Made by a program: the position numbers and the translations under genes | Source of the DNA: Streptomyces coeruleorubidus | GTDB taxonomy: Bacteria > Actinomycetota > Actinomycetes > Streptomycetales > Streptomycetaceae | DNA length: 64,000 nucleotides | NCBI RefSeq assembly: GCF_008705135.1 | Contig: NZ_CP023694.1 | Location: 4,135,001 to 4,199,000 of the forward strand | Reading direction: 5' to 3' | Notes under the pieces: model-generated | What the model was told of the DNA's origin: nothing | Seen by the model: only the letters and a program-made list of their open reading frames with translations | The model's database searches: none | In this document: positions 1-64,000 of the stretch, in pieces | Numbering within the stretch: position 1 is the stretch's first letter | Layout: each line of letters starts with the position of its first letter

Positions 1-1164
1 GAGCAACGTCTCGCGCAGCGTCTCCCGGGTACGTCCCCGGGTCTTGACCGCATGGCAGTTGGGGCAGAGGGCCACCATCTGACTGGGGTGGTCGCGGCCT
101 CCCAGGGCCAGCTCGACGACGTGGTCGACCTCGAGGATGGGGTGGTCGCGGTCGGTGACATCGGCCGGCTGGCCCGTGCAGCCGGGGTTCTCGCAGCGGC
201 CCTGGCTGCGGCTCAGGACCAGATAGCGGGCGGCCCGGGAGCGGACCGGACTGTGAGTGGTCCGGGAGACACGGCGGCCGTGGGTCTTCGATTCCTGTTC
301 CTCGACGAGCCTGCAACCGCGTTCGTACTCGGCGGCGGTGATGAGCCACTGTTCGGGTGCGCGACCCGGCGGGGTGCGCGGTTCGGCCGACTCGACGTCG
401 TCCAGACCGACGTCGGCGAGGAGCGGGGCGGGGTCGAGGTCCTCGAAGAACGTGCCGAGGAGTTCGTCGAGGACGGCGAGACGGGTCACCGCGGAGTGCC
501 GGAACCGGTCGTACACGGGCTCGGCGAGGCCGCCGAGCGGCTGGTGCGTGACGAACCATCGCTTCAGCCGGGCGTCACCGTGTGCGGTGGGTACCGGACG
601 GGGGCAGTCCCGCAACTCCCAGATGTCGTCGTGGTGGAGAGACGCGACCGGGTAGTCGGGGCGCGGGCGCTCGCCCCTCGCTCCGTGTCTCCGCAACAGA
701 TCCTTGAGCGCTTCCTCGGTCTCCGGCCAGGGAAGGAGCCGCGGCTCGCCGCGGACGGCTCGTCCCATGGCCCACAGCAGCGCGATCGGTTTGTACAGGG
801 CCGGGCCGTTCGCGGAACGGTTCACCTTCAGGTGGGTGATCCGGGAGATCAGCTCGTCGTGGGGCGGGTCGCTCGTCCCGGGGTCCTCCACGACATCGAA
901 GCCGAGGCGCTTCAGGAGGCGGGCGGCGTGCTCCGCACCACCGGAGAAACCCTTCGCGTTCGGGGCCAGTACCCGCTCGCCGGGCAGGAATCCGTGCGCC
1001 ACCCCGACGATGGCCTTGGAATCGTAGTGCCTGCCCTCGTGCACCAGCAGGTAGCGGCGCGCACGCCGGAACTTGTGGCTCTTCAGGAAGGCATCCCGTC
1101 CGAGCCGGTCACACTCCTCGATCGCCTTCTCGATCTCGACGCGCGATATGTCCGCGAGAGCCAT
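1..1164 (-). CDS. ScoMcrA-like HNH endonuclease, probable modified-DNA-dependent (type IV) restriction enzyme, C-terminus cut by window edge
   Basis: The reading frame starts at the ATG whose complement lies at 1162-1164 and is still open at base 1, giving 388 residues so far. The C-terminal part shows an HNH nuclease: a CENPGC knuckle at residues 324-329, VDH at 346-348, and a CPNCH knuckle at 367-371, so four Cys probably bind a structural zinc. The N-terminal ~75 residues (start MALADISRVEIEKAIEEC, then RYYLLVHEGR-like and DSKAIVG segments) resemble the head domain of Streptomyces ScoMcrA-type enzymes. The central region (about 90-260, with ASLHHDDIWEL ending at residue 184) resembles the sulfur-binding domain that reads phosphorothioate DNA. 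From family knowledge it would cleave incoming modified DNA; the substrate is inferred. It could also be a generic HNH protein. Confidence 0.8.
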   Translation of the reverse strand, partial: MALADISRVEIEKAIEECDRLGRDAFLKSHKFRRARRYLLVHEGRHYDSKAIVGVAHGFLPGERVLAPNAKGFSGGAEHAARLLKRLGFDVVEDPGTSDPPHDELISRITHLKVNRSANGPALYKPIALLWAMGRAVRGEPRLLPWPETEEALKDLLRRHGARGERPRPDYPVASLHHDDIWELRDCPRPVPTAHGDARLKRWFVTHQPLGGLAEPVYDRFRHSAVTRLAVLDELLGTFFEDLDPAPLLADVGLDDVESAEPRTPPGRAPEQWLITAAEYERGCRLVEEQESKTHGRRVSRTTHSPVRSRAARYLVLSRSQGRCENPGCTGQPADVTDRDHPILEVDHVVELALGGRDHPSQMVALCPNCHAVKTRGRTRETLRETLL

Positions 1165-1264
1165 GGCGGGAACTCTATGCGACTCGGGCCGGGGCGCGGG
1201 TAGTTCGTCGTACTTGAGTACGCGTGCTCATGACGGCCCGCCAGGCCCGAGTGACCATGGCGGT

Positions 1265-1759
1265 ATGAAGAATCGGGGAATGCTTTCGGCCGGGGCCGCG
1301 CTCGTCCTCGGGGTGCCTGTCACCGCTTGGGGGCTGATGGGGCAGCAGAACTACGACGGGTTGCCGGCGAGTGAGCTGGACTACGCCTTTCAGCCGTGGG
1401 ACATCGGGGACGGTGTGGCCGCCGGCGTCGGTGGGCTCGCGCTGGTGCTGGCGGGGGTCGGTGCCGCGGTGCTCGTGCGGGGTGCGCGGCGTGGTGCGAT
1501 GGACCGGCGCTGGTGGGGGGTGCTCGGGCCGCTGGTGGTCGTCGGGCTCATGGCCGGTGTGGGCTGGCGGATCCTGACCGCGGGGGGCGTCGGGGCCAAC
1601 ATCGGTGCCGGGCTGCTGATCATCTTCGGTACGCCGGTCGCCGCCGGGCTGGTTCTGTGGGCCCTGGGGCGCGGCGTGTGGCTGGCGACGCGTCGGCACG
1701 GGGACGACGGCGGGACCGGGGGCCGGCGCCTGGGCGGTTTCGCCTCCGGCGGGGTGTGA
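1265..1759 (+). CDS. small integral membrane protein of unknown function
   Basis: This is a 164-residue protein starting MKNRGMLSAGAALVLGVPV at the ATG at 1265. Four hydrophobic stretches are visible: residues about 7-27, 58-78, 90-110 and 118-140. They are joined by short polar loops, with an Arg-rich segment (RGARRGAMDRRWW) between the second and third, and the C-terminal tail is Gly/Arg-rich and likely cytoplasmic. I do not recognise a family. It stands alone between the divergent HNH endonuclease and the methyltransferase. The start was chosen because the longer upstream reading would have to cross the endonuclease promoter region. Confidence 0.6.
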   Translation: MKNRGMLSAGAALVLGVPVTAWGLMGQQNYDGLPASELDYAFQPWDIGDGVAAGVGGLALVLAGVGAAVLVRGARRGAMDRRWWGVLGPLVVVGLMAGVGWRILTAGGVGANIGAGLLIIFGTPVAAGLVLWALGRGVWLATRRHGDDGGTGGRRLGGFASGGV

Positions 1760-1895
1760 CGGGCGGCGGCTCGCTTCCGCGTGGCCGAAATTCCACGGTG
1801 GTCCGGTGACGGGTGGGTCAACGTCCGTATCCGAGTGCGGAGTTCACCTAGGTTGGTGGACCGGTCCCCCTTCCCCACCCCCAGGAGGCCCTGCC

Positions 1896-2702
1896 GTGCT
1901 CGACGACAGCCTGCGTGACCGTATCGACACGTCCAAGCCGCACTCGGCCCGCTTCTGGAACTACTTCGTCGGCGGCAAGGACAACTACGAGGTCGACCGC
2001 GAGATCGGCGACCAGATCAAGTCGATCTTCCCGGGTCTGGTCGACGTGGCGGTCACGAGCCGTCGGTTCCTGGGACGGGCGGTGCGGTATCTGGCCGTCG
2101 AGCAGGGGGTGCGGCAGTTCCTGGACATCGGCACCGGGCTGCCGACCGCCGACAACACGCACGAGGTCGCCCAGCGCGTGGCACCGGACTCCCGGATCGT
2201 GTACGTCGACAACGACCCCATCGTGCTGGCCCACGCCAACGCCCTGCTCACCAGCACACCCGAGGGCAGGACCGCCTATCTGGACGCCGACCTGTACGAC
2301 CCGGAGGCCGTACTGGAGGCCGCCGCGGGCACGCTCGACCTGTCCCGGCCGGTCGGCCTGATGATCCTCAACACGCTGGGGCACGTCGCCGACTACGAGC
2401 GGGCACGTGAGCTGGTGCGGCGGCTGATGGCGGGGTTGCCGGCCTGCAGCCACCTGGTGATCAGCGACAGCACCGCGACGAGTGAGGGCATGATCGCCGC
2501 TTCGGAGGCCTACAACGCGAGTGGGGCGGTGCCGTATTACGTCCGCGAGGTCGCCGAGATCGCCGGGTTCTTCGACGGGCTGGAGTTGGTGGAGCCAGGA
2601 GTCGTCCGGGTGCCCGAGTGGCGGCCGGAGCCTGCCGAGGGAGCGGCCGGTGCGGACGCCGCCGCTGTGGACGCGTACTGCGGCGTGGGCCGCAAGGCGT
2701 AA
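1896..2702 (+). CDS. SAM-dependent methyltransferase, DUF574 type
   Basis: This 268-residue protein begins at GTG 1896, preceded by an AGGAGG ribosome site at 1883-1888. Hallmarks of the Streptomyces DUF574 methyltransferase family are present: DTSKPHSARFWNYFVGGKDNY near the N-terminus, the SAM-binding segment FLDIGTGLPTADNTHEVA (about residues 78-95), and VYVDNDPIVLAHA for the ribose-binding acidic residue. Family members are cytosolic, usually of unknown substrate, and very numerous in Streptomyces. The longer upstream reading to 1806 is Pro/Gly-rich without family similarity, so I reject it. Nothing in the neighbourhood identifies the substrate. Confidence 0.85.
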   Translation: MLDDSLRDRIDTSKPHSARFWNYFVGGKDNYEVDREIGDQIKSIFPGLVDVAVTSRRFLGRAVRYLAVEQGVRQFLDIGTGLPTADNTHEVAQRVAPDSRIVYVDNDPIVLAHANALLTSTPEGRTAYLDADLYDPEAVLEAAAGTLDLSRPVGLMILNTLGHVADYERARELVRRLMAGLPACSHLVISDSTATSEGMIAASEAYNASGAVPYYVREVAEIAGFFDGLELVEPGVVRVPEWRPEPAEGAAGADAAAVDAYCGVGRKA

Positions 2703-2775
2703 AGGGGCCCGTGGTCCGGTGCGCGCCGTCGTGGCGGGTCGCGCCCCCGGGAAGCCCCCACGCGATAATCAGGAC

Positions 2776-3474
2776 ATGGCCGCACCAGCCCCCGCCCCCG
2801 AGCCGGTCCGGCGGCTCATCGGTGATCTGCTCGCGGTGGGTGAGGCGTACGCCCTCGTCCTGGCGGGCGGGTACGCGGTGCTGGCCCACGGGCTGGTGCG
2901 GCGGGCCGGACCGGACGTGGACGTCGCCACCGAGCACCCCGCCGGGATGGACGGCATCGCCGACACCGTCCGGACGGGGCTCGTGGCGCGCGGCTGGCTC
3001 GTGCGGACGCGGGAGAGCGATCCGCTGTCCGCCCAGTTCCTCGTCACCGACGCGGCGACGGGTGCGGAGTACGAGGTCGGCCTCCACAAGGAGGTGCTGT
3101 GGCGCCCGCCCGTGCTGACCGGGCTCGGGCCGGCCCTCTCCCTCGACGACCTCGTCGGCACCCGCGTGCGGGACCTGGCCGACCGTGGCCTCGCCCGCGA
3201 CCTGGTCGACGTATACGCCGCCTCGGCCCGCTGGAGCCATCCCGAACTGGAGGAACTGGGCCGCCGCCACGCCTCCGAGCCCTTCGACCTCACCGACCTC
3301 CAGGCCCGGCTGACCGGCACGGACTGGCTCGACGACAGCGCGTTCACCGCCCACGGCCTCGACGTCCCGGGCGTCGCCGGACTCCGTCGCTGGGCCCAGG
3401 AGTGGGCCGACGACATCGCGGAGCGGCTGATCGAGGGCGGGGCCCCGGACGAGAGCGCCCCGGAGGAGGAGTGA
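2776..3474 (+). CDS. nucleotidyltransferase-fold protein (AbiEii-like)
   Basis: The ATG at 2776 gives 232 residues. The N-terminal half contains LVLAGGYAVLAHGLV (about residues 26-40), the GG-type helix seen in nucleotidyltransferase-fold proteins, followed by PDVDVAT carrying a D-x-D pair. YEVGLHKEVLW and LVGTRVRDLADRGLARDLVDVYA later in the chain match the AbiEii/AbiGii-type domain, where the last segment scaffolds the fold. No partner antitoxin of AbiEi type is adjacent, so a toxin role is not supported and a housekeeping or orphan nucleotidyltransferase is equally likely. It converges on the MFS gene with only 9 bp between stops. Confidence 0.65.
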   Translation: MAAPAPAPEPVRRLIGDLLAVGEAYALVLAGGYAVLAHGLVRRAGPDVDVATEHPAGMDGIADTVRTGLVARGWLVRTRESDPLSAQFLVTDAATGAEYEVGLHKEVLWRPPVLTGLGPALSLDDLVGTRVRDLADRGLARDLVDVYAASARWSHPELEELGRRHASEPFDLTDLQARLTGTDWLDDSAFTAHGLDVPGVAGLRRWAQEWADDIAERLIEGGAPDESAPEEE

Positions 3475-3483
3475 CACCCTTCG

Positions 3484-4701
3484 TCACCTCCCCGCGGACC
3501 TTCCCTCGGAAGCTCTCCGTCCCGGCACCGGTGCCGTCGCCCGCCGCTCCCGCCTCCCCGCCGTCATCAGCGCCAGCGTCACCCCGGCCGACAGGGTCGC
3601 CATGGCCGTCATCGCGCCTGCCGGGGACGTCAGTTGGGCCACCGAACCCGCGAGTGCCGCGGCCACGCCCTGCATCGTGAGCATGCCGGCCGAGTGCAGT
3701 CCCAGGGCGTGGCCCGTGAGGGCGTCGGGTGTCAGGGCCACCAGGCGCTCCTGCTGGACGAGGCTCGCGCCGAAGCCGACCGAGGCCAGCGTGACGGCGG
3801 CCGCGGCGAGCGGAAGGGGCGGGTGGAGCAGGAAGGGCACGTACGGGACGGCCAGGACCAGCAGGAGCGGGAAGCCCAGGCGGGGGCGCAGCCGCGGTGG
3901 GACCAGACGGCCCACCAGCACGTCCCCGGCCAGCATGCCGAGTGCCGCGAAGGCGAACAGGGTGCCGGCGGAGTCGGGGGCGTAGGAGACGTAGAGGGAT
4001 TCGCAGCCGACGACCAGGCCGTTGGGGATCCACAGGGCCAGATAGACCTGGCGGCGGGGTGCGGACGACCAGAGCAGGGCGTTGGCGCGCCAGGTCGCCG
4101 ACACCGAGGGGCGGCCCGTCGCGCGGGGTGGGCGGCCGGTCAGGCCGAGGCGGACGACCGCGGCTGCGAGGACGTAGAGGGCGGCGGCCACCAGCAGCGA
4201 GATCCGCGGGGACAGCAGGGCCACGAGCGCGCCGCCGGTCGCGTATCCGGCGATCTGCATGAGGCCGCTCATCATGTTGAAGACCGAGCGGCCCAGCAGG
4301 TAGCCGTCCTTGGAGAGGATCTCGTTCAGCAGGCCCCAGCGCACTCCCCCGCCCACCGACTTCGCCAGCCCCATGGCCAGGACGATCGCAAAGAGGGACC
4401 AGATCGGCAGGCCGGGCAGGGCCAGGGCCGCCGTGCCCGCCGCGAAGATCAGGGGCAGGGCCGTGAGGGCCGCGCGCGGGGGCAGCCGGTCGGCCGCCGA
4501 GAGCAGGAACATCGCGCCCACCACCTGCACCAGCGACGAGCCGGACATGCTCAGCGCCGAGAGCAGCGGCGACTCGGTCGCCCGGTACACCAGGATGCCA
4601 AGCGCCAGTCCGCCCATCGTCTGGGCGACCGTCTGCGCCGACGCGGCCAGGAAGAACGGGGTGAACTCGGGCGTGCGGAACAGTTCGCGGTAGCTGCGCA
4701 T
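3484..4701 (-). CDS. MFS transporter
   Basis: This 405-residue protein starts MRSYRELFRTPEFTPFFLAA. It has about 11-12 hydrophobic helices and an early GILVYRATESPLLSALSMSG segment typical of major facilitator efflux proteins of the drug-exporter type. A cytoplasmic Arg-rich linker (GLTGRPPRATGRPSV) separates two six-helix halves, and the C-terminus is Arg-rich. It is divergently transcribed from an ArsR-type regulator 71 bp away with a perfect inverted repeat in the shared promoter, so it is probably repressed by that neighbour. The substrate is unknown. Confidence 0.85.
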   Translation of the reverse strand: MRSYRELFRTPEFTPFFLAASAQTVAQTMGGLALGILVYRATESPLLSALSMSGSSLVQVVGAMFLLSAADRLPPRAALTALPLIFAAGTAALALPGLPIWSLFAIVLAMGLAKSVGGGVRWGLLNEILSKDGYLLGRSVFNMMSGLMQIAGYATGGALVALLSPRISLLVAAALYVLAAAVVRLGLTGRPPRATGRPSVSATWRANALLWSSAPRRQVYLALWIPNGLVVGCESLYVSYAPDSAGTLFAFAALGMLAGDVLVGRLVPPRLRPRLGFPLLLVLAVPYVPFLLHPPLPLAAAAVTLASVGFGASLVQQERLVALTPDALTGHALGLHSAGMLTMQGVAAALAGSVAQLTSPAGAMTAMATLSAGVTLALMTAGRRERRATAPVPGRRASEGRSAGR

Positions 4702-4738
4702 GCGGGGAGTCTCCGGCGCCCCGGATCGCCTGGTTATT

Positions 4739-4758
4739 GTTTCGCGCGGGTGCGAAAC
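4739..4758. promoter_or_regulatory. candidate operator, inverted repeat GTTTCGC-N6-GCGAAAC
   Basis: Two perfect 7-bp arms at 4739-4745 and 4752-4758, separated by 6 bp, lie in the 71-bp divergent promoter between the MFS gene and the ArsR-type regulator. The placement is what is expected for an autoregulated repressor controlling its neighbour. The binding protein is inferred. Confidence 0.6.
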
Positions 4759-4772
4759 GTCGGGGGGTGCGC

Positions 4773-5759
4773 ATGGGCTGGTGGCAGATCAACGCCGACA
4801 CCCTGGCCGGGAGCCGGTTCGTGCTCTCCCCGCTCGCCGAGACCTTCGCCTGCCTCCAGTTGCTGCACCGGGGCACACCCGCGCACCCGGGCGAACGGGC
4901 CTGGCTCCGCGACCACCTGCCCGGCTACCGGGCCCGGCTGGCCGCCGACCCCGTGACCGCGCTGCTCGTCCGCGCCGGGCTGGGCCGGTCCTGGATCGCC
5001 GACTTCCTCACGCCCACCCCGAGAGACCGGGAGACCTTCGAGGAAGGGGTGGCACGGGTGCGGGCGGCCCGCCCCGACGCAGCCCGCGCCCATCTGCGGC
5101 TCTCCCTCGCCGGCCCGCTTCCCCCCGCCCTGGACCGGGACGACCTCCCCGAGCGCGCGGCCGGCCTGCTGACGTACGTCTGGACCGAGACGGTACGGCC
5201 GGACTGGGACCGGCGTCGGCGGGTGCTGGAGGCGGACGTGGTCGCCCGTACCGCGCAGGTGAGCCGGGGCGGCTGGGCGGCGGTGCTGGACGCGCTGCGA
5301 CCGGGCCGGACCCGGTGGCTGGGTGACAACCGGCTCCAGGTGAATCTGCACGAGTACCCGCCCCGCGAGATCTCCGGCGCCGAGCTCCTGTTCGTGCCCG
5401 TCACCCCGCGGACCGGCTGGGTGTCCTGGGAGGAGCCCGACCGGTACGCGGTGATCTACGCGTGCGCGGGCGTGCTCGCCGACGCCGGCGGCCGGACCGT
5501 GCCCGCGAGCCTCGGCGCACTGCTCGGGGCCGCACGGGCCGGTGTGCTCGTCCTGCTCGACTCCCCGCTGAGCACCAGCCAGTTGGTCGCCGTGACCGGG
5601 CAGGGGCTCGGCTCGGTCGGCCGGCACCTGAGGGTGCTGCTGGACGCCGGGCTGGTCGAGCGGCGGCGGGCGGGCCGGTCGGTGCTGTACTCGCGCACCG
5701 CGGCGGGGCAGGTCCTGGTGGAGGCCGGAACGGGTCGGCCCGACACCCGGCGGAGTTAG
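4773..5759 (+). CDS. ArsR-family winged-helix transcriptional regulator
   Basis: The ATG at 4773 (MGWWQINADTLAGSRFVLSP) follows a G-rich ribosome site and gives 328 residues. The C-terminal 80 residues form an ArsR-like winged helix: DSPLSTSQLVAVTGQ, then GSVGRHLRVLLDAGLVERRR and the wing GRSVLYSRT. The long N-terminal region (about 230 residues) starts with LSPLAETFACLQLLHRG and is the effector or dimerisation part typical of long Streptomyces ArsR proteins. It has no obvious metal-binding Cys cluster. The divergent MFS transporter and the intervening palindrome suggest a local repressor of efflux. Confidence 0.8.
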   Translation: MGWWQINADTLAGSRFVLSPLAETFACLQLLHRGTPAHPGERAWLRDHLPGYRARLAADPVTALLVRAGLGRSWIADFLTPTPRDRETFEEGVARVRAARPDAARAHLRLSLAGPLPPALDRDDLPERAAGLLTYVWTETVRPDWDRRRRVLEADVVARTAQVSRGGWAAVLDALRPGRTRWLGDNRLQVNLHEYPPREISGAELLFVPVTPRTGWVSWEEPDRYAVIYACAGVLADAGGRTVPASLGALLGAARAGVLVLLDSPLSTSQLVAVTGQGLGSVGRHLRVLLDAGLVERRRAGRSVLYSRTAAGQVLVEAGTGRPDTRRS

Positions 5760-5768
5760 CATCCGCTC

Positions 5769-6272
5769 ATGACGACTGACAACGGTTCCTCTCCCCTCGA
5801 CGTCGAGATCGGTGCCCTCCAGGGCGGTTCCGCCGACCTGTCCCAGTACGCGGGCAAGGCGGTGCTCGTGGTGAACGTGGCCTCCAAGTGCGGCCTGACC
5901 CCGCAGTACAACGGGCTGGAGAAGCTCCACGAGCGGTACGCCGAGCGCGGCTTCACCGTCCTCGGCGTGCCCTGCAACCAGTTCCTCGGGCAGGAGCCCG
6001 GCAGCGCCGAGGAGATCGCCGAGTTCTGCTCGGCGACCTACGGCGTGACCTTCCCGCTGACGGAGAAGGTCGAGGTGAACGGCGAGAACCGGCACCCGCT
6101 GTACGACCGCCTGACCGGCTTCGCCGACGCCGAGGGGCACAGCGGGGACATCCGCTGGAACTTCGAGAAGTTCCTCGTCGGCCGGGACGGCCGGGTCGTC
6201 GCCCGCTTCTCCCCGCAGACCGAGCCGGAGTCGGACGAGGTCGTGGCGGCGATCGAGGCGCAGCTGGCCTGA
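5769..6272 (+). CDS. glutathione peroxidase-family thiol peroxidase
   Basis: This 167-residue protein reduces hydroperoxides in the cytosol. As actinomycetes lack glutathione, thioredoxin is the likely donor. The catalytic set is intact: Cys41 in NVASKCGLTPQYNGL, Gln75 in CNQFLGQEPG, and Trp130-Asn131 in IRWNFEKFLVGRDG. It uses Cys rather than selenocysteine. Length is normal for the family. It starts at ATG 5769, 9 bp after the ArsR-type regulator, and is followed by the MerR regulator in the same direction, so co-transcription with the upstream gene is possible. Confidence 0.95.
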   Translation: MTTDNGSSPLDVEIGALQGGSADLSQYAGKAVLVVNVASKCGLTPQYNGLEKLHERYAERGFTVLGVPCNQFLGQEPGSAEEIAEFCSATYGVTFPLTEKVEVNGENRHPLYDRLTGFADAEGHSGDIRWNFEKFLVGRDGRVVARFSPQTEPESDEVVAAIEAQLA

Positions 6273-6284
6273 CACCCGCCCCGG

Positions 6285-6309
6285 TTGACCTTGCCCCTGG
6301 GGCAGGGCC
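6285..6309 (+). promoter_or_regulatory. candidate MerR-type promoter with dyad symmetry
   Basis: A TTGACC -35-like hexamer at 6285-6290 runs into a near-perfect dyad (CCTTGCCCC-T-GGGGCAGGG, 6289-6307, one mismatch). MerR regulators bind dyads lying between -35 and -10 of their own promoter. No clear -10 is visible. The assignment rests on position and symmetry. Confidence 0.4.
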
Positions 6310-6320
6310 GAGCGTCCTCG

Positions 6321-6347
6321 TCATCGGGCGGAAGAGCCGCCCGATGA
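6321..6347 (+). promoter_or_regulatory. perfect stem-loop overlapping a possible start codon of the MerR gene
   Basis: Arms TCATCGGGCGG (6321-6331) and CCGCCCGATGA (6337-6347) are exact complements with a 5-nt loop. The 3' arm covers the ATG at 6344. A ribosome site GGAGG (6349-6353) lies just downstream and would fit GTG 6359 or 6362. The hairpin may limit translation, act as an operator, or terminate upstream transcription. Confidence 0.4.
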
Positions 6348-7261
6348 CGGAGGATGCCGTGGTGGACATACCGGACCGTGACCTGCTCACCATCGGGGCG
6401 TTCGCCGCGCGCGCCCGGCTGTCGGCCAAGGCCCTGCGGCTGTACGACCGGCTGGGGCTGCTGTCCCCGGCGTACGTCGACGAGGCCACCGGCTACCGCT
6501 ACTACCGCGCAGGGCAGGTCGAACCGGCCCGGCTCGTGGCCATGCTGCGGCAGCTCGACATGCCGCTGGCCCGGATCGCCGAGGTGGTCGCGGCGGGCGA
6601 CGGGCCGACGGCGGCGGAACTGCTCGGCGCGTACTGGGCGGACGTCGAGGCGCGGGTGGCGGGGCAGCGGACGCTCGCCGAGTACCTCCGTGGGCGACTG
6701 TCGGGGAGGAGCTCCGAGATGTACCGGAAGTTCGCGGTCGAGACGGTGGACGTGCCCGAGCAGGTGGTGATCACCGAGAAGCGGCACACGCTGGCGGACG
6801 AGCTGCCGACGTGGATCGGGGCGGCGCTGGGCCGGCTGGAGGAGGCGGCCCGGGAGTGCGGGGGCGTGGCCGGGGTGCCGTACGTCGCCTACCACGCCGA
6901 GGTGTCCATGGAGAGCGACGGCCCCGCGGAGGCGTGCGTGCCTGTCGCCGATGAGGCGGCGGCACGGGCCTGGGCGGAACGATGGGGGTCCCCCCTGGTC
7001 GAGCGGAGCCGAGAGCTTGGGGGAGGGTGGGCGTGGGAGACGGCGGTACGGGTGGAGCCGGCCCGGCGGCTGGCGTACACCCGGATCACCAAGGCGCAGG
7101 TGGCGCACCCGCAGATCCTGGCCGCGTTCGAGGCGGTGGAGGAGTGGATGGCGGCTCGGGGACTGGCCGCGGCCGGTCCGTGCCGGGAGCTGTACTTCGC
7201 GGACTGGGGGGCGGCGGGAGCCGACGACCCGGTGTGTGATGTGGCGTTCCCGGTGAGCTGA
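6344..7261 (+). CDS. MerR-family regulator with GyrI-like effector domain
   Basis: The N-terminal helix-turn-helix reads LTIGAFAARARLSAKALRLY (after a 14-residue lead), then GLLSPAYVDEATGYRYY, the standard MerR wing region. LDMPLARIAEVVAAGD completes the DNA-binding module by about residue 85. A linker helix leads to a GyrI-like small-molecule domain (about 135-305, starting VPEQVVITEKRHTLADELP). The frame from ATG 6344 gives 305 residues; GTG 6359 or 6362 are better placed behind a GGAGG site and may be the true start. A 42-bp Streptomyces-type repeat is embedded in frame at 6984-7025, encoding GSPLVERSRELGGG inside the effector domain. The effector and target are unknown. Confidence 0.8.
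   Translation: MTEDAVVDIPDRDLLTIGAFAARARLSAKALRLYDRLGLLSPAYVDEATGYRYYRAGQVEPARLVAMLRQLDMPLARIAEVVAAGDGPTAAELLGAYWADVEARVAGQRTLAEYLRGRLSGRSSEMYRKFAVETVDVPEQVVITEKRHTLADELPTWIGAALGRLEEAARECGGVAGVPYVAYHAEVSMESDGPAEACVPVADEAAARAWAERWGSPLVERSRELGGGWAWETAVRVEPARRLAYTRITKAQVAHPQILAAFEAVEEWMAARGLAAAGPCRELYFADWGAAGADDPVCDVAFPVS
6984..7025. repeat. short C/G-ended repeat element inside the MerR coding sequence
   Basis: The 42 bp run from GGGGGTCCCCCCTGGTCGAG to GAGAGCTTGGGGGAG. I recognise this pattern as one that recurs widely between genes in Streptomyces genomes. Here it is in frame and adds 14 codons. It has C-run and G-run ends that can pair. I see only this copy in the window. Confidence 0.5.
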
Positions 7262-7290
7262 GCGCGCTCAGGAGCCCGCGGGCACAAGCG

Positions 7291-7332
7291 GAGCCCTCTC
7301 GGCAAGGACGGCGAGGCTGGTCGAGAGGGCTC
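7291..7332. terminator. bidirectional hairpin terminator
   Basis: Perfect 11-bp arms GAGCCCTCTCG (7291-7301) and CGAGAGGGCTC (7322-7332) with a 20-nt loop lie between the convergent MerR gene and the leftward DUF397 gene. Confidence 0.7.
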
Positions 7333-7367
7333 TGTCGGTGGTGCTTGTGCTGTTGTCGAGCGGTGGC

Positions 7368-7559
7368 TCAGGCCTTGACCGAGGCCACGAAGGCGTCCCA
7401 CGCGTCGGCGGGAAACGCCAGCTTGGGGCCCTCGGGGACCTTGGTGTCCCCGAGTTCCAGGGCCTCTTCGACGGTCGACCTGACCATCACACAGGCGCCG
7501 TTGTTGTTGGTGTAGGACGACGTCGTCCACGTTTCCGTGGCGCCCAGACGAATTGCCAT
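7368..7559 (-). CDS. DUF397 protein
   Basis: This 63-residue protein (start MAIRLGATETWTTSSYTNNN) carries the DUF397 signature: W-x-T-SSYTNNNGACV, then LGDTKVPEGPKLAFPADAWDAFVA. DUF397 proteins are small cytosolic partners of XRE/DUF5753 regulators in actinomycetes; some pairs have been linked to development, and others proposed as toxin-antitoxin pairs. The XRE gene lies 212 bp upstream in the same direction. A 9-bp inverted repeat just upstream suggests its own promoter and operator. Confidence 0.85.
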   Translation of the reverse strand: MAIRLGATETWTTSSYTNNNGACVMVRSTVEEALELGDTKVPEGPKLAFPADAWDAFVASVKA

Positions 7560-7583
7560 GTTCGCTCCGTAGCAGTTGCGTTT

Positions 7584-7610
7584 ACGCCAACCCGTGCTGG
7601 TGGTTGGCGT
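7584..7610. promoter_or_regulatory. candidate operator upstream of DUF397 gene
   Basis: Perfect 9-bp arms ACGCCAACC (7584-7592) and GGTTGGCGT (7602-7610) are separated by 9 bp, 24 bp before the DUF397 start. A further half-site CGCCAAC lies at 7624-7630. The likely binder is the neighbouring XRE protein, by inference. Confidence 0.5.
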
Positions 7611-7771
7611 GATCGACGCTACTCGCCAACATCCTCGTTCGGAGCAGTCATTCACTCGACCGGATGGCATATTCCAGGGGAGACTTCCAGTCAGGCGTGT
7701 CAGGGGTGTAGCATCCCGCGCTTTGCCGGACGGAAGGTCCCGGGCCACGGAAGGTCTCGCGCCACGGACGG

Positions 7772-8629
7772 TCAGCGCGCGTAATCCTTCGCGAGGCGCT
7801 CGATGAGCTGCCGCGACTGGTCCACGTTCAGCGACTGGGCGCGCAGGTGCTCGTACATCACCGTGTACTTCTGCACGTCGAGCGGCTTCTCCAGGTACAG
7901 GTCGCTGGTCACGCCCTCGATGTACACCACGCTGGAGTCGGCCGCGTCGGCGAACTCCAGGATCGAGTACTGCCCGTTGATGCCGGCGTGCGCGCCGACC
8001 TCGAACGGCAGCACCTGCACGGTGATGTGGGGCAGCTGCGACATCTCGATGAGGTGCTCGAGCTGCTCGCGCATCACCTGTCGGCTCCCGACGACCCGGT
8101 GCAGGGACGCCTCGTCCAGGACCACCCACAGCCGCAGCGGCTCCGTCTCTGCGGTGATCCGGCCCTGCCGGCGCAGCCGGACCTCGACGCGCTTGTCGTT
8201 GTCCGCCTCCGACGCCTCGGGCGAGCCGCCCCGGATGATGGCCTCGGCGTACGCACGCGTCTGCAACAGGCCGGTGATGATCTGGGGTTCGTAGACCCTG
8301 AGCGACTCGGCGTCCGTCTCCAGGCCGATGTAGACGCTGTACGGGATGTCCCCGAAGGCGTGCCACCAGCCCTGCTGCCGGGAGTCCTTGGCCATCTGCA
8401 TCAGCGAGTCGACGATCCGCTGGTCCTCGACCTCGTAGACCCCGCACAGGTCCCGGACGTCGCGCTGGCTGATGCTGCGCCGCCCGTTCTCCAGCCGGCT
8501 GATCTTCGACTGGGACACCAGCAGCCGCTCGGCGACCTCTTCGGCCGTCATGCCCTTGAGCTCACGGAGCCGGCGCAGCTCCTGGCCCAGCCGGCGCCGC
8601 CTGACGGTGGGATTGACATTGGACGCCAC
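7772..8629 (-). CDS. XRE-family regulator with DUF5753 domain
   Basis: A GTG start at 8629 gives 285 residues. The helix-turn-helix is at about 15-70: LGQELRRLRELKGMTAEEVA, LVSQSKISRLENGRRSISQRDV. The DUF5753 domain follows, with the landmarks QIITGLLQTRAYAEAI, RVEVRLRRQGRI, VLDEASLHRVVGS and HITVQVLPFEVGAHAG. These proteins regulate or neutralise a linked DUF397 protein, here the next gene downstream. It resembles the housekeeping-type XRE pair seen in many Streptomyces rather than a recent import. Confidence 0.9.
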   Translation of the reverse strand: MASNVNPTVRRRRLGQELRRLRELKGMTAEEVAERLLVSQSKISRLENGRRSISQRDVRDLCGVYEVEDQRIVDSLMQMAKDSRQQGWWHAFGDIPYSVYIGLETDAESLRVYEPQIITGLLQTRAYAEAIIRGGSPEASEADNDKRVEVRLRRQGRITAETEPLRLWVVLDEASLHRVVGSRQVMREQLEHLIEMSQLPHITVQVLPFEVGAHAGINGQYSILEFADAADSSVVYIEGVTSDLYLEKPLDVQKYTVMYEHLRAQSLNVDQSRQLIERLAKDYAR

Positions 8630-8758
8630 GGGACGTGCACCTCCGGCTGCGTGCCTCTACTTTGCGTGTCTGCTGTTGAGCAGACTGCCACCAAGCTGCT
8701 TCCTACCGCTGGGAAACGGTGGATATGCGACGGGTACACGCCAGTTCGGGCAGGCACG

Positions 8759-8802
8759 CCGAGCGGGGCGGGGAGAGTGTGTGCTCTCCCCGCCCCGCTC
8801 GG
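8759..8802. terminator. very strong hairpin, probable terminator of the GPP34 gene
   Basis: Exact 19-bp arms at 8759-8777 and 8784-8802 enclose a 6-nt loop TGTGTG. The hairpin lies 60 bp after the stop of the leftward GPP34 gene and 130 bp before the start of the leftward XRE gene. Confidence 0.75.
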
Positions 8803-8861
8803 ACAGCGGCTCCCGTGACCGGGTTCGTGGGCGCGGCGTCGTGCTCGTGCCGCCGCGCGGC

Positions 8862-9617
8862 TCAGTGGGCCACGGCGCGCGCCATGGTTCCGTGGCGCGG
8901 TTGCATCGGAACACCGCGGGCGGGTTCCGGTGCGGGCCTGGCTCCGCCGGCGGCCGGACGGCCGGACGGGGCCGGGCTGCGGCGCGGCTGGGCCGCCACG
9001 CCGTTCTGGACGTCCATCACCGCGTGCGCGACGAGACCGCCCATGGGGTCGTGCCTGATCAGATCCCGCAGCCGGGACCGAGAGGAGCGCCCCTCGTTGC
9101 CCGGATACAGGTGCTTGCCGAGGCCGACCGCGTGTGCCAGGGCGGCGAGCGCCGCGGTCCGCGGGTCCGGCGGTACGCCGGTGCGGATCGCCGAGTCCAG
9201 CCGGGCCCTGATCTCCCGGCTGATGTCGTTGTCCGTCGCCTGGTAGCGAGTCGTCGGCAGCACTCCGCACATCTGGCCCGCCACGGCATGCACCATGCCG
9301 CACCGCTCCAGATGGCTGAGGTAGGTCTGGCGGAGCCCCAATCGTGGCCCGCCGATCCAGTGAACGGCCCGTACAGGAGCGCCGCGCCTTCGCAGCAACT
9401 CCAACGCGCAGTCCAGAGTTGGATCTCCAGTCGGCCGTGGTACAACCACGGCGATACGATCCCCGTCTGGGGCTATCCGTCCGGCCAGTGCCAGCTCCAC
9501 TAGCTGTGCACCGGCCAGACCGAGGTCGAGCGACTGCGGCTGCGCAGTGGTACCCGTGGCCGGGTCCAGTGCCAGCAGCAGAAGCTCTTCCGGAAGTGTT
9601 CTGCGGCTCCTGCCCAT
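8862..9617 (-). CDS. GPP34 (GOLPH3/VPS74) family protein
   Basis: This 251-residue protein starts MGRSRRTLPEELLLLALDPA and continues LDLGLAGAQLVELALAGRIA, the recognised opening of the GPP34 domain. Eukaryotic members bind phosphoinositides at the Golgi; the numerous Streptomyces members are cytosolic proteins without an established role. The domain fills about residues 5-205, with HAVGLGKHLYP and DPMGGLVAHAVMDVQ near the end. The C-terminal 45 residues are Pro/Ala/Arg-rich and probably disordered. Confidence 0.85.
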   Translation of the reverse strand: MGRSRRTLPEELLLLALDPATGTTAQPQSLDLGLAGAQLVELALAGRIAPDGDRIAVVVPRPTGDPTLDCALELLRRRGAPVRAVHWIGGPRLGLRQTYLSHLERCGMVHAVAGQMCGVLPTTRYQATDNDISREIRARLDSAIRTGVPPDPRTAALAALAHAVGLGKHLYPGNEGRSSRSRLRDLIRHDPMGGLVAHAVMDVQNGVAAQPRRSPAPSGRPAAGGARPAPEPARGVPMQPRHGTMARAVAH

Positions 9618-9854
9618 CCATGCCTCCCCGCGTGGATGAATGACAGGGTGACCCCTCTCACATTGGTCTGTCGAGGGTGCGTGACCGGTTCGTAGTGGAA
9701 CCAGTAGGTATGTCGTTCTCGTCTACCGGATGGGTTTAGTCCGCACACAGGACACTGGTACATGGTTCGGACAGCGCCGGGGAGCGGTGTCACGGGCGGC
9801 GGTTCACGGTTCGGTACGCGCACGCGGGTGGTGCGGCGCGAGGAGGAGGCATCG

Positions 9855-12698
9855 GTGGCGGGCGAGTCCCCCGACAGGTCGAAGCAGCGCGAGTCGTCGG
9901 CAGAACCGACGTCGGGGAGCGCGAGTCCGGTTCCCGAGGCCAGGAGCGAGGCCGCACCCAAGCGCGACCCGCGCCTGGCGGTGGCCCGGGACACGGAGAG
10001 GTCCGCGAAGCGGGGCGGCGCCGATACGGCGACCCGTGTGCTGTCCACCCGGACGGCGGAGAAGCCGGGCGAGGAGGCCGACGCCGAGCGGGACGCGGGC
10101 GAGGCGGGTTCGCCGGCTGACGCCGAGCGGGGCGAAGGTGAGGCCGGTTCGACGGCTGACGCCGAGCGAGAGGCTGACGCCGAGCAGGGCTCGGACGAGG
10201 CGGACTCGGCGACTGACGCCGAGCAGGACGCCGACGACACCCGTGCCGAGGGCCCGGCGGCTGAGGCCGAGCAGGGCGACAGCGACGCGGGCACCGGGAC
10301 TGCGGCGGCTGAGGCCGAGCGGGACGCGGGCGAGACCGACTCTGCGGCTGATACCGAGCAGAACGCCGACGACACCGACTCGGCCGCTGACACCGAGCAG
10401 GACGCCGACGACACCGACTCGGCGTCTGACGCCGAGCAGGGCGGGACCGACGCCGGCGCCAAGGGCGCCGCGGCCGGCGCGTCCCAGGGGTCTGCCGAGG
10501 AGGACGTGAAGGGCTCCGGCGAGTCCTCCGGCTCCGGTCAGCGCGGGGACGACACTGCCTCCGGTGACGGACGGCTGCGGGACGCCGTGGCCGCGTGGGT
10601 GGCGTCGGCCGACCAGGACGAGGAGCCTGCGGCGGCCGAGGGCCGGGGCGAGCGGGCCGAGGGCGCCGGCAAGGGCTCTGAGGACGGCCAGGAGGCGGCT
10701 GAGAGGGCGGAAGAGGCCGCGGAGGCCGACACGGACGGCCAGAAGCCTGAGAAGGCTGCTGAGGCCGACGTGGACGCCCGGGACGACCAAGACGCCGAAG
10801 GCGGGGAGGAGGCCGCCACCGACGTCGAGGACCGGCCGAGGACCGAAGGCGCGGACAACGCTGCCACCGACGGCGAGGACCGGCCGAAGGCCGGAGACTC
10901 GGACGAGGCGGACGAGGCCGGTGCCGGTGCCGAGGACGGGCAGGAGGAGGCCGACGAGCCCGAGGCGGACCGTTCCGCCACCGGCGCTTCCGAGGACGCC
11001 TCGGCGGACACGACCACCTCCGACGACACCGACGACACCCCGGAGAAGCCCGAGACGGCCGAGGCCGACGGCGCGGACAAGGCTCCCGAGTCGGACGACA
11101 CCGACACCGGCAAGGGCGACGCCGAGCCCCCCGTCGACCAGCCCACAGCCGTCTTCAAAGCTGTACGGCCGCCGGTCGATCAGCCGACCACCATGCTGAA
11201 GCTCGGCGGTGCCGCCAAGGAAGCCAAGGACGCCAAGGACGCCAAGGACGCCAAGGCCGCGCCCGAGAAGGACGCCGAGCGCACCAGTAAGTTCGTCGCG
11301 CTCAAGCCGTTGGACGACCCGGCGGCCCGCAAGCCGGCGACCGCCCCCGCCCCCGCCGACGCCACCGCCTCCGTGCCCACCGTCGGCCCCGAGCGGACCA
11401 CCCAGCAGCCCCTGCCGCCGCGCCCACCGCTGGACCTGCTGGCCGAGCTGACGAACACCCCGCCGCCGCCGGACACCCCGCTGCGGACGGCCGTGCGGCG
11501 GGTGAAGATCTGGACGCCGCTGGTGCTGCTGCTGGTGATCGTCTTCGGCGTCGTGCAGAGCGTGCGCCCGCTGCCTGCGCCCACCCTGGAACTCACCGCC
11601 GAGGACAGCTACACCTTCGAGGGCGGCAAGGTCGACATCCCCTGGCCGGCCAAGGGCCAGGCCGCGCTGGACGTCCAGGGCATCGGCACGTTCGGGTCGT
11701 CCGGCGAGCAGAAGCCCGTGCCGATCGCGAGTGTCGCCAAGGTCATGACCGCCTATGTGATCCTCCGCGATCACCCGCTCAAGAGCGGTGCGGACGGGCC
11801 GAAGATCGACATCGACCAGGCCGCCGAGGACCAGTCCGACGCCGGCCAGGAGTCCACCGTCGACGTCACCAAGGGCGACAAGATCAGCCAGCGGGAGGCT
11901 CTGGAGAGCATCCTGATCGCTTCCGCGAACAACGTGGCGCGGCTGCTCGCCCGCTGGGACGCGGGGTCCGAGAAGGCGTTCGTGGGCAAGATGAACGACG
12001 CCGCCAAGGACCTCGGCATGAAGAACACGACGTACACCGACCCGTCGGGCCTGAACAACACCACCGTGTCCACCGCCGTGGACCAGGTGAAGCTCGCCAA
12101 GGCGGCCATGGAGCAGCCCGCCTTCCGCGAGGTCGCGGCGATGATGTCGTACGTCGACTACAAGGGCACCAAGCACGACAACTGGAACCGCCTGGTCGGC
12201 TACAACGACGTGACCGGCATCAAGACCGGCACCACCACCTCGGCGCTCGGCAACCTCGTCTTCTCGGCGAGGAAAGAGGTCAACGGTGAGACCCGCCGGA
12301 TCGTCGGCGCCGTCGTGCGCCAGCCCGCCGGGGGCCCGGACAACACCATCCTGGGCGCCGCGCTGCACGAGGGCGACAAGCTGATCAAGGCCGCGCAGGG
12401 CGCGCTGGAGTCGGCGACGATCCTGAAGAAGGGCACAGTCGTCGGGTACGCGGACGACGGCCTCGGCGGCCGTACGCCGGTCGCCGTCACCGAGGACGTC
12501 ACGGCGGTCGGCTGGGCGGGCCTGTCCGTCAAGCTGACGTTCGCCGCTGACGAGCTGCCGCACACGGCGAAGGCCGGCAAGAAGGTGGGCACGCTCACCG
12601 TCGGTGACGGCAGCACCAACGCGGTCAAGGTCCCGGTCGCCCTCCAGAAGGACCTCGTGGAGCCGGGCTTCGCGGACAAGCTCACGCGCATCGGCTGA
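9855..12698 (+). CDS. membrane-anchored D-alanyl-D-alanine carboxypeptidase with giant acidic cytoplasmic region
   Basis: GTG 9855 follows GGAGGAGG and gives 947 residues. Residues 1 to about 545 are low-complexity, rich in Glu, Asp, Ala and Thr, with tandem 13-residue units (SAADTEQ-ADDTD) near 162-195. One membrane helix follows (IWTPLVLLLVIVFGVV, 552-567). The extracytoplasmic part is a penicillin-binding D,D-carboxypeptidase: Ser626-Val-Ala-Lys629 nucleophile motif, Ser690-Ala-Asn692, and Lys790-Thr-Gly792. It trims peptidoglycan pentapeptides outside the cell. The orientation places the acidic half inside. Catalytic motifs are complete; the head is far longer than in typical PBPs and its role is unknown. 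Confidence 0.9.
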   Translation: MAGESPDRSKQRESSAEPTSGSASPVPEARSEAAPKRDPRLAVARDTERSAKRGGADTATRVLSTRTAEKPGEEADAERDAGEAGSPADAERGEGEAGSTADAEREADAEQGSDEADSATDAEQDADDTRAEGPAAEAEQGDSDAGTGTAAAEAERDAGETDSAADTEQNADDTDSAADTEQDADDTDSASDAEQGGTDAGAKGAAAGASQGSAEEDVKGSGESSGSGQRGDDTASGDGRLRDAVAAWVASADQDEEPAAAEGRGERAEGAGKGSEDGQEAAERAEEAAEADTDGQKPEKAAEADVDARDDQDAEGGEEAATDVEDRPRTEGADNAATDGEDRPKAGDSDEADEAGAGAEDGQEEADEPEADRSATGASEDASADTTTSDDTDDTPEKPETAEADGADKAPESDDTDTGKGDAEPPVDQPTAVFKAVRPPVDQPTTMLKLGGAAKEAKDAKDAKDAKAAPEKDAERTSKFVALKPLDDPAARKPATAPAPADATASVPTVGPERTTQQPLPPRPPLDLLAELTNTPPPPDTPLRTAVRRVKIWTPLVLLLVIVFGVVQSVRPLPAPTLELTAEDSYTFEGGKVDIPWPAKGQAALDVQGIGTFGSSGEQKPVPIASVAKVMTAYVILRDHPLKSGADGPKIDIDQAAEDQSDAGQESTVDVTKGDKISQREALESILIASANNVARLLARWDAGSEKAFVGKMNDAAKDLGMKNTTYTDPSGLNNTTVSTAVDQVKLAKAAMEQPAFREVAAMMSYVDYKGTKHDNWNRLVGYNDVTGIKTGTTTSALGNLVFSARKEVNGETRRIVGAVVRQPAGGPDNTILGAALHEGDKLIKAAQGALESATILKKGTVVGYADDGLGGRTPVAVTEDVTAVGWAGLSVKLTFAADELPHTAKAGKKVGTLTVGDGSTNAVKVPVALQKDLVEPGFADKLTRIG
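10338..10439 (+). repeat. 39-bp tandem repeat within the carboxypeptidase head
   Basis: Two near-identical 39-bp units (10338-10376 and 10377-10415) plus a partial third (to 10439) encode DSAADTEQNADDT, DSAADTEQDADDT and DSASDAEQ. Looser copies extend upstream to about 10078. Slippage between such units would vary head length in frame. Confidence 0.7.
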
Positions 12699-12721
12699 GC
12701 CGGCTCGCCGGCCCGCACGAC

Positions 12722-12769
12722 CGCACCCCGCCGGTAACGGCCCGTCCGGGCGCCGCCCGGCGGGGTGCG
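12722..12769. terminator. hairpin terminator after the carboxypeptidase gene
   Basis: Perfect 13-bp arms CGCACCCCGCCGG (12722-12734) and CCGGCGGGGTGCG (12757-12769) with a 22-nt loop lie 24 bp after the stop codon. Confidence 0.65.
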
Positions 12770-12866
12770 TGCTAGCGTCGCGGCGCGGCTGTGAACCGCT
12801 GACCAACGGGGCACGGCCGGGAAGAGAAGACGAGAACAGAAGACGGGACACGGGGAGTGCCTTCGA

Positions 12867-14735
12867 GTGGCCACAGCGGAGCCGACACGCGCCGACGACG
12901 CCGAACCGGGCCCGGTAGCCGGCCCGCGAATACGGCTGCCCGCAGCCGGGGAAGGCAGCAGCCGCAACGGCCGTGACGGCGACTCCCCCGACCTCCCGGA
13001 ATCCGGGTTGAAGGCCGCCGTACTGACGCTGCGTGAGCGCATGCTGCGCCACCCGGTGCTGTCCATCACGGGCCTGGCCGGAGTGCTCCACGTCGTCTGG
13101 TTCTTCACGTTCGCGAACAGCGGCGGCGATCTGGCCGCGCAGGACGCCTGGGCCGAGTTCGTCGGCCGGCACCCGGACTCGGCGTACAACCTCGCCTGGT
13201 ACGGCGGGATGCACCCGGTGTCGTACAGCGTGGTGTCGCCGTATCTGATGTCGGTGCTCGGCGTGCGCACGACGATGATGATCGCGGGGACGGTCTCGGC
13301 GGGCCTGCTGACCCTGCTCCTCCTGCGCAGCCGGTCCGTCCGCAATCCCCTGTGGGCGTCGCTGGCCGGTGTATTCGGGCTGTTCTGCAACGCGGTGTCC
13401 GGGCGGGTGACGTTCGGCCTGGGCATGATGTTCGCGCTCGGCGCGGTCGCCGTCGTGTTCTGCTGGCCGTACCGGTGGCGCTACAAGCGCTGGGCGAAGG
13501 CCCTGTCCGCGGCGCCGCTGGCCGCGCTGGCCACCATGGCCTCGCCGGTCGCGGGTCTGTTCGTGGGCCTGGTGGCGGTGGCGCTGTTCCTCCAGAAGCG
13601 ACGGCCGGGCGCGTGGGCGCTGGGGCTGGCGCCGACCGCGGTGGTGGCGGTGTCGGCGTGGCTGTTCCCGTTCTCGGGGACGCAGCCGATGATGATCGGC
13701 TCGGTGCTGCTGCCGCTCGCGTTCTCGGTCCTCGTCTTCGTCCTGGTGCCGGAGGACTGGAAGACGGTCCGGCTGACGGCCGCGGTGTACGGGCTGGGCG
13801 TCGTGCTGGTGTGGCTGGTCAGCTCCCAGATCGGTTCGAACATCACGCGGCTGGCGATGCTGTTCGCCGGGGTGGCGCTGGTCACCGCGCTGCCGTTCAC
13901 GGTGCCGCGCAGCCGCAAGTGGTACGCGGCCGTCGTCGCGCTCGTCGGTTTCGCCGGGTGGATCGGCTTCAAGACGGTCGACGACATCGTGCACACGGCG
14001 CCGGCGGCGTCCTGGTCGCGCGAGCTGGCGCCGCTGGTGAACGAGTTGCAGGAGGTCCGCGCCGAGAAGGGCCGCGTGGAGGTCGTCCCTGCCCGCTCCC
14101 ACCGCGAGGCCTCCGCCCTCGCCCCGTACGTCAACCTGGCCCGGGGCTGGAACCGGCAGGCCGACATGGAGCGCAACCCCCTCTTCTACGACGACACGCT
14201 CAACTCGGCGAACTACCACGAGTGGCTGAAGCGCTGGGCGGTGCACTACGTGGTGCTGCCGAAGGACGAGCCGGACGGCGACGGGGGGCAGCGGGAGCGT
14301 GCGCTCGTGCAGCGCGGGCTGCCGTATCTGACCCAGGTCTGGGGCGACGCCAACTGGCAGCTCTTCAAGGTGACCGACCCCACCCCGCTCGCCGAGCCGA
14401 ACGCCGTCGTCGACCGGGCCGAGCAGGGCGAGATGATCCTCCAGGTGAAGAAGGCGGGCCGGATCCTGGTCCGCATCCCGTACTCGCCGTGGCTGAGCAT
14501 CGTCGACGCCGAGGGCAAGAGTCTGAAGCCACCGCAGGAGACGGAGGCGTCCGAGGACCGTCCCGAGGGCGAGCCGAAGACGTACGTCAACGTCAACGGC
14601 TGTCTGGCGGAGACGGAGGAGGACGAGGACGGCGACAAGTGGACGGTGCTGGTCGCGCCGAAGCCGGGCACCTACCACCTGGCGGCGCCCTACCAACTGC
14701 CCCGGGGCACGCCGTGCCCGGAGGAGCTGCGCTGA
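12867..14735 (+). CDS. polytopic membrane protein, GT-C-like, function unknown
   Basis: This 622-residue protein starts at GTG 12867. A soluble lead of about 50 residues is followed by roughly ten hydrophobic helices (residues 60-375), with AGVLHVVWFFTFANSGGDLA and a periplasm-like acidic-aromatic loop (AQDAWAEFVGRHPDSAYNLAWYGGMHP) after the first. The last 240 residues are soluble, containing NPLFYDDTLNSANYHEWLKR and VHYVVLPKDEPDG. This layout resembles the GT-C or 6-pyruvoyl-tetrahydropterin-synthase-related membrane families, which act on lipid-linked sugars; that role is inference. It follows the carboxypeptidase in the same direction beyond a terminator, so an envelope role is plausible. 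Confidence 0.6.
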   Translation: MATAEPTRADDAEPGPVAGPRIRLPAAGEGSSRNGRDGDSPDLPESGLKAAVLTLRERMLRHPVLSITGLAGVLHVVWFFTFANSGGDLAAQDAWAEFVGRHPDSAYNLAWYGGMHPVSYSVVSPYLMSVLGVRTTMMIAGTVSAGLLTLLLLRSRSVRNPLWASLAGVFGLFCNAVSGRVTFGLGMMFALGAVAVVFCWPYRWRYKRWAKALSAAPLAALATMASPVAGLFVGLVAVALFLQKRRPGAWALGLAPTAVVAVSAWLFPFSGTQPMMIGSVLLPLAFSVLVFVLVPEDWKTVRLTAAVYGLGVVLVWLVSSQIGSNITRLAMLFAGVALVTALPFTVPRSRKWYAAVVALVGFAGWIGFKTVDDIVHTAPAASWSRELAPLVNELQEVRAEKGRVEVVPARSHREASALAPYVNLARGWNRQADMERNPLFYDDTLNSANYHEWLKRWAVHYVVLPKDEPDGDGGQRERALVQRGLPYLTQVWGDANWQLFKVTDPTPLAEPNAVVDRAEQGEMILQVKKAGRILVRIPYSPWLSIVDAEGKSLKPPQETEASEDRPEGEPKTYVNVNGCLAETEEDEDGDKWTVLVAPKPGTYHLAAPYQLPRGTPCPEELR

Positions 14736-14767
14736 CCCTGCCGGCTCTGGCTTTCGGCGCTCGGCTC

Positions 14768-15607
14768 TCAGCGGAGCCGGTCGACGTACTGGTCCGTTCC
14801 CGGCACCGTCGGGACGAAGGGCGCGACCAGCTCCACCCGCCCGAGCCCTGATTCGCCGACCGCGGTGTCCAGGCCGGTGAAGAAGGCGTCCCAGCACTCG
14901 CGCGGGTCCGCCTGGAGGAACCACAGCAGGGTCAGCCGGGTGTCGACGCCCTCGACCTGCTTGACGTAGGTCATGCGGTCGCCGGGCAGCGGGGTCGGCC
15001 GGAAGACGGTCACCATCGCCGCCGGGGAGCCCGCGAGCCGCTTGGGCAGGTGGCGGGAGCGCAGCCACTCCAGCAGCTGCGGGCGCTGCTCGGGTGCGCC
15101 GGCCTCGACGACCTGGAGGACCAGGCCTGCGTAGGGGTGGTCGAGGGCGTGGACGTCGCGCGGTCCGGCCGCCCCGTCCCGGTAGACCGTCGCCTCGTGG
15201 TCCTGGAAGGCCGTGAGGACGTGGGTGCGGTCGTGGTAGACGCGGCCGTCGCGGTTGAGGCGCTTGTTGATGGCGACCGTCCAGCGCATGTGGTCGTCGT
15301 AGCGGCCGGCGGTGATCCAGTACGTGGAGAGGTAGCAGCCCGTGGTGACGGGCTGGGCGACCGCCGACTTCTCGGGGTAGCGCAGGAGTTGCAGGTCCCG
15401 GGTCGCCACCCAGCGGCGGCCGGCGTACATCCAGGGCATGGCCATCGCGCCGGCGTAGTAGTGGTCGTCCTCGTACCAGCGGTTGTAGGCGTACTCGTGG
15501 CCCGGGTGCGGTTCGACCATGGTGATCAGGGCGTGGCCGGGGTGGGTGCCGTAGGGGCCGACGGCGGCCAGTTCGGCGTACAGCTCGCTGCGGGTGTCGT
15601 CGCTCAT
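14768..15607 (-). CDS. hypothetical protein, possible dimeric alpha-beta barrel, in catabolic context
   Basis: ATG 15607 gives 279 residues (MSDDTRSELYAELAAVGPYG). The chain contains HALITMVEPHPGHEYAYNRWYEDDHYYAGAM-type sequence near residues 25-55, which recalls EthD-like barrels, where a short alpha/beta unit ends in a Tyr-x-x-Trp-Tyr-x-x-x-H motif. A second similar unit may lie near 200-270 (YVKQVEGVDTRLTLLWFLQ). Function is unknown. It diverges from an SDR across a TCTGACG-N3-CGTCAGA palindrome, the element also found before the 49-55 kb and 60-64 kb catabolic operons, so it is probably an enzyme or accessory of the same pathway. Confidence 0.6.
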   Translation of the reverse strand: MSDDTRSELYAELAAVGPYGTHPGHALITMVEPHPGHEYAYNRWYEDDHYYAGAMAMPWMYAGRRWVATRDLQLLRYPEKSAVAQPVTTGCYLSTYWITAGRYDDHMRWTVAINKRLNRDGRVYHDRTHVLTAFQDHEATVYRDGAAGPRDVHALDHPYAGLVLQVVEAGAPEQRPQLLEWLRSRHLPKRLAGSPAAMVTVFRPTPLPGDRMTYVKQVEGVDTRLTLLWFLQADPRECWDAFFTGLDTAVGESGLGRVELVAPFVPTVPGTDQYVDRLR

Positions 15608-15639
15608 GCCCTTCCCCTCTGTTGGCGGCTGGCTCATAC

Positions 15640-15656
15640 TCTGACGCTCCGTCAGA
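15640..15656. promoter_or_regulatory. palindromic operator TCTGACG-N3-CGTCAGA (site 1)
   Basis: Perfect 7-3-7 palindrome between the divergent 279-residue protein gene and the SDR gene, 30 bp before the SDR start. It is identical in its arms to the site at 52062. Confidence 0.7.
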
Positions 15657-15685
15657 TAATGCGCCAGGGTTCCGGGGAGGCTTCG

Positions 15686-16471
15686 ATGTCGCTGCTCGCG
15701 GGGAAGACGGTCGTCGTGTCGGGGGTCGGGGCCGGGCTGGGGCGGCAGGTGGCGGCGGCCGTCGTACGGGACGGCGGCCGGGCCGTGCTCGGGGCCCGTA
15801 CCGAGGCGAACCTGGCGAAGACGGCCGCCGAGCTGGATCCGGACGGGTCGCGCACGGCGTACCGGGCGACCGACATCACCGACGAGGGGCAGTGCGAGGC
15901 GCTGGCGGGGCTGGCGCGGGAGCGGTTCGGGCGGATCGACGCGGTGGTGCATGTGGCGGCGCTGGACGGCCACTTCGGCGGCCTGGAGGACGCGGACTTC
16001 GAGGCCTGGCACTCGGTCCTGGACGTGAATCTGCTGGGCACGCTGCGGATGACCCGGGTCTGCCTGCCGTCGCTCAAACAAGGCGGCGGGTCCGTCGTGT
16101 TCATCGGGACACAGTCGGCGGCGGCCGCTCCCTCGCAGGTGCGGCAGGCGGCGTACGCGGCGTCGAAGGGGGCGCTGACGAGCGCGATGTACTCGCTGGC
16201 GCGGGAACTGGGGCCGTACCGGATCCGGGTCAACACCGTGCTGCCGGGCTGGATGTGGGGCCCGCCGGTGCAGGCGTACGTACGGTTCACCGCCGGCCGG
16301 GAGGGCGTGTCGGAGGCGGAGGTGCTGGGCAGGCTGACGGGTCGTACGGCACTGCCGGAGCTGGCGACGGACGCGGACGTGGCGGACGCGACGGTGTTCC
16401 TGGCGTCGGACCGGGCGCGGGCGATCACGGGCCAGTCGCTGCTGGTGAACGCGGGTGAGCTGATGCGCTGA
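15686..16471 (+). CDS. SDR-family oxidoreductase
   Basis: ATG 15686 follows GGGGAGG (15674-15680) and gives 261 residues. A classical short-chain dehydrogenase layout is seen: the cofactor site VVVSGVGAGLGRQVAAAV (about residues 8-25), acidic/Arg residues GARTEANL after beta-2, VHVAALDGHFGG in place of the usual NNAG, and the catalytic IGTQSAAAAPSQVRQAAYAASKGAL stretch whose YAASK carries the Tyr and Lys. PGW-type residues (LPGWMWGPP) follow. The altered NNAG motif (VHVAA) marks a divergent subgroup. It oxidises or reduces an unidentified alcohol or ketone; the shared palindrome suggests regulation with other catabolic operons. Confidence 0.85.
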   Translation: MSLLAGKTVVVSGVGAGLGRQVAAAVVRDGGRAVLGARTEANLAKTAAELDPDGSRTAYRATDITDEGQCEALAGLARERFGRIDAVVHVAALDGHFGGLEDADFEAWHSVLDVNLLGTLRMTRVCLPSLKQGGGSVVFIGTQSAAAAPSQVRQAAYAASKGALTSAMYSLARELGPYRIRVNTVLPGWMWGPPVQAYVRFTAGREGVSEAEVLGRLTGRTALPELATDADVADATVFLASDRARAITGQSLLVNAGELMR

Positions 16472-16633
16472 AGGCGATTTCCAGCCAGACGATGTCGTTC
16501 ACGTACATAAATGCAAGTCATCTCACCGAACTTTTTTACGGTCTCTTGACCTTCCTCTTCCTTGCCGTGCGCACGTCACCGAACCCAGAGTTCACATGCC
16601 TGACCCTGGCGGCGCACCCGTGGAAGGGGACTC

Positions 16634-18205
16634 ATGAACGGTCTCGACTGGGCCGTGCTCATCGGCTACTTCGCCGTGATGGTCGCGATCGGCGTCTGGT
16701 CGCACAAACGCGTGGACAACGTCAGCGACTTCTTCACCGCCGGCGGCAAGATGCCGTGGTGGCTCTCCGGCATCTCGCACCACATGTCGGGCTACAGCGC
16801 GGTGATGTTCACCGGGTACGCGGGCATCGCCTACACCTATGGCGTCACGTCCTTCGTCACCTGGTCCTTCCCGATCGCCCTCGGCATCGCCATCGGCTCG
16901 AAGCTGTTCGCGCCGCGCATCAACCGGCTCCGCTCGCGGCTCCATGTGGCCTCCCCGCTGGAGTACCTGAAGAACCGTTACGACCTGAAGACGCAGCAGG
17001 CGCTGGCCTGGTCCGGCATGCTGCTGAAGATCGTGGACGTGGGCGCGAAGTGGGCGGCGATCGCGACGCTGCTGTCGGTCTTCACGGGGATCTCCCTCAA
17101 CCAGGGCATCCTCATCACCGGCGGCATCACGGCGGTCTACTGCACGATCGGCGGCCTGTGGGCGGACGCGCTGACCGAACTCGGCCAGTTCATCATCCAG
17201 TTGCTGGCCGGCATCGCGATGTTCGTGGCGGTGTTCGTACGCCTCGACGACCACGGCGGCTTCTTCGGCGTCTGGGACTCCCCCGAGCTCCAGGGCCACG
17301 AGAAACCGCTCGTCGGCCCGTACGGCACGGTCTTCCTGCTGGCGTTCCTGTTCATCAAGCTCTTCGAGTACAACGGCGGCATGCTCAACCAGGCCCAGCG
17401 CTACATGGCCACCCCGAACGCCAAGGAGGCCGAGCGGTCGGCCCGGCTGTCGGCGATCCTCTGGCTGGTCTGGCCGCTGGTGCTGTTCTTCCCCATGTGG
17501 ATGTCCCCGCTGCTGGTCGAGTCGCAGAAGGCCGACGGCTCCGACTCCTACGCCCTGATGACCGAACAGCTCCTCCCCCACGGCCTGCTGGGTCTGGTCA
17601 TCGTCGGCTTCTTCTCGCACACCATGGCCATGTGCTCCTCGGACGCCAACGCCATCGCGGCCGTGTTCACCCGGGACTGCGCGCCGGTGATCTGGGCCCG
17701 GGCACGGGCCTGGAACCAGAGCCAGGGCCTGCGGGTCGCCCGTGTCGCGACGGTGGTCTTCCTCGGCCTGTCGATGGCGGCGGCGACGCAGGTCAACTCC
17801 CCCGCGTTCAAGGACATCATCACGGTCGTCATCAAGTGGGTGGCCGGTCTGATGGGCCCGATGGCGATCCCGATGATGCTGGGCCTGCTGCGGGCGTTCC
17901 GCCGCTCCGGACCGACGGCGGCCCTCGTCAGCTGGTCGATGGGCCTGCTCGCCTTCTGGCTGGTGAACTACCCGATCCACTGGAACGTCGAGGGCGGCGT
18001 GCCGCTCCAGTACCAGGTGTCGATCCCGCTGGCGGTTTCGCTGGTCCTCTACATCCTCATCGGCTACATCAAGCCGGAGGACACCCCGGAGCGGCTGGCG
18101 CTCATCGAGAAGATCAACACGGACGGGGACGGGGCGGCGTCGGCCGCGGTCCCGGTACCGGCCGGGCCGGCGGACGACGTGGTGCGGACGACGGTCAAGG
18201 ACTGA
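16634..18205 (+). CDS. sodium:solute symporter (SSS family)
   Basis: This 523-residue protein starts MNGLDWAVLIGYFAVMVAIG. About 13-14 hydrophobic helices are present. SSS signatures include SDFFTAGGKMPWWLSGIS near residues 31-50 and GYSAVMFTGYAGIAYTYG next to it. FEYNGGMLNQAQRYMA lies in the middle. It would import a solute such as a sugar or carboxylate with Na+. It lies 162 bp after the SDR, with an AT-rich stretch (about 16505-16560) between them, so it may have its own promoter. The substrate may belong to the SDR pathway, but this is only a neighbourhood argument. Confidence 0.9.
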   Translation: MNGLDWAVLIGYFAVMVAIGVWSHKRVDNVSDFFTAGGKMPWWLSGISHHMSGYSAVMFTGYAGIAYTYGVTSFVTWSFPIALGIAIGSKLFAPRINRLRSRLHVASPLEYLKNRYDLKTQQALAWSGMLLKIVDVGAKWAAIATLLSVFTGISLNQGILITGGITAVYCTIGGLWADALTELGQFIIQLLAGIAMFVAVFVRLDDHGGFFGVWDSPELQGHEKPLVGPYGTVFLLAFLFIKLFEYNGGMLNQAQRYMATPNAKEAERSARLSAILWLVWPLVLFFPMWMSPLLVESQKADGSDSYALMTEQLLPHGLLGLVIVGFFSHTMAMCSSDANAIAAVFTRDCAPVIWARARAWNQSQGLRVARVATVVFLGLSMAAATQVNSPAFKDIITVVIKWVAGLMGPMAIPMMLGLLRAFRRSGPTAALVSWSMGLLAFWLVNYPIHWNVEGGVPLQYQVSIPLAVSLVLYILIGYIKPEDTPERLALIEKINTDGDGAASAAVPVPAGPADDVVRTTVKD

Positions 18206-18229
18206 GGCACGACGGTCAAGGGCTGAGGC
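18188..18229 (+). repeat. 21-bp tandem duplication across the symporter stop codon
   Basis: Units 18188-18208 and 18209-18229 are adjacent and differ at one base. The first carries the stop codon TGA of the symporter; the second lies untranslated behind it. This is probably a recent slippage event. Confidence 0.8.
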
Positions 18230-18249
18230 GCAGGGTCCGCGGGGTGGGC

Positions 18250-19389
18250 TCAGGCCCTCGGATAGCGGGCGAGCCACCCCGGTGACGAACCCCCGGGCCC
18301 GTGCAGGGCGGGCCCCTGGGTCATCTCCATGGCGAAGTCGTCGGCCAGCTCCAGGATCGTGGGGCGGCCCTCCAGCTCGGCCAGCCAGGCCGGGGGGAGG
18401 GCCGTCTCGCCGTGCAGGGCCCCGAGCAGCGCGCCCGTCAGCGCGGCGGTGGCGGCGGAGGGGCCGTCGTGGTTGACGGCGAGAGTCAGTCCGTGCCGGA
18501 CGTCGGCGGCGACGAGGGCGCAGTACACGGCAGCGGCGACGAGACTCTCCGCCGTACCGGCCCCGCACAGCTCCGCCACGCGCTCCGGCCCGGGCAGTCC
18601 CTGCCGTACGGCACCGAGGGCGTGCTGGAGCGCGTCCGACACGGGCTGGTGCCCGGGCCGGGCGGCCAGCAGCGCGAAGCCCCGCTGCACGGCACCGTCG
18701 ACACTCTCCCCGAGGGCGAGGGCATGCACGATCACGGCGTACGCGCCCGCCGCGAGATATGCCGTGGGGTGTCCGTGGGTCTGCGCCGCGCACTCCACCG
18801 CGAGCTGGGCGACGAGCTGCGGCTCCCACCCCACGAGCAGCCCGAACGGAGCGGACCGGGCGGCGGCCTCGGGCCCGAGCTCACCGGGGTTCTTGGGCGT
18901 CTCGGGGGTCCCCATGGTCTCGTCGGCGAGTCCGAGGAGCAGCGCCTGGCTCGGGTCCCGGCGCGCATACAGCCACTCCTCCCGCGCGAGCCACCCGTCG
19001 TCCTTGCGCCGCAGGTCGGGCCCCCAGTCCCGCTGGGTGGCGGCCCAGCGCAGATAGGCCCGGTGCAGGTCGGTGGGCGGATGCCAGGCACCGGTGTCCC
19101 GCCGCACCTGGGCCCGTATCAGCCCGTCCACGGAGAACAGGGTGAGCTGGGTGAGATGGGTGACGGCACCGCGTCTGCCGTAGGCGGGAGCCAGATCGAC
19201 CAGCCCTTCCGCCCCGTACGCCTCCCTGATCCCGTCGATCCCCAGCCCGTCCACGGGCGCACCCAGCGCGTCCCCGACGGCCAAGCCGAGCAGCGTCCCG
19301 CGCACCCGGCTGCGAAAGTCCTGCTGCTCCGTACGCCCCCAGACGGCACCGGCAGTCGCACCCACCTTGACCTCCCAGGGACCGTCCAT
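18250..19389 (-). CDS. ADP-ribosylglycohydrolase-family protein
   Basis: This 379-residue protein is related to DraG. The N-terminal metal motif region reads RVRGTLLGLAVGDALGAPVDG (about residues 28-48), followed by THLTQLTLFSVDGLI in place of the usual T-D-D-T segment. The C-terminal metal region reads LAVNHDGPSAATAALTGALL, where canonical enzymes have G-D-x-D-T/S. The acidic metal ligands are thus only partly kept, so catalytic removal of ADP-ribose is uncertain and a divergent or non-hydrolytic role is possible. It converges on the symporter with 44 bp between stops. Confidence 0.8.
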   Translation of the reverse strand: MDGPWEVKVGATAGAVWGRTEQQDFRSRVRGTLLGLAVGDALGAPVDGLGIDGIREAYGAEGLVDLAPAYGRRGAVTHLTQLTLFSVDGLIRAQVRRDTGAWHPPTDLHRAYLRWAATQRDWGPDLRRKDDGWLAREEWLYARRDPSQALLLGLADETMGTPETPKNPGELGPEAAARSAPFGLLVGWEPQLVAQLAVECAAQTHGHPTAYLAAGAYAVIVHALALGESVDGAVQRGFALLAARPGHQPVSDALQHALGAVRQGLPGPERVAELCGAGTAESLVAAAVYCALVAADVRHGLTLAVNHDGPSAATAALTGALLGALHGETALPPAWLAELEGRPTILELADDFAMEMTQGPALHGPGGSSPGWLARYPRA

Positions 19390-19451
19390 ACGTACGACAG
19401 CTCAGCACTGTAATCGAACGGGGACGGCGGCTTCAGGGGGCGGAATGCTGT

Positions 19452-19484
19452 GGGCCTGTCCGGCGGAACACGCCGGACAGGCCC
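19452..19484. terminator. strong hairpin terminator of the DUF1062 gene
   Basis: Perfect 14-bp arms GGGCCTGTCCGGCG (19452-19465) and CGCCGGACAGGCCC (19471-19484) with a 5-nt loop lie 17 bp after the stop of the leftward DUF1062 gene. Confidence 0.8.
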
Positions 19485-19501
19485 CGGGGGCCCGGGGAGG
19501 C

Positions 19502-20050
19502 TCAGCGCTTGAGCGTGAAGGTGAAGTCGCCGGAGAGCCTGCCGCTCAGCCGGACCGCCGACACGAGCTTCCCCTCCGCGATCAGTCTCCCGACCTCGGC
19601 CCGCGAAAGGCCGAGGCCTTCGGCGATCAGTCGCACCGGCCGGACAGGGATCCGCGCCGCGAAGCGGACCGATACGTCGATCACCTCGCGGTCCAGGTGA
19701 TCCGATCCGCCGGTGTCGAGGCGCCAGGCGTCGTCCCAGTCGAGGGCGATGCGATTGCGGCGCCGCACGACCGGATCCTGGAGCAGCTCAGCCGCCAGGC
19801 CGGGGTCGTTGTCGTGCATCCGGTCCAGCAGCCCAGGCCGTACGGAGCGCACGTTCATGCGCTCCAGGACCGCGAGCTTCGCCGTGTCCCCGCAACCGGT
19901 ACAGAGCACGAGGAGCCAGGCGTCGAGGAGCTTGTGGTTCGCGTTGACGCGGAACTTGCCGTTCGCCCGGAAACGCTCGGACGCGCACGCGTGGCAACGG
20001 CGGAGAACGGTCGGCAGGCAGGTGGGCATGACAACCCAGTCGATGAGCAC
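19502..20050 (-). CDS. DUF1062 protein
   Basis: GTG 20050 gives 182 residues; a TTG at 20086 would add 12. The start MLIDWVVMPTCLPTVLRRCH leads into a Cys4 zinc-ribbon-like pattern: CHACAS and, after the conserved SGKF-like segment (NGKFRVNANHKLLDAWLL), CTGCGD. The rest is predicted helical, with LSRAEVGRLIAEGKL at the end resembling an S4-like RNA-binding motif. Family function is unknown. It diverges from the DUF4097/hydrolase pair across a 370-bp region rich in GCAACG repeats. Confidence 0.8.
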   Translation of the reverse strand: MLIDWVVMPTCLPTVLRRCHACASERFRANGKFRVNANHKLLDAWLLVLCTGCGDTAKLAVLERMNVRSVRPGLLDRMHDNDPGLAAELLQDPVVRRRNRIALDWDDAWRLDTGGSDHLDREVIDVSVRFAARIPVRPVRLIAEGLGLSRAEVGRLIAEGKLVSAVRLSGRLSGDFTFTLKR

Positions 20051-20420
20051 AGAAGTACACCGGTTCCAGTGAGAAATCCGCAGCAAAAAGGAGCGCGGCG
20101 CACCTGCGCGACGCGCGACAGATCAGCTCTCGGGAGGTCTCACAGGGTGTACAACGGCACGTCCTTGCCTCGGCGACTTGGTGGGGCAGCACGGTAGGGC
20201 CACAGCGGCGCCGCTCCACCGGTTTTCGGACGGCAGTGCGTTCACTTCCACTCAATGCAACGAGTATCGCCTCGGCCGTTGCGTTGATTTCCAAACCGTT
20301 GCAACGATTACTACCCTCTGAACTGCAGCAATACCGTCTGCGCGCAACGAGATAGTTGCCAGCCTCGTGAATGCAACGTAGCTTTTCCATTGTTCGAAAC
20401 GACGAGCCAAGGAGAGCACG
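20051..20420. promoter_or_regulatory. intergenic region with clustered GCAACG elements
   Basis: This region between DUF1062 and DUF4097 genes holds no gene I can support. It is AT-richer than its surroundings and contains TGCAACGA (20256-20263), CGTTGCGTTG (20277-20286), the exact palindrome CGTTGCAACG (20297-20306), GCAAC-N6-GTTGC (20344-20359) and TGCAACGT (20372-20379). The spread and repetition suggest several copies of one operator half-site controlling one or both divergent genes. Confidence 0.6.
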
Positions 20421-21086
20421 ATGCAGAACTTCGCCACCCCCGCCCCGATCTCCGCCGTCCTCGACATCCCGGCCGGACGCGTCCAGTTCATCGCCGCGGA
20501 CCGCGCCGACACCACCGTCGAGGTCCTGCCCGCCGACCCCTCCAAGAGCCGCGACACCAAGACCGCCGAGAAGACCGCCGTCACCTACACCGACGGTGTC
20601 CTGCGGATCACGGCCTCGGCTTCCGGCAACCAGCTCACCGGCCCCTCCGGAGCCGTGGAGGTCACGGTCCGGCTGCCCGCCGGCTCCCGGGTCGAGGTCA
20701 AGGCCGACAGCACCGAGCTCCGCGGCGTCGGGCGCCTCGGCGACGTCGTCGTCGACGGCGCGTACCGACAGATCAAGATCGACGAGGCCGCGAGCGTCCG
20801 CCTCACCGCGATCGACGGAGACGTCGAGGTCGGCCGGCTGGGCGGCCCCGCGGAGATCAGCACGGCGAGGGGCGACATCCGGATCGCCGAGGCCGTGCGC
20901 GGCGCGGTCGTGCTCCGCACCCAGTCCGGCGACATCTCGGTCGTCGCCGCCGCGGGCGTCTCGGCCGCCCTGGACGCCGGCACCGGCTACGGCCGCGTCA
21001 GCAACTCCCTCAAGAACGACGGCACCACCGAACTCGACATCCGCGCCACCACCTCCCACGGCGACATCACCGCACGCAGCCTCTGA
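20421..21086 (+). CDS. DUF4097 beta-strand repeat protein
   Basis: This 221-residue protein (MQNFATPAPISAVLDIPAGR) starts behind AAGGAGAG. It is built of short repeating beta strands with alternating patterns such as GDVEVGRLGGPAEISTARGD and QSGDISVVAAAG, typical of DUF4097 adhesin-like beta-solenoids. There is no signal peptide, so it is probably cytosolic. In Streptomyces such genes are often regulated together with a hydrolase and a repressor; here the next gene is an alpha/beta hydrolase 50 bp downstream. Function unknown. Confidence 0.85.
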   Translation: MQNFATPAPISAVLDIPAGRVQFIAADRADTTVEVLPADPSKSRDTKTAEKTAVTYTDGVLRITASASGNQLTGPSGAVEVTVRLPAGSRVEVKADSTELRGVGRLGDVVVDGAYRQIKIDEAASVRLTAIDGDVEVGRLGGPAEISTARGDIRIAEAVRGAVVLRTQSGDISVVAAAGVSAALDAGTGYGRVSNSLKNDGTTELDIRATTSHGDITARSL

Positions 21087-21136
21087 ACGAACAGCACCAG
21101 GACTGTCCGGCCCGAGCCCACCACCAGGGGGACCAC

Positions 21137-21952
21137 ATGACGAAGAACAGCACTTCCTCGAACAGTTCGGCGTGGACCGGCATGGTGCCGGTCGACGACA
21201 CGGCCCTGGCCGTCACCGACACCGGCGGTCCCGGGATGCCGGTGGTCTACCTCAACGGCCAGTTCGCCACCCAGGGGTACTGGCGGCGGGTCATCGCCGA
21301 CCTGGGGACGGGGTGGCGGCACATCACCTTCGACGAGCGGGCCCGGGGCAAGTCGAAGCGTTCGGCGGACTACTCCTTCGAGGCGGCCGTGCGCGATGTC
21401 GACGCCGTTCTCGCGGCCAGGGGCGTGGACCGGGCGCTCGTGGTCGGATGGTCCTACGGGGCCGTCGTCGGGGCACACTGGGCCGAGCGGAACCCGGAGC
21501 GTGCCGTGGGTGCGGTCCTGGTCGACGGCGCGTTCCCCTACGACTGGCTGGACGAGGCCATGGAGCGGCGGATCCGGAAGCTGTTCCGGCGGCTGGGCTG
21601 GTTCATGCCGCTGCTGCGCCCGACGGGCCTGACCCCGCGGATGACCGCCGCACAGCAGGCCGACAGCAACATCGAACTCGGCAGGCTCTCCCGGGAGCGG
21701 GAGCTGGGGCCCGTGCTGGGTGACATCACCGTCCCGGTGCGGTACGTGGTCGCTTCGGGTACGTCCTTCGGCAGCCGCGGTGACGACCAGGAACGGATAC
21801 GCACCGGCCTCGACGCGGTGACCGCCGGCAACCCGAACATCCGGATCAGCGCGAAGGTCGCCAGCAACCACGGCGCGCTCCTCAAGAAGGACTTCCGGGC
21901 CATCGCCGATGCCGTACGCGAGGTCGCGGCCCTCGACGGCGGGGAGCACTGA
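21137..21952 (+). CDS. alpha/beta hydrolase
   Basis: ATG 21137 gives 271 residues. The nucleophile elbow GWSYGA holds Ser106. An N-terminal VVYLNGQFATQGYW segment supplies the oxyanion region, and SNHGALLK near the C-terminus supplies the likely catalytic His; the acid is probably in the VPVRYVVAS region. It is a soluble serine hydrolase of unknown substrate. Co-direction with the DUF4097 gene and the small gap suggest one transcript. Confidence 0.85.
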   Translation: MTKNSTSSNSSAWTGMVPVDDTALAVTDTGGPGMPVVYLNGQFATQGYWRRVIADLGTGWRHITFDERARGKSKRSADYSFEAAVRDVDAVLAARGVDRALVVGWSYGAVVGAHWAERNPERAVGAVLVDGAFPYDWLDEAMERRIRKLFRRLGWFMPLLRPTGLTPRMTAAQQADSNIELGRLSRERELGPVLGDITVPVRYVVASGTSFGSRGDDQERIRTGLDAVTAGNPNIRISAKVASNHGALLKKDFRAIADAVREVAALDGGEH

Positions 21953-21976
21953 AGTCACGACCAGCCTCGAAGCCCA

Positions 21977-22014
21977 CCGGTCGCAGAGGAGGCATGCACC
22001 CTCTCTGCGACCGG
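21977..22014. terminator. bidirectional hairpin terminator
   Basis: Perfect 12-bp arms CCGGTCGCAGAG (21977-21988) and CTCTGCGACCGG (22003-22014) with a 14-nt loop lie between the convergent hydrolase and PfpI genes. Confidence 0.75.
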
Positions 22015-22031
22015 GGCGCTTTGCCGCACCC

Positions 22032-23207
22032 CTACGGGAGCAGAGGCAGGAACTCCCGCATCCACACGTGGTAGTACGGCCGGGCGGAGACCGTGACGAT
22101 GTTTCCGTCGCGGACGGCCTCGTCGCCCGCGGCCACGTAGGTGTTGCCGGGCGCGATCTCTGACCGGATCATGTCCATGCCGGTCAGTTTCCTCCCCGTC
22201 ACTCCGGCCGTCAGGAGCAGGCGAGCGCCCTCGGCGATGGCGCCGATCGGCTTGTCGCGCTCGACGAAGTGCCGGACGGTGTCACGGAATCCCTGGATGT
22301 TGCGCAGGTACTCCGTGGCGCGGCCGCCCGGGATGAGCAGGGCGTCGAACTCGGAGGGGTCGACCTCGTCGATCGCGAGGTCCGACGGGATCAGGAAGCC
22401 CAGCGATTCGAAGGTGTAGGGCCCGGGCGTCTCCTCGCTCGGATCCCAGCCCTCCTCACGCGGATCGATGAGGGTCTTGAGGACGGTCTTCTCCGGCGCG
22501 GCGACGGCTGCCGAGTGACCTGCTTCCAGGGTGCGTTCGAGCGCGTACGACAGCTGCCCGGCGCTCGAGTGCTCGCCGGCGAGGATGAGTACGCGGGACG
22601 GACTCGAAGCGGGCACGCTCAGGAGCTTGATGCCGCGCTCCTGAAGGAGGTTGAGGAACTCCCGGACCCAGGAGTGGTAGTGCCACCAGCCTCGCGCGGT
22701 GACGATATTGCCGTCGACCACGTGGTCCGGCTGCCCGGGGATCTCGCCCTTGTTCTCCACGTACGTGTTCTTCGACGTGGTGACGTCGACGGCGATGTCG
22801 TCCGCGCAGGCCATCCGCCGCCCTGTCACACCTGCGGCGAGGAGCAGCAGCGGGCCGTGGCACAGGGAGGCCACCGGCTTTTCGCTCTCGATGAAGTGGC
22901 GCACGATCGAAACGCAGCGTTCGTCATTGCGCAGGAATTCGGGAGCGCGGCCGCCGGGCAGCAGAAGACCGTCGTATTCCGTGGGATCGATCTCGTCGAA
23001 GGACGCGTGAGCGGGCAGGACGTAGCCCGGTCGCTCGATGCAGTAGTGGTAGGTGTCGGGGCCGCCCCAGTGCACACTGCTCTTGACCTGCCCCTTTCGC
23101 GGGGCGGCGATCGTCACCTCGAACCCTTCCTCCAGCATGCGGAAGTAGGCGTAATCGAGGTGATCGATGGCGGTGCCGTCGGACGCGATGATGAGTACCC
23201 TGGCCAA
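22032..23207 (-). CDS. tandem-domain DJ-1/PfpI family protein
   Basis: This 391-residue protein has two DJ-1/PfpI domains (about 1-195 and 204-391). Domain 1 has an intact nucleophile elbow, with Cys116-His117 in VASLCHGPLLLL and GLLLPGGRAPEFLR before it. Domain 2 has LLIPGGRATEYLR but reads IGAIAEGARLLL at the elbow, so Cys is lost (Ala325-Glu326). Members act as glyoxalases, proteases or chaperones in stress. It ends a leftward set with a group 2 sigma factor (102 bp upstream) and a UvrA paralogue, which suggests a stress or DNA-damage function. Confidence 0.9.
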   Translation of the reverse strand: MARVLIIASDGTAIDHLDYAYFRMLEEGFEVTIAAPRKGQVKSSVHWGGPDTYHYCIERPGYVLPAHASFDEIDPTEYDGLLLPGGRAPEFLRNDERCVSIVRHFIESEKPVASLCHGPLLLLAAGVTGRRMACADDIAVDVTTSKNTYVENKGEIPGQPDHVVDGNIVTARGWWHYHSWVREFLNLLQERGIKLLSVPASSPSRVLILAGEHSSAGQLSYALERTLEAGHSAAVAAPEKTVLKTLIDPREEGWDPSEETPGPYTFESLGFLIPSDLAIDEVDPSEFDALLIPGGRATEYLRNIQGFRDTVRHFVERDKPIGAIAEGARLLLTAGVTGRKLTGMDMIRSEIAPGNTYVAAGDEAVRDGNIVTVSARPYYHVWMREFLPLLP

Positions 23208-23309
23208 TTTACTGATCCCCTGGGATTTCGATGGATTACCGGCGTGCGAGTGCGCGGAATTATGTCGTTTCGTTTCGTGATGGCGCTTGTGGATGAAATG
23301 GCGGCAGCG

Positions 23310-24329
23310 TCACTCGTCGTCGAGGTAGTCCCGCAGCACTTGCGAACGCGACGGGTGGCGCAGCTTGCTCATCGTCTTGGATTCGATCTGGCGGATGCGT
23401 TCGCGGGTGACGCCGTAGATCTGTCCGATCTCGTCCAAGGTCCGCGGGCGGCCGCCGGAGAGGCCGTATCGGAGGGAGATGATGCCGGACTCGCGCGGGG
23501 TCATGTCGGCGAGGAGGGTCTGGATGGTTCGCTGGAGGAGGCCGAAGGTGACCATCTCCCAGGGGGAGGGCGAGTCGCCGTCCATGATGAGATCGCCGAA
23601 CTCGGTGTCGCCGTCGTCGGACAGGGTGACGTCCAGCGAGACGGGGTCCTTGGTGTAGGCGTTGAGTTCGGCCAGCCGCTCCACGGGGACCTCTGCCTTC
23701 TCGGCCACTTCCTGCGGGGTCGGCTCGATCCCGGTGTCGTGGAGCAGTTCGCGCCTGACCCGTGCCACGCGGTTGATGATCTCCACGGTGTGGACCGGGA
23801 TGCGTATGGTGCGGCTCTGGTCGGCCAGGGCACGGGTGACCGCCTGCTTGATCCACCAGGTCGCGTACGTGGAGAACTTGAAGCCCTTGGTGTAGTCGAA
23901 CTTCTCCACGGCCCTGATCAGCCCGGTGTTGCCCTCCTGGATCAGGTCGAGGAACTGCAGTCCGCGTCCGGTGTAGCGCTTGGCGACGGAGACCACCAGG
24001 CGGAGGTTGGCCTCGGTGAGGTGGTTCTTCGAGCGGCGCCCGTCCTCCGCGAGGAGCGTCAGTTCCCGGCGGAAGTGCGGCTCCAGCCCGGGTTCTTCGG
24101 CGAGGAGGTGCTCAGCGTAGAGACCGGCTTCGATGCGCTTGCCCAGGTCCACCTCCTGTTCGGCGGTCAGCAGCCGGACCTTGGCGATGAGCCGCAGGTA
24201 GTCCTTCACCTGGTCGACCGTGCCGCTGTCGGAGGAGAGCCGCGCACGGGGCGCGTCGGTCTCGTCGGCCTCCGCGAGCAGGAGTTCCTCCGGGTCCTCC
24301 ACCCGGGCCTGCGCCTCAGTGACGCTCAT
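23310..24329 (-). CDS. RNA polymerase sigma factor, group 2 of the sigma-70 family
   Basis: This 339-residue protein starts [20 protein letters not shown]. Regions 1.2 to 4.2 are all present: [24 protein letters not shown] (1.2), [26 protein letters not shown] (2.1-2.2), [21 protein letters not shown] (2.3-2.4), and [18 protein letters not shown] (4.2). It lacks the long region 1.1 of the housekeeping factor. It overlaps the uvrA-like gene by ATGA (24326-24329), so translational coupling is likely. Group 2 factors redirect polymerase in stationary phase or stress; its regulon here is unknown. Confidence 0.92.
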
Positions 24330-27181
24330 GTCCGCTCCAGCTCCAGCAGGGAGTTGAGGAATCGCCCGGTGTGCGACCGGGCGTCGGCCGCGACCTGTTC
24401 CGGGGTGCCTTCGGCGATGACCTCGCCGCCCCGCAGGCCGCCCTCCGGTCCCATGTCGATCAGCCAGTCGGCCGACTTGATCACGTCGAGGTTGTGCTCG
24501 ATGACGACGACCGTGTTGCCGCCGTCGACCAGTCGTTGCAGCGCCGTCAGAAGCCGGTCGACGTCCGCGGCGTGGAGGCCGGTGGTGGGTTCGTCGAGTA
24601 CGTAGAGGGTGCGTCCGCGGGTACGGCGCTGGAGTTCGGCGGCGAGCTTGACGCGCTGTGCCTCACCGCCGGACAGGGTGGTGGCCGCCTGGCCGAGCTT
24701 CACATAGCCGAGCCCGACGTCGTCCAGGGTCCGCAGATGCCGGGAGATGATCTGGTGGCCGTCGAAGAAGTCCACGCTCTCCGCCACGGTCATGGCCAGG
24801 ATGTCCGCGATGGACCGGCCCTTGTAGTGCACGTCGAGGGTTTCCCGGTTGTACTGGGCGCCCTTGCACACCTCGCACGGGACGTAGACGTCCGGGAGGA
24901 AGTTCATCTCGACCGTGATGGTGCCGTCGCCGTAGCAGTGTTCGCAGCGTCCGCCCTTGACGTTGAAGGAGAACCGGCCGGGCTGGTAGCCGCGCACCTT
25001 CGCCTCCGGGGTCTGGGCGAACAGCTTGCGCAGGTGGTCGAAGACGCCGGTGTACGTCGCCGGGTTGGAGCGGGGGCTGCGGCCGATCGGCGACTGGTCG
25101 ACCTGGACCACCTTGTCGACGTGCTCGATGCCGGTGATGGCGCGGTGCCGGCCCGGCACCTTGTGCGCGCGGTGGATCCGCTGGGCGAGCGCGGTGTGCA
25201 GGATGTCGTTGACCAGGGTCGACTTGCCGGAGCCGGAGACGCCGGTGACGGCGGTGAACACCCCGAGCGGGAAGGACACCGTCACGTCGCGCAGGTTGTG
25301 CTCGGACGCCGCGTGCACGGTGAGGGCACGCTCGGCTGCCGGCTGTCGCCGCTGGGTGGGCAGCGCGATCCTGCGACGTCCGGAGAGGTAGGCGCCGGTG
25401 AGGGATTCCGGGTGCTCGGACAGCTCCTGCACGGTGCCCGAGCAGACGATCCGGCCGCCGTGAATGCCGGCGCCGGGGCCGATGTCCACCACCCAGTCGG
25501 CGACCCGCAATGTCTCCTCGTCGTGCTCGACCACGATCACCGTGTTGCCGCGGTCGCGCAGCCGCTTCAGAGTTTCGATGAGCCGCTGGTTGTCGCGCTG
25601 GTGCAACCCGATGGACGGCTCGTCAAGGACGTACAGCACACCGGTCAGGCCGGCTCCGATCTGGGTCGCCAGCCGGATCCGCTGCGCCTCCCCGCCGGAG
25701 AGGGAGGCGGCGGGCCGGTCGAGGGAGAGGTAGTCCAGTCCCACGTCGAGCAGGAACCGCAGCCGCTCGCCGATCTCCGCGAGCACGGCCTCGGCGATCC
25801 GCCGCTCGCTGCCCGTCAGCTCCAACGCCCGGACGAACTCGGCGAGTTCACCGAGTGGCAGCGCGGCCGCCTGGGCGATGCTGCGTCCGCCGACCGTGAC
25901 TGCCAGGACGCCCGGGGCGAGGCGGGCGCCCCCGCAGGCCGCGCAGGGCACCTCGCGCATATATCCGGCGAACAGGTTCTGCCCGGCCCCGGACTCGGCG
26001 CCCTCGGCGTAGCGGCGCTCGATGTGCGGGATCACGCCTTCGTAGCGGGACAGGTGCGAGCGCTCACGGCCGAACCGGTTCCGGTACGCGAGGTGCAACC
26101 GGCGGTCCGCCCCGTGCAGCACCATCTCCCTCACGTCGGCGCCGAGTTCGCGCCAGGGCGTGGCCGTGCTGAAGCCGGCGTCGGCGGCCAGGGCTTCGAG
26201 CAGGCGGGTGAAGTAGTCGGCTCCGCTGGTGTTGGTCCAAGGGGCGATGGCGCCCTCGGCCAGGGACTTGGAGTCGTCCGGTACGACGAGAGAGGGGTCC
26301 ACCTCCATGCGTGAGCCGAGGCCGGTGCAGGCAGGGCAGGCACCCCAGGGCGCGTTGAAGGAGAACAGCCGGGGCTCCAGTGACTCCAGGCCAGGGTCGT
26401 GGGAGCGCGGGCAGGCCATCGCCTCGGAGAAGACCACTTCACGGCCCGCGGCCCCGGGTTCGCGATCCACGAACTCGATCCGGAGGACACCGCCGCCGAG
26501 CCCCAGCGCGGTCTCCACGGACTCCGTCAACCGCTGCCGTACGCCCGGCTTGACGGCCAGCCGGTCCACGACCACATCGATCGAGTGCTTCTTGCGCTGG
26601 TCGAGTGCGGGCGGCGTGGCCAGCGCGAGGACTGTCCCGTCCACCCGGACCCGGCTGTAGCCGTCGGCGGACAACTGCCGGAAGACCTCGGCGTGTTCGC
26701 CCTTGCGGTCGCGGACGACCGGGGCCAGCACCTGGAAGCGGGTCCCCTCGTCCTCGTCCAGGAGCAGGTCGACGATGCGCTGCGGTGTCTGCCTGCTGAC
26801 CGGCTCGCCGCACGTCGGGCAGTGAGGGTGACCGATCCGGGCGTACAGCAGTCGCAGGTGGTCGTAGACCTCGGTGATGGTGCCGACCGTGGAACGCGGA
26901 TTGCGGCTCGACGTCTTCTGGTCGATGGCGATCGCCGGGGACAGTCCCTCGACGGCATCGACGTCGGGCTTGTCGAGCTGCCCCAGAAACTGCCGCGCAT
27001 ATGCCGAGAGGGATTCGACATAACGCCGCTGACCTTCGGCGAATATGGTGTCGAACGCCAGGCTTGACTTTCCGGATCCGGATACGCCCGTGAATACGAT
27101 CAGTGCGTCCCGGGGCAGATCGACGGACACGTCACGGAGATTGTGTTGACGGGCACCCTTGATGACGATGCGATTTGTCAC
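24326..27181 (-). CDS. uvrA: UvrA-family excinuclease subunit (probable paralogue)
   Basis: This 951-residue protein has two ABC ATPase halves. The first Walker [15 protein letters not shown], is at about residues 33-46; [20 protein letters not shown] is its signature motif. The second half has [14 protein letters not shown] and [15 protein letters not shown]. Zinc modules are present: Cys257-x3-His261 with Cys282/Cys285, and the CEHC/CEVC pair in the second half. These are features of UvrA, which binds damaged DNA with UvrB. Its translational coupling to a sigma factor, and length below that of the usual actinomycete UvrA, suggest an accessory copy, as seen for DNA-damage or drug-resistance roles. 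The paralogue status is inferred. Confidence 0.92.
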
Positions 27182-27292
27182 GAAGCCAACCGTAACACCG
27201 CTACTTCACTGGTGATGGCCCTTGTTCAGCGTGCTCCCGGTGTGGGGAACATCGCCCTTGACAAGAAAGTCCACCGTGTGGGCACAGAAAGA

Positions 27293-27305
27293 CGAATAAC
27301 ATTCG
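27293..27305. promoter_or_regulatory. possible operator CGAAT-N3-ATTCG upstream of the uvrA-like gene
   Basis: A perfect 5-3-5 inverted repeat in the 168-bp leader of the leftward uvrA-like operon. It is not a clear LexA site. The short length makes this weak. Confidence 0.25.
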
Positions 27306-27349
27306 ACTTCCCGCCGGGAATGTGAGCAACAACAGCGCTGCCGACCGGC

Positions 27350-27580
27350 TCACCCGGCGGCCGGGAGCCCTTCGATGAGCACGCCGGTGCCGCGGGCGCT
27401 CGCCAGACGCATCCGCTTCAGCGGCTCGTATTCGGGCGAGTCGTACCAGGCTTTGGCCTGCTCGACCGAGGGGAACTCCAGCATCACCAGGTAGGCGGGG
27501 TGCCAGTCGCCCTCGACGTTCGACGGGTTTCCTGCGATGACGCGGTAGGTGCCGCCGAACTTGGCGACGACCGGCAGCAC
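27350..27580 (-). pseudogene. DUF1330 gene lacking its 5' end
   Basis: The frame reads VLPVVAKFGGTYRVIAGNPS, then HPAYLVMLEFPSVEQAKAWY and DSPEYEPLKRM, which is the C-terminal two-thirds of a DUF1330 (dimeric alpha-beta barrel) domain. About 20-25 N-terminal residues, including the first strand, are missing; upstream sequence on this strand instead overlaps the start of the rightward XRE gene. Only a GTG at 27580 could start the remaining 76 codons. It looks like a gene cut when the XRE/DUF397 cassette arrived. Confidence 0.65.
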
Positions 27581-27595
27581 CTGAACTTTGTAGGC

Positions 27596-28408
27596 GTGGA
27601 GGACGAGGAAGCGGCGGCCGTGCTCAGGACGGTCGGGCGGCAGATCAAGATGTGGCGCGAGGCCGCGGGGTTGAAGCAGACGGAGCTGGGCTCGGCGATC
27701 GGGTACGGCGAGGAGATGGTTTCGTCCGTGGAGCGGGCGAGGCGGATCCCCAAGCCGGACTTCCTGGACAAGACCGACGAGGTGCTTGGTGCCGGGGGCA
27801 AGATCTCGGCGATGAAGAGGGATGTGGAGGAGGCTCGGTATCCGAAGACCGTACGGGACCTGACGAAGCTGGAGGACCAGGCAGTCGAGCTCGGGGCCTA
27901 CGCAGCCCTGCACATCCACGGGTTGCTGCAAACGCCGGAGTACGCCCAGGCGTTGTACGCGATGCGACGGCCGGCCTACACCGAGGACGAGATCGAGCGT
28001 CACGTGTCCGCACGCATGGCACGGAAGGCCGTCTTCGATCGGGTACCCCGACCGCTGGTCACCTTTGTCCAGGAAGAGATGACACTGCGGCGCCCCTTCG
28101 GGGGCAAGATGGTGTTGCGTCGGCAACTCGAACACCTGTTGGAGGTAGCGGAGTTGCGGCACGTCGAGATTCAAGTGATGCCCATGGACAGGGAGGACCA
28201 CGCGGCTGCGATGGGCTCGTTCAGGCTGTTGAAGCTCCAGGGTGGCAAGGCGCTCGGTCACACGGAAAGCCAGCTGTACGACCGCGTGATCAGCGACCCG
28301 AAGGACGTACAGGTCCTCGATATGCGCTATGGCATGATCCGGGCGCAGGCCCTCTCGCCGCGCGAGTCGCTGGCCTTCATCGAAAAAGTGCTGGGAGAAG
28401 AGACATGA
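27596..28408 (+). CDS. XRE-family regulator with DUF5753 domain
   Basis: GTG 27596 gives 270 residues (MEDEEAAAVLRTVGRQIKMW). Helix-turn-helix: LKQTELGSAIGYGEEMVSSV. DUF5753 landmarks are IHGLLQTPEYAQALYAMRR, HVSARMARKAVFDRV and HVEIQVMPMDREDHAAAMG. No strong ribosome site is visible before the start, and a longer frame upstream would run through the DUF1330 remnant. The stop overlaps the DUF397 start by ATGA, so the two are translationally coupled. It probably represses its own operon and/or neutralises DUF397. Confidence 0.85.
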   Translation: MEDEEAAAVLRTVGRQIKMWREAAGLKQTELGSAIGYGEEMVSSVERARRIPKPDFLDKTDEVLGAGGKISAMKRDVEEARYPKTVRDLTKLEDQAVELGAYAALHIHGLLQTPEYAQALYAMRRPAYTEDEIERHVSARMARKAVFDRVPRPLVTFVQEEMTLRRPFGGKMVLRRQLEHLLEVAELRHVEIQVMPMDREDHAAAMGSFRLLKLQGGKALGHTESQLYDRVISDPKDVQVLDMRYGMIRAQALSPRESLAFIEKVLGEET

Positions 28409-28599
28409 CGCCCACCCCACTGACGTGGATCAAGAGCAGTTACAGCGGAAACGACGGCCCTGATTGCGTCGAGGTCGCCATATCCCTCACCCGCCACCCG
28501 ACCATCCACATCCGCGACTCCAAGAACAAGGACGCCGCCCGCCTGGAATTCACCGACGGCGCTTGGTCCGACTTCCTGGAGTTCGCAGTGGGGCGCTGA
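28405..28599 (+). CDS. DUF397 protein
   Basis: This 64-residue protein (MTPTPLTWIKSSYSGNDGPD) has the DUF397 pattern WIKSSYSGNDGPDCVEVA, then IHIRDSKNKDAARLEFTDGA and a final W-x-DFLEF. It is coupled by a 4-base overlap to the XRE gene, the standard arrangement of this family. It stops 3 bp before the convergent end of the ATPase/TPR gene, with no terminator hairpin between. Confidence 0.88.
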   Translation: MTPTPLTWIKSSYSGNDGPDCVEVAISLTRHPTIHIRDSKNKDAARLEFTDGAWSDFLEFAVGR

Positions 28600-28602
28600 G
28601 TC

Positions 28603-31116
28603 TCAGTCCTGGGAGGCGAGGACCGACCCAAGCACCGCACGGTCGGTAGCCGAAAAGCGTTCCAGTGCCCCGGAGTCCAGTTCGCGGATCCTTTCCACGT
28701 CGGCCCGTGCCTCCGTGAGCCGTTCCATCGCCGCGAACAGGACGGCCCGGCGGCACAACGCCCAGGCATACCCCGGCCGGAGTTCCACCGCCCGGTCCAG
28801 GTCGGCGAGGGCCTCCGTGTGGCGGCCGAGGTTGGTGAGGGACGCGCCCCGGCTCGCGTACGCCGAGGCGTAGGCGGGGTCCAGGGACAGCGCGCGGTCG
28901 AAGTCGGCGACCGCCTCCGCGTCGCGGCCCGCGGCGCGCAGCGCGTCGCCGCGTTCGCAGCGGGCCCAGGGCCAGTCGGGGCTCAGGGTGAGGGCATGGT
29001 CGAGGTCGGCCAGTTGGCGTCGGGGGTCGCCCAGCGCGCGCCAGACCCGGGCGCGGCGGGCGAGCGCCCAGGCGTAGTCCGGCTTGAGGTCCAGTGCCCG
29101 GCCCAGGTCGGAGAGGGCGGCGTCCAGGTCTCCGCGGCGCTCGTGCGTGGCTCCCCGGGAGGCCCAGGCGAACTCGCCGGCCGGGTCGAGGCGGATCCCT
29201 TCGCTCAGGTCCCGGACGGCCTCGGTGTCGTGCCGGGCGAGCCGGTGGTGTTCGCCGCGCAGGGCGATGTACCAGGAGTTGTCCGGCTCCAGCGCGACGG
29301 CCCGGTCCAGGTCGGCGATCGCCGCGTCGTGGTCGCCCAGTTCCCCCCGGATTCCCGCCCGGTGACGGTAGGCGACGGCCAGCTCCGGATCGAGGGCGAC
29401 GGCCCGGTCGTACTCGGCGAGGGCCTGCGCGTACGCGGCCTGTCCGCGCAGCTCGTCACCCCGTACGACCCGGGCCCGGGCCTGGGCCGGCACGTCGAGC
29501 ACCGCGCGGCGCAGGAGCAGCCCGAGCGCGGACGTGATGCCTTCCTCGTCGAGTGCAGCCGTCAGTTCGGTGCCCCACCCGGCCACCGCCGCCGCTTCCG
29601 CGTCCTGGCCCGCGTCCACCAGCACGCGCGCCCACTGCGCGGCCACGGCCTCACCGGCGTCGCAGGCGTGGACGAAGTCCCGCAGCGCGTGCGGCAGCGC
29701 GTCCCGCTCACCCGCGCAGAGCAGGTGGTACACCTCGGCCAGGCGCAGGCTCCGCCACGTCTCGTCGGTCCACGGCTCGTCCCCGTCGCCCCGGGCCTCC
29801 TCCCGCCAGCCGCCGAACGTCCGCGCCAGGTGTCGCTGCCGCGCGGCCCATCCGCGGGGTGACCTGTTCCGTTCCGCGCGCAGCATCGGGGCCCGTACGA
29901 CGTCGTGGTAGCGCAGTCGGCCCCCGCCGAGCTCGCCGACGAACGGCATGCTCCGCAACCACGCGTAGAGAGGTACCAGTTGCTCATCCGGGCACTCGGT
30001 GGCCGCCCGGAACACGTCCGCGTCCAGCCATCTCGGCAGCGCGCAGGACAGCGCGGCCGCGCGGCGTGCCGGGTCCCGCTCCCACTTCAGGAAGCGTTCC
30101 ACGGCCGTGGCGCTCGGGTCGCCCACGTCGTCCGGGTCGGCGGGGCGGGACTCGGCGAGGGTGGAGACCAGGACCGGGAGGCCGCCGGTGAGGCGCAGGA
30201 CCTCCTCGACGACCGGTTCGGAGGTCACACCCTTGCCGGCGAGCAGGCCGCGGGTCTCCGCCTCGGTGAAGGGGGACAGCGGGACGTCCGTCATGAAGTC
30301 CCTCAGGCCGCCCCAGACGGCCGTGTCCAGGGGGCGCCGGCCCGCCGTGACCACGACGGCCGTGGCCGGCATGGCGCCGTGGCGGTCGGTGGTCATCGTC
30401 TCGTGCAGCCAGTGGTCGAGGTACGGGCCCGTCCGCTCGTAGGTGTCGAGGAAGAGGGCGATCCAGGAGGCCGAGGCGGCGGCCTCCGAGAGTTCGCGCA
30501 GGAGCACCGGGGTGAGCACCTGCTCCGGGGCGAGGACCAGCCGCACGTCCTCCTGGTCGCGGAAGCGGGCCAGCACCCTCTCTCTGAACCGGTCCACTCC
30601 GCCCGCTAGTTCCTCGGAGTCGATCATGCCCGCGAGCGGGCCGACCACCGGGACCATCCCCAGCGCGACCGTCCCGGCCCGGGCCACCACCCTCCCGCTG
30701 ACCGTCGGGCCCGCACCCTCCTCCTGCTCGTCCAGTGCGGCGAGCGCGGCCAGCTCCGCCTCGTGCCTGCGTTCGGCGTGGGTGGCGAGCGTGCGGTCGA
30801 GTTCCTTCAACCGGCGGCCCTGCGCGGCGAACTGGCGGCTGATCTCCGCCATCACCTCCGGCACACTGCCGGAGCTGTCGTCCACGTACGCGGTCAGCGC
30901 GCCCTGTTCGCGGGCGATCTGTTCCAACTCCCGCAGCAGGAAGGTCTTTCCGACGCCCGCGTTGCCGTGCACGTGGAAGCGGAAGCGGTGGCGTTCGTCG
31001 TGCGGAGGAGTCTCGAAGTTCTCGCGGAACAGCGCCCGTTCAGCGGCCCGGCCGACGAAACCGGCCCGGGTCCGCTGCCGTATCACGTCCTGCATCGACG
31101 GCCTCGCCTGCGCCAT
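28603..31116 (-). CDS. STAND-like ATPase with C-terminal TPR repeats
   Basis: ATG 31116 (MAQARPSMQDVIRQRTRAGF) gives 837 residues; a GTG at 31122 would add two. Walker A HVHGNAGVGKTFLLRELE lies near residues 48-65, with FLDTYERTG as a candidate Walker B. ATPase and arm regions continue to about 520. From about 555 on there are six or seven TPR units, each of the form ALAEYDRAVALDPELAVAYRHRAG or AVADFDRALSLDPAYASAYA. Such proteins act as signal-sensing NTPase switches or scaffolds. The TPR-type repeats are tandem and similar. No effector domain is fused. Its neighbours are an XRE/DUF397 pair and a DUF2165 gene. Confidence 0.8.
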   Translation of the reverse strand: MAQARPSMQDVIRQRTRAGFVGRAAERALFRENFETPPHDERHRFRFHVHGNAGVGKTFLLRELEQIAREQGALTAYVDDSSGSVPEVMAEISRQFAAQGRRLKELDRTLATHAERRHEAELAALAALDEQEEGAGPTVSGRVVARAGTVALGMVPVVGPLAGMIDSEELAGGVDRFRERVLARFRDQEDVRLVLAPEQVLTPVLLRELSEAAASASWIALFLDTYERTGPYLDHWLHETMTTDRHGAMPATAVVVTAGRRPLDTAVWGGLRDFMTDVPLSPFTEAETRGLLAGKGVTSEPVVEEVLRLTGGLPVLVSTLAESRPADPDDVGDPSATAVERFLKWERDPARRAAALSCALPRWLDADVFRAATECPDEQLVPLYAWLRSMPFVGELGGGRLRYHDVVRAPMLRAERNRSPRGWAARQRHLARTFGGWREEARGDGDEPWTDETWRSLRLAEVYHLLCAGERDALPHALRDFVHACDAGEAVAAQWARVLVDAGQDAEAAAVAGWGTELTAALDEEGITSALGLLLRRAVLDVPAQARARVVRGDELRGQAAYAQALAEYDRAVALDPELAVAYRHRAGIRGELGDHDAAIADLDRAVALEPDNSWYIALRGEHHRLARHDTEAVRDLSEGIRLDPAGEFAWASRGATHERRGDLDAALSDLGRALDLKPDYAWALARRARVWRALGDPRRQLADLDHALTLSPDWPWARCERGDALRAAGRDAEAVADFDRALSLDPAYASAYASRGASLTNLGRHTEALADLDRAVELRPGYAWALCRRAVLFAAMERLTEARADVERIRELDSGALERFSATDRAVLGSVLASQD

Positions 31117-31200
31117 CCCCACGTCCCCCTCGTCTCGCCCCGCCCGCTTCCGCCGTCATTCTGTCGCGTCGGCGACCGCCGCTCGGGAAGAATGATCGGC

Positions 31201-31713
31201 ATGGCCACCTCCTCCACTTCACGCCGCGGCGCGCTGCCTCTCGCCGCCGCCCTGCTCACCGCCTCCGTCGCCCTCTACATGGCGCTGGTCGCGTTCGGGA
31301 ACATCACCGACTTCGGCACCAACCAGCAGTTCGTCCGGCATGTTCTCGCCATGGACACCACGTTCAAGGACGAGGACCTGATGTGGCGGGCCATCACCAG
31401 TACGGGGCTCCAGGACACCGCCTACGTGCTGATCATCGTCTGGGAGACCGTCGCCGCGCTGGTCCTCATATACGGGACCTGGCTGTGGGCCAGACGTGAC
31501 CAGCAGCAGGCCCGGCGGATGTCCACGTACGGGCTGCTGATGGTGTTGCTGCTGTTCGGCGCCGGGTTCATCGCGATCGGCGGTGAGTGGTTCTCCATGT
31601 GGCAGTCGAAGAGCTGGAACGGGCTGGACGCCGCCACCCGCGTGTTCCTGTTCAGCGGGCTGGTGCTGGTCGTCAACCACCTGCCGTCCAAGCAGGCGGA
31701 CTCGACTACCTGA
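31201..31713 (+). CDS. DUF2165 integral membrane protein
   Basis: ATG 31201 gives 170 residues. Four hydrophobic helices are visible: about 10-32 (LPLAAALLTASVALYMALVA), 73-95 (DTAYVLIIVWETVAALVLIY), 108-130, and 148-165. NITDFGTNQQFVRHVLAMDTTF after the first helix is the recognisable DUF2165 signature. Function unknown. Its stop overlaps the convergent gene by 8 bp. Confidence 0.85.
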   Translation: MATSSTSRRGALPLAAALLTASVALYMALVAFGNITDFGTNQQFVRHVLAMDTTFKDEDLMWRAITSTGLQDTAYVLIIVWETVAALVLIYGTWLWARRDQQQARRMSTYGLLMVLLLFGAGFIAIGGEWFSMWQSKSWNGLDAATRVFLFSGLVLVVNHLPSKQADSTT

Positions 31714-32266
31714 CCACGGTCACCGTCGTGCCGACGGTGCCGAACGCCCACAGTGCCGAGCCGTCCGCCTTCCGCATCCTGACTCCGCCCGTCCTGGCAC
31801 CGGAGTCGGCGGGAGGCGGCGAGGCGCCGTCGACCGCGTTGGAGAAGGCGACGGAGACACCGGACTTCGCGGCGAAGTAGATGATGTGCTCGATCTGGAC
31901 GCCGTCCGAGCCGGTCGTGGCCTCGTTGCGGGACGACACCGTGTACGTGCCGGGGTCGGGGCTGACCGTGCCCGGCCACACGGTGAACGTACGGCGGGTC
32001 GCCTCGCTCGCGTCGACCAGCCACACCCGCTTCTCGTCGAGTGAGTAGACGATGCGCCGGCCGGTGCCGGAGCCGTCGGGCACCCTCGCCGGGACCGAAG
32101 CCGAGGGCGTGGGCTGCGCCGGCACCGAGGCGCTCGGCTTGGCCGAGGTGGCGGTGGGCTGCGGGCCCCGGTCCGCCTGCACGGCCAGGACCGTCACCGC
32201 GGCTATCGCTCCCACGGTCAGCCCGGTCACCCAGGCCCACGAAGGAAGTCGGGCAGGCACGGGCAC
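31706..32266 (-). CDS. membrane-anchored or secreted protein of unknown function
   Basis: GTG 32266 gives 186 residues. A hydrophobic anchor WAWVTGLTVGAIAAVTVLAV (about 10-29) is followed by a Ser/Pro/Thr linker (ATSAKPSASVPAQPTPSASV) and an extracytoplasmic domain with beta-rich segments VWPGTVSPDPGTYTVSSRNE and IEHIIYFAAKSGVSVAFSNA. There is no lipobox. I do not recognise the domain. It sits between DUF2165 and the GT2 gene, probably an envelope protein. Confidence 0.6.
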   Translation of the reverse strand: MPVPARLPSWAWVTGLTVGAIAAVTVLAVQADRGPQPTATSAKPSASVPAQPTPSASVPARVPDGSGTGRRIVYSLDEKRVWLVDASEATRRTFTVWPGTVSPDPGTYTVSSRNEATTGSDGVQIEHIIYFAAKSGVSVAFSNAVDGASPPPADSGARTGGVRMRKADGSALWAFGTVGTTVTVVR

Positions 32267-32343
32267 GCATCTCCTCAGTCACGGGACCCCGCGGAACGGG
32301 GGTTCCGATCATCGTACTGCGAGCCCGTTGCTTCCCAGGCGGC

Positions 32344-33342
32344 CTAGGGGCCGTCGACGGTTTTGCGGACCGGTACGGGGCCCGTGCCGGCTCCGTGGGC
32401 GGTGTAGCGCGGGGTGCGGACGGGGGCCGGGTAGGAGAGGTGCACGAGCCGGGTCTGCTCCTGCCGCATGTGGGTGAGCGACTCGAGGATGTAGCCCACG
32501 AGCAGGACGAGCGCGGCGATGGTCATGATCGCGGCGGCGAGGATCGCCGTGGGAACGCGGGGCACCGTGCCCGTGCGGACGAAGTCGGCGATGACCGGGA
32601 TGCCGAGGACGACCGAGACCAGGGCCAGGACGCCGGCGATCACGGTGTGCACGAGGGAGGGCCGCTCGCGCCGCGCCAGGTCGAGGATGACCCGCAGGAT
32701 GCGCCAGCCGTCCCGGTAGGTGCGCAGCTTGCTCTCCCCGCCGGCCGGCCGGACCCGGTAGTCCACGACCACCTCCGCCGTGGGAAGGCGCAGGTGGAGG
32801 GCGTGGATCGTCATCTCGGTCTCGGTCTCGAACTCCCGGGCCAGCGCCGGGAAGGACTTCACGAAGCGGCGCGAGAACACCCGGTAGCCGCTGAGCATGT
32901 CGGTCACGTCGTTGCCGAACAGGGACCGCACGGCCCCGGTGAGCACCTTGTTGCCGACCGCGTGTCCGGTCCGGTAGGCGCCGTCGTCCGCTACCCGGCG
33001 GGCGCCGACGACCTGGTCGTACGGCCCCTCGAAGAGCAGGTCCACCAGGTCCCGGGCGCGCGAGGCGTCGTAGGTGTCGTCGCCGTCGATGATGAGCAGG
33101 GCGTCGGCGTCGACATCGGCGAAGGCGCGGCGGATGACGTTGCCCTTGCCCTTGCGGGGCTCCTGCCGGACGATCGCGCCCGCCGCGCGGGCGACGTCCA
33201 CGGTGCGGTCGGTGGAGGCGTTGTCGTAGACGTAGACGACGGCCTCGGGGAGCGCCGCGCGCAGGTCGCGGACCACCTTGCCGACGGCCGCCTCCTCGTT
33301 GTGGCACGGCACGACACACGCGATCGTCGGTTCCACGGCCAC
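32344..33342 (-). CDS. family 2 glycosyltransferase, polyprenyl-phosphate type
   Basis: GTG 33342 sits behind GAGGAG and gives 332 residues. The N-terminal nucleotide-sugar site reads IACVVPCHNEEAAVGKVV, the metal-binding D-x-D is in LIIDGDDTYD, and the acceptor region includes DMLSGYRVFSRRFVKSFP. The C-terminal ~110 residues carry two membrane helices (VIAGVLALVSVVLGIPVIAD, then AAIMTIAALVLLVGYI). This is the layout of enzymes that load sugar onto a polyprenyl phosphate carrier. The divergent GtrA gene, and the GT-C-like gene after it, would flip and use that donor, so the three may decorate a cell-surface polymer. Confidence 0.85.
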   Translation of the reverse strand: MAVEPTIACVVPCHNEEAAVGKVVRDLRAALPEAVVYVYDNASTDRTVDVARAAGAIVRQEPRKGKGNVIRRAFADVDADALLIIDGDDTYDASRARDLVDLLFEGPYDQVVGARRVADDGAYRTGHAVGNKVLTGAVRSLFGNDVTDMLSGYRVFSRRFVKSFPALAREFETETEMTIHALHLRLPTAEVVVDYRVRPAGGESKLRTYRDGWRILRVILDLARRERPSLVHTVIAGVLALVSVVLGIPVIADFVRTGTVPRVPTAILAAAIMTIAALVLLVGYILESLTHMRQEQTRLVHLSYPAPVRTPRYTAHGAGTGPVPVRKTVDGP

Positions 33343-33457
33343 TCCCCACTCCTCATCCGAACATCCGAGCCGGTGTCGAATAGTCACATATGGTGGAAAT
33401 CATGCGGTATGGGCGAGCCCATGCGGCGGGGGCGCGCCGGGTGGCTACTCTCGCTCT

Positions 33458-33928
33458 GTGCCGGTTCTCGCCTCTGTGACACGTTCCGTCCGTGATGCCG
33501 TACGGGGCATCTGGCGCGAGGCCGCGAAGTTCTCAGCCGTCGGCGCCCTGGCCTTCGTCGTGGACAACGGCGGCTACAACCTGCTGGTCTTCGGGCTGCC
33601 CGGCGACGCGGAGGGCGGGCCGATGGGGGCCGCTCCCGTCCAGGCCTCCGTCGTCGCGACGGGCGCCGCCGCGCTCTTCAGCTGGGCCGGGAACCGCTAC
33701 TGGACCTACCGCCACCAGCACCGCGAGCAGGTGGCCCGCGAACTGGGCCTGTTCCTCGTCGCGAACGGCGTCGGTCTCGCCATCACGGCGGGCACGGTCT
33801 TCGCGTCCCGGCAGTTGCTCGGGCTCGACTCGGCGCTCAGCGACAACACCGCCCGCATCTTCGGCTGGGTGCTCGCGACCCTGTTCCGCTTCTACGCCTA
33901 CCGGCGCTACGTCTTCGTCACACCCTGA
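33458..33928 (+). CDS. GtrA-family membrane protein
   Basis: GTG 33458 gives 156 residues. Four hydrophobic helices and the GtrA signature FSAVGALAFVVDNGGYNLL (about residues 24-43) are clear; SWAGNRYWTYRHQHREQ follows between helices 2 and 3, and ARIFGWVLATLFRFYAYRRY at the end. GtrA proteins flip polyprenyl-linked sugars. It diverges from the GT2 gene, matching the donor-synthesis plus flippase logic. Confidence 0.88.
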   Translation: MPVLASVTRSVRDAVRGIWREAAKFSAVGALAFVVDNGGYNLLVFGLPGDAEGGPMGAAPVQASVVATGAAALFSWAGNRYWTYRHQHREQVARELGLFLVANGVGLAITAGTVFASRQLLGLDSALSDNTARIFGWVLATLFRFYAYRRYVFVTP

Positions 33929-33946
33929 GCCGTTAGCATCCGGCAT

Positions 33947-35359
33947 ATGGGACAAATGCCGTGGTTGCCGCGTGCGCACCGCTGGGTCTGGGGACTGGCC
34001 GCCGTCGCCGCGGTCTGCTGCCTGGGCACGATCCTCGTGTTCGCCCCCGGCTACCTGAGTCCCGACAGCCTCGACCAGCTCCGGCAGGCCGAGGGGAAAA
34101 CGCCCCTGACCGACTGGCACCCGCCCGTGCTGAGCCTGGTGTGGCGTGCGCTCATCGCGGTGACCGGCTCGATCACGTCCATGCTCGTCCTCCAGGCCGT
34201 TCTCTTCTGGGGAGCGCTCTGGGTGCTGGCCTGGTGCGTCTGGGAGCTGACCGCGAGCCGCGGCGGTTCCCTCGCCGTACTCGGCCTCGGTCTGGCTCCC
34301 TTCGTGCTGACGTTCGTCGGGGTGGTGTGGAAGGACGTCCACGCGGCGGTCGCACTGCTCGCCGCGTGCGCGGTCGCGCTCACCGGGCTGCTGCTGCGGG
34401 ACCGCCGGCCTCCTCGTCCCGCCGTGCGGTGGGGGCTGCTCGGGCTGGGCGTGCTGTTCCTCGCGTACGCCATGCTGGTGCGCAAGAACGCCTTCTTCGC
34501 CGCGCTCCCCGTCTTCGTCATGCTGGTCCTCGCACTGTGGCGCGCTCCCGGCCGCCGTACGTGGGCGATGTGCACGGCGGCACTCCTGGCCGCCCTCGTC
34601 GTACCGACCGCCGCCATCTCCCTGTTCGCGCGGCCTCTCGAGACGGAACAGGCCGCACAGATCATGCTCGACGACCTGGTCCACGTACTGGAGGTGGACG
34701 AGCTCCGGACGGCGGACGTGCCACCCGATCTCAGGGACCGGCTCGTGGCATCCGCGCAGGAGTGCGAGCGCGTCGGGGCCCTGTCGGACGCCTACTGGGC
34801 CTGCTACGAACGCCCGGCGGACGGGCTGCGCGGGGACTCAGACGAGATCACGTCCCTGTGGCTGCGCGAGATGAGCGGCCATGTGCCGCACTACCTCCAG
34901 TACCGGCTGCGGCTCTTCACGACGCTGCTGTTCGAGACCGACGACCCGTACAAAGCGGGGGTCAGCCGCAACGACCTGGGCATCGAGGTGGCGCATCCCC
35001 GGCTGGAGGACATGCTCGGCACGTACGTCAAGGGCATGGTGACGGACGTGCCGTGGCTGTTCCGCGGGTGGTTCTGGCTCGCCGTCGCGCTGGTGCTGGC
35101 CATCCGCCCGGGCAAGGGCCGGTTCTCGATGCCGGTCCGGGCGCTGGGCATCAGCTCGGCGGCCTACATCCTCGGCTACCTGCCGATCATGCCCGCGACG
35201 GACTTCCGCTACGTCTACTGGCCGGCGATCGCCTGCACACTCGGCCTGCTCCTGCTCTGGCTGGGCCGGGGCACGGCTCTCCCACCGCCGAAGAGCCCCG
35301 GCGCCACGCCCGACCGCGCCGTGACGGCACAGCAGCCGGCGGACGCCGGGGGCCGGTAG
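33947..35359 (+). CDS. GT-C-like polytopic membrane protein
   Basis: This 470-residue protein (MGQMPWLPRAHRWVWGLAAV) follows GtrA by 18 bp in the same direction. About nine to ten membrane helices are present. After the first helix the loop GYLSPDSLDQLRQAEGKTPL then DWHPPVLSLVWRALI carries an Asp and a WHPP motif, a pattern of large-loop GT-C-type transferases. A soluble loop (about 225-325) holds DPYKAGVSRNDLGIEVAHP. It may transfer a sugar from a polyprenyl donor made by the neighbouring GT2. The role is inferred from fold and context. Confidence 0.7.
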   Translation: MGQMPWLPRAHRWVWGLAAVAAVCCLGTILVFAPGYLSPDSLDQLRQAEGKTPLTDWHPPVLSLVWRALIAVTGSITSMLVLQAVLFWGALWVLAWCVWELTASRGGSLAVLGLGLAPFVLTFVGVVWKDVHAAVALLAACAVALTGLLLRDRRPPRPAVRWGLLGLGVLFLAYAMLVRKNAFFAALPVFVMLVLALWRAPGRRTWAMCTAALLAALVVPTAAISLFARPLETEQAAQIMLDDLVHVLEVDELRTADVPPDLRDRLVASAQECERVGALSDAYWACYERPADGLRGDSDEITSLWLREMSGHVPHYLQYRLRLFTTLLFETDDPYKAGVSRNDLGIEVAHPRLEDMLGTYVKGMVTDVPWLFRGWFWLAVALVLAIRPGKGRFSMPVRALGISSAAYILGYLPIMPATDFRYVYWPAIACTLGLLLLWLGRGTALPPPKSPGATPDRAVTAQQPADAGGR

Positions 35360-35364
35360 ACCTC

Positions 35365-37950
35365 TCAGTCCAGCACCGGCAGCAACTCCGGCAGATGCCC
35401 GTCCGACGCCTGCGCCGCCCGCTGCCGCTCCTGCGGGACCTCCCCGTACAGGGTGTTCCGGGGCTTCGCCGGGCGGCCCGCGGCGTCGGCCACCGCGATG
35501 AGGTCCTTGACCGACTTGTACGAGCCGTAGGAGGAGCCCGCCATGCGGGAGATGGTCTCCTCCATGAGCGTCCCGCCGAGGTCGTTGGCGCCCGAGCGGA
35601 GCATCTCGGCCGCGCCCTCGGTGCCCAGCTTCACCCAGCTCGTCTGGATGTTGGGGATGTACGGGTGCAGCAGGAGCCGGGCCATGGCCGTGACCGCGCG
35701 GTTGTCCCGCATGGTCGGGCCGGGGCGGGCGATGCCCGCGAGGTACACGGGCGCGTTGGTGTGCACGAACGGCAGCGTCACGAACTCGGTGAAGCCGCCG
35801 GTGCGCTGCTGGATGCCGGCGAGGGTGCGCAGGTGGCCCAGCCAGTGGCGGGGCTGGTCGACATGCCCGTACATCATCGTCGAGGACGACCGGATGCCCA
35901 GCTCGTGGGCCGTCGTCACGACGTCGATCCAGTCGGCCGCGGGCAGCTTGCCCTTGGTCAGGATCCAGCGGACCTCGTCGTCGAGGATCTCGGCGGCGGT
36001 GCCCGGGATGGTGTCCAGGCCGGCCTCCTTGGCGGCGGTCAGCCACTCGCGGACGGACATGCCGGTGCGGGTCGCCCCGTTGACCACCTCCATCGGCGAG
36101 AAGGCGTGCACGTGCATGCCGGGGACGCGTTCCTTCACGGCCCGCGCGATGTCGAAGTACGCCGTGCCGGGCAGGTCCGGGTGGATGCCGCCCTGCATGC
36201 AGACCTCCACCGCGCCGACGTCCCAGGCCTGCTGGGCCCGGTCGGCGACCTGGTCCAGGGACAGGGTGTAGGCGTCGGCGTCCGTGCGGCGCTGGGCGAA
36301 GGCGCAGAAACGGCAGCCCGTGTAGCAGACGTTGGTGAAGTTGATGTTGCGCGTGACGATGTAGGTGACGTCGTCGCCGACGGCCGACCTGCGGACGTCG
36401 TCGGCGACCTGCGCGAGGGCGTCCAGGGCCGGTCCGTCCGCGTGCAGCAGGGCCAGCGCCTCGTCGTCGGTGAGCTTCGTGGGGTCGTCGGCCGCCGTGC
36501 GCAGGGCCTGCCGTACGTCGGTGTCGATGCGCTCCGGTGCCATGCCGGGGGCGGCCGCCTCGCGCAGGGCGCCCCAGTCGCCGTACACCTCGTCGAAGTC
36601 GTCCCGGCGGTCAGACGTACGGCCCTCGGAGTCGATCGAGGAGTGCAGGTCCGTGCGGCCGGACGCGACGAAGACCTCCTCCGGCTCCTGCCACGGCAGG
36701 CCCTCGGGCAGGGCCTCGGGGCGCGCGAGCCCGGTCTCCGGATCGGCCAGCGCCGCCACGTGCGGACGCAGTCGCGGGTCCAGCCAGGGCTCGCCGCGCC
36801 GGACGAACTCCGGGTACACGCACAGCCGTTCCCGCAGTTCGAAACCGGCCGCGCGCGACTTCTCGGCGAGCTGGTCGATCTGCGGCCAGGGGCGCTCGGG
36901 GTTGACGTGGTCGATGGTCAGCGGGGAGACCCCGCCCCAGTCGTCGATGCCGGCGCCGATCAGCCGCTCGTACTCGGCGTCGACGAGGTTGGGCGGAGCC
37001 TGGATACAGCCCGAGGGACCCATGAGGAGGCGGGCGACGGCCACCGTGGCGACCAGTTCGTCCAGTTCCGCGTCCGGCATGCCGCGCATCGCGGTGTCCG
37101 GCTTGGCGCGGAAGTTCTGGATGATCAGCTCCTGGACGCCGTGGTAGGCCCGGGAGACCTTCCGCAGCGCGAACAGGGACTCGGCGCGCTCCTCGTAGGT
37201 CTCGCCGATGCCTATGAGCAGCCCGGAGGTGAAGGGGACGGAGGAACGCCCGGCGTCCTCGAGCACCCGCAGGCGGACGGCGGGCTCCTTGTCGGGCGAG
37301 CCGTAGTGGGGACCGCCCGGCTCCGACCAGAGGCGGGTCGCGGTCGTCTCCAGCATCATGCCCATGCTGGGCGCGACGGGCTTCAGCCGCTGGAAGTCGG
37401 TCCAGCTCATGACGCCCGGGTTCAGATGGGGCAGCAGGCCCGTCTCCTCCAGGATGCGGATGGAGATGGCGCGGACGTAGGCGATGGTGTCGTCGTAGCC
37501 GTGCGCGTCGAGCCACTCGCGCGCCTCCGGCCAGCGGTCCTCGGGCTTGTCGCCGAGGGTGATGAGGGCTTCCTTGCAGCCCAGGGCGGCGCCCTTGCGG
37601 GCGATGTCCAGCACCTCGTCGGGGGACATGAACATCCCGTGGCCCTCCCGGCGCAGCTTGCCGGGGACGGTGACGAACGTGCAGTAGTGGCACTTGTCCC
37701 GGCACAGCCGGGTCAGTGGGATGAAGACGCTCTTGGAGTACGTGATGACGCCGGGCCGGCCGGCCGCCTCGAGCCCCGCGTCCCGCACCCGGGCCGCCGA
37801 GGCCGCCAGGTCCTCCAGGTGCGCGTCCCGGGCCTGGAGCAGGACGGCCGCCTCGGCGACGTCGAGCGAGACGCCGTCCCTGGCCCGTTTCAGGGCGCGA
37901 CGCATGGAGTTCTCGGTGGGGCCGGTTCCGGGGGTCGCGGAAGTCGTCAT
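35365..37950 (-). CDS. fbiC: bifunctional FO synthase (7,8-didemethyl-8-hydroxy-5-deazariboflavin synthase)
   Basis: This 861-residue protein fuses CofH- and CofG-type radical SAM enzymes. The first half has Cys83-x3-Cys87-x2-Cys90 ([12 protein letters not shown]); the second has Cys542-x3-Cys546-x2-Cys549 ([10 protein letters not shown]). Both are [4Fe-4S]/SAM sites. It makes FO, the deazaflavin chromophore of F420, from tyrosine and a flavin precursor. GITYSK-like and [14 protein letters not shown] segments are also typical. It converges tightly on the GT-C-like gene and lies downstream of a small membrane protein and an LLM-type oxidoreductase that may use F420. Full length and intact. Confidence 0.97.
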
Positions 37951-37993
37951 CCTTCGAGCATACGATCGCGCTGATCAACTGGGCCGGGCCCCG

Positions 37994-38200
37994 TCAGTGG
38001 AACGCCAGCCACCCGATGCCCAGGGCGGCCACGAGACCGCTGAGGGCCACGGCGAGGGGCCTGTGGCGGTGCAGGGAGAACCAGACCAGCGCGGCGGTCA
38101 CCAGCACGGCCGACGTGCCGATCGCGGCGGGCAACAGCCCTTGGCTGTAGCCGTATTCGCCGAAATGTCGCGTGAGCCACCATAACCAGGTGATCCTCAT
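37994..38200 (-). CDS. small membrane protein of unknown function
   Basis: This 68-residue protein (MRITWLWWLTRHFGEYGYSQ) starts at ATG 38200. It has two hydrophobic helices (LLPAAIGTSAVLVTAALVWF, then PLAVALSGLVAALGIGWLAF) joined by a basic SLHRHR turn. It lies between the LLM-type oxidoreductase and fbiC in the same direction with gaps of 35 and 43 bp, so it is probably co-transcribed. No family recognised. Confidence 0.6.
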   Translation of the reverse strand: MRITWLWWLTRHFGEYGYSQGLLPAAIGTSAVLVTAALVWFSLHRHRPLAVALSGLVAALGIGWLAFH

Positions 38201-38235
38201 GACGCTGCGCTCTCCCCCTGTTTCCCGTTGAGTTG

Positions 38236-39090
38236 TCAGGTACCTGGAAGATATCCCGTCAGCCCGTCCAGCGCCTTCAGAATCTCCGCCTCCCCCGCCG
38301 GCGGCAGTTGCGCCACGACCTCCTCGATGCCCAGGTCGGCGTAGTACGCGAGCTTGCCCGGGGTCGGGTGGACGGCGTACGGGACGACCTGGAGGGCCTG
38401 GGGATCGCGGCCCGCTTCGGCCCAGGCCGTGCGCAGCAGGGGCAGGGACTCCGACAGGCCGCGGCCGCCGATGGGGAGCCAGCCGTCGGCGTACGCGCAG
38501 ATGTGGGAGAACAGCTTGGGCCCGGCGGAGCCGCCGACGAGCGTGCGCGGGCCGACGACCGGGCCGCGCGGCTTCCGCACGGGCTTGGGATGCGCGTGAC
38601 TGGCCCGGACGCTGCCGAACTCCCCCTCGTACGCGACGGGTTCCTCCGACCACAGCGCCCGCATCAGCGCCATCCGATCCCGCACCAGCTCGCGCCGGGT
38701 GCGCCACCGTACGCCGTGGTCGGCGGCCTCCTCGACGTTCCAGCCGAAGCCGAGCCCGAGCGTGAACCGGCCGCCTGACAGGTGGTCCAGGGTCGCGACC
38801 TGCTTGGCCAGGTCGATCGGGTCGTGCTGGGCGACGAGCGTGATGCCGGTGCCGAGCCCGAGCCGCTCGGTGACGGCGGCGGCCTGGCCGAGCGCCACGA
38901 ACGGGTCGAGGGTACGGCCGTACTCGCGCGGCAGCTCGCCGCCCGCCGGGTACGGGGTGGTCCGCTCGACGGGGATGTGCGTGTGCTCGGGCAGATACAG
39001 CCCGGCGAAACCGCGGTCCTCCAGCTCGCGTGCGAGCCGGGCCGGGGTGATCGTCTCGTCGGTGAGGAAGATCGTTACGGCGATGCGCAT
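38236..39090 (-). CDS. LLM-class F420-dependent oxidoreductase
   Basis: This 284-residue protein starts MRIAVTIFLTDETITPARLA. The luciferase-like TIM-barrel pattern includes GFAGLYLPEHTHIPVERTTP, LGLGTGITLVAQHDPIDLAK and LDHLSGGRFTLGLGFGWNVEE, the last of which packs against the cofactor. The shape fits F420-using members rather than FMN luciferases. It lies upstream of fbiC in the same direction, supporting F420 use. Substrate unknown. Confidence 0.88.
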   Translation of the reverse strand: MRIAVTIFLTDETITPARLARELEDRGFAGLYLPEHTHIPVERTTPYPAGGELPREYGRTLDPFVALGQAAAVTERLGLGTGITLVAQHDPIDLAKQVATLDHLSGGRFTLGLGFGWNVEEAADHGVRWRTRRELVRDRMALMRALWSEEPVAYEGEFGSVRASHAHPKPVRKPRGPVVGPRTLVGGSAGPKLFSHICAYADGWLPIGGRGLSESLPLLRTAWAEAGRDPQALQVVPYAVHPTPGKLAYYADLGIEEVVAQLPPAGEAEILKALDGLTGYLPGT

Positions 39091-39154
39091 GGCCTATTCC
39101 TACCCGCGGGGGAGTCGGCTGTCCCTACCGACCGGTCGGCCCCCTCGGTCGGTA

Positions 39155-39661
39155 TCAGGTGACCGTCGCGAGCGCCGCGTACCCCGTGCCCGCCTCGGCG
39201 CCGGCCCACAGCAGGGCGGCGACCGCGCTGTAGGGCGCGATCCGGTGGTAGGGCAGGCGGGTGGCGCCCGCGAGGTGCGGGATGAGCGTGCGGAGCACCG
39301 GAACGAAGCGGGCCAGGAACACCGCCTGGCCGCCACGGCGGTCCATCCGGGTCTCGGCGTTCCGCCAGGCGGTGGCCGGGACACGGCTGCCGAGGCGTCC
39401 GGTGCGCAGGCGGTCGCCGAGCAGGGCTCCGGTGCGGTGGCCGAGCAGGTCACCTGCCACCGCGGCGCCCGCCGTGACCCCGACGACGAGCGGCAGGCTC
39501 AGCTGCCCGCTGCGGGCCAGCGCCCCGGCCGCCAGAAGCAGGCCGAGGGTGGGGACGAAGGCGCCGACCAGCAGGACCGACTCGGCCAGGACCGCCACCG
39601 CCAGGACGGCGTAGGCGGTGGTGGCGGGGACGTGGCCGATAAGGTCCGACGGGGTGGTCAC
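39155..39661 (-). CDS. DedA/VTT-domain membrane protein
   Basis: GTG 39661 overlaps the stop of the upstream methyltransferase (GTGA), giving 168 residues. Helices include TAYAVLAVAVLAESVLLVGA and LSLPLVVGVTAGAAVAGDLL, then the family loop GHRTGALLG and FLARFVPVLRTLIPHLAGAT, the G-x-R-F-x-P type VTT motif that reaches into the membrane. DedA-type proteins move polyprenyl or phospholipids across membranes. It is shorter than many family members but complete in motifs. Confidence 0.85.
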   Translation of the reverse strand: MTTPSDLIGHVPATTAYAVLAVAVLAESVLLVGAFVPTLGLLLAAGALARSGQLSLPLVVGVTAGAAVAGDLLGHRTGALLGDRLRTGRLGSRVPATAWRNAETRMDRRGGQAVFLARFVPVLRTLIPHLAGATRLPYHRIAPYSAVAALLWAGAEAGTGYAALATVT

Positions 39662-40365
39662 CGGCGGGCTCCGATGACGTCGTACCGCTCGTCCCGCGCG
39701 TCCGGCGTATCCGGCGCGTCGCGGGACGGGCGCCGCAGCTGCCAGACCCTGGCCGGAGGCAGGTTCGCCCACACCGACCAGCGGCCGGTGCCGTACCGGC
39801 GCTGGTAGGCGGCCATGACCGCCTCGACGGCATGGTGCCGGCGGGCTTCCGCGCGGGAGGACAGCAGGGTGCGGGCCTGCCGGGTGCCTCGGTAGGCGAA
39901 GTAGGTGAGGGTGCCGCCGGGGTGGAGGAGCTCCAGGAACCGGGCCATGATCGTTTCGGTCTGGCCGGGGCTGAAGTTGGTCAGGGGCAGGCCGGAGACG
40001 ATCACGTCGTAGCGCTGCTCGCCGGGGAGGTCCTCGACGTAGGAGCGGTGGACGCGGACCCGCTCGGGTTCCCCGGCCAGGAGGGGGTGCGTGTCGACGA
40101 GACGGCGCAGCCGTCCGGCGAATCGGGGGTTGGCCTCGACGACGTCCAGGCGACTGCCCGGCGGCAGCTGCGGGACGAGGGCGCGGGTGACCGCTCCGGT
40201 TCCGGCTCCCGCCTCCAGGACGGTCAGCGGCCGTGGTGCGAGGGCGCGTACCGGGTCGGTCAGCGCACGGGCCAGGGCCTTGCCGCTGGGGGCGACGGCA
40301 CCGGTGGTGCGCGGGTCGCGGGCCGCTTCGGTGAGGAACGTCCAGTCCATGGGTCGAAAATCCAT
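39658..40365 (-). CDS. class I SAM-dependent methyltransferase, phospholipid N-methyltransferase-like
   Basis: ATG 40365 gives 235 residues. The SAM site LTVLEAGAGTGAVTRALVPQ is at about residues 47-66, followed by RLDVVEANPRFAGRLRRLVD, and then DVIVSGLPLTNFSP with the N/S-PP-like catalytic region. Aromatic residues at the end (TGRWSVWANLPPARVWQLRR) and the N-terminal FLTEAARDPRTTGAVAPSG match rRNA-adenine/phospholipid methyltransferase relatives. Translationally coupled to a DedA-like protein, suggesting a lipid-related substrate. This is inference. Confidence 0.8.
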   Translation of the reverse strand: MDFRPMDWTFLTEAARDPRTTGAVAPSGKALARALTDPVRALAPRPLTVLEAGAGTGAVTRALVPQLPPGSRLDVVEANPRFAGRLRRLVDTHPLLAGEPERVRVHRSYVEDLPGEQRYDVIVSGLPLTNFSPGQTETIMARFLELLHPGGTLTYFAYRGTRQARTLLSSRAEARRHHAVEAVMAAYQRRYGTGRWSVWANLPPARVWQLRRPSRDAPDTPDARDERYDVIGARR

Positions 40366-40497
40366 GGTTTCGACGCTAGGAAGCGGCCCGCGCCCGGACA
40401 TCCGTCGTTGTGCGGCGGCCTTCCCCTACGAAAGTAGGGGGTCGCAGGGTACTGAGGTCGGACGCCGGACGGGCCGGGCCCGCCTAGCATCCGGTGA

Positions 40498-41640
40498 GTG
40501 ATACGAGAAGGATTCCGGTGGAGCGCCTGCGGGCGCTGGTGCCTGGTCGTGCTGCTGACCGCCCTCGCGGTGCAGAACAGCGCGACGGTCGCCGGCGGCC
40601 GGTACCTGACGCCGGCCACCGCCGCGGCGGTGCTGTGCGGGGCGGCCCTGCTGGTGCGGCGGCTGCCCCGGTACGTCCCGGCCGGGCTTGCCACCGCGGC
40701 GACCGGGCTGTGCGGATGGCCCCTGCTGGTGCTGCTCCTCGTCGCACTGTTCGACCTGGCGGCGCAGCGGCGGATCCGGTGGGCGGTGGGGTGCGCCGCG
40801 GCCGCGCTCGGCGCCAGCTTGCTCCTGACCCCCGAGACCTCGCTGTGGACCCCGCAGCAGTACGGCTCCACCCTGTTCGTGCTGCTGGCCCTGGTGAGCG
40901 GGCTGTGGGTGGGGAACCGTCGCCGGCTGCTGAAGGCGCTGGGCGACCAGGTCGAGCATCTGCGGATCGAGCGGCAGTTGCGCGAGGAGGCCGCCCGGGC
41001 CGCCGAGCGGTCCCGGATCGCCGCGGAGATGCACGACGTACTGGCTCACCGCCTGAGCCTGATCGCCCTGCACACGGGCGTCCTCGCCACCCGCAACGAG
41101 CAGTTGCCCGCGCCGGTCGTGGAACGCCTGGCCCTGCTGCGCACCGCCTCCACCGAGGCCCTGGCCGACCTCCGCGACGTCCTCGGAGCCCTGCGCGACC
41201 CCGGGTCCGAGCCCGCCGAGGCCGCTCCCGTCCCCGTCCTGCGTGACGTGGACGCACTGGTCGACCAGGCACGGGCGGCCGGGCAACGAGCCGAGCTGCG
41301 GGTCGACGGCCGGCCCGGGCAGGCTCCCGCCGCGCACCGGCTGGCCGTCTACCGGCTCGTCCAGGAAGCACTGACGAACGCCCGCAAGCACGCCGGGGGC
41401 GCCCCGGTGCGCATCCAGCTCTGTTACCGGCCGCCCGCCACCACCGTGGAGGTCACCAACGCCCCCGGCAGCCCGGCCGCACACGCCGTCGCCTCCGGTT
41501 TCGGGCTGGTCGGCCTGCGCGAGCGTGTCACCGCCCTCGGCGGCCACCTGCACGCCGGACCCGGCGGGGCCGGCAGCTGGCGGCTGGCCGCCCGCATCCC
41601 GCACCCCGCGCCCCTCGAACAGAACGGCACCCCCACATGA
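40498..41640 (+). CDS. sensor histidine kinase, NarL-partner (HisKA_3) type
   Basis: GTG 40498 gives 380 residues. Four or five N-terminal membrane helices (about 10-130) are followed by the dimerisation helix ERSRIAAEMHDVLAHRLSLI with phospho-acceptor His179, and a HATPase domain: QEALTNARKHAGGAPVRIQL, then SGFGLVGLRERVTALGGHL. It senses an unknown signal in or at the membrane. The stop overlaps the response-regulator start by ATGA. The gene has its own promoter region divergent from the methyltransferase. Confidence 0.93.
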   Translation: MIREGFRWSACGRWCLVVLLTALAVQNSATVAGGRYLTPATAAAVLCGAALLVRRLPRYVPAGLATAATGLCGWPLLVLLLVALFDLAAQRRIRWAVGCAAAALGASLLLTPETSLWTPQQYGSTLFVLLALVSGLWVGNRRRLLKALGDQVEHLRIERQLREEAARAAERSRIAAEMHDVLAHRLSLIALHTGVLATRNEQLPAPVVERLALLRTASTEALADLRDVLGALRDPGSEPAEAAPVPVLRDVDALVDQARAAGQRAELRVDGRPGQAPAAHRLAVYRLVQEALTNARKHAGGAPVRIQLCYRPPATTVEVTNAPGSPAAHAVASGFGLVGLRERVTALGGHLHAGPGGAGSWRLAARIPHPAPLEQNGTPT

Positions 41641-42287
41641 TCCGCGCCCTGATCGCCGACGACGACGCCCTGGTCCGCCTGGGCCTCACCGACCTCCTCG
41701 ACGGCGACCCGGGCATCGAGGTCGTCGCCCAGGCGTCCGACGGCCTGCACGCCGTCGAGCTGGCCACCGCGCACCGTGTCGACGTCGCCCTCGTGGACGT
41801 CCGCATGCCCCGCATGGACGGCATCACGGCCACGGCCCGGCTGCGCGCCCTGCACCGTCCGCCGAGGGTGATCACGCTGACCACCTTCGATCTCGACGAG
41901 TACGTCTACGACGCCCTCGCGGCCGGTGCCGACGGCTTCCTCCTGAAGGACACCGATCCGGCCGAGATCCTGCGCGCCGTCCACCTCGTCGCCGCGGGCT
42001 CGGCGATGCTCCACCCGAGCGCCGCCCGCCGCCTCATCGACCGCTACCACCGCTCGGGCGGTTCGCAGGCCACGGCCGCCCGTGCCCGCCTCGACCGGCT
42101 CACGCCCCGGGAACGCGACGTGCTGACCCTGCTCGCGCAGGGGGAGACCAACGCCGACATCGCCGACCGCCTCGGCATGCGCGAGAGCACCGTCAAGGCC
42201 CACGTCAGCCGCATCCTCACCGCGCTGGAGGTCGCCAACCGGGTGCAGGCGGCCCTGCTGGCCCGCGACGCCGGCCTCACCGCCTGA
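41637..42287 (+). CDS. NarL-family response regulator
   Basis: This 216-residue protein has a receiver domain (MIRALIADDDALVRLGLTDL) with phospho-acceptor Asp54 (ALVDVRMPRMDG) and Lys near 102 (GFLLKDTDP). The C-terminal LuxR helix-turn-helix begins LDRLTPRERDVLTLLAQGET and continues ADIADRLGMRESTVKAHVS. It is coupled to the kinase gene by a 4-base overlap. Likely targets are nearby, perhaps the PHP-domain gene downstream, but this is not shown. Confidence 0.95.
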   Translation: MIRALIADDDALVRLGLTDLLDGDPGIEVVAQASDGLHAVELATAHRVDVALVDVRMPRMDGITATARLRALHRPPRVITLTTFDLDEYVYDALAAGADGFLLKDTDPAEILRAVHLVAAGSAMLHPSAARRLIDRYHRSGGSQATAARARLDRLTPRERDVLTLLAQGETNADIADRLGMRESTVKAHVSRILTALEVANRVQAALLARDAGLTA

Positions 42288-42434
42288 ACTCCTCGTCCGG
42301 CTTGGCCTGTTCGGCTGTTTCCCGCCGCCGGGTCCCCTTCCCTTACACGCCGGTTCACGGCTGAATACAAAGGTTGCACGCACCACCACTGCACCACCCA
42401 TGCCTTGTCACCGACGACACCTGGGAGCAGCAGC

Positions 42435-43958
42435 ATGTGCGAGGACAACCACGGCGGGCTCGGCCGGCGGGCTCTGTTCGTGACGGGAGCGGCCGCCGCG
42501 CTTACGTTGGGAAGCGTGAGCTTCGCTTCAGCGGCCGGCGCGGACCAGGGCGACGGGGACCAGGAGAGCAGAACGGTGCGCGGCACCCTGCCGCCCGGCT
42601 CCCCCGACTTCGTGTACGTGCCGGTCGAGGTCCCGGCCGGTGTCCGGGAGATCAAGGTCGCCTACACCTACGACCGCCCGTCCGTCCCGGCCGGCACGAC
42701 CGGCAACGCCCTCGACATCGGCATCTTCGACGACCGTGGCACCGAGCTCGGCGGCCGGGGCTTCCGGGGCTGGTCGGGCGGGGCGCGCACGGAGTTCTTC
42801 ATCCGTGCGGACGAGGCGACGCCCGGATACATCCCGGGCCCGGTGCGCGAGGGCACCTGGCACATCGCGCTCGGCCCGTACACGGTCGCCCCGCAGGGCC
42901 TGTCGTACGAGATCACGATCACGCTGACCTACGGCGAGCCGGGCGAGGCAGCCCGGCCGGTGTACCCGCCGGACCGGGCCAGGGGCCGGGGCCGTGCCTG
43001 GTACCGGGGCGACTGTCATCTGCACTCCTGGTACTCCGACGGCCGTCGCACCCCCGCCGAGATCGGGGCGCTGGCGCGGGCGGCGGGGCTGGACTTCATC
43101 AACTCCTCCGAGCACAACACGCACGCGGCGCACGCCCACTGGTCGGACGTGGCCGGGGACGACCTGCTGGTCATGCTGGGCGAGGAGGTCACCACGCGCA
43201 ACGGTCACGTCGTCGCGCTGGGCACCGACCCGGGCACCTTCGTCGACTGGCGCTACCGGGCCCGCGACAACCGCTTCGGCCGGTTCGCCCGCCAGATCCG
43301 CCGCGCCGGAGGCCTGGTCGTCCCGGCCCACCCGCACGCCACGTGCGTCGGCTGCAACTGGAAGTTCGGCTTCGGCGAGGCGGACGCGGTCGAGGTGTGG
43401 AACGGCCCCTACACGCCCGACGACGAGGTCGCCCTCGCCGACTGGGACAGCATGCTGGTGGCGTCCGTGCGGGACGGGCGCGACTGGATCCCGGCGATGG
43501 GCAGCAGCGACGCCCACCGCGACCCGGACCCCGTCGGGCGGCCCCAGACGGTCGTCCTGGCCGACGACCTGACCCGCCGGGCGATCCAGGAGGGCATCCG
43601 GGCGGGACGGTCGTACGTCGCCGAGTCCGCCAAGGTCGAGCTGTCGTTCCGGGCGTCCGGCGCACGCGGCGAACACGCGGGCATCGGCGAGCGGTTGCGG
43701 GTGGACAGCGACACCCCGGTCACCGTCCGCCTGGAGGTCACGGGCGCTCCGCGCTGCACGGTCCGCTTCGTCACCGACCAGGGCGTGCTGCACACCAGCG
43801 CCCCGCTGCCGGTGTCCGGCTCGGGTGTCGTCGAGTGGCGGACGACCCCGTCGTACGCGGCGTACGTACGGGCGGAACTGCGGCACGAGGCGGCGGCGGG
43901 GCCGGTGCCGGGGGCGCTGGCCGCCTTCACCAATCCGATCTTCCTCGGACGTCAGTGA
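42435..43958 (+). CDS. CehA/McbA-type PHP-domain metallo-hydrolase, exported
   Basis: ATG 42435 gives 507 residues. The start has twin Arg followed by a hydrophobic run (GGLGRRALFVTGAAAALTLG, then an AxA-type end near ASAAGA), so Tat export is plausible. After a beta-domain (about 40-180) comes a PHP catalytic domain with metal motifs DCHLHSWYSDG (about 194-204), SSEHNTHA, GEEVTTRNGHVVAL, PAHPHA and GSSDAHRDPDPVG. Such enzymes hydrolyse phosphodiesters or related esters. The C-terminal ~110 residues form another beta-rich domain. The preceding two-component system may regulate it. Confidence 0.87.
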   Translation: MCEDNHGGLGRRALFVTGAAAALTLGSVSFASAAGADQGDGDQESRTVRGTLPPGSPDFVYVPVEVPAGVREIKVAYTYDRPSVPAGTTGNALDIGIFDDRGTELGGRGFRGWSGGARTEFFIRADEATPGYIPGPVREGTWHIALGPYTVAPQGLSYEITITLTYGEPGEAARPVYPPDRARGRGRAWYRGDCHLHSWYSDGRRTPAEIGALARAAGLDFINSSEHNTHAAHAHWSDVAGDDLLVMLGEEVTTRNGHVVALGTDPGTFVDWRYRARDNRFGRFARQIRRAGGLVVPAHPHATCVGCNWKFGFGEADAVEVWNGPYTPDDEVALADWDSMLVASVRDGRDWIPAMGSSDAHRDPDPVGRPQTVVLADDLTRRAIQEGIRAGRSYVAESAKVELSFRASGARGEHAGIGERLRVDSDTPVTVRLEVTGAPRCTVRFVTDQGVLHTSAPLPVSGSGVVEWRTTPSYAAYVRAELRHEAAAGPVPGALAAFTNPIFLGRQ

Positions 43959-43997
43959 GGTCGAGCGTGGGGCCCCTTCAGGGGGTACGGAGCGGAG

Positions 43998-44279
43998 TCA
44001 GTCCACCACCTGTGGATCACGGAAGTAGTAGACGACCGTCACTCCCATGTCCGGGGTGTGCGTGTACACGACGGTGATCGCCTCAGCCGAGTCACGGGCC
44101 AGGGGTGTGGTGTACGTGTATTCCACGGACGGTGGCCGCCAGCCGGGGATCTCGCGACCCGCAGCCGGGTCGCGGGCGATGGCCGCGAGCGCGTCCCGGA
44201 CGACTTCCCGCTCCCCCTCCGTCAGGTCACCGAACGCCTTCCGCGCAGGCTCGGCCTCCTCCAACGGGACTTCGTTCAC
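43998..44279 (-). CDS. small RelE/ParE-like protein, putative toxin partner
   Basis: This 93-residue protein (MNEVPLEEAEPARKAFGDLT) overlaps the upstream gene by ATGA (44276-44279). The helix EREVVRDALAAIARDPAAGR and the strands YTYTTPLARDSAEAITVVYT, then GVTVVYYFRDP resemble the RelE/ParE fold, where a helical start is followed by a short beta sheet ending in a Y-x-I/V-x-R type strand. Sequence similarity is weak, so the toxin role is inferred from size, pairing and predicted fold. Confidence 0.55.
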   Translation of the reverse strand: MNEVPLEEAEPARKAFGDLTEGEREVVRDALAAIARDPAAGREIPGWRPPSVEYTYTTPLARDSAEAITVVYTHTPDMGVTVVYYFRDPQVVD

Positions 44280-44548
44280 ACGCCGCCCCCGGCTCGCGCC
44301 TCTTCAAGAGCCGCCATGATGTCGGGCGAGTTCCTGATCAGCACCCGGTGCCGGTAGGCCCGGACCACGGCTGCGGCGCCCGTGAGGTCGTTGGTCGGGG
44401 AGGCCCCTATGGCGGCCGCAAGCTCGTCCTCGAACCGTTCCCGGTCGCCCGGGAAGCCGTAGCGGCTGAGCGCACTGCGCAAATCGTCCACGGTCCGGAT
44501 CTCCGGCAGCGGCATCCCTGTCCAGCCGTGCTCGGGCTGTGCGCTCAT
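44276..44548 (-). CDS. DUF6247-like small protein, putative antitoxin partner
   Basis: ATG 44548 behind AGGAG gives 90 residues (MSAQPEHGWTGMPLPEIRTV). ALSRYGFPGDRERFEDELAA and RAYRHRVLIRNSPDI match the short helical pattern of the Streptomyces DUF6247 proteins. It overlaps the RelE-like gene downstream, so the pair is translationally coupled and arranged like an antitoxin-toxin module. A longer start at 44572 is possible but lacks a ribosome site. Confidence 0.6.
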   Translation of the reverse strand: MSAQPEHGWTGMPLPEIRTVDDLRSALSRYGFPGDRERFEDELAAAIGASPTNDLTGAAAVVRAYRHRVLIRNSPDIMAALEEARAGGGV

Positions 44549-44649
44549 GATCTGCTCCTGATGAAAGGGCATCGCTCCACCTCCCAGTATGGCGCCGCCT
44601 GCCCTGGACGGGCATCGCGCTCCATGGCCTACCGCCCGCACAGCCCCGC

Positions 44650-45090
44650 TCACCACGCTGCCGCTCCGCCCCCGCACTCGGCCCACAGCAGCTTGCCGCC
44701 CTTCGACGCGCCCAGCTCGCGGAGCACCGACGCGCCCCATGCGTCCGCGCAGGCCCACACGAGGGGGAGGCCGCGGCCGTGCTCGGCATCCAGTGGGGGC
44801 GCCGGTGATTCTCCGTTCGAGAAGCCGGGCGGGACACGAGGGTCTGTGTCCCATACGGCCACACGGAGCCGGCCGGGCTCCGCCGAGCGGACTCGGAGGG
44901 CGTACGGCCCTTTGGTGTGGCAGTGCGAGTTCGCCAGCAGTTCGGCGGCCAGGAGTTCCGCCGTCGGGACGAGTTCGGGCATCTCGTGAGCGGCGAGAAT
45001 GAGTCTGAGGGCGCCGCGTGCGATGCCGGGGGCGCGTGGATCGTGCGGCAGGTGCAGGGTGTAGTTCCAGGACGGGGATACGGTGGCCAT
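44650..45090 (-). CDS. ATP-binding (HATPase_c_2, anti-sigma/SpoIIAB-like) protein
   Basis: ATG 45090 gives 146 residues (MATVSPSWNYTLHLPHDPRA). The kinase-like ATP site reads LLAAELLANSHCHTKGPYAL (N box) and DAEHGRGLPLVWACADAWGA (G box). Such short ATPases pair with XRE and DUF397 genes in Streptomyces developmental or regulatory clusters of the whiJ/abaA type. It diverges from the XRE gene with a perfect palindrome between. Kinase activity on an anti-anti-sigma factor is not shown by context. Confidence 0.85.
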   Translation of the reverse strand: MATVSPSWNYTLHLPHDPRAPGIARGALRLILAAHEMPELVPTAELLAAELLANSHCHTKGPYALRVRSAEPGRLRVAVWDTDPRVPPGFSNGESPAPPLDAEHGRGLPLVWACADAWGASVLRELGASKGGKLLWAECGGGAAAW

Positions 45091-45199
45091 CGGAAGTCTC
45101 CGGTTACTGAGGGGAGTTGGACGGGTGCCTGGTGTCTCTGCCGTGGCGTCCCACGGTGCGCTTCCAGGTCGGGCGCCTGAGGAGGAAGATAGGGCCTCG

Positions 45200-45214
45200 G
45201 CAAATGACATTTGC
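45200..45214. promoter_or_regulatory. perfect palindrome GCAAATG-A-CATTTGC, candidate XRE operator
   Basis: Two exact 7-bp arms around a single base lie between the divergent ATP-binding gene and the XRE gene. The position suits autoregulation of both genes by the XRE protein. Confidence 0.65.
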
Positions 45215-45291
45215 GCGATCCGGAGATACTTCGGCCAACTTCCCTTCGTGTGGGTGACTTGCGACGGAACGTATGTCCAGGAGGCGTTCAC

Positions 45292-46143
45292 ATGCCCGCA
45301 AGACCGCCTCTGACGGCCCGCCGCCTCCGGCTCGCCGTGGAGCTGCGCAAGATGCGCGAACGTGCGGGCATGACGGCGACCGAGGCCGCACGTGCGCTCG
45401 GTACGAGCCAGGGGCAGCTCAGCAACGTGGAGTCGGGCCGCTTCGGAGTGAGCCCCGAGCGCATCCGGGCTCTGGCCCGCATCTACTCATGCGCGGACCA
45501 GGGGTTCATCGAGGCTCTGGTCGACCTGGCGACCGACAAGACGTTCGGCTGGTGGGAGTCGTATCGCGAAGTACTGCCATCAGGGCTCCTCGACCTGGCC
45601 GAACTGGAGCACCACGCCATCGCCGTACGCACGGCGTACACCTCCCACATGCCGGGGCTGCTCCAGACCGCCGATCACGCGCGTGAGATCTTCCGGCACG
45701 TCATCCCCTCACCGACGCCCCCCGAGGTCGAGCACCGCGTCTCCCACCGGATCAAACGGCAGGGAGTGCTGTACGGGGACAATCCGACTCCGTACGGGAC
45801 GACCGTGCACGAGGCTGCCCTGCAGATGCGCGTCGGCGGACGGAACGTGGCGCGTACCCAGTTGCAGCACTTGCTCGACATGAGCGAACGCGAGCACATC
45901 ACGATCCGCGTGCTTCCGTACGACGTCGGCGCTTTCCCCGGGGCCGGTCAGTCGATCAACTACCTGTACGGCACTGTGCCGCAACTCGACACCGCGCAAC
46001 TCGACCAGTTTCACGGCCCCGCCCTCCTCGACGCCGAGGCCCTCCTGGACAAGTACCGGAACCTGCTCGACATCGTGGAAGCCATCGCACTCAGTCCCGA
46101 GAAGTCCCGGGATCTGATCCACTCCATCGCCCAGAACCTGTAA
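45292..46143 (+). CDS. XRE-family regulator with DUF5753 domain
   Basis: ATG 45292 behind GGAGG gives 283 residues. The helix-turn-helix is RLAVELRKMRERAGMTATEA, then LGTSQGQLSNVESGRFGVSP. DUF5753 follows with SHMPGLLQTADHAREIFRHV, HRVSHRIKRQGVLY and HITIRVLPYDVGAFPGAGQS. It belongs to the same family as the genes at 7772 and 27596. With the divergent ATP-binding gene and the DUF397 gene 10 bp downstream it forms a complete whiJ-type triad. The likely operator is the palindrome at 45200. Confidence 0.92.
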   Translation: MPARPPLTARRLRLAVELRKMRERAGMTATEAARALGTSQGQLSNVESGRFGVSPERIRALARIYSCADQGFIEALVDLATDKTFGWWESYREVLPSGLLDLAELEHHAIAVRTAYTSHMPGLLQTADHAREIFRHVIPSPTPPEVEHRVSHRIKRQGVLYGDNPTPYGTTVHEAALQMRVGGRNVARTQLQHLLDMSEREHITIRVLPYDVGAFPGAGQSINYLYGTVPQLDTAQLDQFHGPALLDAEALLDKYRNLLDIVEAIALSPEKSRDLIHSIAQNL

Positions 46144-46153
46144 GGGAGCCGAC

Positions 46154-46441
46154 ATGTCCCCGCACCGCTGGCAGAAGTCGTCCTACTGCCAGGAAGGCGA
46201 TGCCTGCGTCCACATATCCGTCAGCCCGGACTCCGTCCACATAACCGACCGCCCCGACCCGCCCCGAGCCATCCTCACCACCAGCCACACCGCATTCCGC
46301 GCCCTGCTCTCCTACGCCAGGTCGGCCACGACCGCCGCGTGGTCGGAGGGCCAGACCCCGTCCACCGGGCCGTCGCACGCCCGCCGGACGTCCCGTACGT
46401 GGCCGAGTCCCCCGGGGCCGGGCGGGCCCACGTGGATGTAG
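46154..46441 (+). CDS. DUF397 protein with an unusual C-terminal extension
   Basis: This 95-residue protein (MSPHRWQKSSYCQEGDACVH) carries the DUF397 core, W-x-KSSYCQEGDACVHIS, then VHITDRP and a final TAFRALLSYARS at about residues 46-57. DUF397 proteins usually end there. The remaining 38 residues (from ATTAAWSEGQTPSTGPSHAR) read antisense through the 3' end of the convergent endonuclease-family gene, overlapping it by 130 bp. Loss of the ancestral stop is the simplest explanation. Confidence 0.75.
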   Translation: MSPHRWQKSSYCQEGDACVHISVSPDSVHITDRPDPPRAILTTSHTAFRALLSYARSATTAAWSEGQTPSTGPSHARRTSRTWPSPPGPGGPTWM

Positions 46442-47124
46442 TCGATGCGCGCGCTCGGCTCGTGGGTCGGCGCCACGTACGGGTTGGCCGCGTCCCAGGT
46501 GGCGGAGGGGGCGGCCGGGTCGGCGTACTCCCAGGCGTCGAGGAGGACCTGGCGGGGCACGGCCGGGGCGGTCTTGTAGCCGCCGAGGAGGCGGATCTCG
46601 TCGGAGTCGGGCCAGGCGTTGAGGTCGCCGGTGACGACGGGCGGGAACGGCGTGTCGCCGCGGTGCCGGTCGACGAACTCGGCGAGCGCGGCGACCTGGC
46701 GGCAGCGGACCGCCGAGGCGTGCACGGCGGAGGTGAAGTGGGTGGTGAAGAAGGGGATGTCGTGGCCGGGGCCGGCCAGGCGGGCGTAGAGGGCCAGCCG
46801 GCCGTCGTCCGTGTCGGCCGGGGCGGGCAGCGGCAGCATGTCCCGGTCCACGACCGGCCATCTGCTGAGCACGGCGTTGCCTATGTCCACCGTGGGATCC
46901 CCGATCCGCCGCCGCCAGCGCTCCGGTGCGGGCGAGGCGGCCCAGGCGCAGTGCAGGCCCAGCTCACCGGCCAGCCACTCGGCGAGGTTCTCACCGTCGG
47001 CGGCCCACACCTCCTGGAGGCCGACGACGTCGGGGCGCAGCTCCCTCAGGGCCGTGAGAATCGCCTTCTGCCGTGCCTGCCAGGGCCCGAAGCGCCACCA
47101 CAGGTTCCACGTCACGATCCGCAT
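46312..47124 (-). CDS. endonuclease/exonuclease/phosphatase family protein
   Basis: This 270-residue protein (MRIVTWNLWWRFGPWQARQK) shows the EEP fold: TWNLWW near the start, VVGLQEVWAADG with the catalytic Glu, VVTGDLNAWPDSDEI with the Asp-x-Asn, and PSDHAAVVADL with the SDH catalytic pair at the end. It could hydrolyse phosphodiesters of DNA, RNA or phosphoinositides. No signal peptide, so cytosolic. Its 3' end overlaps the DUF397 tail. Confidence 0.88.
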   Translation of the reverse strand: MRIVTWNLWWRFGPWQARQKAILTALRELRPDVVGLQEVWAADGENLAEWLAGELGLHCAWAASPAPERWRRRIGDPTVDIGNAVLSRWPVVDRDMLPLPAPADTDDGRLALYARLAGPGHDIPFFTTHFTSAVHASAVRCRQVAALAEFVDRHRGDTPFPPVVTGDLNAWPDSDEIRLLGGYKTAPAVPRQVLLDAWEYADPAAPSATWDAANPYVAPTHEPSARIDYIHVGPPGPGGLGHVRDVRRACDGPVDGVWPSDHAAVVADLA

Positions 47125-47236
47125 CCGCAGCCACCCGCTCTCGTCCCGCCGCGTGAGGGATCATTGAAGCAGGACCGCTGTGGGAGCAGGAACCGTTGCG
47201 GAATCCGTGAGAGCTCGTGCGAAGGAGACCCCGACG

Positions 47237-47629
47237 ATGTCCCGTGTCGCCGACCTGAGGTTCCGCGCCGCCACGTCCTTCCAGCGCCGCGTCAACCCGA
47301 TCGTGCGCCGCCTCCCCCTCCAGACCGTCCTGGAGACGAAGGGCCGCGTCTCGGGCCTGCCCCGCCGCACCCCGGTGGGCGGCCGCCGCGTCGGCGACTC
47401 CTTCTGGCTGGTGTCGGAGTTCGGCGAACGGTCGCAGTACGTGCGCAACATCAAGGCCGATCCGCGGGTGCGGGTGCGGATCCGGGGGCGGTGGCACACG
47501 GGGACCGCACACCTGCTGCCGGACGACGACCCGGTGGCGCGACTGCGGCGGCTGCCCAAGGTCAACGGTCTGGGGGTGCGGGCGTTCGGGACGGACCTGC
47601 TGACGGTGCGGGTGGATCTGGCCGGCTGA
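47237..47629 (+). CDS. deazaflavin-dependent nitroreductase family protein
   Basis: ATG 47237 behind GAAGGAG gives 130 residues (MSRVADLRFRAATSFQRRVN). The split beta-barrel family signature is LETKGRVSGLPRRTPVGGRR, then GDSFWLVSEFGERSQYVRNI and WHTGTAHLLPDDD. Family members use F420 to reduce nitro or quinone substrates, or act as quinone reductases. Three LLM-type enzymes and fbiC nearby support F420 supply. It converges on the aldehyde dehydrogenase with 21 bp between stops. Confidence 0.85.
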   Translation: MSRVADLRFRAATSFQRRVNPIVRRLPLQTVLETKGRVSGLPRRTPVGGRRVGDSFWLVSEFGERSQYVRNIKADPRVRVRIRGRWHTGTAHLLPDDDPVARLRRLPKVNGLGVRAFGTDLLTVRVDLAG

Positions 47630-47650
47630 CGGCCCCCGGGCGCACGGCCC

Positions 47651-49102
47651 TCAGCCCGGCCACACGATCGCCTGCACCTCGCTGTACGCGTGCAGGGCGT
47701 ACGAGCCGACGTCCCTGCCGACGCCGCTCTTCTTGAAGCCGCCGAAGGGGGCCTCCATGTTGCGGCCCACGGTGTTGATCCCGACACCGCCCGCCCGCAG
47801 GCGCCGCGCCACCCGGAAGGCCCTGGCCACGTCGGACGACCAGACGTAGTCGATGAGGCCGTAGTCGGTGTCGTTGGCCAGGGCCACGCCCTCCTCCTCG
47901 TCGTCGAAGGGGATGACGGCCACCACCGGGCCGAAGATCTCCTCGCGGGCCACGCGCATATCGTTGGTGCAGTCGCCGAGGAGGGTCGGGGTGACGTAGA
48001 AGCCGGTCGGCAGGGAGGGGCGTTGGCCGCCGGTGACGACCACCGCGCCTTCCTTCCGGCCCAGTTCGACATACGACTCGACCCGGTCCCGGTGGGCCGC
48101 CGAGATCACCGGCCCGACCACCGTGTCCGGCTCCCGGGGGTCCCCCACCTTCAACCGGGCCGCGTACTCGGCCAGTTGCCCGACCAGGCGGTCGTAGATC
48201 CCGCGCTGCGCCAGCACCCGGGTCGGTGCCGTGCAGATCTGGCCGCTGTAGAAGGAGAAGGTGGTGCCGATGCCGGACAAGGCCGAGCCGATGTCGGCGT
48301 CGTCGAGGACGACCGCCGCGCCTTTGCCGCCGAGCTCCATCAACTGCCGTTTCATGTCGCGCCCGCACACCTCGGCGATGCGCTGCCCGACCGCCGTGGA
48401 GCCGGTGAAGCTGACCATGTCGACGTCCGGTGAGGCCACGGCCGCCTCACCGACCTCTGTCCGTGCACCGCTGACCACGTTCACCACGCCGGGCGGCACA
48501 CCGGCGGCCTCCAGCGCCTGAGCCATCCGGTAGACCGACAGCGGATCCTGGGGTGCCGGCTTCACCACGACCGTGTTGCCCATCGCCAGAGCGGGGGCGA
48601 TCTTGCCCGCCGGGTTTGCCCAGGGGTTGTTGTACGAGGTGATGCAGGTGACGACACCGACGGGCTGGCGGACGGCGAGTGCGCCCATGACGCCCGCCCG
48701 CCCCATCGGCCCGGCCTCGTTGATCTGCGGCGGGATCGCCCACTCGGCGGGCTCCACGCGCGCGTAGCGCCGGAAGCGGGCGGCGGCGACGCCGACCTGC
48801 ATGCCGCGTGCGGTACCGGTGGTCGCGCCGGTCTCCGCCCGGGCCAGCTCGGCGTACGGCACGAGACGGTCCCGGATGATGTCCGCGGCGCGGGCGAGCA
48901 TCGCGGCCCGCTCCTCCGCGGGCGTTGCCGACCACGGCCCGAAGGCCTCGCGGGCCGCGGCGCAGGCAGCGTGCACCTGATCCCGCGAGGCCTCCGGCGC
49001 CCACCCGACGGTCTGCTCGGTCGCCGGGTCGATCACCTCGTAGTGGCCGCCGTCCGGCTCCACCCAGGAGCCGCCGACGAACAGCGGCTGCCGTGCCGTC
49101 AC
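47651..49102 (-). CDS. aldehyde dehydrogenase
   Basis: GTG 49102 overlaps the stop of the amidohydrolase (GTGA), giving 483 residues. The NAD-binding fold starts with VVTCITSYNNPWANPAGKIA and VVVKPAPQDPLSVYRMAQAL. Catalytic residues are seen: Glu in RQLMELGGKGAAVVLDDADI and Cys in FSFYSGQICTAPTRVLAQRG. EEIFGPVVAVIPFDDEEEGV and PFGGFKKSGVGRDVG close the family pattern. It oxidises an aldehyde of the pathway served by the LLM oxidoreductase and amidohydrolase upstream. It is the last gene of a leftward operon controlled by sites at 52062 and 52123. Confidence 0.95.
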   Translation of the reverse strand: MTARQPLFVGGSWVEPDGGHYEVIDPATEQTVGWAPEASRDQVHAACAAAREAFGPWSATPAEERAAMLARAADIIRDRLVPYAELARAETGATTGTARGMQVGVAAARFRRYARVEPAEWAIPPQINEAGPMGRAGVMGALAVRQPVGVVTCITSYNNPWANPAGKIAPALAMGNTVVVKPAPQDPLSVYRMAQALEAAGVPPGVVNVVSGARTEVGEAAVASPDVDMVSFTGSTAVGQRIAEVCGRDMKRQLMELGGKGAAVVLDDADIGSALSGIGTTFSFYSGQICTAPTRVLAQRGIYDRLVGQLAEYAARLKVGDPREPDTVVGPVISAAHRDRVESYVELGRKEGAVVVTGGQRPSLPTGFYVTPTLLGDCTNDMRVAREEIFGPVVAVIPFDDEEEGVALANDTDYGLIDYVWSSDVARAFRVARRLRAGGVGINTVGRNMEAPFGGFKKSGVGRDVGSYALHAYSEVQAIVWPG

Positions 49103-50829
49103 CTCGTGCTCACCGTCTCCGTGTCCCGGCCCGAGCGCAGCACCCGGCCCGGTACGGCGCCGGTCACCACGTCGTCCCGGATCGCCTCGACCCCGTTGAC
49201 CCACACGGCGCGCACGCCCAGTGCCCGGGAGTCCAGCCGCGGGCTGTCACCCGGCAGGTCGTGCACCAGGGTGGCCGGGCCCGCGTCGATCCGCTCCGGG
49301 TCGAACAGGACGAGGTCCGCATGCCAGCCCTCCCGCACCTGCCCCCGCTCCCGCAGGCCGAAGAGCCGGGCCGGGTCGTCGGTCAGCATCTTCACGGCCT
49401 GCTCCACACCGACCAGCTTCCGGCCCCGCAGACAGTCCCCGAGGAACCGGGTCGTGTACGGCGCCCCGCACATCCGGTCCAGATGCGCACCCGCGTCGGA
49501 CCCGCCGAGCAGCACGTCCTCGTGCTGCCAGGTCTCCGCCCGCAGCGCCCAGGACGCCGGGTCGTTGTCGGGCGGCATCGGCCACAACACCGTGCGCAAC
49601 TCGTCGTTGGCGCAGATCTCCACCAGGCACGCGAAGGGCTCCTGGCCGCGCTCCTCGGCGATGTCCTCGACCACCCGCCCGGTCAGCCCGGCGTTCGCCT
49701 CGCTGTAGGTGTCGCCGATGACGTACCGCCCGAAGTTCGCCAGCCGCCGGAAGACGCCCGCCTCCTTGGACCGGGCGCGCCGCAGCATCCCGTCCCGTAC
49801 GTCCGGGTCGCGCAGCTTCTCGATCCGCTCGGGCACGGGCAGGCCGAGAATCGGCCCCCACCCGGGGATGAGGTTGAGCGCGCAGAAAGTCCCCAGCGAC
49901 ATGTTCATCGGCGTGAGGATCGGCATGGTCAGCGCAACGACCCGGCCGCCCGACTTCCTTGCCTGCTCGCTCGCCAGGAGCTGCCGGGGCACCCGCTCGG
50001 GCACGCCCGCGTCGATGGTCAGGACGTTCCAGTTCAGCGGCCGCCCCGCCGCCGCGCTCATCTCGGCGAACAGGTCGATCTCCGCGTCGCTGAACTGATC
50101 CAGACAGCCCGCGACGATCGCCTCGATCTGCGTGCCCTCGTGCTCTCCGACGGCCCGCGACAGCGCCAGCAGCTCGGCCGGCCCGGCGTGCCGGGAGGCG
50201 ACCGGCTTCCCGTCGCCGTCGGAGTGGCTGGTCGACTGGGTGGTGGACAGCCCCCAGGCCCCGGCGTCCATGGCCTCCCGCAACAGCCGGACCATCGCCG
50301 CCAGTTGCTCCCCGGTCGGCTGCCCGCCGATGGCCTGCGGCCCCATCACGTACCGCCGCAGCGCACAGTGCCCCACCATGAACCCGGCGTTGACGGCGAT
50401 CCGCCCCTCCAGGGCGTCCAGGTACTCCCCGAAGGAATGCCAGGTCCAGGGCGCCCCCTCCTCCAGCGCCACCAGCGCCATGCCCTCGACCTTCGACATC
50501 ATCCGCCGCGTGTAGTCGGCGTCCTCGGGCCGGTCCGGGTGCAGCGGAGCGAGGGTGAACCCGCAGTTCCCCCCGGCGACGGTGGTGACCCCGTGGTTGA
50601 GGGAGGGCGTGGCGTACGGATCCCAGAAGAGCTGGGCGTCGTAGTGGGTGTGGGGGTCGACGAAGCCGGGGGCGAGGACGAGGCCGTGCGCGTCCTCGCT
50701 TGTGCGCGCTTCTTGAGCGACCTCACCGATGACGGCGATCCGCCCGTCCTGGATGCCGACGTCGGCGACACGGCCGGGCCCACCGGTCCCGTCGACGACG
50801 GTCGCCCCCTTGATGACGTGATCGAGCAT
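49099..50829 (-). CDS. D-aminoacylase-like amidohydrolase
   Basis: ATG 50829 behind GAGGAG gives 576 residues; GTG 50835 is an alternative. The amidohydrolase fold opens with IKGATVVDGTGGPGRVADVG, and the metal motif APGFVDPHTHYDAQLFWDP has HxH near residues 63-65. GVTTVAGGNCGFTLAP follows. LLGGSDAGAHLDRMCGAP late in the chain provides the Asp. These enzymes deacylate N-acyl-D-amino acids or act on other cyclic amides. It is the second gene of the LLM/amidohydrolase/aldehyde dehydrogenase operon, where it may open a ring or amide; the substrate is not known. Confidence 0.88.
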   Translation of the reverse strand: MLDHVIKGATVVDGTGGPGRVADVGIQDGRIAVIGEVAQEARTSEDAHGLVLAPGFVDPHTHYDAQLFWDPYATPSLNHGVTTVAGGNCGFTLAPLHPDRPEDADYTRRMMSKVEGMALVALEEGAPWTWHSFGEYLDALEGRIAVNAGFMVGHCALRRYVMGPQAIGGQPTGEQLAAMVRLLREAMDAGAWGLSTTQSTSHSDGDGKPVASRHAGPAELLALSRAVGEHEGTQIEAIVAGCLDQFSDAEIDLFAEMSAAAGRPLNWNVLTIDAGVPERVPRQLLASEQARKSGGRVVALTMPILTPMNMSLGTFCALNLIPGWGPILGLPVPERIEKLRDPDVRDGMLRRARSKEAGVFRRLANFGRYVIGDTYSEANAGLTGRVVEDIAEERGQEPFACLVEICANDELRTVLWPMPPDNDPASWALRAETWQHEDVLLGGSDAGAHLDRMCGAPYTTRFLGDCLRGRKLVGVEQAVKMLTDDPARLFGLRERGQVREGWHADLVLFDPERIDAGPATLVHDLPGDSPRLDSRALGVRAVWVNGVEAIRDDVVTGAVPGRVLRSGRDTETVSTR

Positions 50830-50917
50830 GAGCACTCAACTCCTCGAGCTGCATGTCCCTCAGGGGCGCGGGGAACTGCGCGACCAGCCCCCACACACCC
50901 GCACCCGCCAACGGCGA

Positions 50918-52036
50918 TCAAACACCCCTACGGAACCGCGAAGTCCGATGCACAGGATCCGTATCGATCTTCGGAATCACGTGCTCCCCGACCAGCCGAA
51001 TCGTCTGCAGGGTCTCGTCCTTCGGCACCCCCACCGGCAGCCCGAAACTCAGCTGGTCCGCCCCCGCCTGCTCCCACCGCTTGCACTGCGTGAGCACCTC
51101 GTCCGGATCGCCGCAGATCAGCAGCTCCTCCTCGATGAGGACCTCCACGAGCTCCTCGGTGTACTCCGGCAGCGTCTCCGGCCACACCGGAAACCCCTCG
51201 GGCCGGGGAAACGTGTCGTGGTACCGGAACACCAGCGACGGCAGATAGTGCAGCTGCCCGTTCGCCGCGATCCGCACCGCCTCCTCGTGCGTCGGCGCAC
51301 AGATCGCCGTCGTCGTCACCATCACGTTGTCGTTGACGAAGTCACCGACCGGCTCGGCGTCCACGATCGCCGTCTTGTACTGCTCCAGCACCCACTCCAT
51401 GTCGGAGACCTTCTGCACGCTGAAGCCGAGCACCCCGAGCCCCTTCTGCGCGGCCATGGCGTACGACGGAGGCGACCCGGCCGCGTACCACATCGCCGGG
51501 TGCGAGCCGCCGTACGGCTTCGGCAGGACCTTCCTCGGCGGCAGCGACCAGTGTTTGCCCTGGAAGCCGGCGTACTCGTCCTGGAGCCACATCTTGGGGA
51601 ACTCGGCGATGGTCTCTTCCCAGATCTCCTTGGTGTGGTTCATGTCGGTCACCCCCGGCATGAAGCCCAGGATCTCGTGCGAGCCGGCACCCCGCCCGCT
51701 GCCGAACTCGAACCGTCCCTTGCTGAGATGGTCGAGCATGGCGACCTTCTCGGCGACCTTCACGGGGTGGTTGACCGGGGCGAGCGGGTTGAAGATGCCC
51801 GAGCCGAGGTGGATCCGCTCCGTGGCGTGGGCGAGATACCCGAGGAAGACGTCGTTGGCGGACAGGTGCGAGTACTCATCCAGGAAGTGGTGCTCGGAGG
51901 CCCAGGCGTACTTGAAGCCGGACTTGTCCGCCTGGATGACGTACTCGGTCTCCTCCATCAGCGCCTTGTGCTCGGCGAGCGGGTCGGTTTCAGCCCGTTT
52001 GCCCACGTATCCCTGTACGAAGACCCCGAATTCCAA
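50918..52036 (-). CDS. LLM-class flavin-dependent oxidoreductase
   Basis: This 372-residue protein (MEFGVFVQGYVGKRAETDPL) has the luciferase-like barrel with YAWASEHHFLDEYSHLSAND, IHLGSGIFNPLAPVNHPVKV and LDHLSKGRFEFGSGRGAGSH. It is longer than F420 enzymes such as the one at 38236 and more like monooxygenases that open rings or oxidise C-H bonds. It begins a leftward operon 26 bp after a perfect operator, followed by an amidohydrolase and an aldehyde dehydrogenase. The substrate is unknown. Confidence 0.9.
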   Translation of the reverse strand: MEFGVFVQGYVGKRAETDPLAEHKALMEETEYVIQADKSGFKYAWASEHHFLDEYSHLSANDVFLGYLAHATERIHLGSGIFNPLAPVNHPVKVAEKVAMLDHLSKGRFEFGSGRGAGSHEILGFMPGVTDMNHTKEIWEETIAEFPKMWLQDEYAGFQGKHWSLPPRKVLPKPYGGSHPAMWYAAGSPPSYAMAAQKGLGVLGFSVQKVSDMEWVLEQYKTAIVDAEPVGDFVNDNVMVTTTAICAPTHEEAVRIAANGQLHYLPSLVFRYHDTFPRPEGFPVWPETLPEYTEELVEVLIEEELLICGDPDEVLTQCKRWEQAGADQLSFGLPVGVPKDETLQTIRLVGEHVIPKIDTDPVHRTSRFRRGV

Positions 52037-52061
52037 GGAGATTCACCGCCCCACGGTTATT

Positions 52062-52078
52062 TCTGACGAGCCGTCAGA
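52062..52078. promoter_or_regulatory. palindromic operator TCTGACG-N3-CGTCAGA (site 2)
   Basis: Perfect 7-3-7 palindrome 26 bp upstream of the LLM-oxidoreductase start; arms are identical to those of site 1. Confidence 0.7.
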
Positions 52079-52122
52079 TGGATGGCTCCGACTGTTCCAC
52101 CGCTCCTCGGGAGCGTCAATAG

Positions 52123-52137
52123 CTGACGGTTCGTCAG
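52123..52137. promoter_or_regulatory. palindromic operator CTGACG-N3-CGTCAG (site 3)
   Basis: Perfect 6-3-6 palindrome between the end of the SDR gene and the LLM-oxidoreductase gene, 45 bp upstream of site 2. The two sites are 61 bp apart from start to start, close to six helical turns. Confidence 0.65.
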
Positions 52138-52148
52138 GTAGTGGCGGA

Positions 52149-52919
52149 TCAGATGACGCTCACTCCCGCCAGCCACCCGCCGTCGATCACGAACGGCTGC
52201 CCGGTGATGTAGGAGGAGTCGTCGCACGACAGGAACAGGGCGAGCCGCGCCACCTCCTCCGGCTGCCCGACCCGCCCCAGCGGCACGAGCTTGCGGTACA
52301 GCCGGTCGAGCCCCCTGGCGCTCTCCTCCGGGTCGGCGTCCGGGTCCAGCCGGGCCGGGTTGGACATCGCGGTGTCGATGGCGCCCGGGCAGACGGCGTT
52401 GACGCGTATCCCCCGCCCGGCCAGCTCCAGCGCGGCCACCCGGGTCAGACCGACCACGGCGTGCTTGCTCGCCGCGTACGCGCCCACCCCCGCCATTCCG
52501 GTCAGGCCGGTGTACGAGGCGGTGTTGACGATCGTGCCCCCCTCGGCCAGCTCCGGGGCGACGGCCCTGATGCCGAGGAAGCAGCCCACCTGGTTGACCT
52601 GGACGACCCGCATGAACTCGTCGAGGGGCGTGTCGAGGAGGGAGTCGAAGCGGAGGATTCCGGCGTTGTTGACGAGCCCGTCGACCCGGCCGTACGCGTC
52701 CTTGGCCGCGGCGACGGCCGCCTCCCAGTCGTCCTCCCGGCCGACGTCGAGATGGACGTACCTGGCACCGATCTCCTTCGCGAGGGCCTCGCCCTGGTCG
52801 TCGAGGACATCCGCGACGACCACCCGGGCGCCCTCGGCCGTGAACAGCCGGGCCTCCTGCTCGCCCTGGCCGCGCGCGGCGCCGGTGATGATGACGACCC
52901 GTCCGTCGAGCTTGCCCAT
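52149..52919 (-). CDS. SDR-family oxidoreductase, hydroxysteroid dehydrogenase-like
   Basis: ATG 52919 behind GAGGAG gives 256 residues; GTG 52931 overlaps the previous stop. The NAD site is GRVVIITGAARGQGEQEARL, Asp after beta-2 lies in VVVADVLDDQGEALAKEIGA, NNAG is present (VDGLVNNAGILRFDSLLDTP), and the catalytic set is NTASYTG...YAASK. SSYITGQPFVIDGGWLAG closes the chain. It resembles 3-alpha/20-beta hydroxysteroid dehydrogenases in layout and motifs. It ends an operon with an LLM oxidoreductase and an amidohydrolase. NAD specificity is likely from the Asp. Confidence 0.92.
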   Translation of the reverse strand: MGKLDGRVVIITGAARGQGEQEARLFTAEGARVVVADVLDDQGEALAKEIGARYVHLDVGREDDWEAAVAAAKDAYGRVDGLVNNAGILRFDSLLDTPLDEFMRVVQVNQVGCFLGIRAVAPELAEGGTIVNTASYTGLTGMAGVGAYAASKHAVVGLTRVAALELAGRGIRVNAVCPGAIDTAMSNPARLDPDADPEESARGLDRLYRKLVPLGRVGQPEEVARLALFLSCDDSSYITGQPFVIDGGWLAGVSVI

Positions 52920-52927
52920 GGTTCTCC

Positions 52928-53848
52928 TCACAGCTGTGGGGCGACCTCGGCGCCGAACGCCGCGATCTGGTCGGTGAGCTCGGTGCGGTCCCGGCTGCGG
53001 AACCGCACCTGGATCTGGTCCACGCCCATCGCGCGGTACGCCCGCAGCGATTCGGCGAGCTCCTGCGGACCACCGGTGAGGGTCCGGCGGCCGACGTCCC
53101 AGCGGGGCGCTCCGACGTACAGCGGTTCGGCGATGGCGCCCACGGTGAACGGCCCTGATGCCCCCGCCCGTTCGCGCAGTTCCCGGATCCGCGCGATCTG
53201 CGCGGGCAGCCGGTCCCTGGGATCGCCCTGCGGCAGCCAGCCGTCGCCCTTGAGCGCGGCCCGTCGCAGGGCGGCCGGCGAGGACCCGCCGACCCAGAGG
53301 GGGACCCGGTCCTGCGCCGGGCGCGGCCGCTGCCCGAGCCCTTCGAAGTCGTACAGCTTGCCGTGGTGTTCGGGGAACTCGTCCGGCCCGAGGGCGGCGC
53401 GCAGGGCGTCGATCGACTCGTCCAGCACGGCCCCGCGCCGCTCGAAGTCGGCCCCCAGCACCTCGAACTCCTCGCGCACATGCCCGGCCCCGACCCCGAG
53501 GACCAGCCGGCCGCCCGACAGGTGGTCGAGGGTGGCGTACTGCTTGGCGCTGAGCAGCGGATGCCGCAGTCCCACGACGGCGACGTGGCTGAGCAGCCGG
53601 GTCCGCTCGGTGGCCGCCGCGAGGAAGGCGAGGGTGGCCACCGGGTCGTACCAGACCGTGCTCATCGCGGACGCGAGGCGGCGCGGGATGGCGATGTGGT
53701 CGCAGCTCGCCAGGTAGGCGAACCCGGCGCGGTCGGCGGCGCGGGCGACGGCGAGCAGGTCCTCGGGCCCGGCGGCGGCTTCCCAGGGCTCGGTGTAGAG
53801 GGTGCTCTGGGACTGGACCGGGAGCTGGATCCCGTAGGCCAGGCTCAC
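52928..53848 (-). CDS. LLM-class oxidoreductase, F420-type
   Basis: GTG 53848 overlaps the stop of the amidohydrolase (GTGA), giving 306 residues. Luciferase-like pattern: FAYLASCDHIAIPRRLASAM, LLSHVAVVGLRHPLLSAKQY and LDHLSGGRLVLGVGAGHVRE, with EEFEVLGADFERRGAVLDES after. This is the F420-dependent subgroup, similar in size to the enzyme at 38236. It lies between an amidohydrolase and an SDR in one operon, translationally coupled to both neighbours. Confidence 0.9.
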   Translation of the reverse strand: MSLAYGIQLPVQSQSTLYTEPWEAAAGPEDLLAVARAADRAGFAYLASCDHIAIPRRLASAMSTVWYDPVATLAFLAAATERTRLLSHVAVVGLRHPLLSAKQYATLDHLSGGRLVLGVGAGHVREEFEVLGADFERRGAVLDESIDALRAALGPDEFPEHHGKLYDFEGLGQRPRPAQDRVPLWVGGSSPAALRRAALKGDGWLPQGDPRDRLPAQIARIRELRERAGASGPFTVGAIAEPLYVGAPRWDVGRRTLTGGPQELAESLRAYRAMGVDQIQVRFRSRDRTELTDQIAAFGAEVAPQL

Positions 53849-55080
53849 CGCGTCCCGTCCCAGAGCCCGTCGTCGCTCAGCCCCAGCAGCTCGATCGCGT
53901 TCCGCCGCACGATGCGCTCCACCACCTCGGGCTCCAGGTGCCCCATCTGCGCCTCGCCGACCTCGCGGGACTTGGGCCAGGTGCTGTCGGAGTGGGGGTA
54001 GTCGGTCTCGTAGAGGACGTTGTTCAGGCCGATCGCGTCCAGGTTGCGCAGCCCGAAGGCGTCGTCGAAGAAGCAGCCGTAGACGTGCTCGGCGAACAGC
54101 TCGGACGGCGGCCGGTGCACCTTGTCGGCGACGCCGCCCCAGCCGCGGTTCTCCTCCCACACGACGTCGGCCCGCTCCAGGATGTAGGGGATCCAGCCGA
54201 TCTGCCCCTCGGCGTACATGACCTTGAGGTTCGGGAACTGCTCGAACTTGCCGCTCATCAGCCAGTCGACCATCGAGAAGCAGCAGTTGGCGAAGGTGAT
54301 GGTGGAGCCGACGGCGGGCGGGGCGTCGGCGGAGGTGGAGGGCATCCGGCTGCTGCTGCCGATGTGCATGGCGACGACCGTGCCGGTCTCGTCGCACGCC
54401 GCGAGGAAGGGGTCCCAGTCGTCGGTGTGGATGGAGGGGAGCCCGAGGTACGGCGGGATCTCGGAGAAGGCGACGGCACGGACACCGCGTGCGGCGTTCC
54501 GCCGGACCTCCTCGGCGGCCAGCTCGGGGTCCCAGAGGGGGATCAGGGTGAGCGGGATGAGCCGCCCGTGCGCCTCGGGGCCGCACCACTCCTCCACCAT
54601 CCAGTCGTTGTAGGCACGGACGCAGAGCAGACCCAGCTCGTGGTCCTTCGCCTCGGTGAAGGTCTGGCCGCAGAAACGCGGGAACGTCGGGAAGCAGAGG
54701 GCGGACTGGACATGGTTGACGTCCATGTCGGCGAGCCGGGCCGGGACGTCGTAGGAACCGGGCCGCATCTGCTCGTAGGTGATGACCTCCAGGCGTATCT
54801 CGTCCCTGTCATACCCGACGGCGGTGTCGAGGCGGGTGAGGGGCCTGCGGAGGTCCTCGTAGACCCACCAGTCACCGACGGGACCGTCGTCGCCGGGCGC
54901 GCCCATGACCGGCTTGAAGCGCCCTCCGAGGAACGTCATCTCCTTGACGGGCGCACGGACGATCCGGGGGCCGGCGCCCCGGTACTTCTCCGGGAGCCGG
55001 TCCTGCCAGACGGTCGCGGGCTCCACCGTGTGGTCGTCCACGGAGATGATCAGCGGAAACGTGCTCGCGTGGGTGTCCAT
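53845..55080 (-). CDS. amidohydrolase-2 family protein (decarboxylase/hydrolase type)
   Basis: ATG 55080 gives 411 residues; GTG 55089 is possible. It starts MDTHASTFPLIISVDDHTVE, where the metal motif is SVDDH instead of HxH as in many actinobacterial members of this family. Further residues are RLADMDVNHVQSALCFPTFP, VVAMHIGSSSRMPSTSADAP and NVLYETDYPHSDSTWPKSRE, the last with the terminal Asp. Family members include ACMSD-type decarboxylases. The promoter palindrome (site 4) ends 22 bp upstream, so the transcript leader must be very short. Function in a ring-degrading pathway is inferred. Confidence 0.87.
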   Translation of the reverse strand: MDTHASTFPLIISVDDHTVEPATVWQDRLPEKYRGAGPRIVRAPVKEMTFLGGRFKPVMGAPGDDGPVGDWWVYEDLRRPLTRLDTAVGYDRDEIRLEVITYEQMRPGSYDVPARLADMDVNHVQSALCFPTFPRFCGQTFTEAKDHELGLLCVRAYNDWMVEEWCGPEAHGRLIPLTLIPLWDPELAAEEVRRNAARGVRAVAFSEIPPYLGLPSIHTDDWDPFLAACDETGTVVAMHIGSSSRMPSTSADAPPAVGSTITFANCCFSMVDWLMSGKFEQFPNLKVMYAEGQIGWIPYILERADVVWEENRGWGGVADKVHRPPSELFAEHVYGCFFDDAFGLRNLDAIGLNNVLYETDYPHSDSTWPKSREVGEAQMGHLEPEVVERIVRRNAIELLGLSDDGLWDGTR

Positions 55081-55101
55081 GGCGCTCACGGTAGCGCTGA
55101 T

Positions 55102-55116
55102 CTGACGGTGCGTCAG
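55102..55116. promoter_or_regulatory. palindromic operator CTGACG-N3-CGTCAG (site 4)
   Basis: Perfect 6-3-6 palindrome 22 bp upstream of the amidohydrolase start that opens the 52-55 kb operon. It also lies within the region upstream of afsR. Confidence 0.65.
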
Positions 55117-55297
55117 CTATGCGGGCGGGGGCGGGTTCCGGCCGCGGTGGCCGGGCAGGGACGGGTAGGTGCGGAGAGAGTGTGCGGACCTTGTGGACTC
55201 CCGTGCGTCGCCCTGTGATCGGTGTCTCCCACGGCTGACGTATCCGCCGTGCACAAGGCAAACTGGCGTGGTTGCTCAGGATGTCTAGGGGGACTGC

Positions 55298-58200
55298 ATG
55301 GACGGTGTACCGGACGGTGTACCGCGCGTACCGGAGCAGCGGCGTTCCGACTCCTCGGCGGAGCCGCCGAAGTCGGCGGAGACGGGGGGATCGGCGGAGC
55401 GGGCGGCGCTGCGCTTCGGCGTGCTCGGACCGGTGCGCGCCTGGCGTGGCGACGAGCCCCTCACCACCGGTTCTCCCCAGCAGCGCGCCCTGCTGGCCGC
55501 CCTGCTGCTGCGCGAGGGCCGTACGGCCACGGCCGCGGAGCTGATCGACGCCCTGTGGGGCGAGGAACCGCCCTCGCAGGCCCTGGCGGCGCTGCGGACG
55601 TACGCCTCCCGTCTGCGCAAGGTGCTGGACCCCGGCGTCCTGGTCAGCGAATCCGGCGGCTACGCGATTCGGGTCCTGGGCGACGGCGCCCTGGACGTCG
55701 CCGTCGCCCAGGACCTGGCGACCGAGGCGGAGAAGGCGCGGTCGGCCGGCGACCTCTGCCACGCCCGTGAGGTGCTGCGGCGCGCCCTCGCCCTGTGGGA
55801 CGGGGAGACGCTGGCCGGCGTACCGGGCCCGTACGCGGAGGCGCAGCGCGTCCGCCTGGAGGAGTGGCGGCTCCAGCTCGTCGAATCCCGGCTGGACATG
55901 GACCTGGAGCAGGGCTGCCACGCGGAGGCGGTCTCGGAGCTCACCGCCCTCACCGCGGCCCATCCGCTCCGCGAGCGGCTGCGCGAGCTGCTGATGCTGG
56001 CGCTGTACCGCAGCGGCCGCCAGGCCGAGGCCCTCGCGGTGTACGCCGACACCCGGCGCCTGCTCGCCGACGAACTGGGCGTGGACCCGCGCCCCGGCCT
56101 CAGTGAACTGCAACAGCGGATCCTCCAGGCCGACCCGGGGCTCGCGGAGCCCTCCTCCCCGGCCCCCGAGCCCGCCTCGGTCCCGGTCCGCCCGGCCCAG
56201 CTGCCTGCGACGGTGCCGGACTTCACCGGCCGCTCCGGCTTCGTCCGCGAGCTCGGCGGCATCCTGGCCGCGGCCGGGAACCGGGTCATGGCGGTCTCGG
56301 CCCTGGCCGGCATCGGCGGCGTGGGCAAGACGACCCTCGCGGTGCACGTGGCCCACCAGGCCCGCGGGGCGTTCCCGGACGGGCAGCTGTACGTCGACCT
56401 CCAGGGCGCGGGCGCCCGGGCGGCGGAGCCGGAGACGGTCCTGGGCTCGTTCCTGCGCGCCCTCGGCACGGCCGACACGGCGATCCCCGACTCCCTGGAG
56501 GAACGCGCGGCGCTGTACCGCTCGGTCCTGGCCGGCCGCCGCGTCCTGGTCCTGCTGGACAACGCCCGCGACGCCGCCCAGGTACGCCCCCTGCTGCCCG
56601 GCACGGACGGCTGTGCCGCGCTGGTCACCTCCCGGGTGCGGATGGTGGACCTGGCGGGCGCCCACCTGATCGACCTGGACGTGATGGCGCCGGACGAGGC
56701 CCTGGCGCTGTTCACGAAGATCGTGGGCGAGGAGCGGGTGGCGTCCGAGCGGAAGGCCGCCCTGGACGTGGTCGCGGCCTGCGGCTTCCTGCCGTTGGCG
56801 ATCCGCATCGCGGCCTCCCGCCTGGCGGCCCGCCGTACCTGGACGGTGTCGGTCCTCGCGGCGAAGCTCGCCGACGAACGCCGCCGCCTGGACGAACTCC
56901 AGGCCGGAGACCTGGCGGTGAAGGCCACCTTCGAACTGGGCTACGGACAGCTGGAGCCCGCCCAGGCCCGCGCCTTCCGCCTGCTGGGCCTGGCCGACGG
57001 CCCGGACATCTCCCTCCCGGCCGCGGCGGCGATCCTCGACCTGCCCGTGGAGGACACCGAGGACCTCCTGGAATCCCTGGTGGACACCTCACTGCTCGAG
57101 TCGGCCGCTCCCGGCCGCTACCGCTTCCACGATCTGGTACGGCTCTACGCGCGTGCCTGTGCGGAAAGGGACGAGCAGCCACCGAGCGAACGGGCGGCGG
57201 CGCTGTCGCGGCTGCTGGACTTCTATCTGGCGTCCGCGGCGGGGGTGTACGCGATCGAGCGGCCCGGTGACGGGCTGGTGGACCATCTGGAGCCGACCTC
57301 GTATCCGGGGCTGCGGTTCGAGAACCGGCACACGGCGCAGGACTGGCTGTACGCGGAGGCCATCTGCCTCCTCGCGTGCGTGCGGCAGTCCGCGGGGCAT
57401 CCGGACACCCTCCCCCGGGCGATCGACCTGCTGTGGGCCGCGCACGACCTCTCCGAGTCGGGAGCCAACTCCAGGGAGTACGAGGCGACGGCCCAGGCAC
57501 TCCTGGAAGCGGCACGGCAGTTCGGCCTCGCACGCTCGGAGGCCCGGGCGCTCACGACGCTCGTCAACGTCCACCACGTCGGCGGCCGCTTCGAGCGGGC
57601 GGACCAGGAGGCGGAACGGGTCATCGTCCTGGCCCAGGAGGCCGACGACCTGCTTCCCGTCTGCTGGGCACGCAACGCGCGCGGGATCATCGCGCTCTAC
57701 CAGAACCGGCACGAGGACGGCGAGGAACACCTCTCCCGGGCCATCGAGCATTTCCGGGCCCTGGGCAACCGCCCCGGCGAGGCCTCCGCGCTCTGCAACC
57801 TCTCCCGGATCCACCTCGCGACCGGGCGCACCCAGAGCGCCGTCGCGCTGGCCCAGCAGGGCATCGACATCTACGACGCCATGGGCAACTCCATGCGCGG
57901 GGCGAACGCCCGCTACGCCCTCGGCCTCGCCCTCACCCAGAGCGGTGAGCTGGGCGACGCGGCCGGCCGGCTCCAAGAGGCACTGGAGGTGTTCCGCGAC
58001 AGCAGGCAACGCCTCTGGGAGGGCATGAGCCTGTTCCGGCTGGCCGAGGTGGATCTCGCCGCCCGGCGCCCCGCACAGGCCGCCGCCAACGCCGAGATGG
58101 CACTCACCGTGCTGCGCGGCATCGGCGGGGACTGGCGGCGGGGCAACGTCCTCACCGTCCTCGGCCGCGCGCTCAGCGGCATAGGACAGACCGGCCGGGC

Positions 58201-58300
58201 CCAAGTGTGCTGGCAGGAGGCGGCGGCGATCTACGAGGAGCTGGGCTCGCCCGAGGCCGCCGAGGTGCGGGCGCTGCTGTCCCCGGTACGGGCGGCCTGA
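55298..58300 (+). CDS. afsR: AfsR, SARP-type global regulator with NB-ARC and TPR domains
   Basis: ATG 55298 behind GGGGGA gives 1000 residues. After a 34-residue lead, the SARP winged helix is ERAALRFGVLGPVRAWRGDE, then QRALLAALLLREGRTATAAE and TYASRLRKVLDPG (about 35-115); a BTAD domain extends to about 270 (ALAVYADTRRLLADELGVDP). The NB-ARC ATPase follows with P-loop GIGGVGKTT at 338-346, then RVLVLLDNARDAAQVRPLLP and other STAND motifs, and TPR-like repeats from about 730. AfsR is phosphorylated by AfsK and switches on afsS and antibiotic production. The next gene is an AfsS-like peptide, as in S. coelicolor. Identification rests on the domain order, length and that neighbour. Confidence 0.96.
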   Translation: MDGVPDGVPRVPEQRRSDSSAEPPKSAETGGSAERAALRFGVLGPVRAWRGDEPLTTGSPQQRALLAALLLREGRTATAAELIDALWGEEPPSQALAALRTYASRLRKVLDPGVLVSESGGYAIRVLGDGALDVAVAQDLATEAEKARSAGDLCHAREVLRRALALWDGETLAGVPGPYAEAQRVRLEEWRLQLVESRLDMDLEQGCHAEAVSELTALTAAHPLRERLRELLMLALYRSGRQAEALAVYADTRRLLADELGVDPRPGLSELQQRILQADPGLAEPSSPAPEPASVPVRPAQLPATVPDFTGRSGFVRELGGILAAAGNRVMAVSALAGIGGVGKTTLAVHVAHQARGAFPDGQLYVDLQGAGARAAEPETVLGSFLRALGTADTAIPDSLEERAALYRSVLAGRRVLVLLDNARDAAQVRPLLPGTDGCAALVTSRVRMVDLAGAHLIDLDVMAPDEALALFTKIVGEERVASERKAALDVVAACGFLPLAIRIAASRLAARRTWTVSVLAAKLADERRRLDELQAGDLAVKATFELGYGQLEPAQARAFRLLGLADGPDISLPAAAAILDLPVEDTEDLLESLVDTSLLESAAPGRYRFHDLVRLYARACAERDEQPPSERAAALSRLLDFYLASAAGVYAIERPGDGLVDHLEPTSYPGLRFENRHTAQDWLYAEAICLLACVRQSAGHPDTLPRAIDLLWAAHDLSESGANSREYEATAQALLEAARQFGLARSEARALTTLVNVHHVGGRFERADQEAERVIVLAQEADDLLPVCWARNARGIIALYQNRHEDGEEHLSRAIEHFRALGNRPGEASALCNLSRIHLATGRTQSAVALAQQGIDIYDAMGNSMRGANARYALGLALTQSGELGDAAGRLQEALEVFRDSRQRLWEGMSLFRLAEVDLAARRPAQAAANAEMALTVLRGIGGDWRRGNVLTVLGRALSGIGQTGRAQVCWQEAAAIYEELGSPEAAEVRALLSPVRAA

Positions 58301-58314
58301 GGCCTGGCGGCCCG

Positions 58315-58336
58315 CGTTCATCATTCGTTTATCGCT
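58315..58336 (+). promoter_or_regulatory. candidate AfsR-binding direct repeat upstream of afsS
   Basis: Two adjacent 11-bp repeats, CGTTCATCATT (58315-58325) and CGTTTATCGCT (58326-58336), share 8 of 11 bases. SARP proteins bind 11-bp direct repeats a few bases upstream of -10; a CATGCT hexamer at 58343-58348 could serve. In S. coelicolor AfsR and PhoP bind this promoter region. The assignment here is by analogy. Confidence 0.6.
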
Positions 58337-58430
58337 CCGCGCCATGCTTGAGGCAGTCGATCCGTCGCGTCGGGGGGCAGACGGGTCACTGCGCGGGGCC
58401 GCGCACCGCAGAACCAGGGTGAGCGGCCCG

Positions 58431-58478
58431 GGCGGGCCCGCCCGGTCGCCCTCGGGGGAGTGACCGGGCGGGCCCGCC
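58431..58478 (+). terminator. 17-bp perfect hairpin between afsR and afsS
   Basis: Arms at 58431-58447 (GGCGGGCCCGCCCGGTC) and 58462-58478 are exact complements with a 14-nt loop. It lies downstream of the candidate afsS promoter and 26 bp before the afsS ribosome site, so it would be in the afsS leader. It may end afsR transcripts, attenuate afsS, or stabilise its mRNA. Confidence 0.6.
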
Positions 58479-58518
58479 GACCTCACTGCTTGATCCATGC
58501 CAAGGGGAGTTGACGATC

Positions 58519-58695
58519 ATGGGCGACGAGCTCAAGCCGCAGGACCTGCACGCCACGGGCGGCGAGGCCTCGACCGAGGACCTGCACGCCACGGAAGAGG
58601 GCGCCGTGAAGACGCAGGACCTGCACGCCACCGGCGAGCCGCTGGAGACCAAGGACCTGCACGCCACGTCGGAGCCCTTCAAGCCGACCAAGTAG
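58519..58695 (+). CDS. afsS: AfsS-like repeat peptide
   Basis: ATG 58519 lies nine bases behind the GGGGAG site (58504-58509) and gives 58 residues; a TTG at 58510 is possible but worse placed. The peptide contains four copies of a short motif: PQDLHATGG, TEDLHATEE, TQDLHATGEP, TKDLHATSEP. AfsS of S. coelicolor is a similarly small peptide of repeated T-x-x-D-N-H-type units, directly activated by AfsR and needed for antibiotic stimulation. Position, size and repeat design match; the repeat core is DLHAT rather than DNHMP. How the peptide acts is unknown. Confidence 0.85.
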   Translation: MGDELKPQDLHATGGEASTEDLHATEEGAVKTQDLHATGEPLETKDLHATSEPFKPTK

Positions 58696-58803
58696 GCGAC
58701 CGCGCAGACGGGGGAAGCAAGCCATCTCCACACGGGGTTCGGCCGCGGCGGCGCGGAGGGGGAGCCGTCGCGGCCGAAGTGTGCCCGCAAGCGGGGTCGT
58801 TCG

Positions 58804-59199
58804 CTACACCGGAACGACCTTCACACCCGGCCCGCAGAGCTTTCCCATGTCGTCCTCGTCGGACGTGAAGAGCACCACGCCTCCGGGCTGCCGGCCCGCG
58901 ATGACGGCCAGGGCCGCGTCGATGGCGTACTCGTGGCCGTGCAGGCCCGTGTCCTGGAGCAGGACGACGGCGGCGTCGGCGACCTCGCGCGTCACGGGCT
59001 CCACCACGACACGCGACATCGCCCACGCCCAGGCGGCACGCTGTACCCGGCCGTGATACGCCTCGATCAGCGTCATGGAGCTGGTCACGACGCGGATGCC
59101 GGAGCGATGGGCGTCCTTCAGCCGCGCGAGCATCGCCCGGTCACCCAGCACGGCGCGCGACAGCGCCTCGCAGTCCAGCACATAGCAGGACGGCCGCAT
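58804..59199 (-). CDS. PIN-domain protein, putative VapC-type toxin
   Basis: ATG 59199 overlaps the antitoxin stop by one base (TGATG), giving 131 residues. PIN-type acidic residues are present: Asp in YVLDCEALSRAVLGDRAMLA near the start, Glu in SMTLIEAYHGRVQRA, and Asp in HEYAIDAALAVIAGRQPGGV with TSDEDDMGKL near the end. These would bind Mg2+ for RNA cleavage. Paired with a short ribbon-helix-helix type antitoxin gene upstream. Confidence 0.83.
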   Translation of the reverse strand: MRPSCYVLDCEALSRAVLGDRAMLARLKDAHRSGIRVVTSSMTLIEAYHGRVQRAAWAWAMSRVVVEPVTREVADAAVVLLQDTGLHGHEYAIDAALAVIAGRQPGGVVLFTSDEDDMGKLCGPGVKVVPV

Positions 59200-59465
59200 C
59201 AACTCGCCTTCCGGTGCTGCTCACCCTGCTCCGCGAAGTGGCTCTCCAACTCCCTGCGCTCGGCTTCCGCCGACGCCAGCTCGTCGTCGGTGACGGGGCC
59301 GTGTTCCCCCTCCAGCCACGCCACCAGCTCACCGAGCCGGTCCTGCTCCCGCTGACGCTCTATGGCCCGCGCGACATAGGCACTGAAGCCGCCGGACCCG
59401 ACCTCCTGCCGGATCTCCTCGGCGAGCTCCTCCGGGAGGGTCACGGTGTACTTCTTCGTTGCCAT
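59199..59465 (-). CDS. ribbon-helix-helix antitoxin-like protein
   Basis: ATG 59465 gives 88 residues. The N-terminal MATKKYTVTLPEELAEEIRQ, then GGFSAYVARAIERQREQDRL, is the strand-helix-helix pattern of CopG/RHH antitoxins, where Tyr/Thr alternation forms the DNA-binding strand. The C-terminal ~40 residues (EGEHGPVTDDELASAEAERR) are acidic and charged, likely the toxin-wrapping part. It is translated just before the PIN gene and probably autoregulates the pair. Confidence 0.85.
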   Translation of the reverse strand: MATKKYTVTLPEELAEEIRQEVGSGGFSAYVARAIERQREQDRLGELVAWLEGEHGPVTDDELASAEAERRELESHFAEQGEQHRKAS

Positions 59466-59581
59466 ACCGTTTACCATACCCGGGCCGGAGGGGCTCGGCC
59501 CGGTGGCGTGCGCTGCCGCTCCGGGCGCGCGATAGTAGGTCCGGAACGATCACGATCGGCCCGATTCCGAAGGCGGTCCCC

Positions 59582-60508
59582 ATGCCCGGTGAGCAACCGC
59601 AGACGTACGAGACCCTCGACGAGCGATTCCGCACCGGCCGGTGCCAGGCAGGGGACTCGCGGCTGGAGACGTTGTTCGAGGGGTGCCGGTGGGCCGAGGG
59701 GCCGGTGTACGTGCCGGCCGGACGGTATCTGCTGTGGAGCGACATCCCGAACGACCGGCTGCTGCGGTGGGACGAGACCACCGGGTCCGTCGGGGTGTTC
59801 CGCTCGCCCGCCGGGTATCCCAACGGCAACACCCTGGACGGCCAGGGCCGGCTCATCACCTGCGAGCAGGGCAACCGGCGGGTGACCCGGACCGAGCACG
59901 ACGGCTCGGTCACCGTGATCGCCGAGCGGTTCCGGGGGAAGCGGCTCAACAGCCCGAACGACGCCGTCGTGAGGTCGGACGGGTCGGTGTGGTTCTCCGA
60001 TCCCGAGTTCGGGATCGCGACCGACTACGAGGGGCACCGCGCGGAGAGCGAGATCGGCGCCCGGAACGTGTACCGGGTGGACCCCGGCAACGGCGAGGTA
60101 CGTGTGGCCGCCGAGGGCTTCCAGGGTCCGAACGGGCTGGTGTTCTCCCCCGACGAGCGCAAGCTGTACGTGTCGGACAGCCTGGCCAACCACATCCGCG
60201 TCTTCGACGTCCGGCCGAACGGCACCCTGTCCGGCGGTGATGTCTTCGCCGAGTGCCGGAACGGCAACTTCGACAACATCCGGTTCGACGACGAGGGACG
60301 TCTGTGGGCCGCCGCCCTGCACGGCGGCGTGCACTGTTACGACCCCGACGGCACGCTCCTCGGCCGCGTCCTGGTGCCCGGCACCGTCGCCAACATCCGG
60401 TTCGGCGGCGCCCGGCGCAACCGGATGTTCATCGCCGCCGACAGCACCCTCTACTCCCTCGTCATGTCCGTCACCGGGACCCCGCCGCTGCCGTCGGTCA
60501 GCCGCTGA
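59582..60508 (+). CDS. SMP-30/gluconolactonase family protein
   Basis: ATG 59582 gives 308 residues (MPGEQPQTYETLDERFRTGR). Six-bladed propeller motifs: CRWAEGPVYVPAGRYLLWSD with the metal Glu, NGNTLDGQGRLITCEQGNRR, LNSPNDAVVRSDGSVWFSDP with the Asn-Asp pair, and GPNGLVFSPDERKLYVSDSL with the metal Asn/Asp. Such enzymes hydrolyse lactones. Its 3' end overlaps the convergent acyl-CoA ligase by 11 bp. The role of a lactonase in a ring-degrading pathway is reasonable but not shown. Confidence 0.9.
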   Translation: MPGEQPQTYETLDERFRTGRCQAGDSRLETLFEGCRWAEGPVYVPAGRYLLWSDIPNDRLLRWDETTGSVGVFRSPAGYPNGNTLDGQGRLITCEQGNRRVTRTEHDGSVTVIAERFRGKRLNSPNDAVVRSDGSVWFSDPEFGIATDYEGHRAESEIGARNVYRVDPGNGEVRVAAEGFQGPNGLVFSPDERKLYVSDSLANHIRVFDVRPNGTLSGGDVFAECRNGNFDNIRFDDEGRLWAAALHGGVHCYDPDGTLLGRVLVPGTVANIRFGGARRNRMFIAADSTLYSLVMSVTGTPPLPSVSR

Positions 60509-62108
60509 GGAGGCCGTCCCGCAGCGCCCCCTTGACGACCTTTCCGCTCGCGTTGCGGGGCAGCTCCGCCACGAACTCCACCGTCCTCGGGACCTTGTAG
60601 TTGGCCATCTCCCTGCGGGACCAGGCGATCAGGTCGTCCGCCGTCACGAGAGCGCCCGGCCGCCGCACGACGTACGCCCTGCCGACCTCGCCCAGCCGGG
60701 CGTCGGGGACGCCGATCACCGCCACGTCCGCCACGTCCGGGTGCAGGCCCAGGAGTTGCTCTATCTCCGCGGGGTAGGCGTTGAAGCCGCCGACGATGAA
60801 CATGTCCTTGAGGCGGTCGGTGATGCGCAGGTTGCCCGCGGCGTCCAGGACGCCGACGTCGCCCGTGCGCAGCCAGCCGTCCTCGGACAGCACCTCGGCG
60901 GTGGCCGCCTCGTCCTCGTAGTAGCCGGTCATGACGTTGAAGCCGCGGACCAGGACCTCGCCCGGGGTGCCGGGCGCCAGGGGCTCGCCCCGGGAGTTCA
61001 CAACCCGTACCTCCGTGCCGGGGATCGCGCGGCCCGACGTCGAGGCGATCACCGTCGGGTCGTCGCCGCGCCGGCACATCGTGACGACGCCGCCCGCTTC
61101 GGAGAGGCCGTAGGCCGTCAGGACCGTGCCGACGCCGAGTTCCCCGCGCAGCCGCTCGACGAGTCGCAGCGGCACCACCGCCGCTCCCGTCACCACGAGG
61201 CGCAGTGCCGACAGGTCGTGCGCGTCCCGCGCCGGGTGGTCCAGGAGGGACTGGAGGAGGGTCGGCGGGCCGGGGAGCACGGAGACGCGTTCCGCCGCGA
61301 TGTTGGCCAGGACCGTGTTCACGTTGAACACCGGCTGGGGGATCATCGTCGCGCCCCGCGTCAGGCAGGCGATCACCCCGGCCTTGTAGCCGAAGGTGTG
61401 GAAGAACGGGTTGACGATGAGGTAGCGGTCGCCCCGGGTCAGGCCCGCCAGGTCGCTCCAGATGCCGTACGCCCGCAGCGTCTGGGCATGGGTGATGACC
61501 GCGCCCTTCGGGCGGCCCGTCGTGCCCGAGGTGAAGATGAGGTCCGAGGGCCGGGAGCCGTCGACCGCGTCCGCCCTCGCCCGCACCTGCGCCGTCCCGA
61601 CCGCCTCTCCGCTCGCGAGGAAGTCCTTCCAGGTGAGGAAGTCCGCCGGGGCGTCCTCCGAGAGGACCACCACCTGCTCCAGGGCCGGCAGGCCGGGCAG
61701 TGGTCCGGAGCCCGGGCCCTGCCCCGCCGCTCTGCGCAGCGACGCCACGTACGACGTGCCGAGGAACGTGCCCGTCACGAACAGCAGCCGCGCCCCGCTG
61801 CGGCGCAGGACGTCCGCCGCCTCCGCGCCCTTGAACCGGGTGTTCAACGGCACGAGCACCGCACCCGCGGAGACCGCACCCAGGGCGCTGACGATCCAGT
61901 CGAGGGTGTTCGGCGCCCAGATGCCGACCCGGTCGCCCGGCCGGATGCCGTGCGCCAGGCAGGCCGCCGCCGCGCGCTCCACGCGGGCGCCCAGCTCCGC
62001 GTAGGTGATCCGGGTGCGGCCCTCGACGACCGCCTCGGCGTCCGCGTACCGCTCGGCCGCCGTCCGCACCAGGCCCGGGATGCTTCCCCACTCCGTATCC
62101 GCTCGCAC
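60498..62108 (-). CDS. FadD3-like acyl-CoA ligase (AMP-forming)
   Basis: GTG 62108 behind GGGAGG gives 536 residues. ANL motifs are clear: the ATP site DLIFTSGTTGRPKGAVITHA (about residues 189-208), LTAYGLSEAGGVVTMCRRGD, WLRTGDVGVLDAAGNLRITD, and ELPRNASGKVVKGALRDGLL with the catalytic Lys. DRYLIVNPFFHTFGYKAGVI and VLPGPPTLLQSLLDHPARD match FadD3-type ligases, which in mycobacteria activate a steroid-ring remnant acid. Substrate here is unknown. It diverges from the thiolase operon across two palindromic sites. Confidence 0.92.
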   Translation of the reverse strand: MRADTEWGSIPGLVRTAAERYADAEAVVEGRTRITYAELGARVERAAAACLAHGIRPGDRVGIWAPNTLDWIVSALGAVSAGAVLVPLNTRFKGAEAADVLRRSGARLLFVTGTFLGTSYVASLRRAAGQGPGSGPLPGLPALEQVVVLSEDAPADFLTWKDFLASGEAVGTAQVRARADAVDGSRPSDLIFTSGTTGRPKGAVITHAQTLRAYGIWSDLAGLTRGDRYLIVNPFFHTFGYKAGVIACLTRGATMIPQPVFNVNTVLANIAAERVSVLPGPPTLLQSLLDHPARDAHDLSALRLVVTGAAVVPLRLVERLRGELGVGTVLTAYGLSEAGGVVTMCRRGDDPTVIASTSGRAIPGTEVRVVNSRGEPLAPGTPGEVLVRGFNVMTGYYEDEAATAEVLSEDGWLRTGDVGVLDAAGNLRITDRLKDMFIVGGFNAYPAEIEQLLGLHPDVADVAVIGVPDARLGEVGRAYVVRRPGALVTADDLIAWSRREMANYKVPRTVEFVAELPRNASGKVVKGALRDGLLSG

Positions 62109-62133
62109 AGCGCGCCTCCCGAAGGCATAGGAG

Positions 62134-62148
62134 CTGACTACCCGTCAG
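62134..62148. promoter_or_regulatory. palindromic operator CTGAC-N5-GTCAG (site 5)
   Basis: CTGACTACCCGTCAG, 25 bp upstream of the acyl-CoA ligase start. It has the same outer half-sites as the 15-bp elements at 52123 and 55102. Confidence 0.65.
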
Positions 62149-62160
62149 ATTATCGGTAAC

Positions 62161-62175
62161 CTGACGACCTGTCAG
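62161..62175. promoter_or_regulatory. palindromic operator CTGAC-N5-GTCAG (site 6)
   Basis: CTGACGACCTGTCAG, 27 bp after site 5 and 29 bp before the thiolase-family start, so the pair of sites covers both divergent promoters. Confidence 0.65.
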
Positions 62176-62204
62176 CGACCGTTCGGCCCCGGAGGTGCGG
62201 CAGC

Positions 62205-63365
62205 ATGGCAGCAGGATCGGGCGGCCTCAAGGACGCCACCGCCATCGTCGGCATAGGCCAGACGCCCTTCGCCAAGCGGCTCCCCGAGGACGAGCGCACC
62301 CTCGCCTGCCGTGCCGTCCTGGCCGCCCTCGACGACGCCGGCATCGCGCCCGGCGAGGTCGACGCCCTCGCCTCCTACACGATGGAGGAGACGGACGAGG
62401 TCGAGCTGGCGAAGGCCTGCGGCTTCGGGGACCTCACCTTCTTCAGCAAGGTCGGCTACGGAGGCGGCGGTTCGTGTGCCACCGTCGCCCATCTCGCCGC
62501 CGCCGTCGCCACCGGGCAGGCGAACGTCGGGGTCGCCTGGCGGTCGCGCAAGCGGGGCAGCGGCCCCCGGCCGTGGACCAGCACCGCCGTCCAGCTGCCG
62601 ACCCCGGCCCAGTGGACCCGGCCGTTCGGGCTGCTCAGGCCGGTCGACGAGATCGCCATGCTCGCCCGCCGCTACATGCACGAGTACGGGGCCACCCGCG
62701 ATCACCTGTTCAACGTGGCCCTGGCCTGCCGGAACCGCGCCAACCAGAACCCCGCCGCGATCATGTACGACCGGCCCCTCACCCGCGAGATGTACATGAC
62801 GTCCCGCTGGATCAGCGAGCCCCTGTGCCTCTTCGACAACTGCCTGGAGACGGACGGGGCGCTGGCCTGTGTCGTCGTCTCCGCCGAGCGCGCCCGCGAC
62901 TGCCGCCGGAAACCCGTCTACGTCCATTCCGCCGCCCAGTCGCTCCCCGCCCAGCACCACGGCATGGTCAACTACTGGAACGACGACCCCCTCACCGGAC
63001 CGGCCTGGACCGCCGCCCGGCACCTGTGGAAGCACTCCGACCTGACGCCCCAGGACGTGGACGTCGCGCAGATCTATGACGCCTTCACGCCCCTGGTCCT
63101 GCTGTCCCTGGAGGGCTACGGCTTCTGCGAGCGGGGCGAGGGCGGGGCGTTCACCGAGGGCGGGGCGCTGGAGATCGGCGGGACGCTGCCCGTGAACACC
63201 GGCGGGGGCGGACTGTCTGAGGCCTATGTGCACGGCTTCAACCTCGTCAACGAAGGGGTGAAGCAGTTGCGCGGGACCAGCACCGCGCAGGTGCCGGACG
63301 CGTCGGCCTGCCTGGTCACGGCGGGTGAAGGAGTGCCCACCTCCGCCCTTCTGCTGAGGAGTTGA
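62205..63365 (+). CDS. thiolase-family protein (lipid-transfer/SCP-x type)
   Basis: ATG 62205 follows GGAGG and gives 386 residues. Thiolase fold landmarks are ATAIVGIGQTPFAKRLPEDE, GYGGGGSCATVAHLAAAVAT, RPLTREMYMTSRWISEPLCL and the C-terminal NTGGGGLSEAYVHGFNLVNE. The usual thiolase nucleophile Cys region is replaced (GGGSCATVAH), as in SCP-x/lipid-transfer-type proteins, which include steroid side-chain aldolases paired with a DUF35 partner. It is followed 1 bp later by such a DUF35 gene. It likely cleaves a carbon-carbon bond of an acyl-CoA. Confidence 0.9.
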   Translation: MAAGSGGLKDATAIVGIGQTPFAKRLPEDERTLACRAVLAALDDAGIAPGEVDALASYTMEETDEVELAKACGFGDLTFFSKVGYGGGGSCATVAHLAAAVATGQANVGVAWRSRKRGSGPRPWTSTAVQLPTPAQWTRPFGLLRPVDEIAMLARRYMHEYGATRDHLFNVALACRNRANQNPAAIMYDRPLTREMYMTSRWISEPLCLFDNCLETDGALACVVVSAERARDCRRKPVYVHSAAQSLPAQHHGMVNYWNDDPLTGPAWTAARHLWKHSDLTPQDVDVAQIYDAFTPLVLLSLEGYGFCERGEGGAFTEGGALEIGGTLPVNTGGGGLSEAYVHGFNLVNEGVKQLRGTSTAQVPDASACLVTAGEGVPTSALLLRS

Positions 63366-63366
63366 G

Positions 63367-63780
63367 ATGCTGCGTCCGGTCACCGACACCGACGGCGCGC
63401 CCTTCTGGGAGTACACAGCCCGGGGCGAGCTCCGCGTCCAGGCCTGCGCCGGCTGCGGTGAGTTCCGCTTCCCGCCCCGGCCCTGCTGCCCGCACTGCCA
63501 GTCCTTCGAGGCCGAGTGGCGCCGGGTGTCCGGCCGGGGCCGCGTCTGGTCGTACGTCGTCCCGCACCCGCCGCTGCTGCCCGGCTATGCCGAGCTGGCG
63601 CCGTACAACGTGGTCGTCGTCGAGCTCGACGAGGCGCCGCGCATCCGGCTCGTCGGCAACCTCGTCGCCGGGCCCGGCGAGCCGGTCAACTCCCTTGCCA
63701 CGGACCGCCTCCGGATCGGCACCCGGGTGCGGGCCGTCTTCGACGACGGGCTTCCCCGGTGGGTTCCGGAGCGGTCATGA
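63367..63780 (+). CDS. DUF35 OB-fold/zinc-ribbon partner protein
   Basis: This 137-residue protein (MLRPVTDTDGAPFWEYTARG) starts 1 bp after the thiolase-family stop. A rubredoxin-like zinc ribbon is seen: VQACAGCGEFRFPPRPCCPH then CQSFEAEWRRVSGRG, with Cys pairs CAGC and CPHC. An OB fold follows (GRVWSYVVPHPPLLPGYAEL, then VVVVELDEAPRIRLVGNLVA). Such proteins bind and activate SCP-x/lipid-transfer-type partners, forming aldolase or hydratase complexes. It overlaps the next gene by ATGA. Confidence 0.92.
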   Translation: MLRPVTDTDGAPFWEYTARGELRVQACAGCGEFRFPPRPCCPHCQSFEAEWRRVSGRGRVWSYVVPHPPLLPGYAELAPYNVVVVELDEAPRIRLVGNLVAGPGEPVNSLATDRLRIGTRVRAVFDDGLPRWVPERS

Positions 63781-64000
63781 GCAGTGTGCTGGTGAGCGCC
63801 GACGAGGACAGCGGGGTCGCGGTCGTCACCCTGAACCGGCCGGACCGGCTCAACGCGATCGATCTGGAGATGGCGGGAGAACTCGCCCGGGTCTGGCGGG
63901 AGGTACGGTTCGACGACTCCGTGCGGGCCGTCGTCCTCACCGGCGCCGGTGAACGTGCCTTCTGCACGGGCATCGACCGGGACGCCGTCGTGCCGCAGCC
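63777..64000 (+). CDS. enoyl-CoA hydratase/isomerase family protein, C-terminus beyond window
   Basis: ATG 63777 overlaps the DUF35 stop (ATGA). The 74 residues inside the window read MSSVLVSADEDSGVAVVTLN, RPDRLNAIDLEMAGELARVW and VLTGAGERAFCTGIDRDAVV, the crotonase pattern up to the oxyanion-hole region; the catalytic Glu residues are outside. It is the third gene of the operon and would hydrate an enoyl-CoA of the pathway. Confidence 0.9.
   Translation, partial: MSSVLVSADEDSGVAVVTLNRPDRLNAIDLEMAGELARVWREVRFDDSVRAVVLTGAGERAFCTGIDRDAVVPQ

Follow-up and report, generated by a model that had tools for sequence, protein, structure and literature searches.

The window, that is, the entire 64,000-nucleotide stretch of Streptomyces coeruleorubidus DNA analyzed, contained two adjacent operons, A and B, whose six ORFs were all present on the minus strand at the positions reported in the initial annotation (Table 1). 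Coupling by GTGA overlaps, which had been claimed for several junctions, was found at two of the four (A1/A2 and B2/B3), whereas the more likely start of A3 (ATG at 52919; all 78 loci that align at residue 1 have ATG there) lay 8 bp past A2, and B1 and B2 were separated by a gap of about 80 bp. The TTG start of B1 was backed by its occurrence in 66 of 80 loci, with GTG in the remaining 14. The presumed sharing of enzyme types between the operons did not hold, since the two amidohydrolases belong to different Pfam families, the LLM proteins to different subfamilies, and the SDR and the aldehyde dehydrogenase are unrelated; the likeness is superficial, and the idea of parallel pathways built from one set of enzymes was rejected because the families differ. 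A2 scored 239 bits against the TIGR03619 model (cut-off 166.9), from which F420 use is predicted, while for B1 none of the 25 NCBIfam matches listed reached its own cut-off. No palindrome of its own was seen for the gene convergent with operon B.

Table 1. Coordinates of the genes and putative operator sites considered (positions in the window unless the contig is named)
Feature	Coordinates	Strand	Remarks
A1	53845..55080	-	PF04909 "amidohydrolase"; predicted amidohydrolase-related dinuclear oxygenase (DitZ/PtmU3 type)
A2	52928..53848	-	LLM-class oxidoreductase, TIGR03619; predicted F420-dependent
A3	52149..52919	-	Short-chain dehydrogenase (SDR)
B1	50918..52036	-	LLM-class oxidoreductase, unnamed subfamily; TTG start
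B2	49099..50835	-	PF07969 protein, D-aminoacylase fold, metal site altered
B3	47651..49102	-	Aldehyde dehydrogenase
F420H2-dependent quinone reductase family protein	47237..47629	+	PF04075, 112 bits; convergent with operon B
FadD3-family acyl-CoA ligase	60498..62108	-	Predicted HIP-type acyl-CoA synthetase; NF005801 792.6 bits (cut-off 657); 51.5% to presumed FadD3 of reference cluster
Ltp2-type thiolase-fold protein	62205..63365	+	Predicted retro-aldolase; 6ok1 E = 2.7e-100; NF005892 584 bits (cut-off 469)
ChsH2-type zinc ribbon/OB (DUF35) partner	63367..63780	+	
Protein without Pfam match	14768..15607	-	In distant genomes, relatives lie close to these regulon genes
SDR behind the 15641 palindrome	15686..16471	+	
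Palindrome (predicted operator) before A1	55102..55116		Exact; exact in 68 of 68 loci holding that stretch
Palindrome (predicted operator) before B1, start-proximal	52063..52077		Exact; present with at most one mismatch in all 80 loci, 68 of them having an exact copy
Palindrome (predicted operator) before B1, start-distal	52123..52137		Exact; directly past the A3 stop
Palindrome	15641..15655		Exact; between divergent 14768-15607 and 15686-16471
Palindrome pair	62134..62175		One mismatch each; divergent FadD3/Ltp2 promoter region
Regulon TetR gene	contig 4204751-4205386 (L016:9751-10386)		About 15 kb from palindrome of operons

The claim that a common palindrome precedes both operons was borne out, with exact copies of CTGACGNNNCGTCAG before A1 and B1. 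Copies with one mismatch were located at 62134, 62161 and 13023, the last within an ORF. Genome-wide, 18 exact sites and 128 with at most one mismatch were found, against 0 and 23, respectively, for the reversed control pattern, and seven exact sites fell within 4.150-4.237 Mb of the contig. As a guard against chance palindromes, two-mismatch sites were set aside because their number in the window was near chance (13 versus 9.0 expected), so that only exact or one-mismatch sites were counted, with the exception of the TetR start. It should be noted that 9 of the 18 exact genome sites had no convincing link to a pathway gene, at least five of these nine falling inside predicted ORFs or at their ends. 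An SDR gene at 2.91 Mb was rejected as a target, the exact site being at its 3' end and not upstream.

In a survey of 80 Streptomyces loci, 318 sites with at most one mismatch were detected, compared with 6 in the one Markov draw used as a control, and 267 of the 318 were situated no more than 300 bp upstream of A1, A2, A3 or B1. The sites followed the arrangement of the genes: A2 had its own site in 9 of 9 loci where A1 and A2 were split versus 1 of 62 where they were tight (Fisher 1e-10), and A3 in 28 of 31 split versus 1 of 43 tight loci (Fisher 6e-16).

To judge from these sequence comparisons, a TetR regulator encoded about 15 kb away very probably has CTGACGNNNCGTCAG as its operator. Among the 296 genomes compared, exact sites averaged 8.85 in the 20 TetR-positive genomes and 0.31 in the 276 TetR-negative genomes (Mann-Whitney 3.6e-20; outside the genus 2.2e-11), and in several lineages sites adjoined the TetR gene or its operon. 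A PDB profile search matched the regulator with EthR-like and other TetR DNA-binding domains. KstR2 was discarded as a candidate regulator for the two operons, since a BLAST comparison (E 1e-5) of the regulon TetR with the presumed KstR2 gave no match; a separate KstR2-like TetR (50%) sits in the Ipd cluster of the same genome. The case for a predicted TetR regulon comprising operons A and B is strong, and the two are part of a group of about ten operons under one operator rather than stand-alone pathways. Among the literature matches listed, no description of the operator CTGACGNNNCGTCAG or of this gene set was found.

Sites of the CTGACGNNNCGTCAG type also head operons with the FadD3-family ligase, the Ltp2-type aldolase and a FadE30-like dehydrogenase. 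In the Ltp2-type protein, Tyr294 and Tyr344 are kept and the DUF35 partner adjoins, in agreement with the predicted retro-aldolase function; the protein resembles the Ltp2-ChsH2 and Sal-Shy retro-aldolases in these features and in its thiolase fold, but differs from them, as they appear in the available text of PMC12329534, in that YDHF is replaced by YDAF. In a paralogue at L016:12267, our reading of the alignment revealed no Tyr in the region aligning with Tyr344.

The genome of the strain also contains an echA20-ipdABC-fadA6-ipdF-like cluster (rings C/D, "HIP" pathway). Against a reference cluster, in which we assigned the gene names and FadD3 and KstR2 are presumed, identities were 55% for the FadE30-like protein, 60% for IpdF, 67% for FadA6, 69% for IpdC, 56% for IpdA, 52% for IpdB and 50% for the KstR2-like protein; EchA20 was compared outside this cluster and showed 68% to a copy from a distant genome. 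Together with the FadD3-family ligase, relatives of EchA20, IpdA, IpdB, IpdC, FadA6, IpdF and FadE30 were thus present, and a HIP-type pathway is predicted from them. The strain's own echA20-ipdABC genes lack CTGACGNNNCGTCAG, carry another palindrome (ACCTAACAAACGTTTGGTGG-like) and adjoin the KstR2-like TetR; ipdABC or echA20-ipdABC stands behind an exact CTGACGNNNCGTCAG in G226, G025 and G294 and behind a one-mismatch site in G134. For rings A/B, orthologues of KshA, HsaC and HsaA of the 9,10-seco steroid pathway were not found in the genome: KshA_C and HsaC had no match, and the best HsaA-like match was weak (28%), while HsaC and HsaA were strongly positive in all five control genomes of family f3. 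The system recalls the KstR and KstR2 regulons and HIP pathway of mycobacteria and rhodococci, as set out in the available part of PMC5380842, in its FadD3, FadE30, IpdA, IpdB, IpdC, EchA20, FadA6, IpdF and Ltp2-type genes, its TetR repressors with palindromic operators and its CoA-ester chemistry. It differs from them in its operator CTGACGNNNCGTCAG, in a TetR unmatched to KstR2, in the missing KshA/HsaC matches and in the addition of ARO-type proteins and several LLM enzymes.

The distribution of the genes bears on whether A and B belong with the HIP genes at all or form an unrelated pathway (for lactams, amides or cyclic ketones) that merely shares a broad lipid-type repressor with them, which we consider unlikely. 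At a threshold of at least 50% identity, A1-type and B2-type proteins occurred together in 14 of the 296 genomes and IpdA was present in all 14, although this threshold does not part A1 from its paralogue ARO2, and the protein counted was nearer ARO2 in G284, G102 and G263. Only one of the two types was found in three genomes, with IpdA in G096 and G050 and absent from G091. Outside the genus, all 11 genomes with the TetR had IpdA. Several observations favour an unrelated pathway: at a looser cut (E 1e-60), relatives of both the A1 and the B2 type were present in 21 genomes, three of which lacked IpdA (G031, G091 and G188), no operon B reaction has a close characterized relative in the PDB, and two Streptomyces genomes, G171 and G246, carry the TetR with 4 and 15 exact sites but neither A1, B2 nor IpdA, so that the regulator has other targets too. 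In G166 and G263, A1-type, B2-type and IpdA proteins were present without the TetR. The alternative, raised at the outset, that the operons are not co-conserved or co-regulated is contradicted at the level of sequence by their co-conservation and common operator.

The best PDB match of A1 was DitZ (E = 2.3e-57; TM 0.81; identity about 30%), compared here by its PDB title and R. rhodochrous source, no paper on it having been found in the literature search; PtmU3 matched with E = 2.2e-38 (identity 24%). A1 has the PF04909 fold of the ARO class, and its metal site (D15, H17, H239, E291, D360, H363 and D365) corresponds to the six AibH2 ligands plus the extra acidic residue reported to mark binuclear sites (positions from the available text of PMC7782822). 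The first two residues were kept in 106 of 107 alignment rows and the remaining five in every row, a conservation that is partly among close kin, as 76 of the 105 unique relatives were at least 80% identical. A1 is therefore likely an oxygenase, most like the dinuclear-metal monooxygenases. The other reading, in which A1 would be a mononuclear metal hydrolase or decarboxylase of the ordinary kind, in line with its Pfam name, appears improbable in view of these ligands and of DitZ and PtmU3 being the closest structures, even though enzymes of this kind are numerous in PF04909, ACMSD and other decarboxylases turned up in the fold search as well, and 4dzi, a PF04909 entry titled only "amidohydrolase", has all seven positions (with Glu for the last). 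A1 resembles the AROs PtmU3, DitZ, AibH2 and SfbO in fold and in all metal-binding positions, but differs from them, as portrayed in the accessible portions of PMC10811679, PMC10401708 and PMC7782822, in being accompanied by a CoA ligase, Ltp2 and HIP genes and, as far as the regulon genes were annotated, in showing no neighbouring Rieske protein. An adjacent Rieske ferredoxin is reported with 90% co-occurrence for AibH2-like members (PMC10401708, available text), and none was found among the annotated genes in the subset of the regulon scanned; a 4Fe-4S-type ferredoxin is encoded by the second gene past the exact palindrome at 4654145. Within the regulon, two proteins currently annotated as hydrolases are predicted to be O2-activating metal enzymes.

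The best fold matches of the B2 model were D-aminoacylases and related deacylases. B2 shares with D-aminoacylase (1m7j; 27% identity in the structure alignment) the fold and, in the metal site, the HxH, Cys and Asp residues, but the full ligand set was not found: no His was conserved at 97% or more within residues 205-446 (112 rows, 86 of them at least 80% identical). This stretch presumably holds the counterparts of the D-aminoacylase ligands H220 and H250, positions placed here by region rather than by residue-level alignment. With no invariant His where these two ligands would lie, a standard D-aminoacylase role was rejected and ordinary amide hydrolysis by B2 appears doubtful; B2 may instead open a ring or ester by hydrolysis.

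Taken together, the evidence makes it reasonably probable that operons A and B belong to one TetR regulon by which a polycyclic acid resembling a steroid or terpenoid is oxidized in the direction of the HIP pathway. The findings speak for a substrate of the steroid or terpenoid type; its exact nature and the chemistry of operon B are tentative. Of the ring-opening and oxidizing role first suggested, ring attack agrees with the regulon context, while nothing was found for a lactam or amide. By analogy with other TetR repressors, the regulator would repress CTGACGNNNCGTCAG promoters until released by a CoA-bound or acidic intermediate; its ligand would disclose the substrate. FadD-type ligases would activate a polycyclic isoprenoid acid of steroid or terpenoid origin, which would be oxidized by the dinuclear-metal monooxygenases (A1, which may hydroxylate beta to the thioester, and its paralogue), by the F420- or flavin-dependent LLM enzymes (A2 and B1) and by the SDR and aldehyde dehydrogenase (A3 and B3). 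The Ltp2/DUF35 retro-aldolase and acyl-CoA dehydrogenases would then remove carbon pieces, and the leftover bicyclic unit would enter the EchA20-IpdAB (HIP) pathway; both this order of steps and the substrate are what we infer.

A non-steroid terpenoid, such as a diterpene resin acid or other bicyclic isoprenoid, with the Ipd-like genes taking a similar but different bicyclic acid, is a less probable substrate. PtmU3, which with DitZ is among the nearest solved relatives of A1, is a hydroxylase of CoA-ligated diterpenoids (available text of PMC7782822), and of the 20 IpdA-positive genomes outside family f3, 15 gave no KshA_C match at E 1e-20 and 17 no HsaC match. Against it, FadD3, IpdC, IpdF and FadA6 are 51-69% identical to a cluster whose genome also has KshA and HsaC relatives. 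More tentatively, many Streptomyces and members of other actinobacterial classes may possess a second, undescribed route for dismantling steroid-like rings, in which a bicyclic acid would reach EchA20-IpdAB without 9,10-seco enzymes, through dinuclear metal oxygenases that hydroxylate CoA esters (A1 and ARO2) and through F420/LLM enzymes; operon B would cleave an activated ring by a metal enzyme other than a D-aminoacylase.

A little-known degradation route is thereby suggested in a genus not known for such degradation: IpdA, A1, B2 and the TetR were all present in seven of the nine Streptomyces genomes sampled, despite a survey in which, according to its available text, the canonical steroid pathway was absent from 55 of 57 Streptomyces genomes (PMC4810484). 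The regulon may also supply candidate genes for older biochemistry, as a 1977 paper, to go by its title, dealt with HIP metabolites formed by Streptomyces rubescens.

All six ORFs assigned to operons A and B by the initial annotation were present and complete (see table). The GTGA coupling that it described was found at the A1/A2 and B2/B3 junctions, but not at A2/A3 or B1/B2, where the genes are separated by 8 bp and approximately 80 bp, respectively; the A2/A3 junction is better read as a gap with an ATG start than as an overlap, and this ATG was kept in all 78 loci aligned at residue 1. The palindrome said to be common to both operons, CTGACGNNNCGTCAG, was indeed located, with one exact copy ahead of A1 (55102) and two ahead of B1 (52063 and 52123). 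A large SARP-type regulator gene (BTAD, NB-ARC, TPR) lies divergently from operon A, and many of the 80 loci of B1 relatives considered below also have it upstream of A1.

Genes of operons A and B and other genes considered (window positions unless marked as contig; "site", palindrome site between the window start and 4.25 Mb)
Gene	Position	Strand	Assignment or location
A1	53845-55080	-	PF04909 (family scan)
A2	52928-53848	-	LLM, TIGR03619 (family scan)
A3	52149-52919	-	SDR (family scan)
B1	50918-52036	-	LLM, no named subfamily (family scan)
B2	49099-50835	-	PF07969 (family scan)
B3	47651-49102	-	aldehyde dehydrogenase (family scan)
FadD3-family ligase + Ltp2-like thiolase			operons behind palindromes 62134/62161
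Acyl-CoA dehydrogenase + second thiolase			behind sites
DUF35 protein			behind site
ATP-grasp acyl-CoA synthetase			behind site
HsaB-like flavin reductase			behind site; 195.5 bits, under the HsaB cut-off of 230
SDR, then FadE30-like dehydrogenase			behind site
PF04199 cyclase			behind site
ARO2 (second PF04909 protein)			behind site
Second FadD			behind site
TetR regulator	contig 4204751-4205386		PF19352 C-terminal domain
Bifunctional FO synthase (F420 precursor)	35365-37950		NF006687, 1527 bits (cut-off 1018)
F420-type LLM protein	38236-39090		adjoins FO synthase gene
Sodium:solute symporter family	16634-18205		downstream of SDR behind palindrome 15641
SARP-type regulator	55298-58300		divergent from operon A
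Two small overlapping ORFs	58804-59465		no Pfam match

The S. coeruleorubidus genome (contig of 9.34 Mb, with the window at 4135001-4199000) contained 18 exact CTGACGNNNCGTCAG sites and 128 with at most one mismatch, versus 0 and 23, respectively, for a reversed control pattern. Seven of the 18 exact sites fell within 4.150-4.237 Mb, and 15 of the 17 sites with at most one mismatch between the window start and 4.25 Mb were upstream of a gene, the exceptions being 13023, inside a coding ORF, and L017:18763 (local coordinate), at the 3' edge of an ORF. Two more exact sites elsewhere in this genome preceded a DUF35-thiolase pair and an LLM gene; the other nine had no convincing link. Of these nine, at least five overlapped predicted ORFs or their ends, one fell on the 3' end of an SDR, and one was at contig position 4654145. 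Downstream of the latter (L022:5146-6031 for the whole stretch) come a 139-aa ORF and then a 77-aa 4Fe-4S-type ferredoxin, a possible electron donor for regulon oxygenases. A similar ferredoxin was observed beside a P450 gene near a palindrome site in genome G226 (L228). The symporter could possibly be an uptake system for the regulon.

Site conservation was analyzed in the best 80 of 558 loci with B1 relatives, all bearing a Streptomyces title apart from one "Actinobacteria bacterium" record; being mutually related and selected by B1 similarity, they are not independent and do not sample the genus without bias. Genes A3, B1, B2 and B3 were found in all 80, A1 was missing from nine (seven of these cut by a contig end), and A2 was inverted in one (L048). 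All 68 loci covering the 300 bp upstream of A1 had an exact site there, and one with at most one mismatch preceded B1 in 80 of 80. A2 carried a separate site in 1 of 62 loci when directly after A1 and in 9 of 9 when other genes intervened, and A3 in 1 of 43 directly after A2 and in 28 of 31 when separated. In total, 318 sites were found, 267 of them upstream of A1, A2, A3 or B1, versus 6 in one first-order Markov draw. In S. scabiei (L089), relatives (~42% identity) of the two small overlapping ORFs, which have a toxin-antitoxin-like layout, sit between A2 and A3.

Relatives of the TetR regulator (E 1e-25) were found in 20 of 296 genomes of the phylum; these had between 0 and 20 exact sites each (mean 8.85), versus a mean of 0.31 in the 276 TetR-negative genomes (Mann-Whitney p 3.6e-20, and 2.2e-11 without the own genus, uncorrected for genomes varying in size and base composition). 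Two TetR-negative genomes, G162 (7) and G100 (5), had at least five exact sites, and the operator may be recognised there by a regulator of more distant relationship. Nine of the 11 exact sites of G226 lay within 2.622-2.693 Mb around its TetR gene; in G134, G226 and G025, exact or near sites adjoined the TetR gene or its operon, and a 2-mismatch palindrome overlapped the presumed TetR start codon in eight of nine Streptomyces, being absent in G246. Twenty loci of other genera, hand-picked and with 52-67% identity to A1 or B2, were also compared: the gene had a site no further than 300 bp away in 9 of 14 with TetR in the genome and in 0 of 6 without it (Fisher 0.014). That operons A and B belong to one shared regulon is well supported.

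The best solved relatives of A1 were DitZ and PtmU3. PtmU3 is described in an excerpt of PMC7782822 as a nonheme diiron hydroxylase taking CoA-ligated substrates, and an excerpt of PMC10811679 places it, together with AibH2 and SfbO, among the amidohydrolase-related dinuclear oxygenases. The six ligands of AibH2 and an extra acidic residue correspond to A1 D15, H17, H239, E291, D360, H363 and D365, which were kept in 107 of 107 family rows (one gapped at the first two positions), mostly close relatives (76 of 105 at ≥80%). The AlphaFold model of A1 (mean pLDDT 85.7, 17 sequences) had TM scores of 0.81 to DitZ and 0.74 to PtmU3. A1 is a likely oxygenase, although the motif is not proof of this activity, since the same metal positions, with Glu as the final residue, occur in 4dzi, a structural-genomics protein. 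Both tyrosines that are catalytic in the Ltp2 aldolase are retained by the thiolase-like gene at 62205, whose product could therefore use a beta-hydroxyacyl-CoA, which A1 would supply. B2 has a D-aminoacylase fold with HxH, Cys91 and Asp447 kept, and no His conserved at ≥97% was found between 205 and 446 (112 rows).

An exact palindrome (G226 and G025) or one with one mismatch (G134) preceded an operon matching echA20-ipdA-ipdB-ipdC of steroid ring C/D (HIP) breakdown by order and sequence, and an exact one preceded ipdA-ipdB-ipdC in G294; reference gene names in G074 were assigned by us from gene order and the gene table in an excerpt of PMC5380842. FadD1 in the window scored above the NCBI FadD3-family cut-off. 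A1-type and B2-type proteins (≥50% identity) occurred together in 14 of 296 genomes, all 14 with IpdA (Fisher 6e-17), and IpdA accompanied the TetR in 18 of 20 genomes, among them all 11 that lie outside the genus. Against this link, three (G031, G091 and G188) of the 21 genomes with both types at E 1e-60 lacked IpdA, the A1-type counts take in the paralogue ARO2, and G171 and G246 kept the TetR with no A1, B2 or IpdA. The best reading of the whole is a pathway feeding a polycyclic isoprenoid, the putative substrate, into HIP breakdown.

In S. coeruleorubidus itself, echA20-ipdABC (2.502-2.505 Mb, with FadA6-, IpdF-, FadE- and KstR2-like neighbours) sits behind another palindrome, not CTGACGNNNCGTCAG. 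This second palindrome (ACCTAACAAACGTTTGGTGG-like, plus a weaker copy; L245:13990-14030 and L246:1-25), copies of which were also found at the Ipd cluster of two other Streptomyces, probably serves as operator for the KstR2-like TetR nearby. Because of this difference, each of the two gene sets in Streptomyces appears to have a TetR regulator of its own, a division resembling that of the mycobacterial steroid pathway between KstR and KstR2.

The upper pathway (rings A/B) was searched for in the 27 IpdA-positive genomes, seven of family f3 and 20 others. KshA_C gave strong matches in 7 of 7 f3 genomes, whereas no match at E 1e-20 was found in 15 of the 20 others, the remaining five being weaker (1e-25 to 1e-41). 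HsaC had any match in 3 of the 20 (best 47%) and HsaA in 9 (best 35%), versus all of the five f3 genomes (out of seven) taken as controls, at ≥74% and ≥75%, respectively. The S. coeruleorubidus genome yielded no KshA or HsaC match and an HsaA-like match at 28%. This scarcity agrees with a survey in which, as excerpted, 55 of 57 Streptomyces genomes were without the pathway (PMC4810484). Two explanations would be compatible with it: an upper pathway of another kind that has escaped recognition, or the import of steroids already degraded in part.

No description of this operator, TetR or A/B gene set was found among the open-licence papers listed, which does not prove its absence. Judging by its title, a 1977 Biochem J paper reportedly deals with Streptomyces rubescens and HIP. 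The bifunctional FO synthase makes F420 supply plausible. Relatives of the F420-type LLM gene adjoining it were observed near regulon genes in distant genomes.
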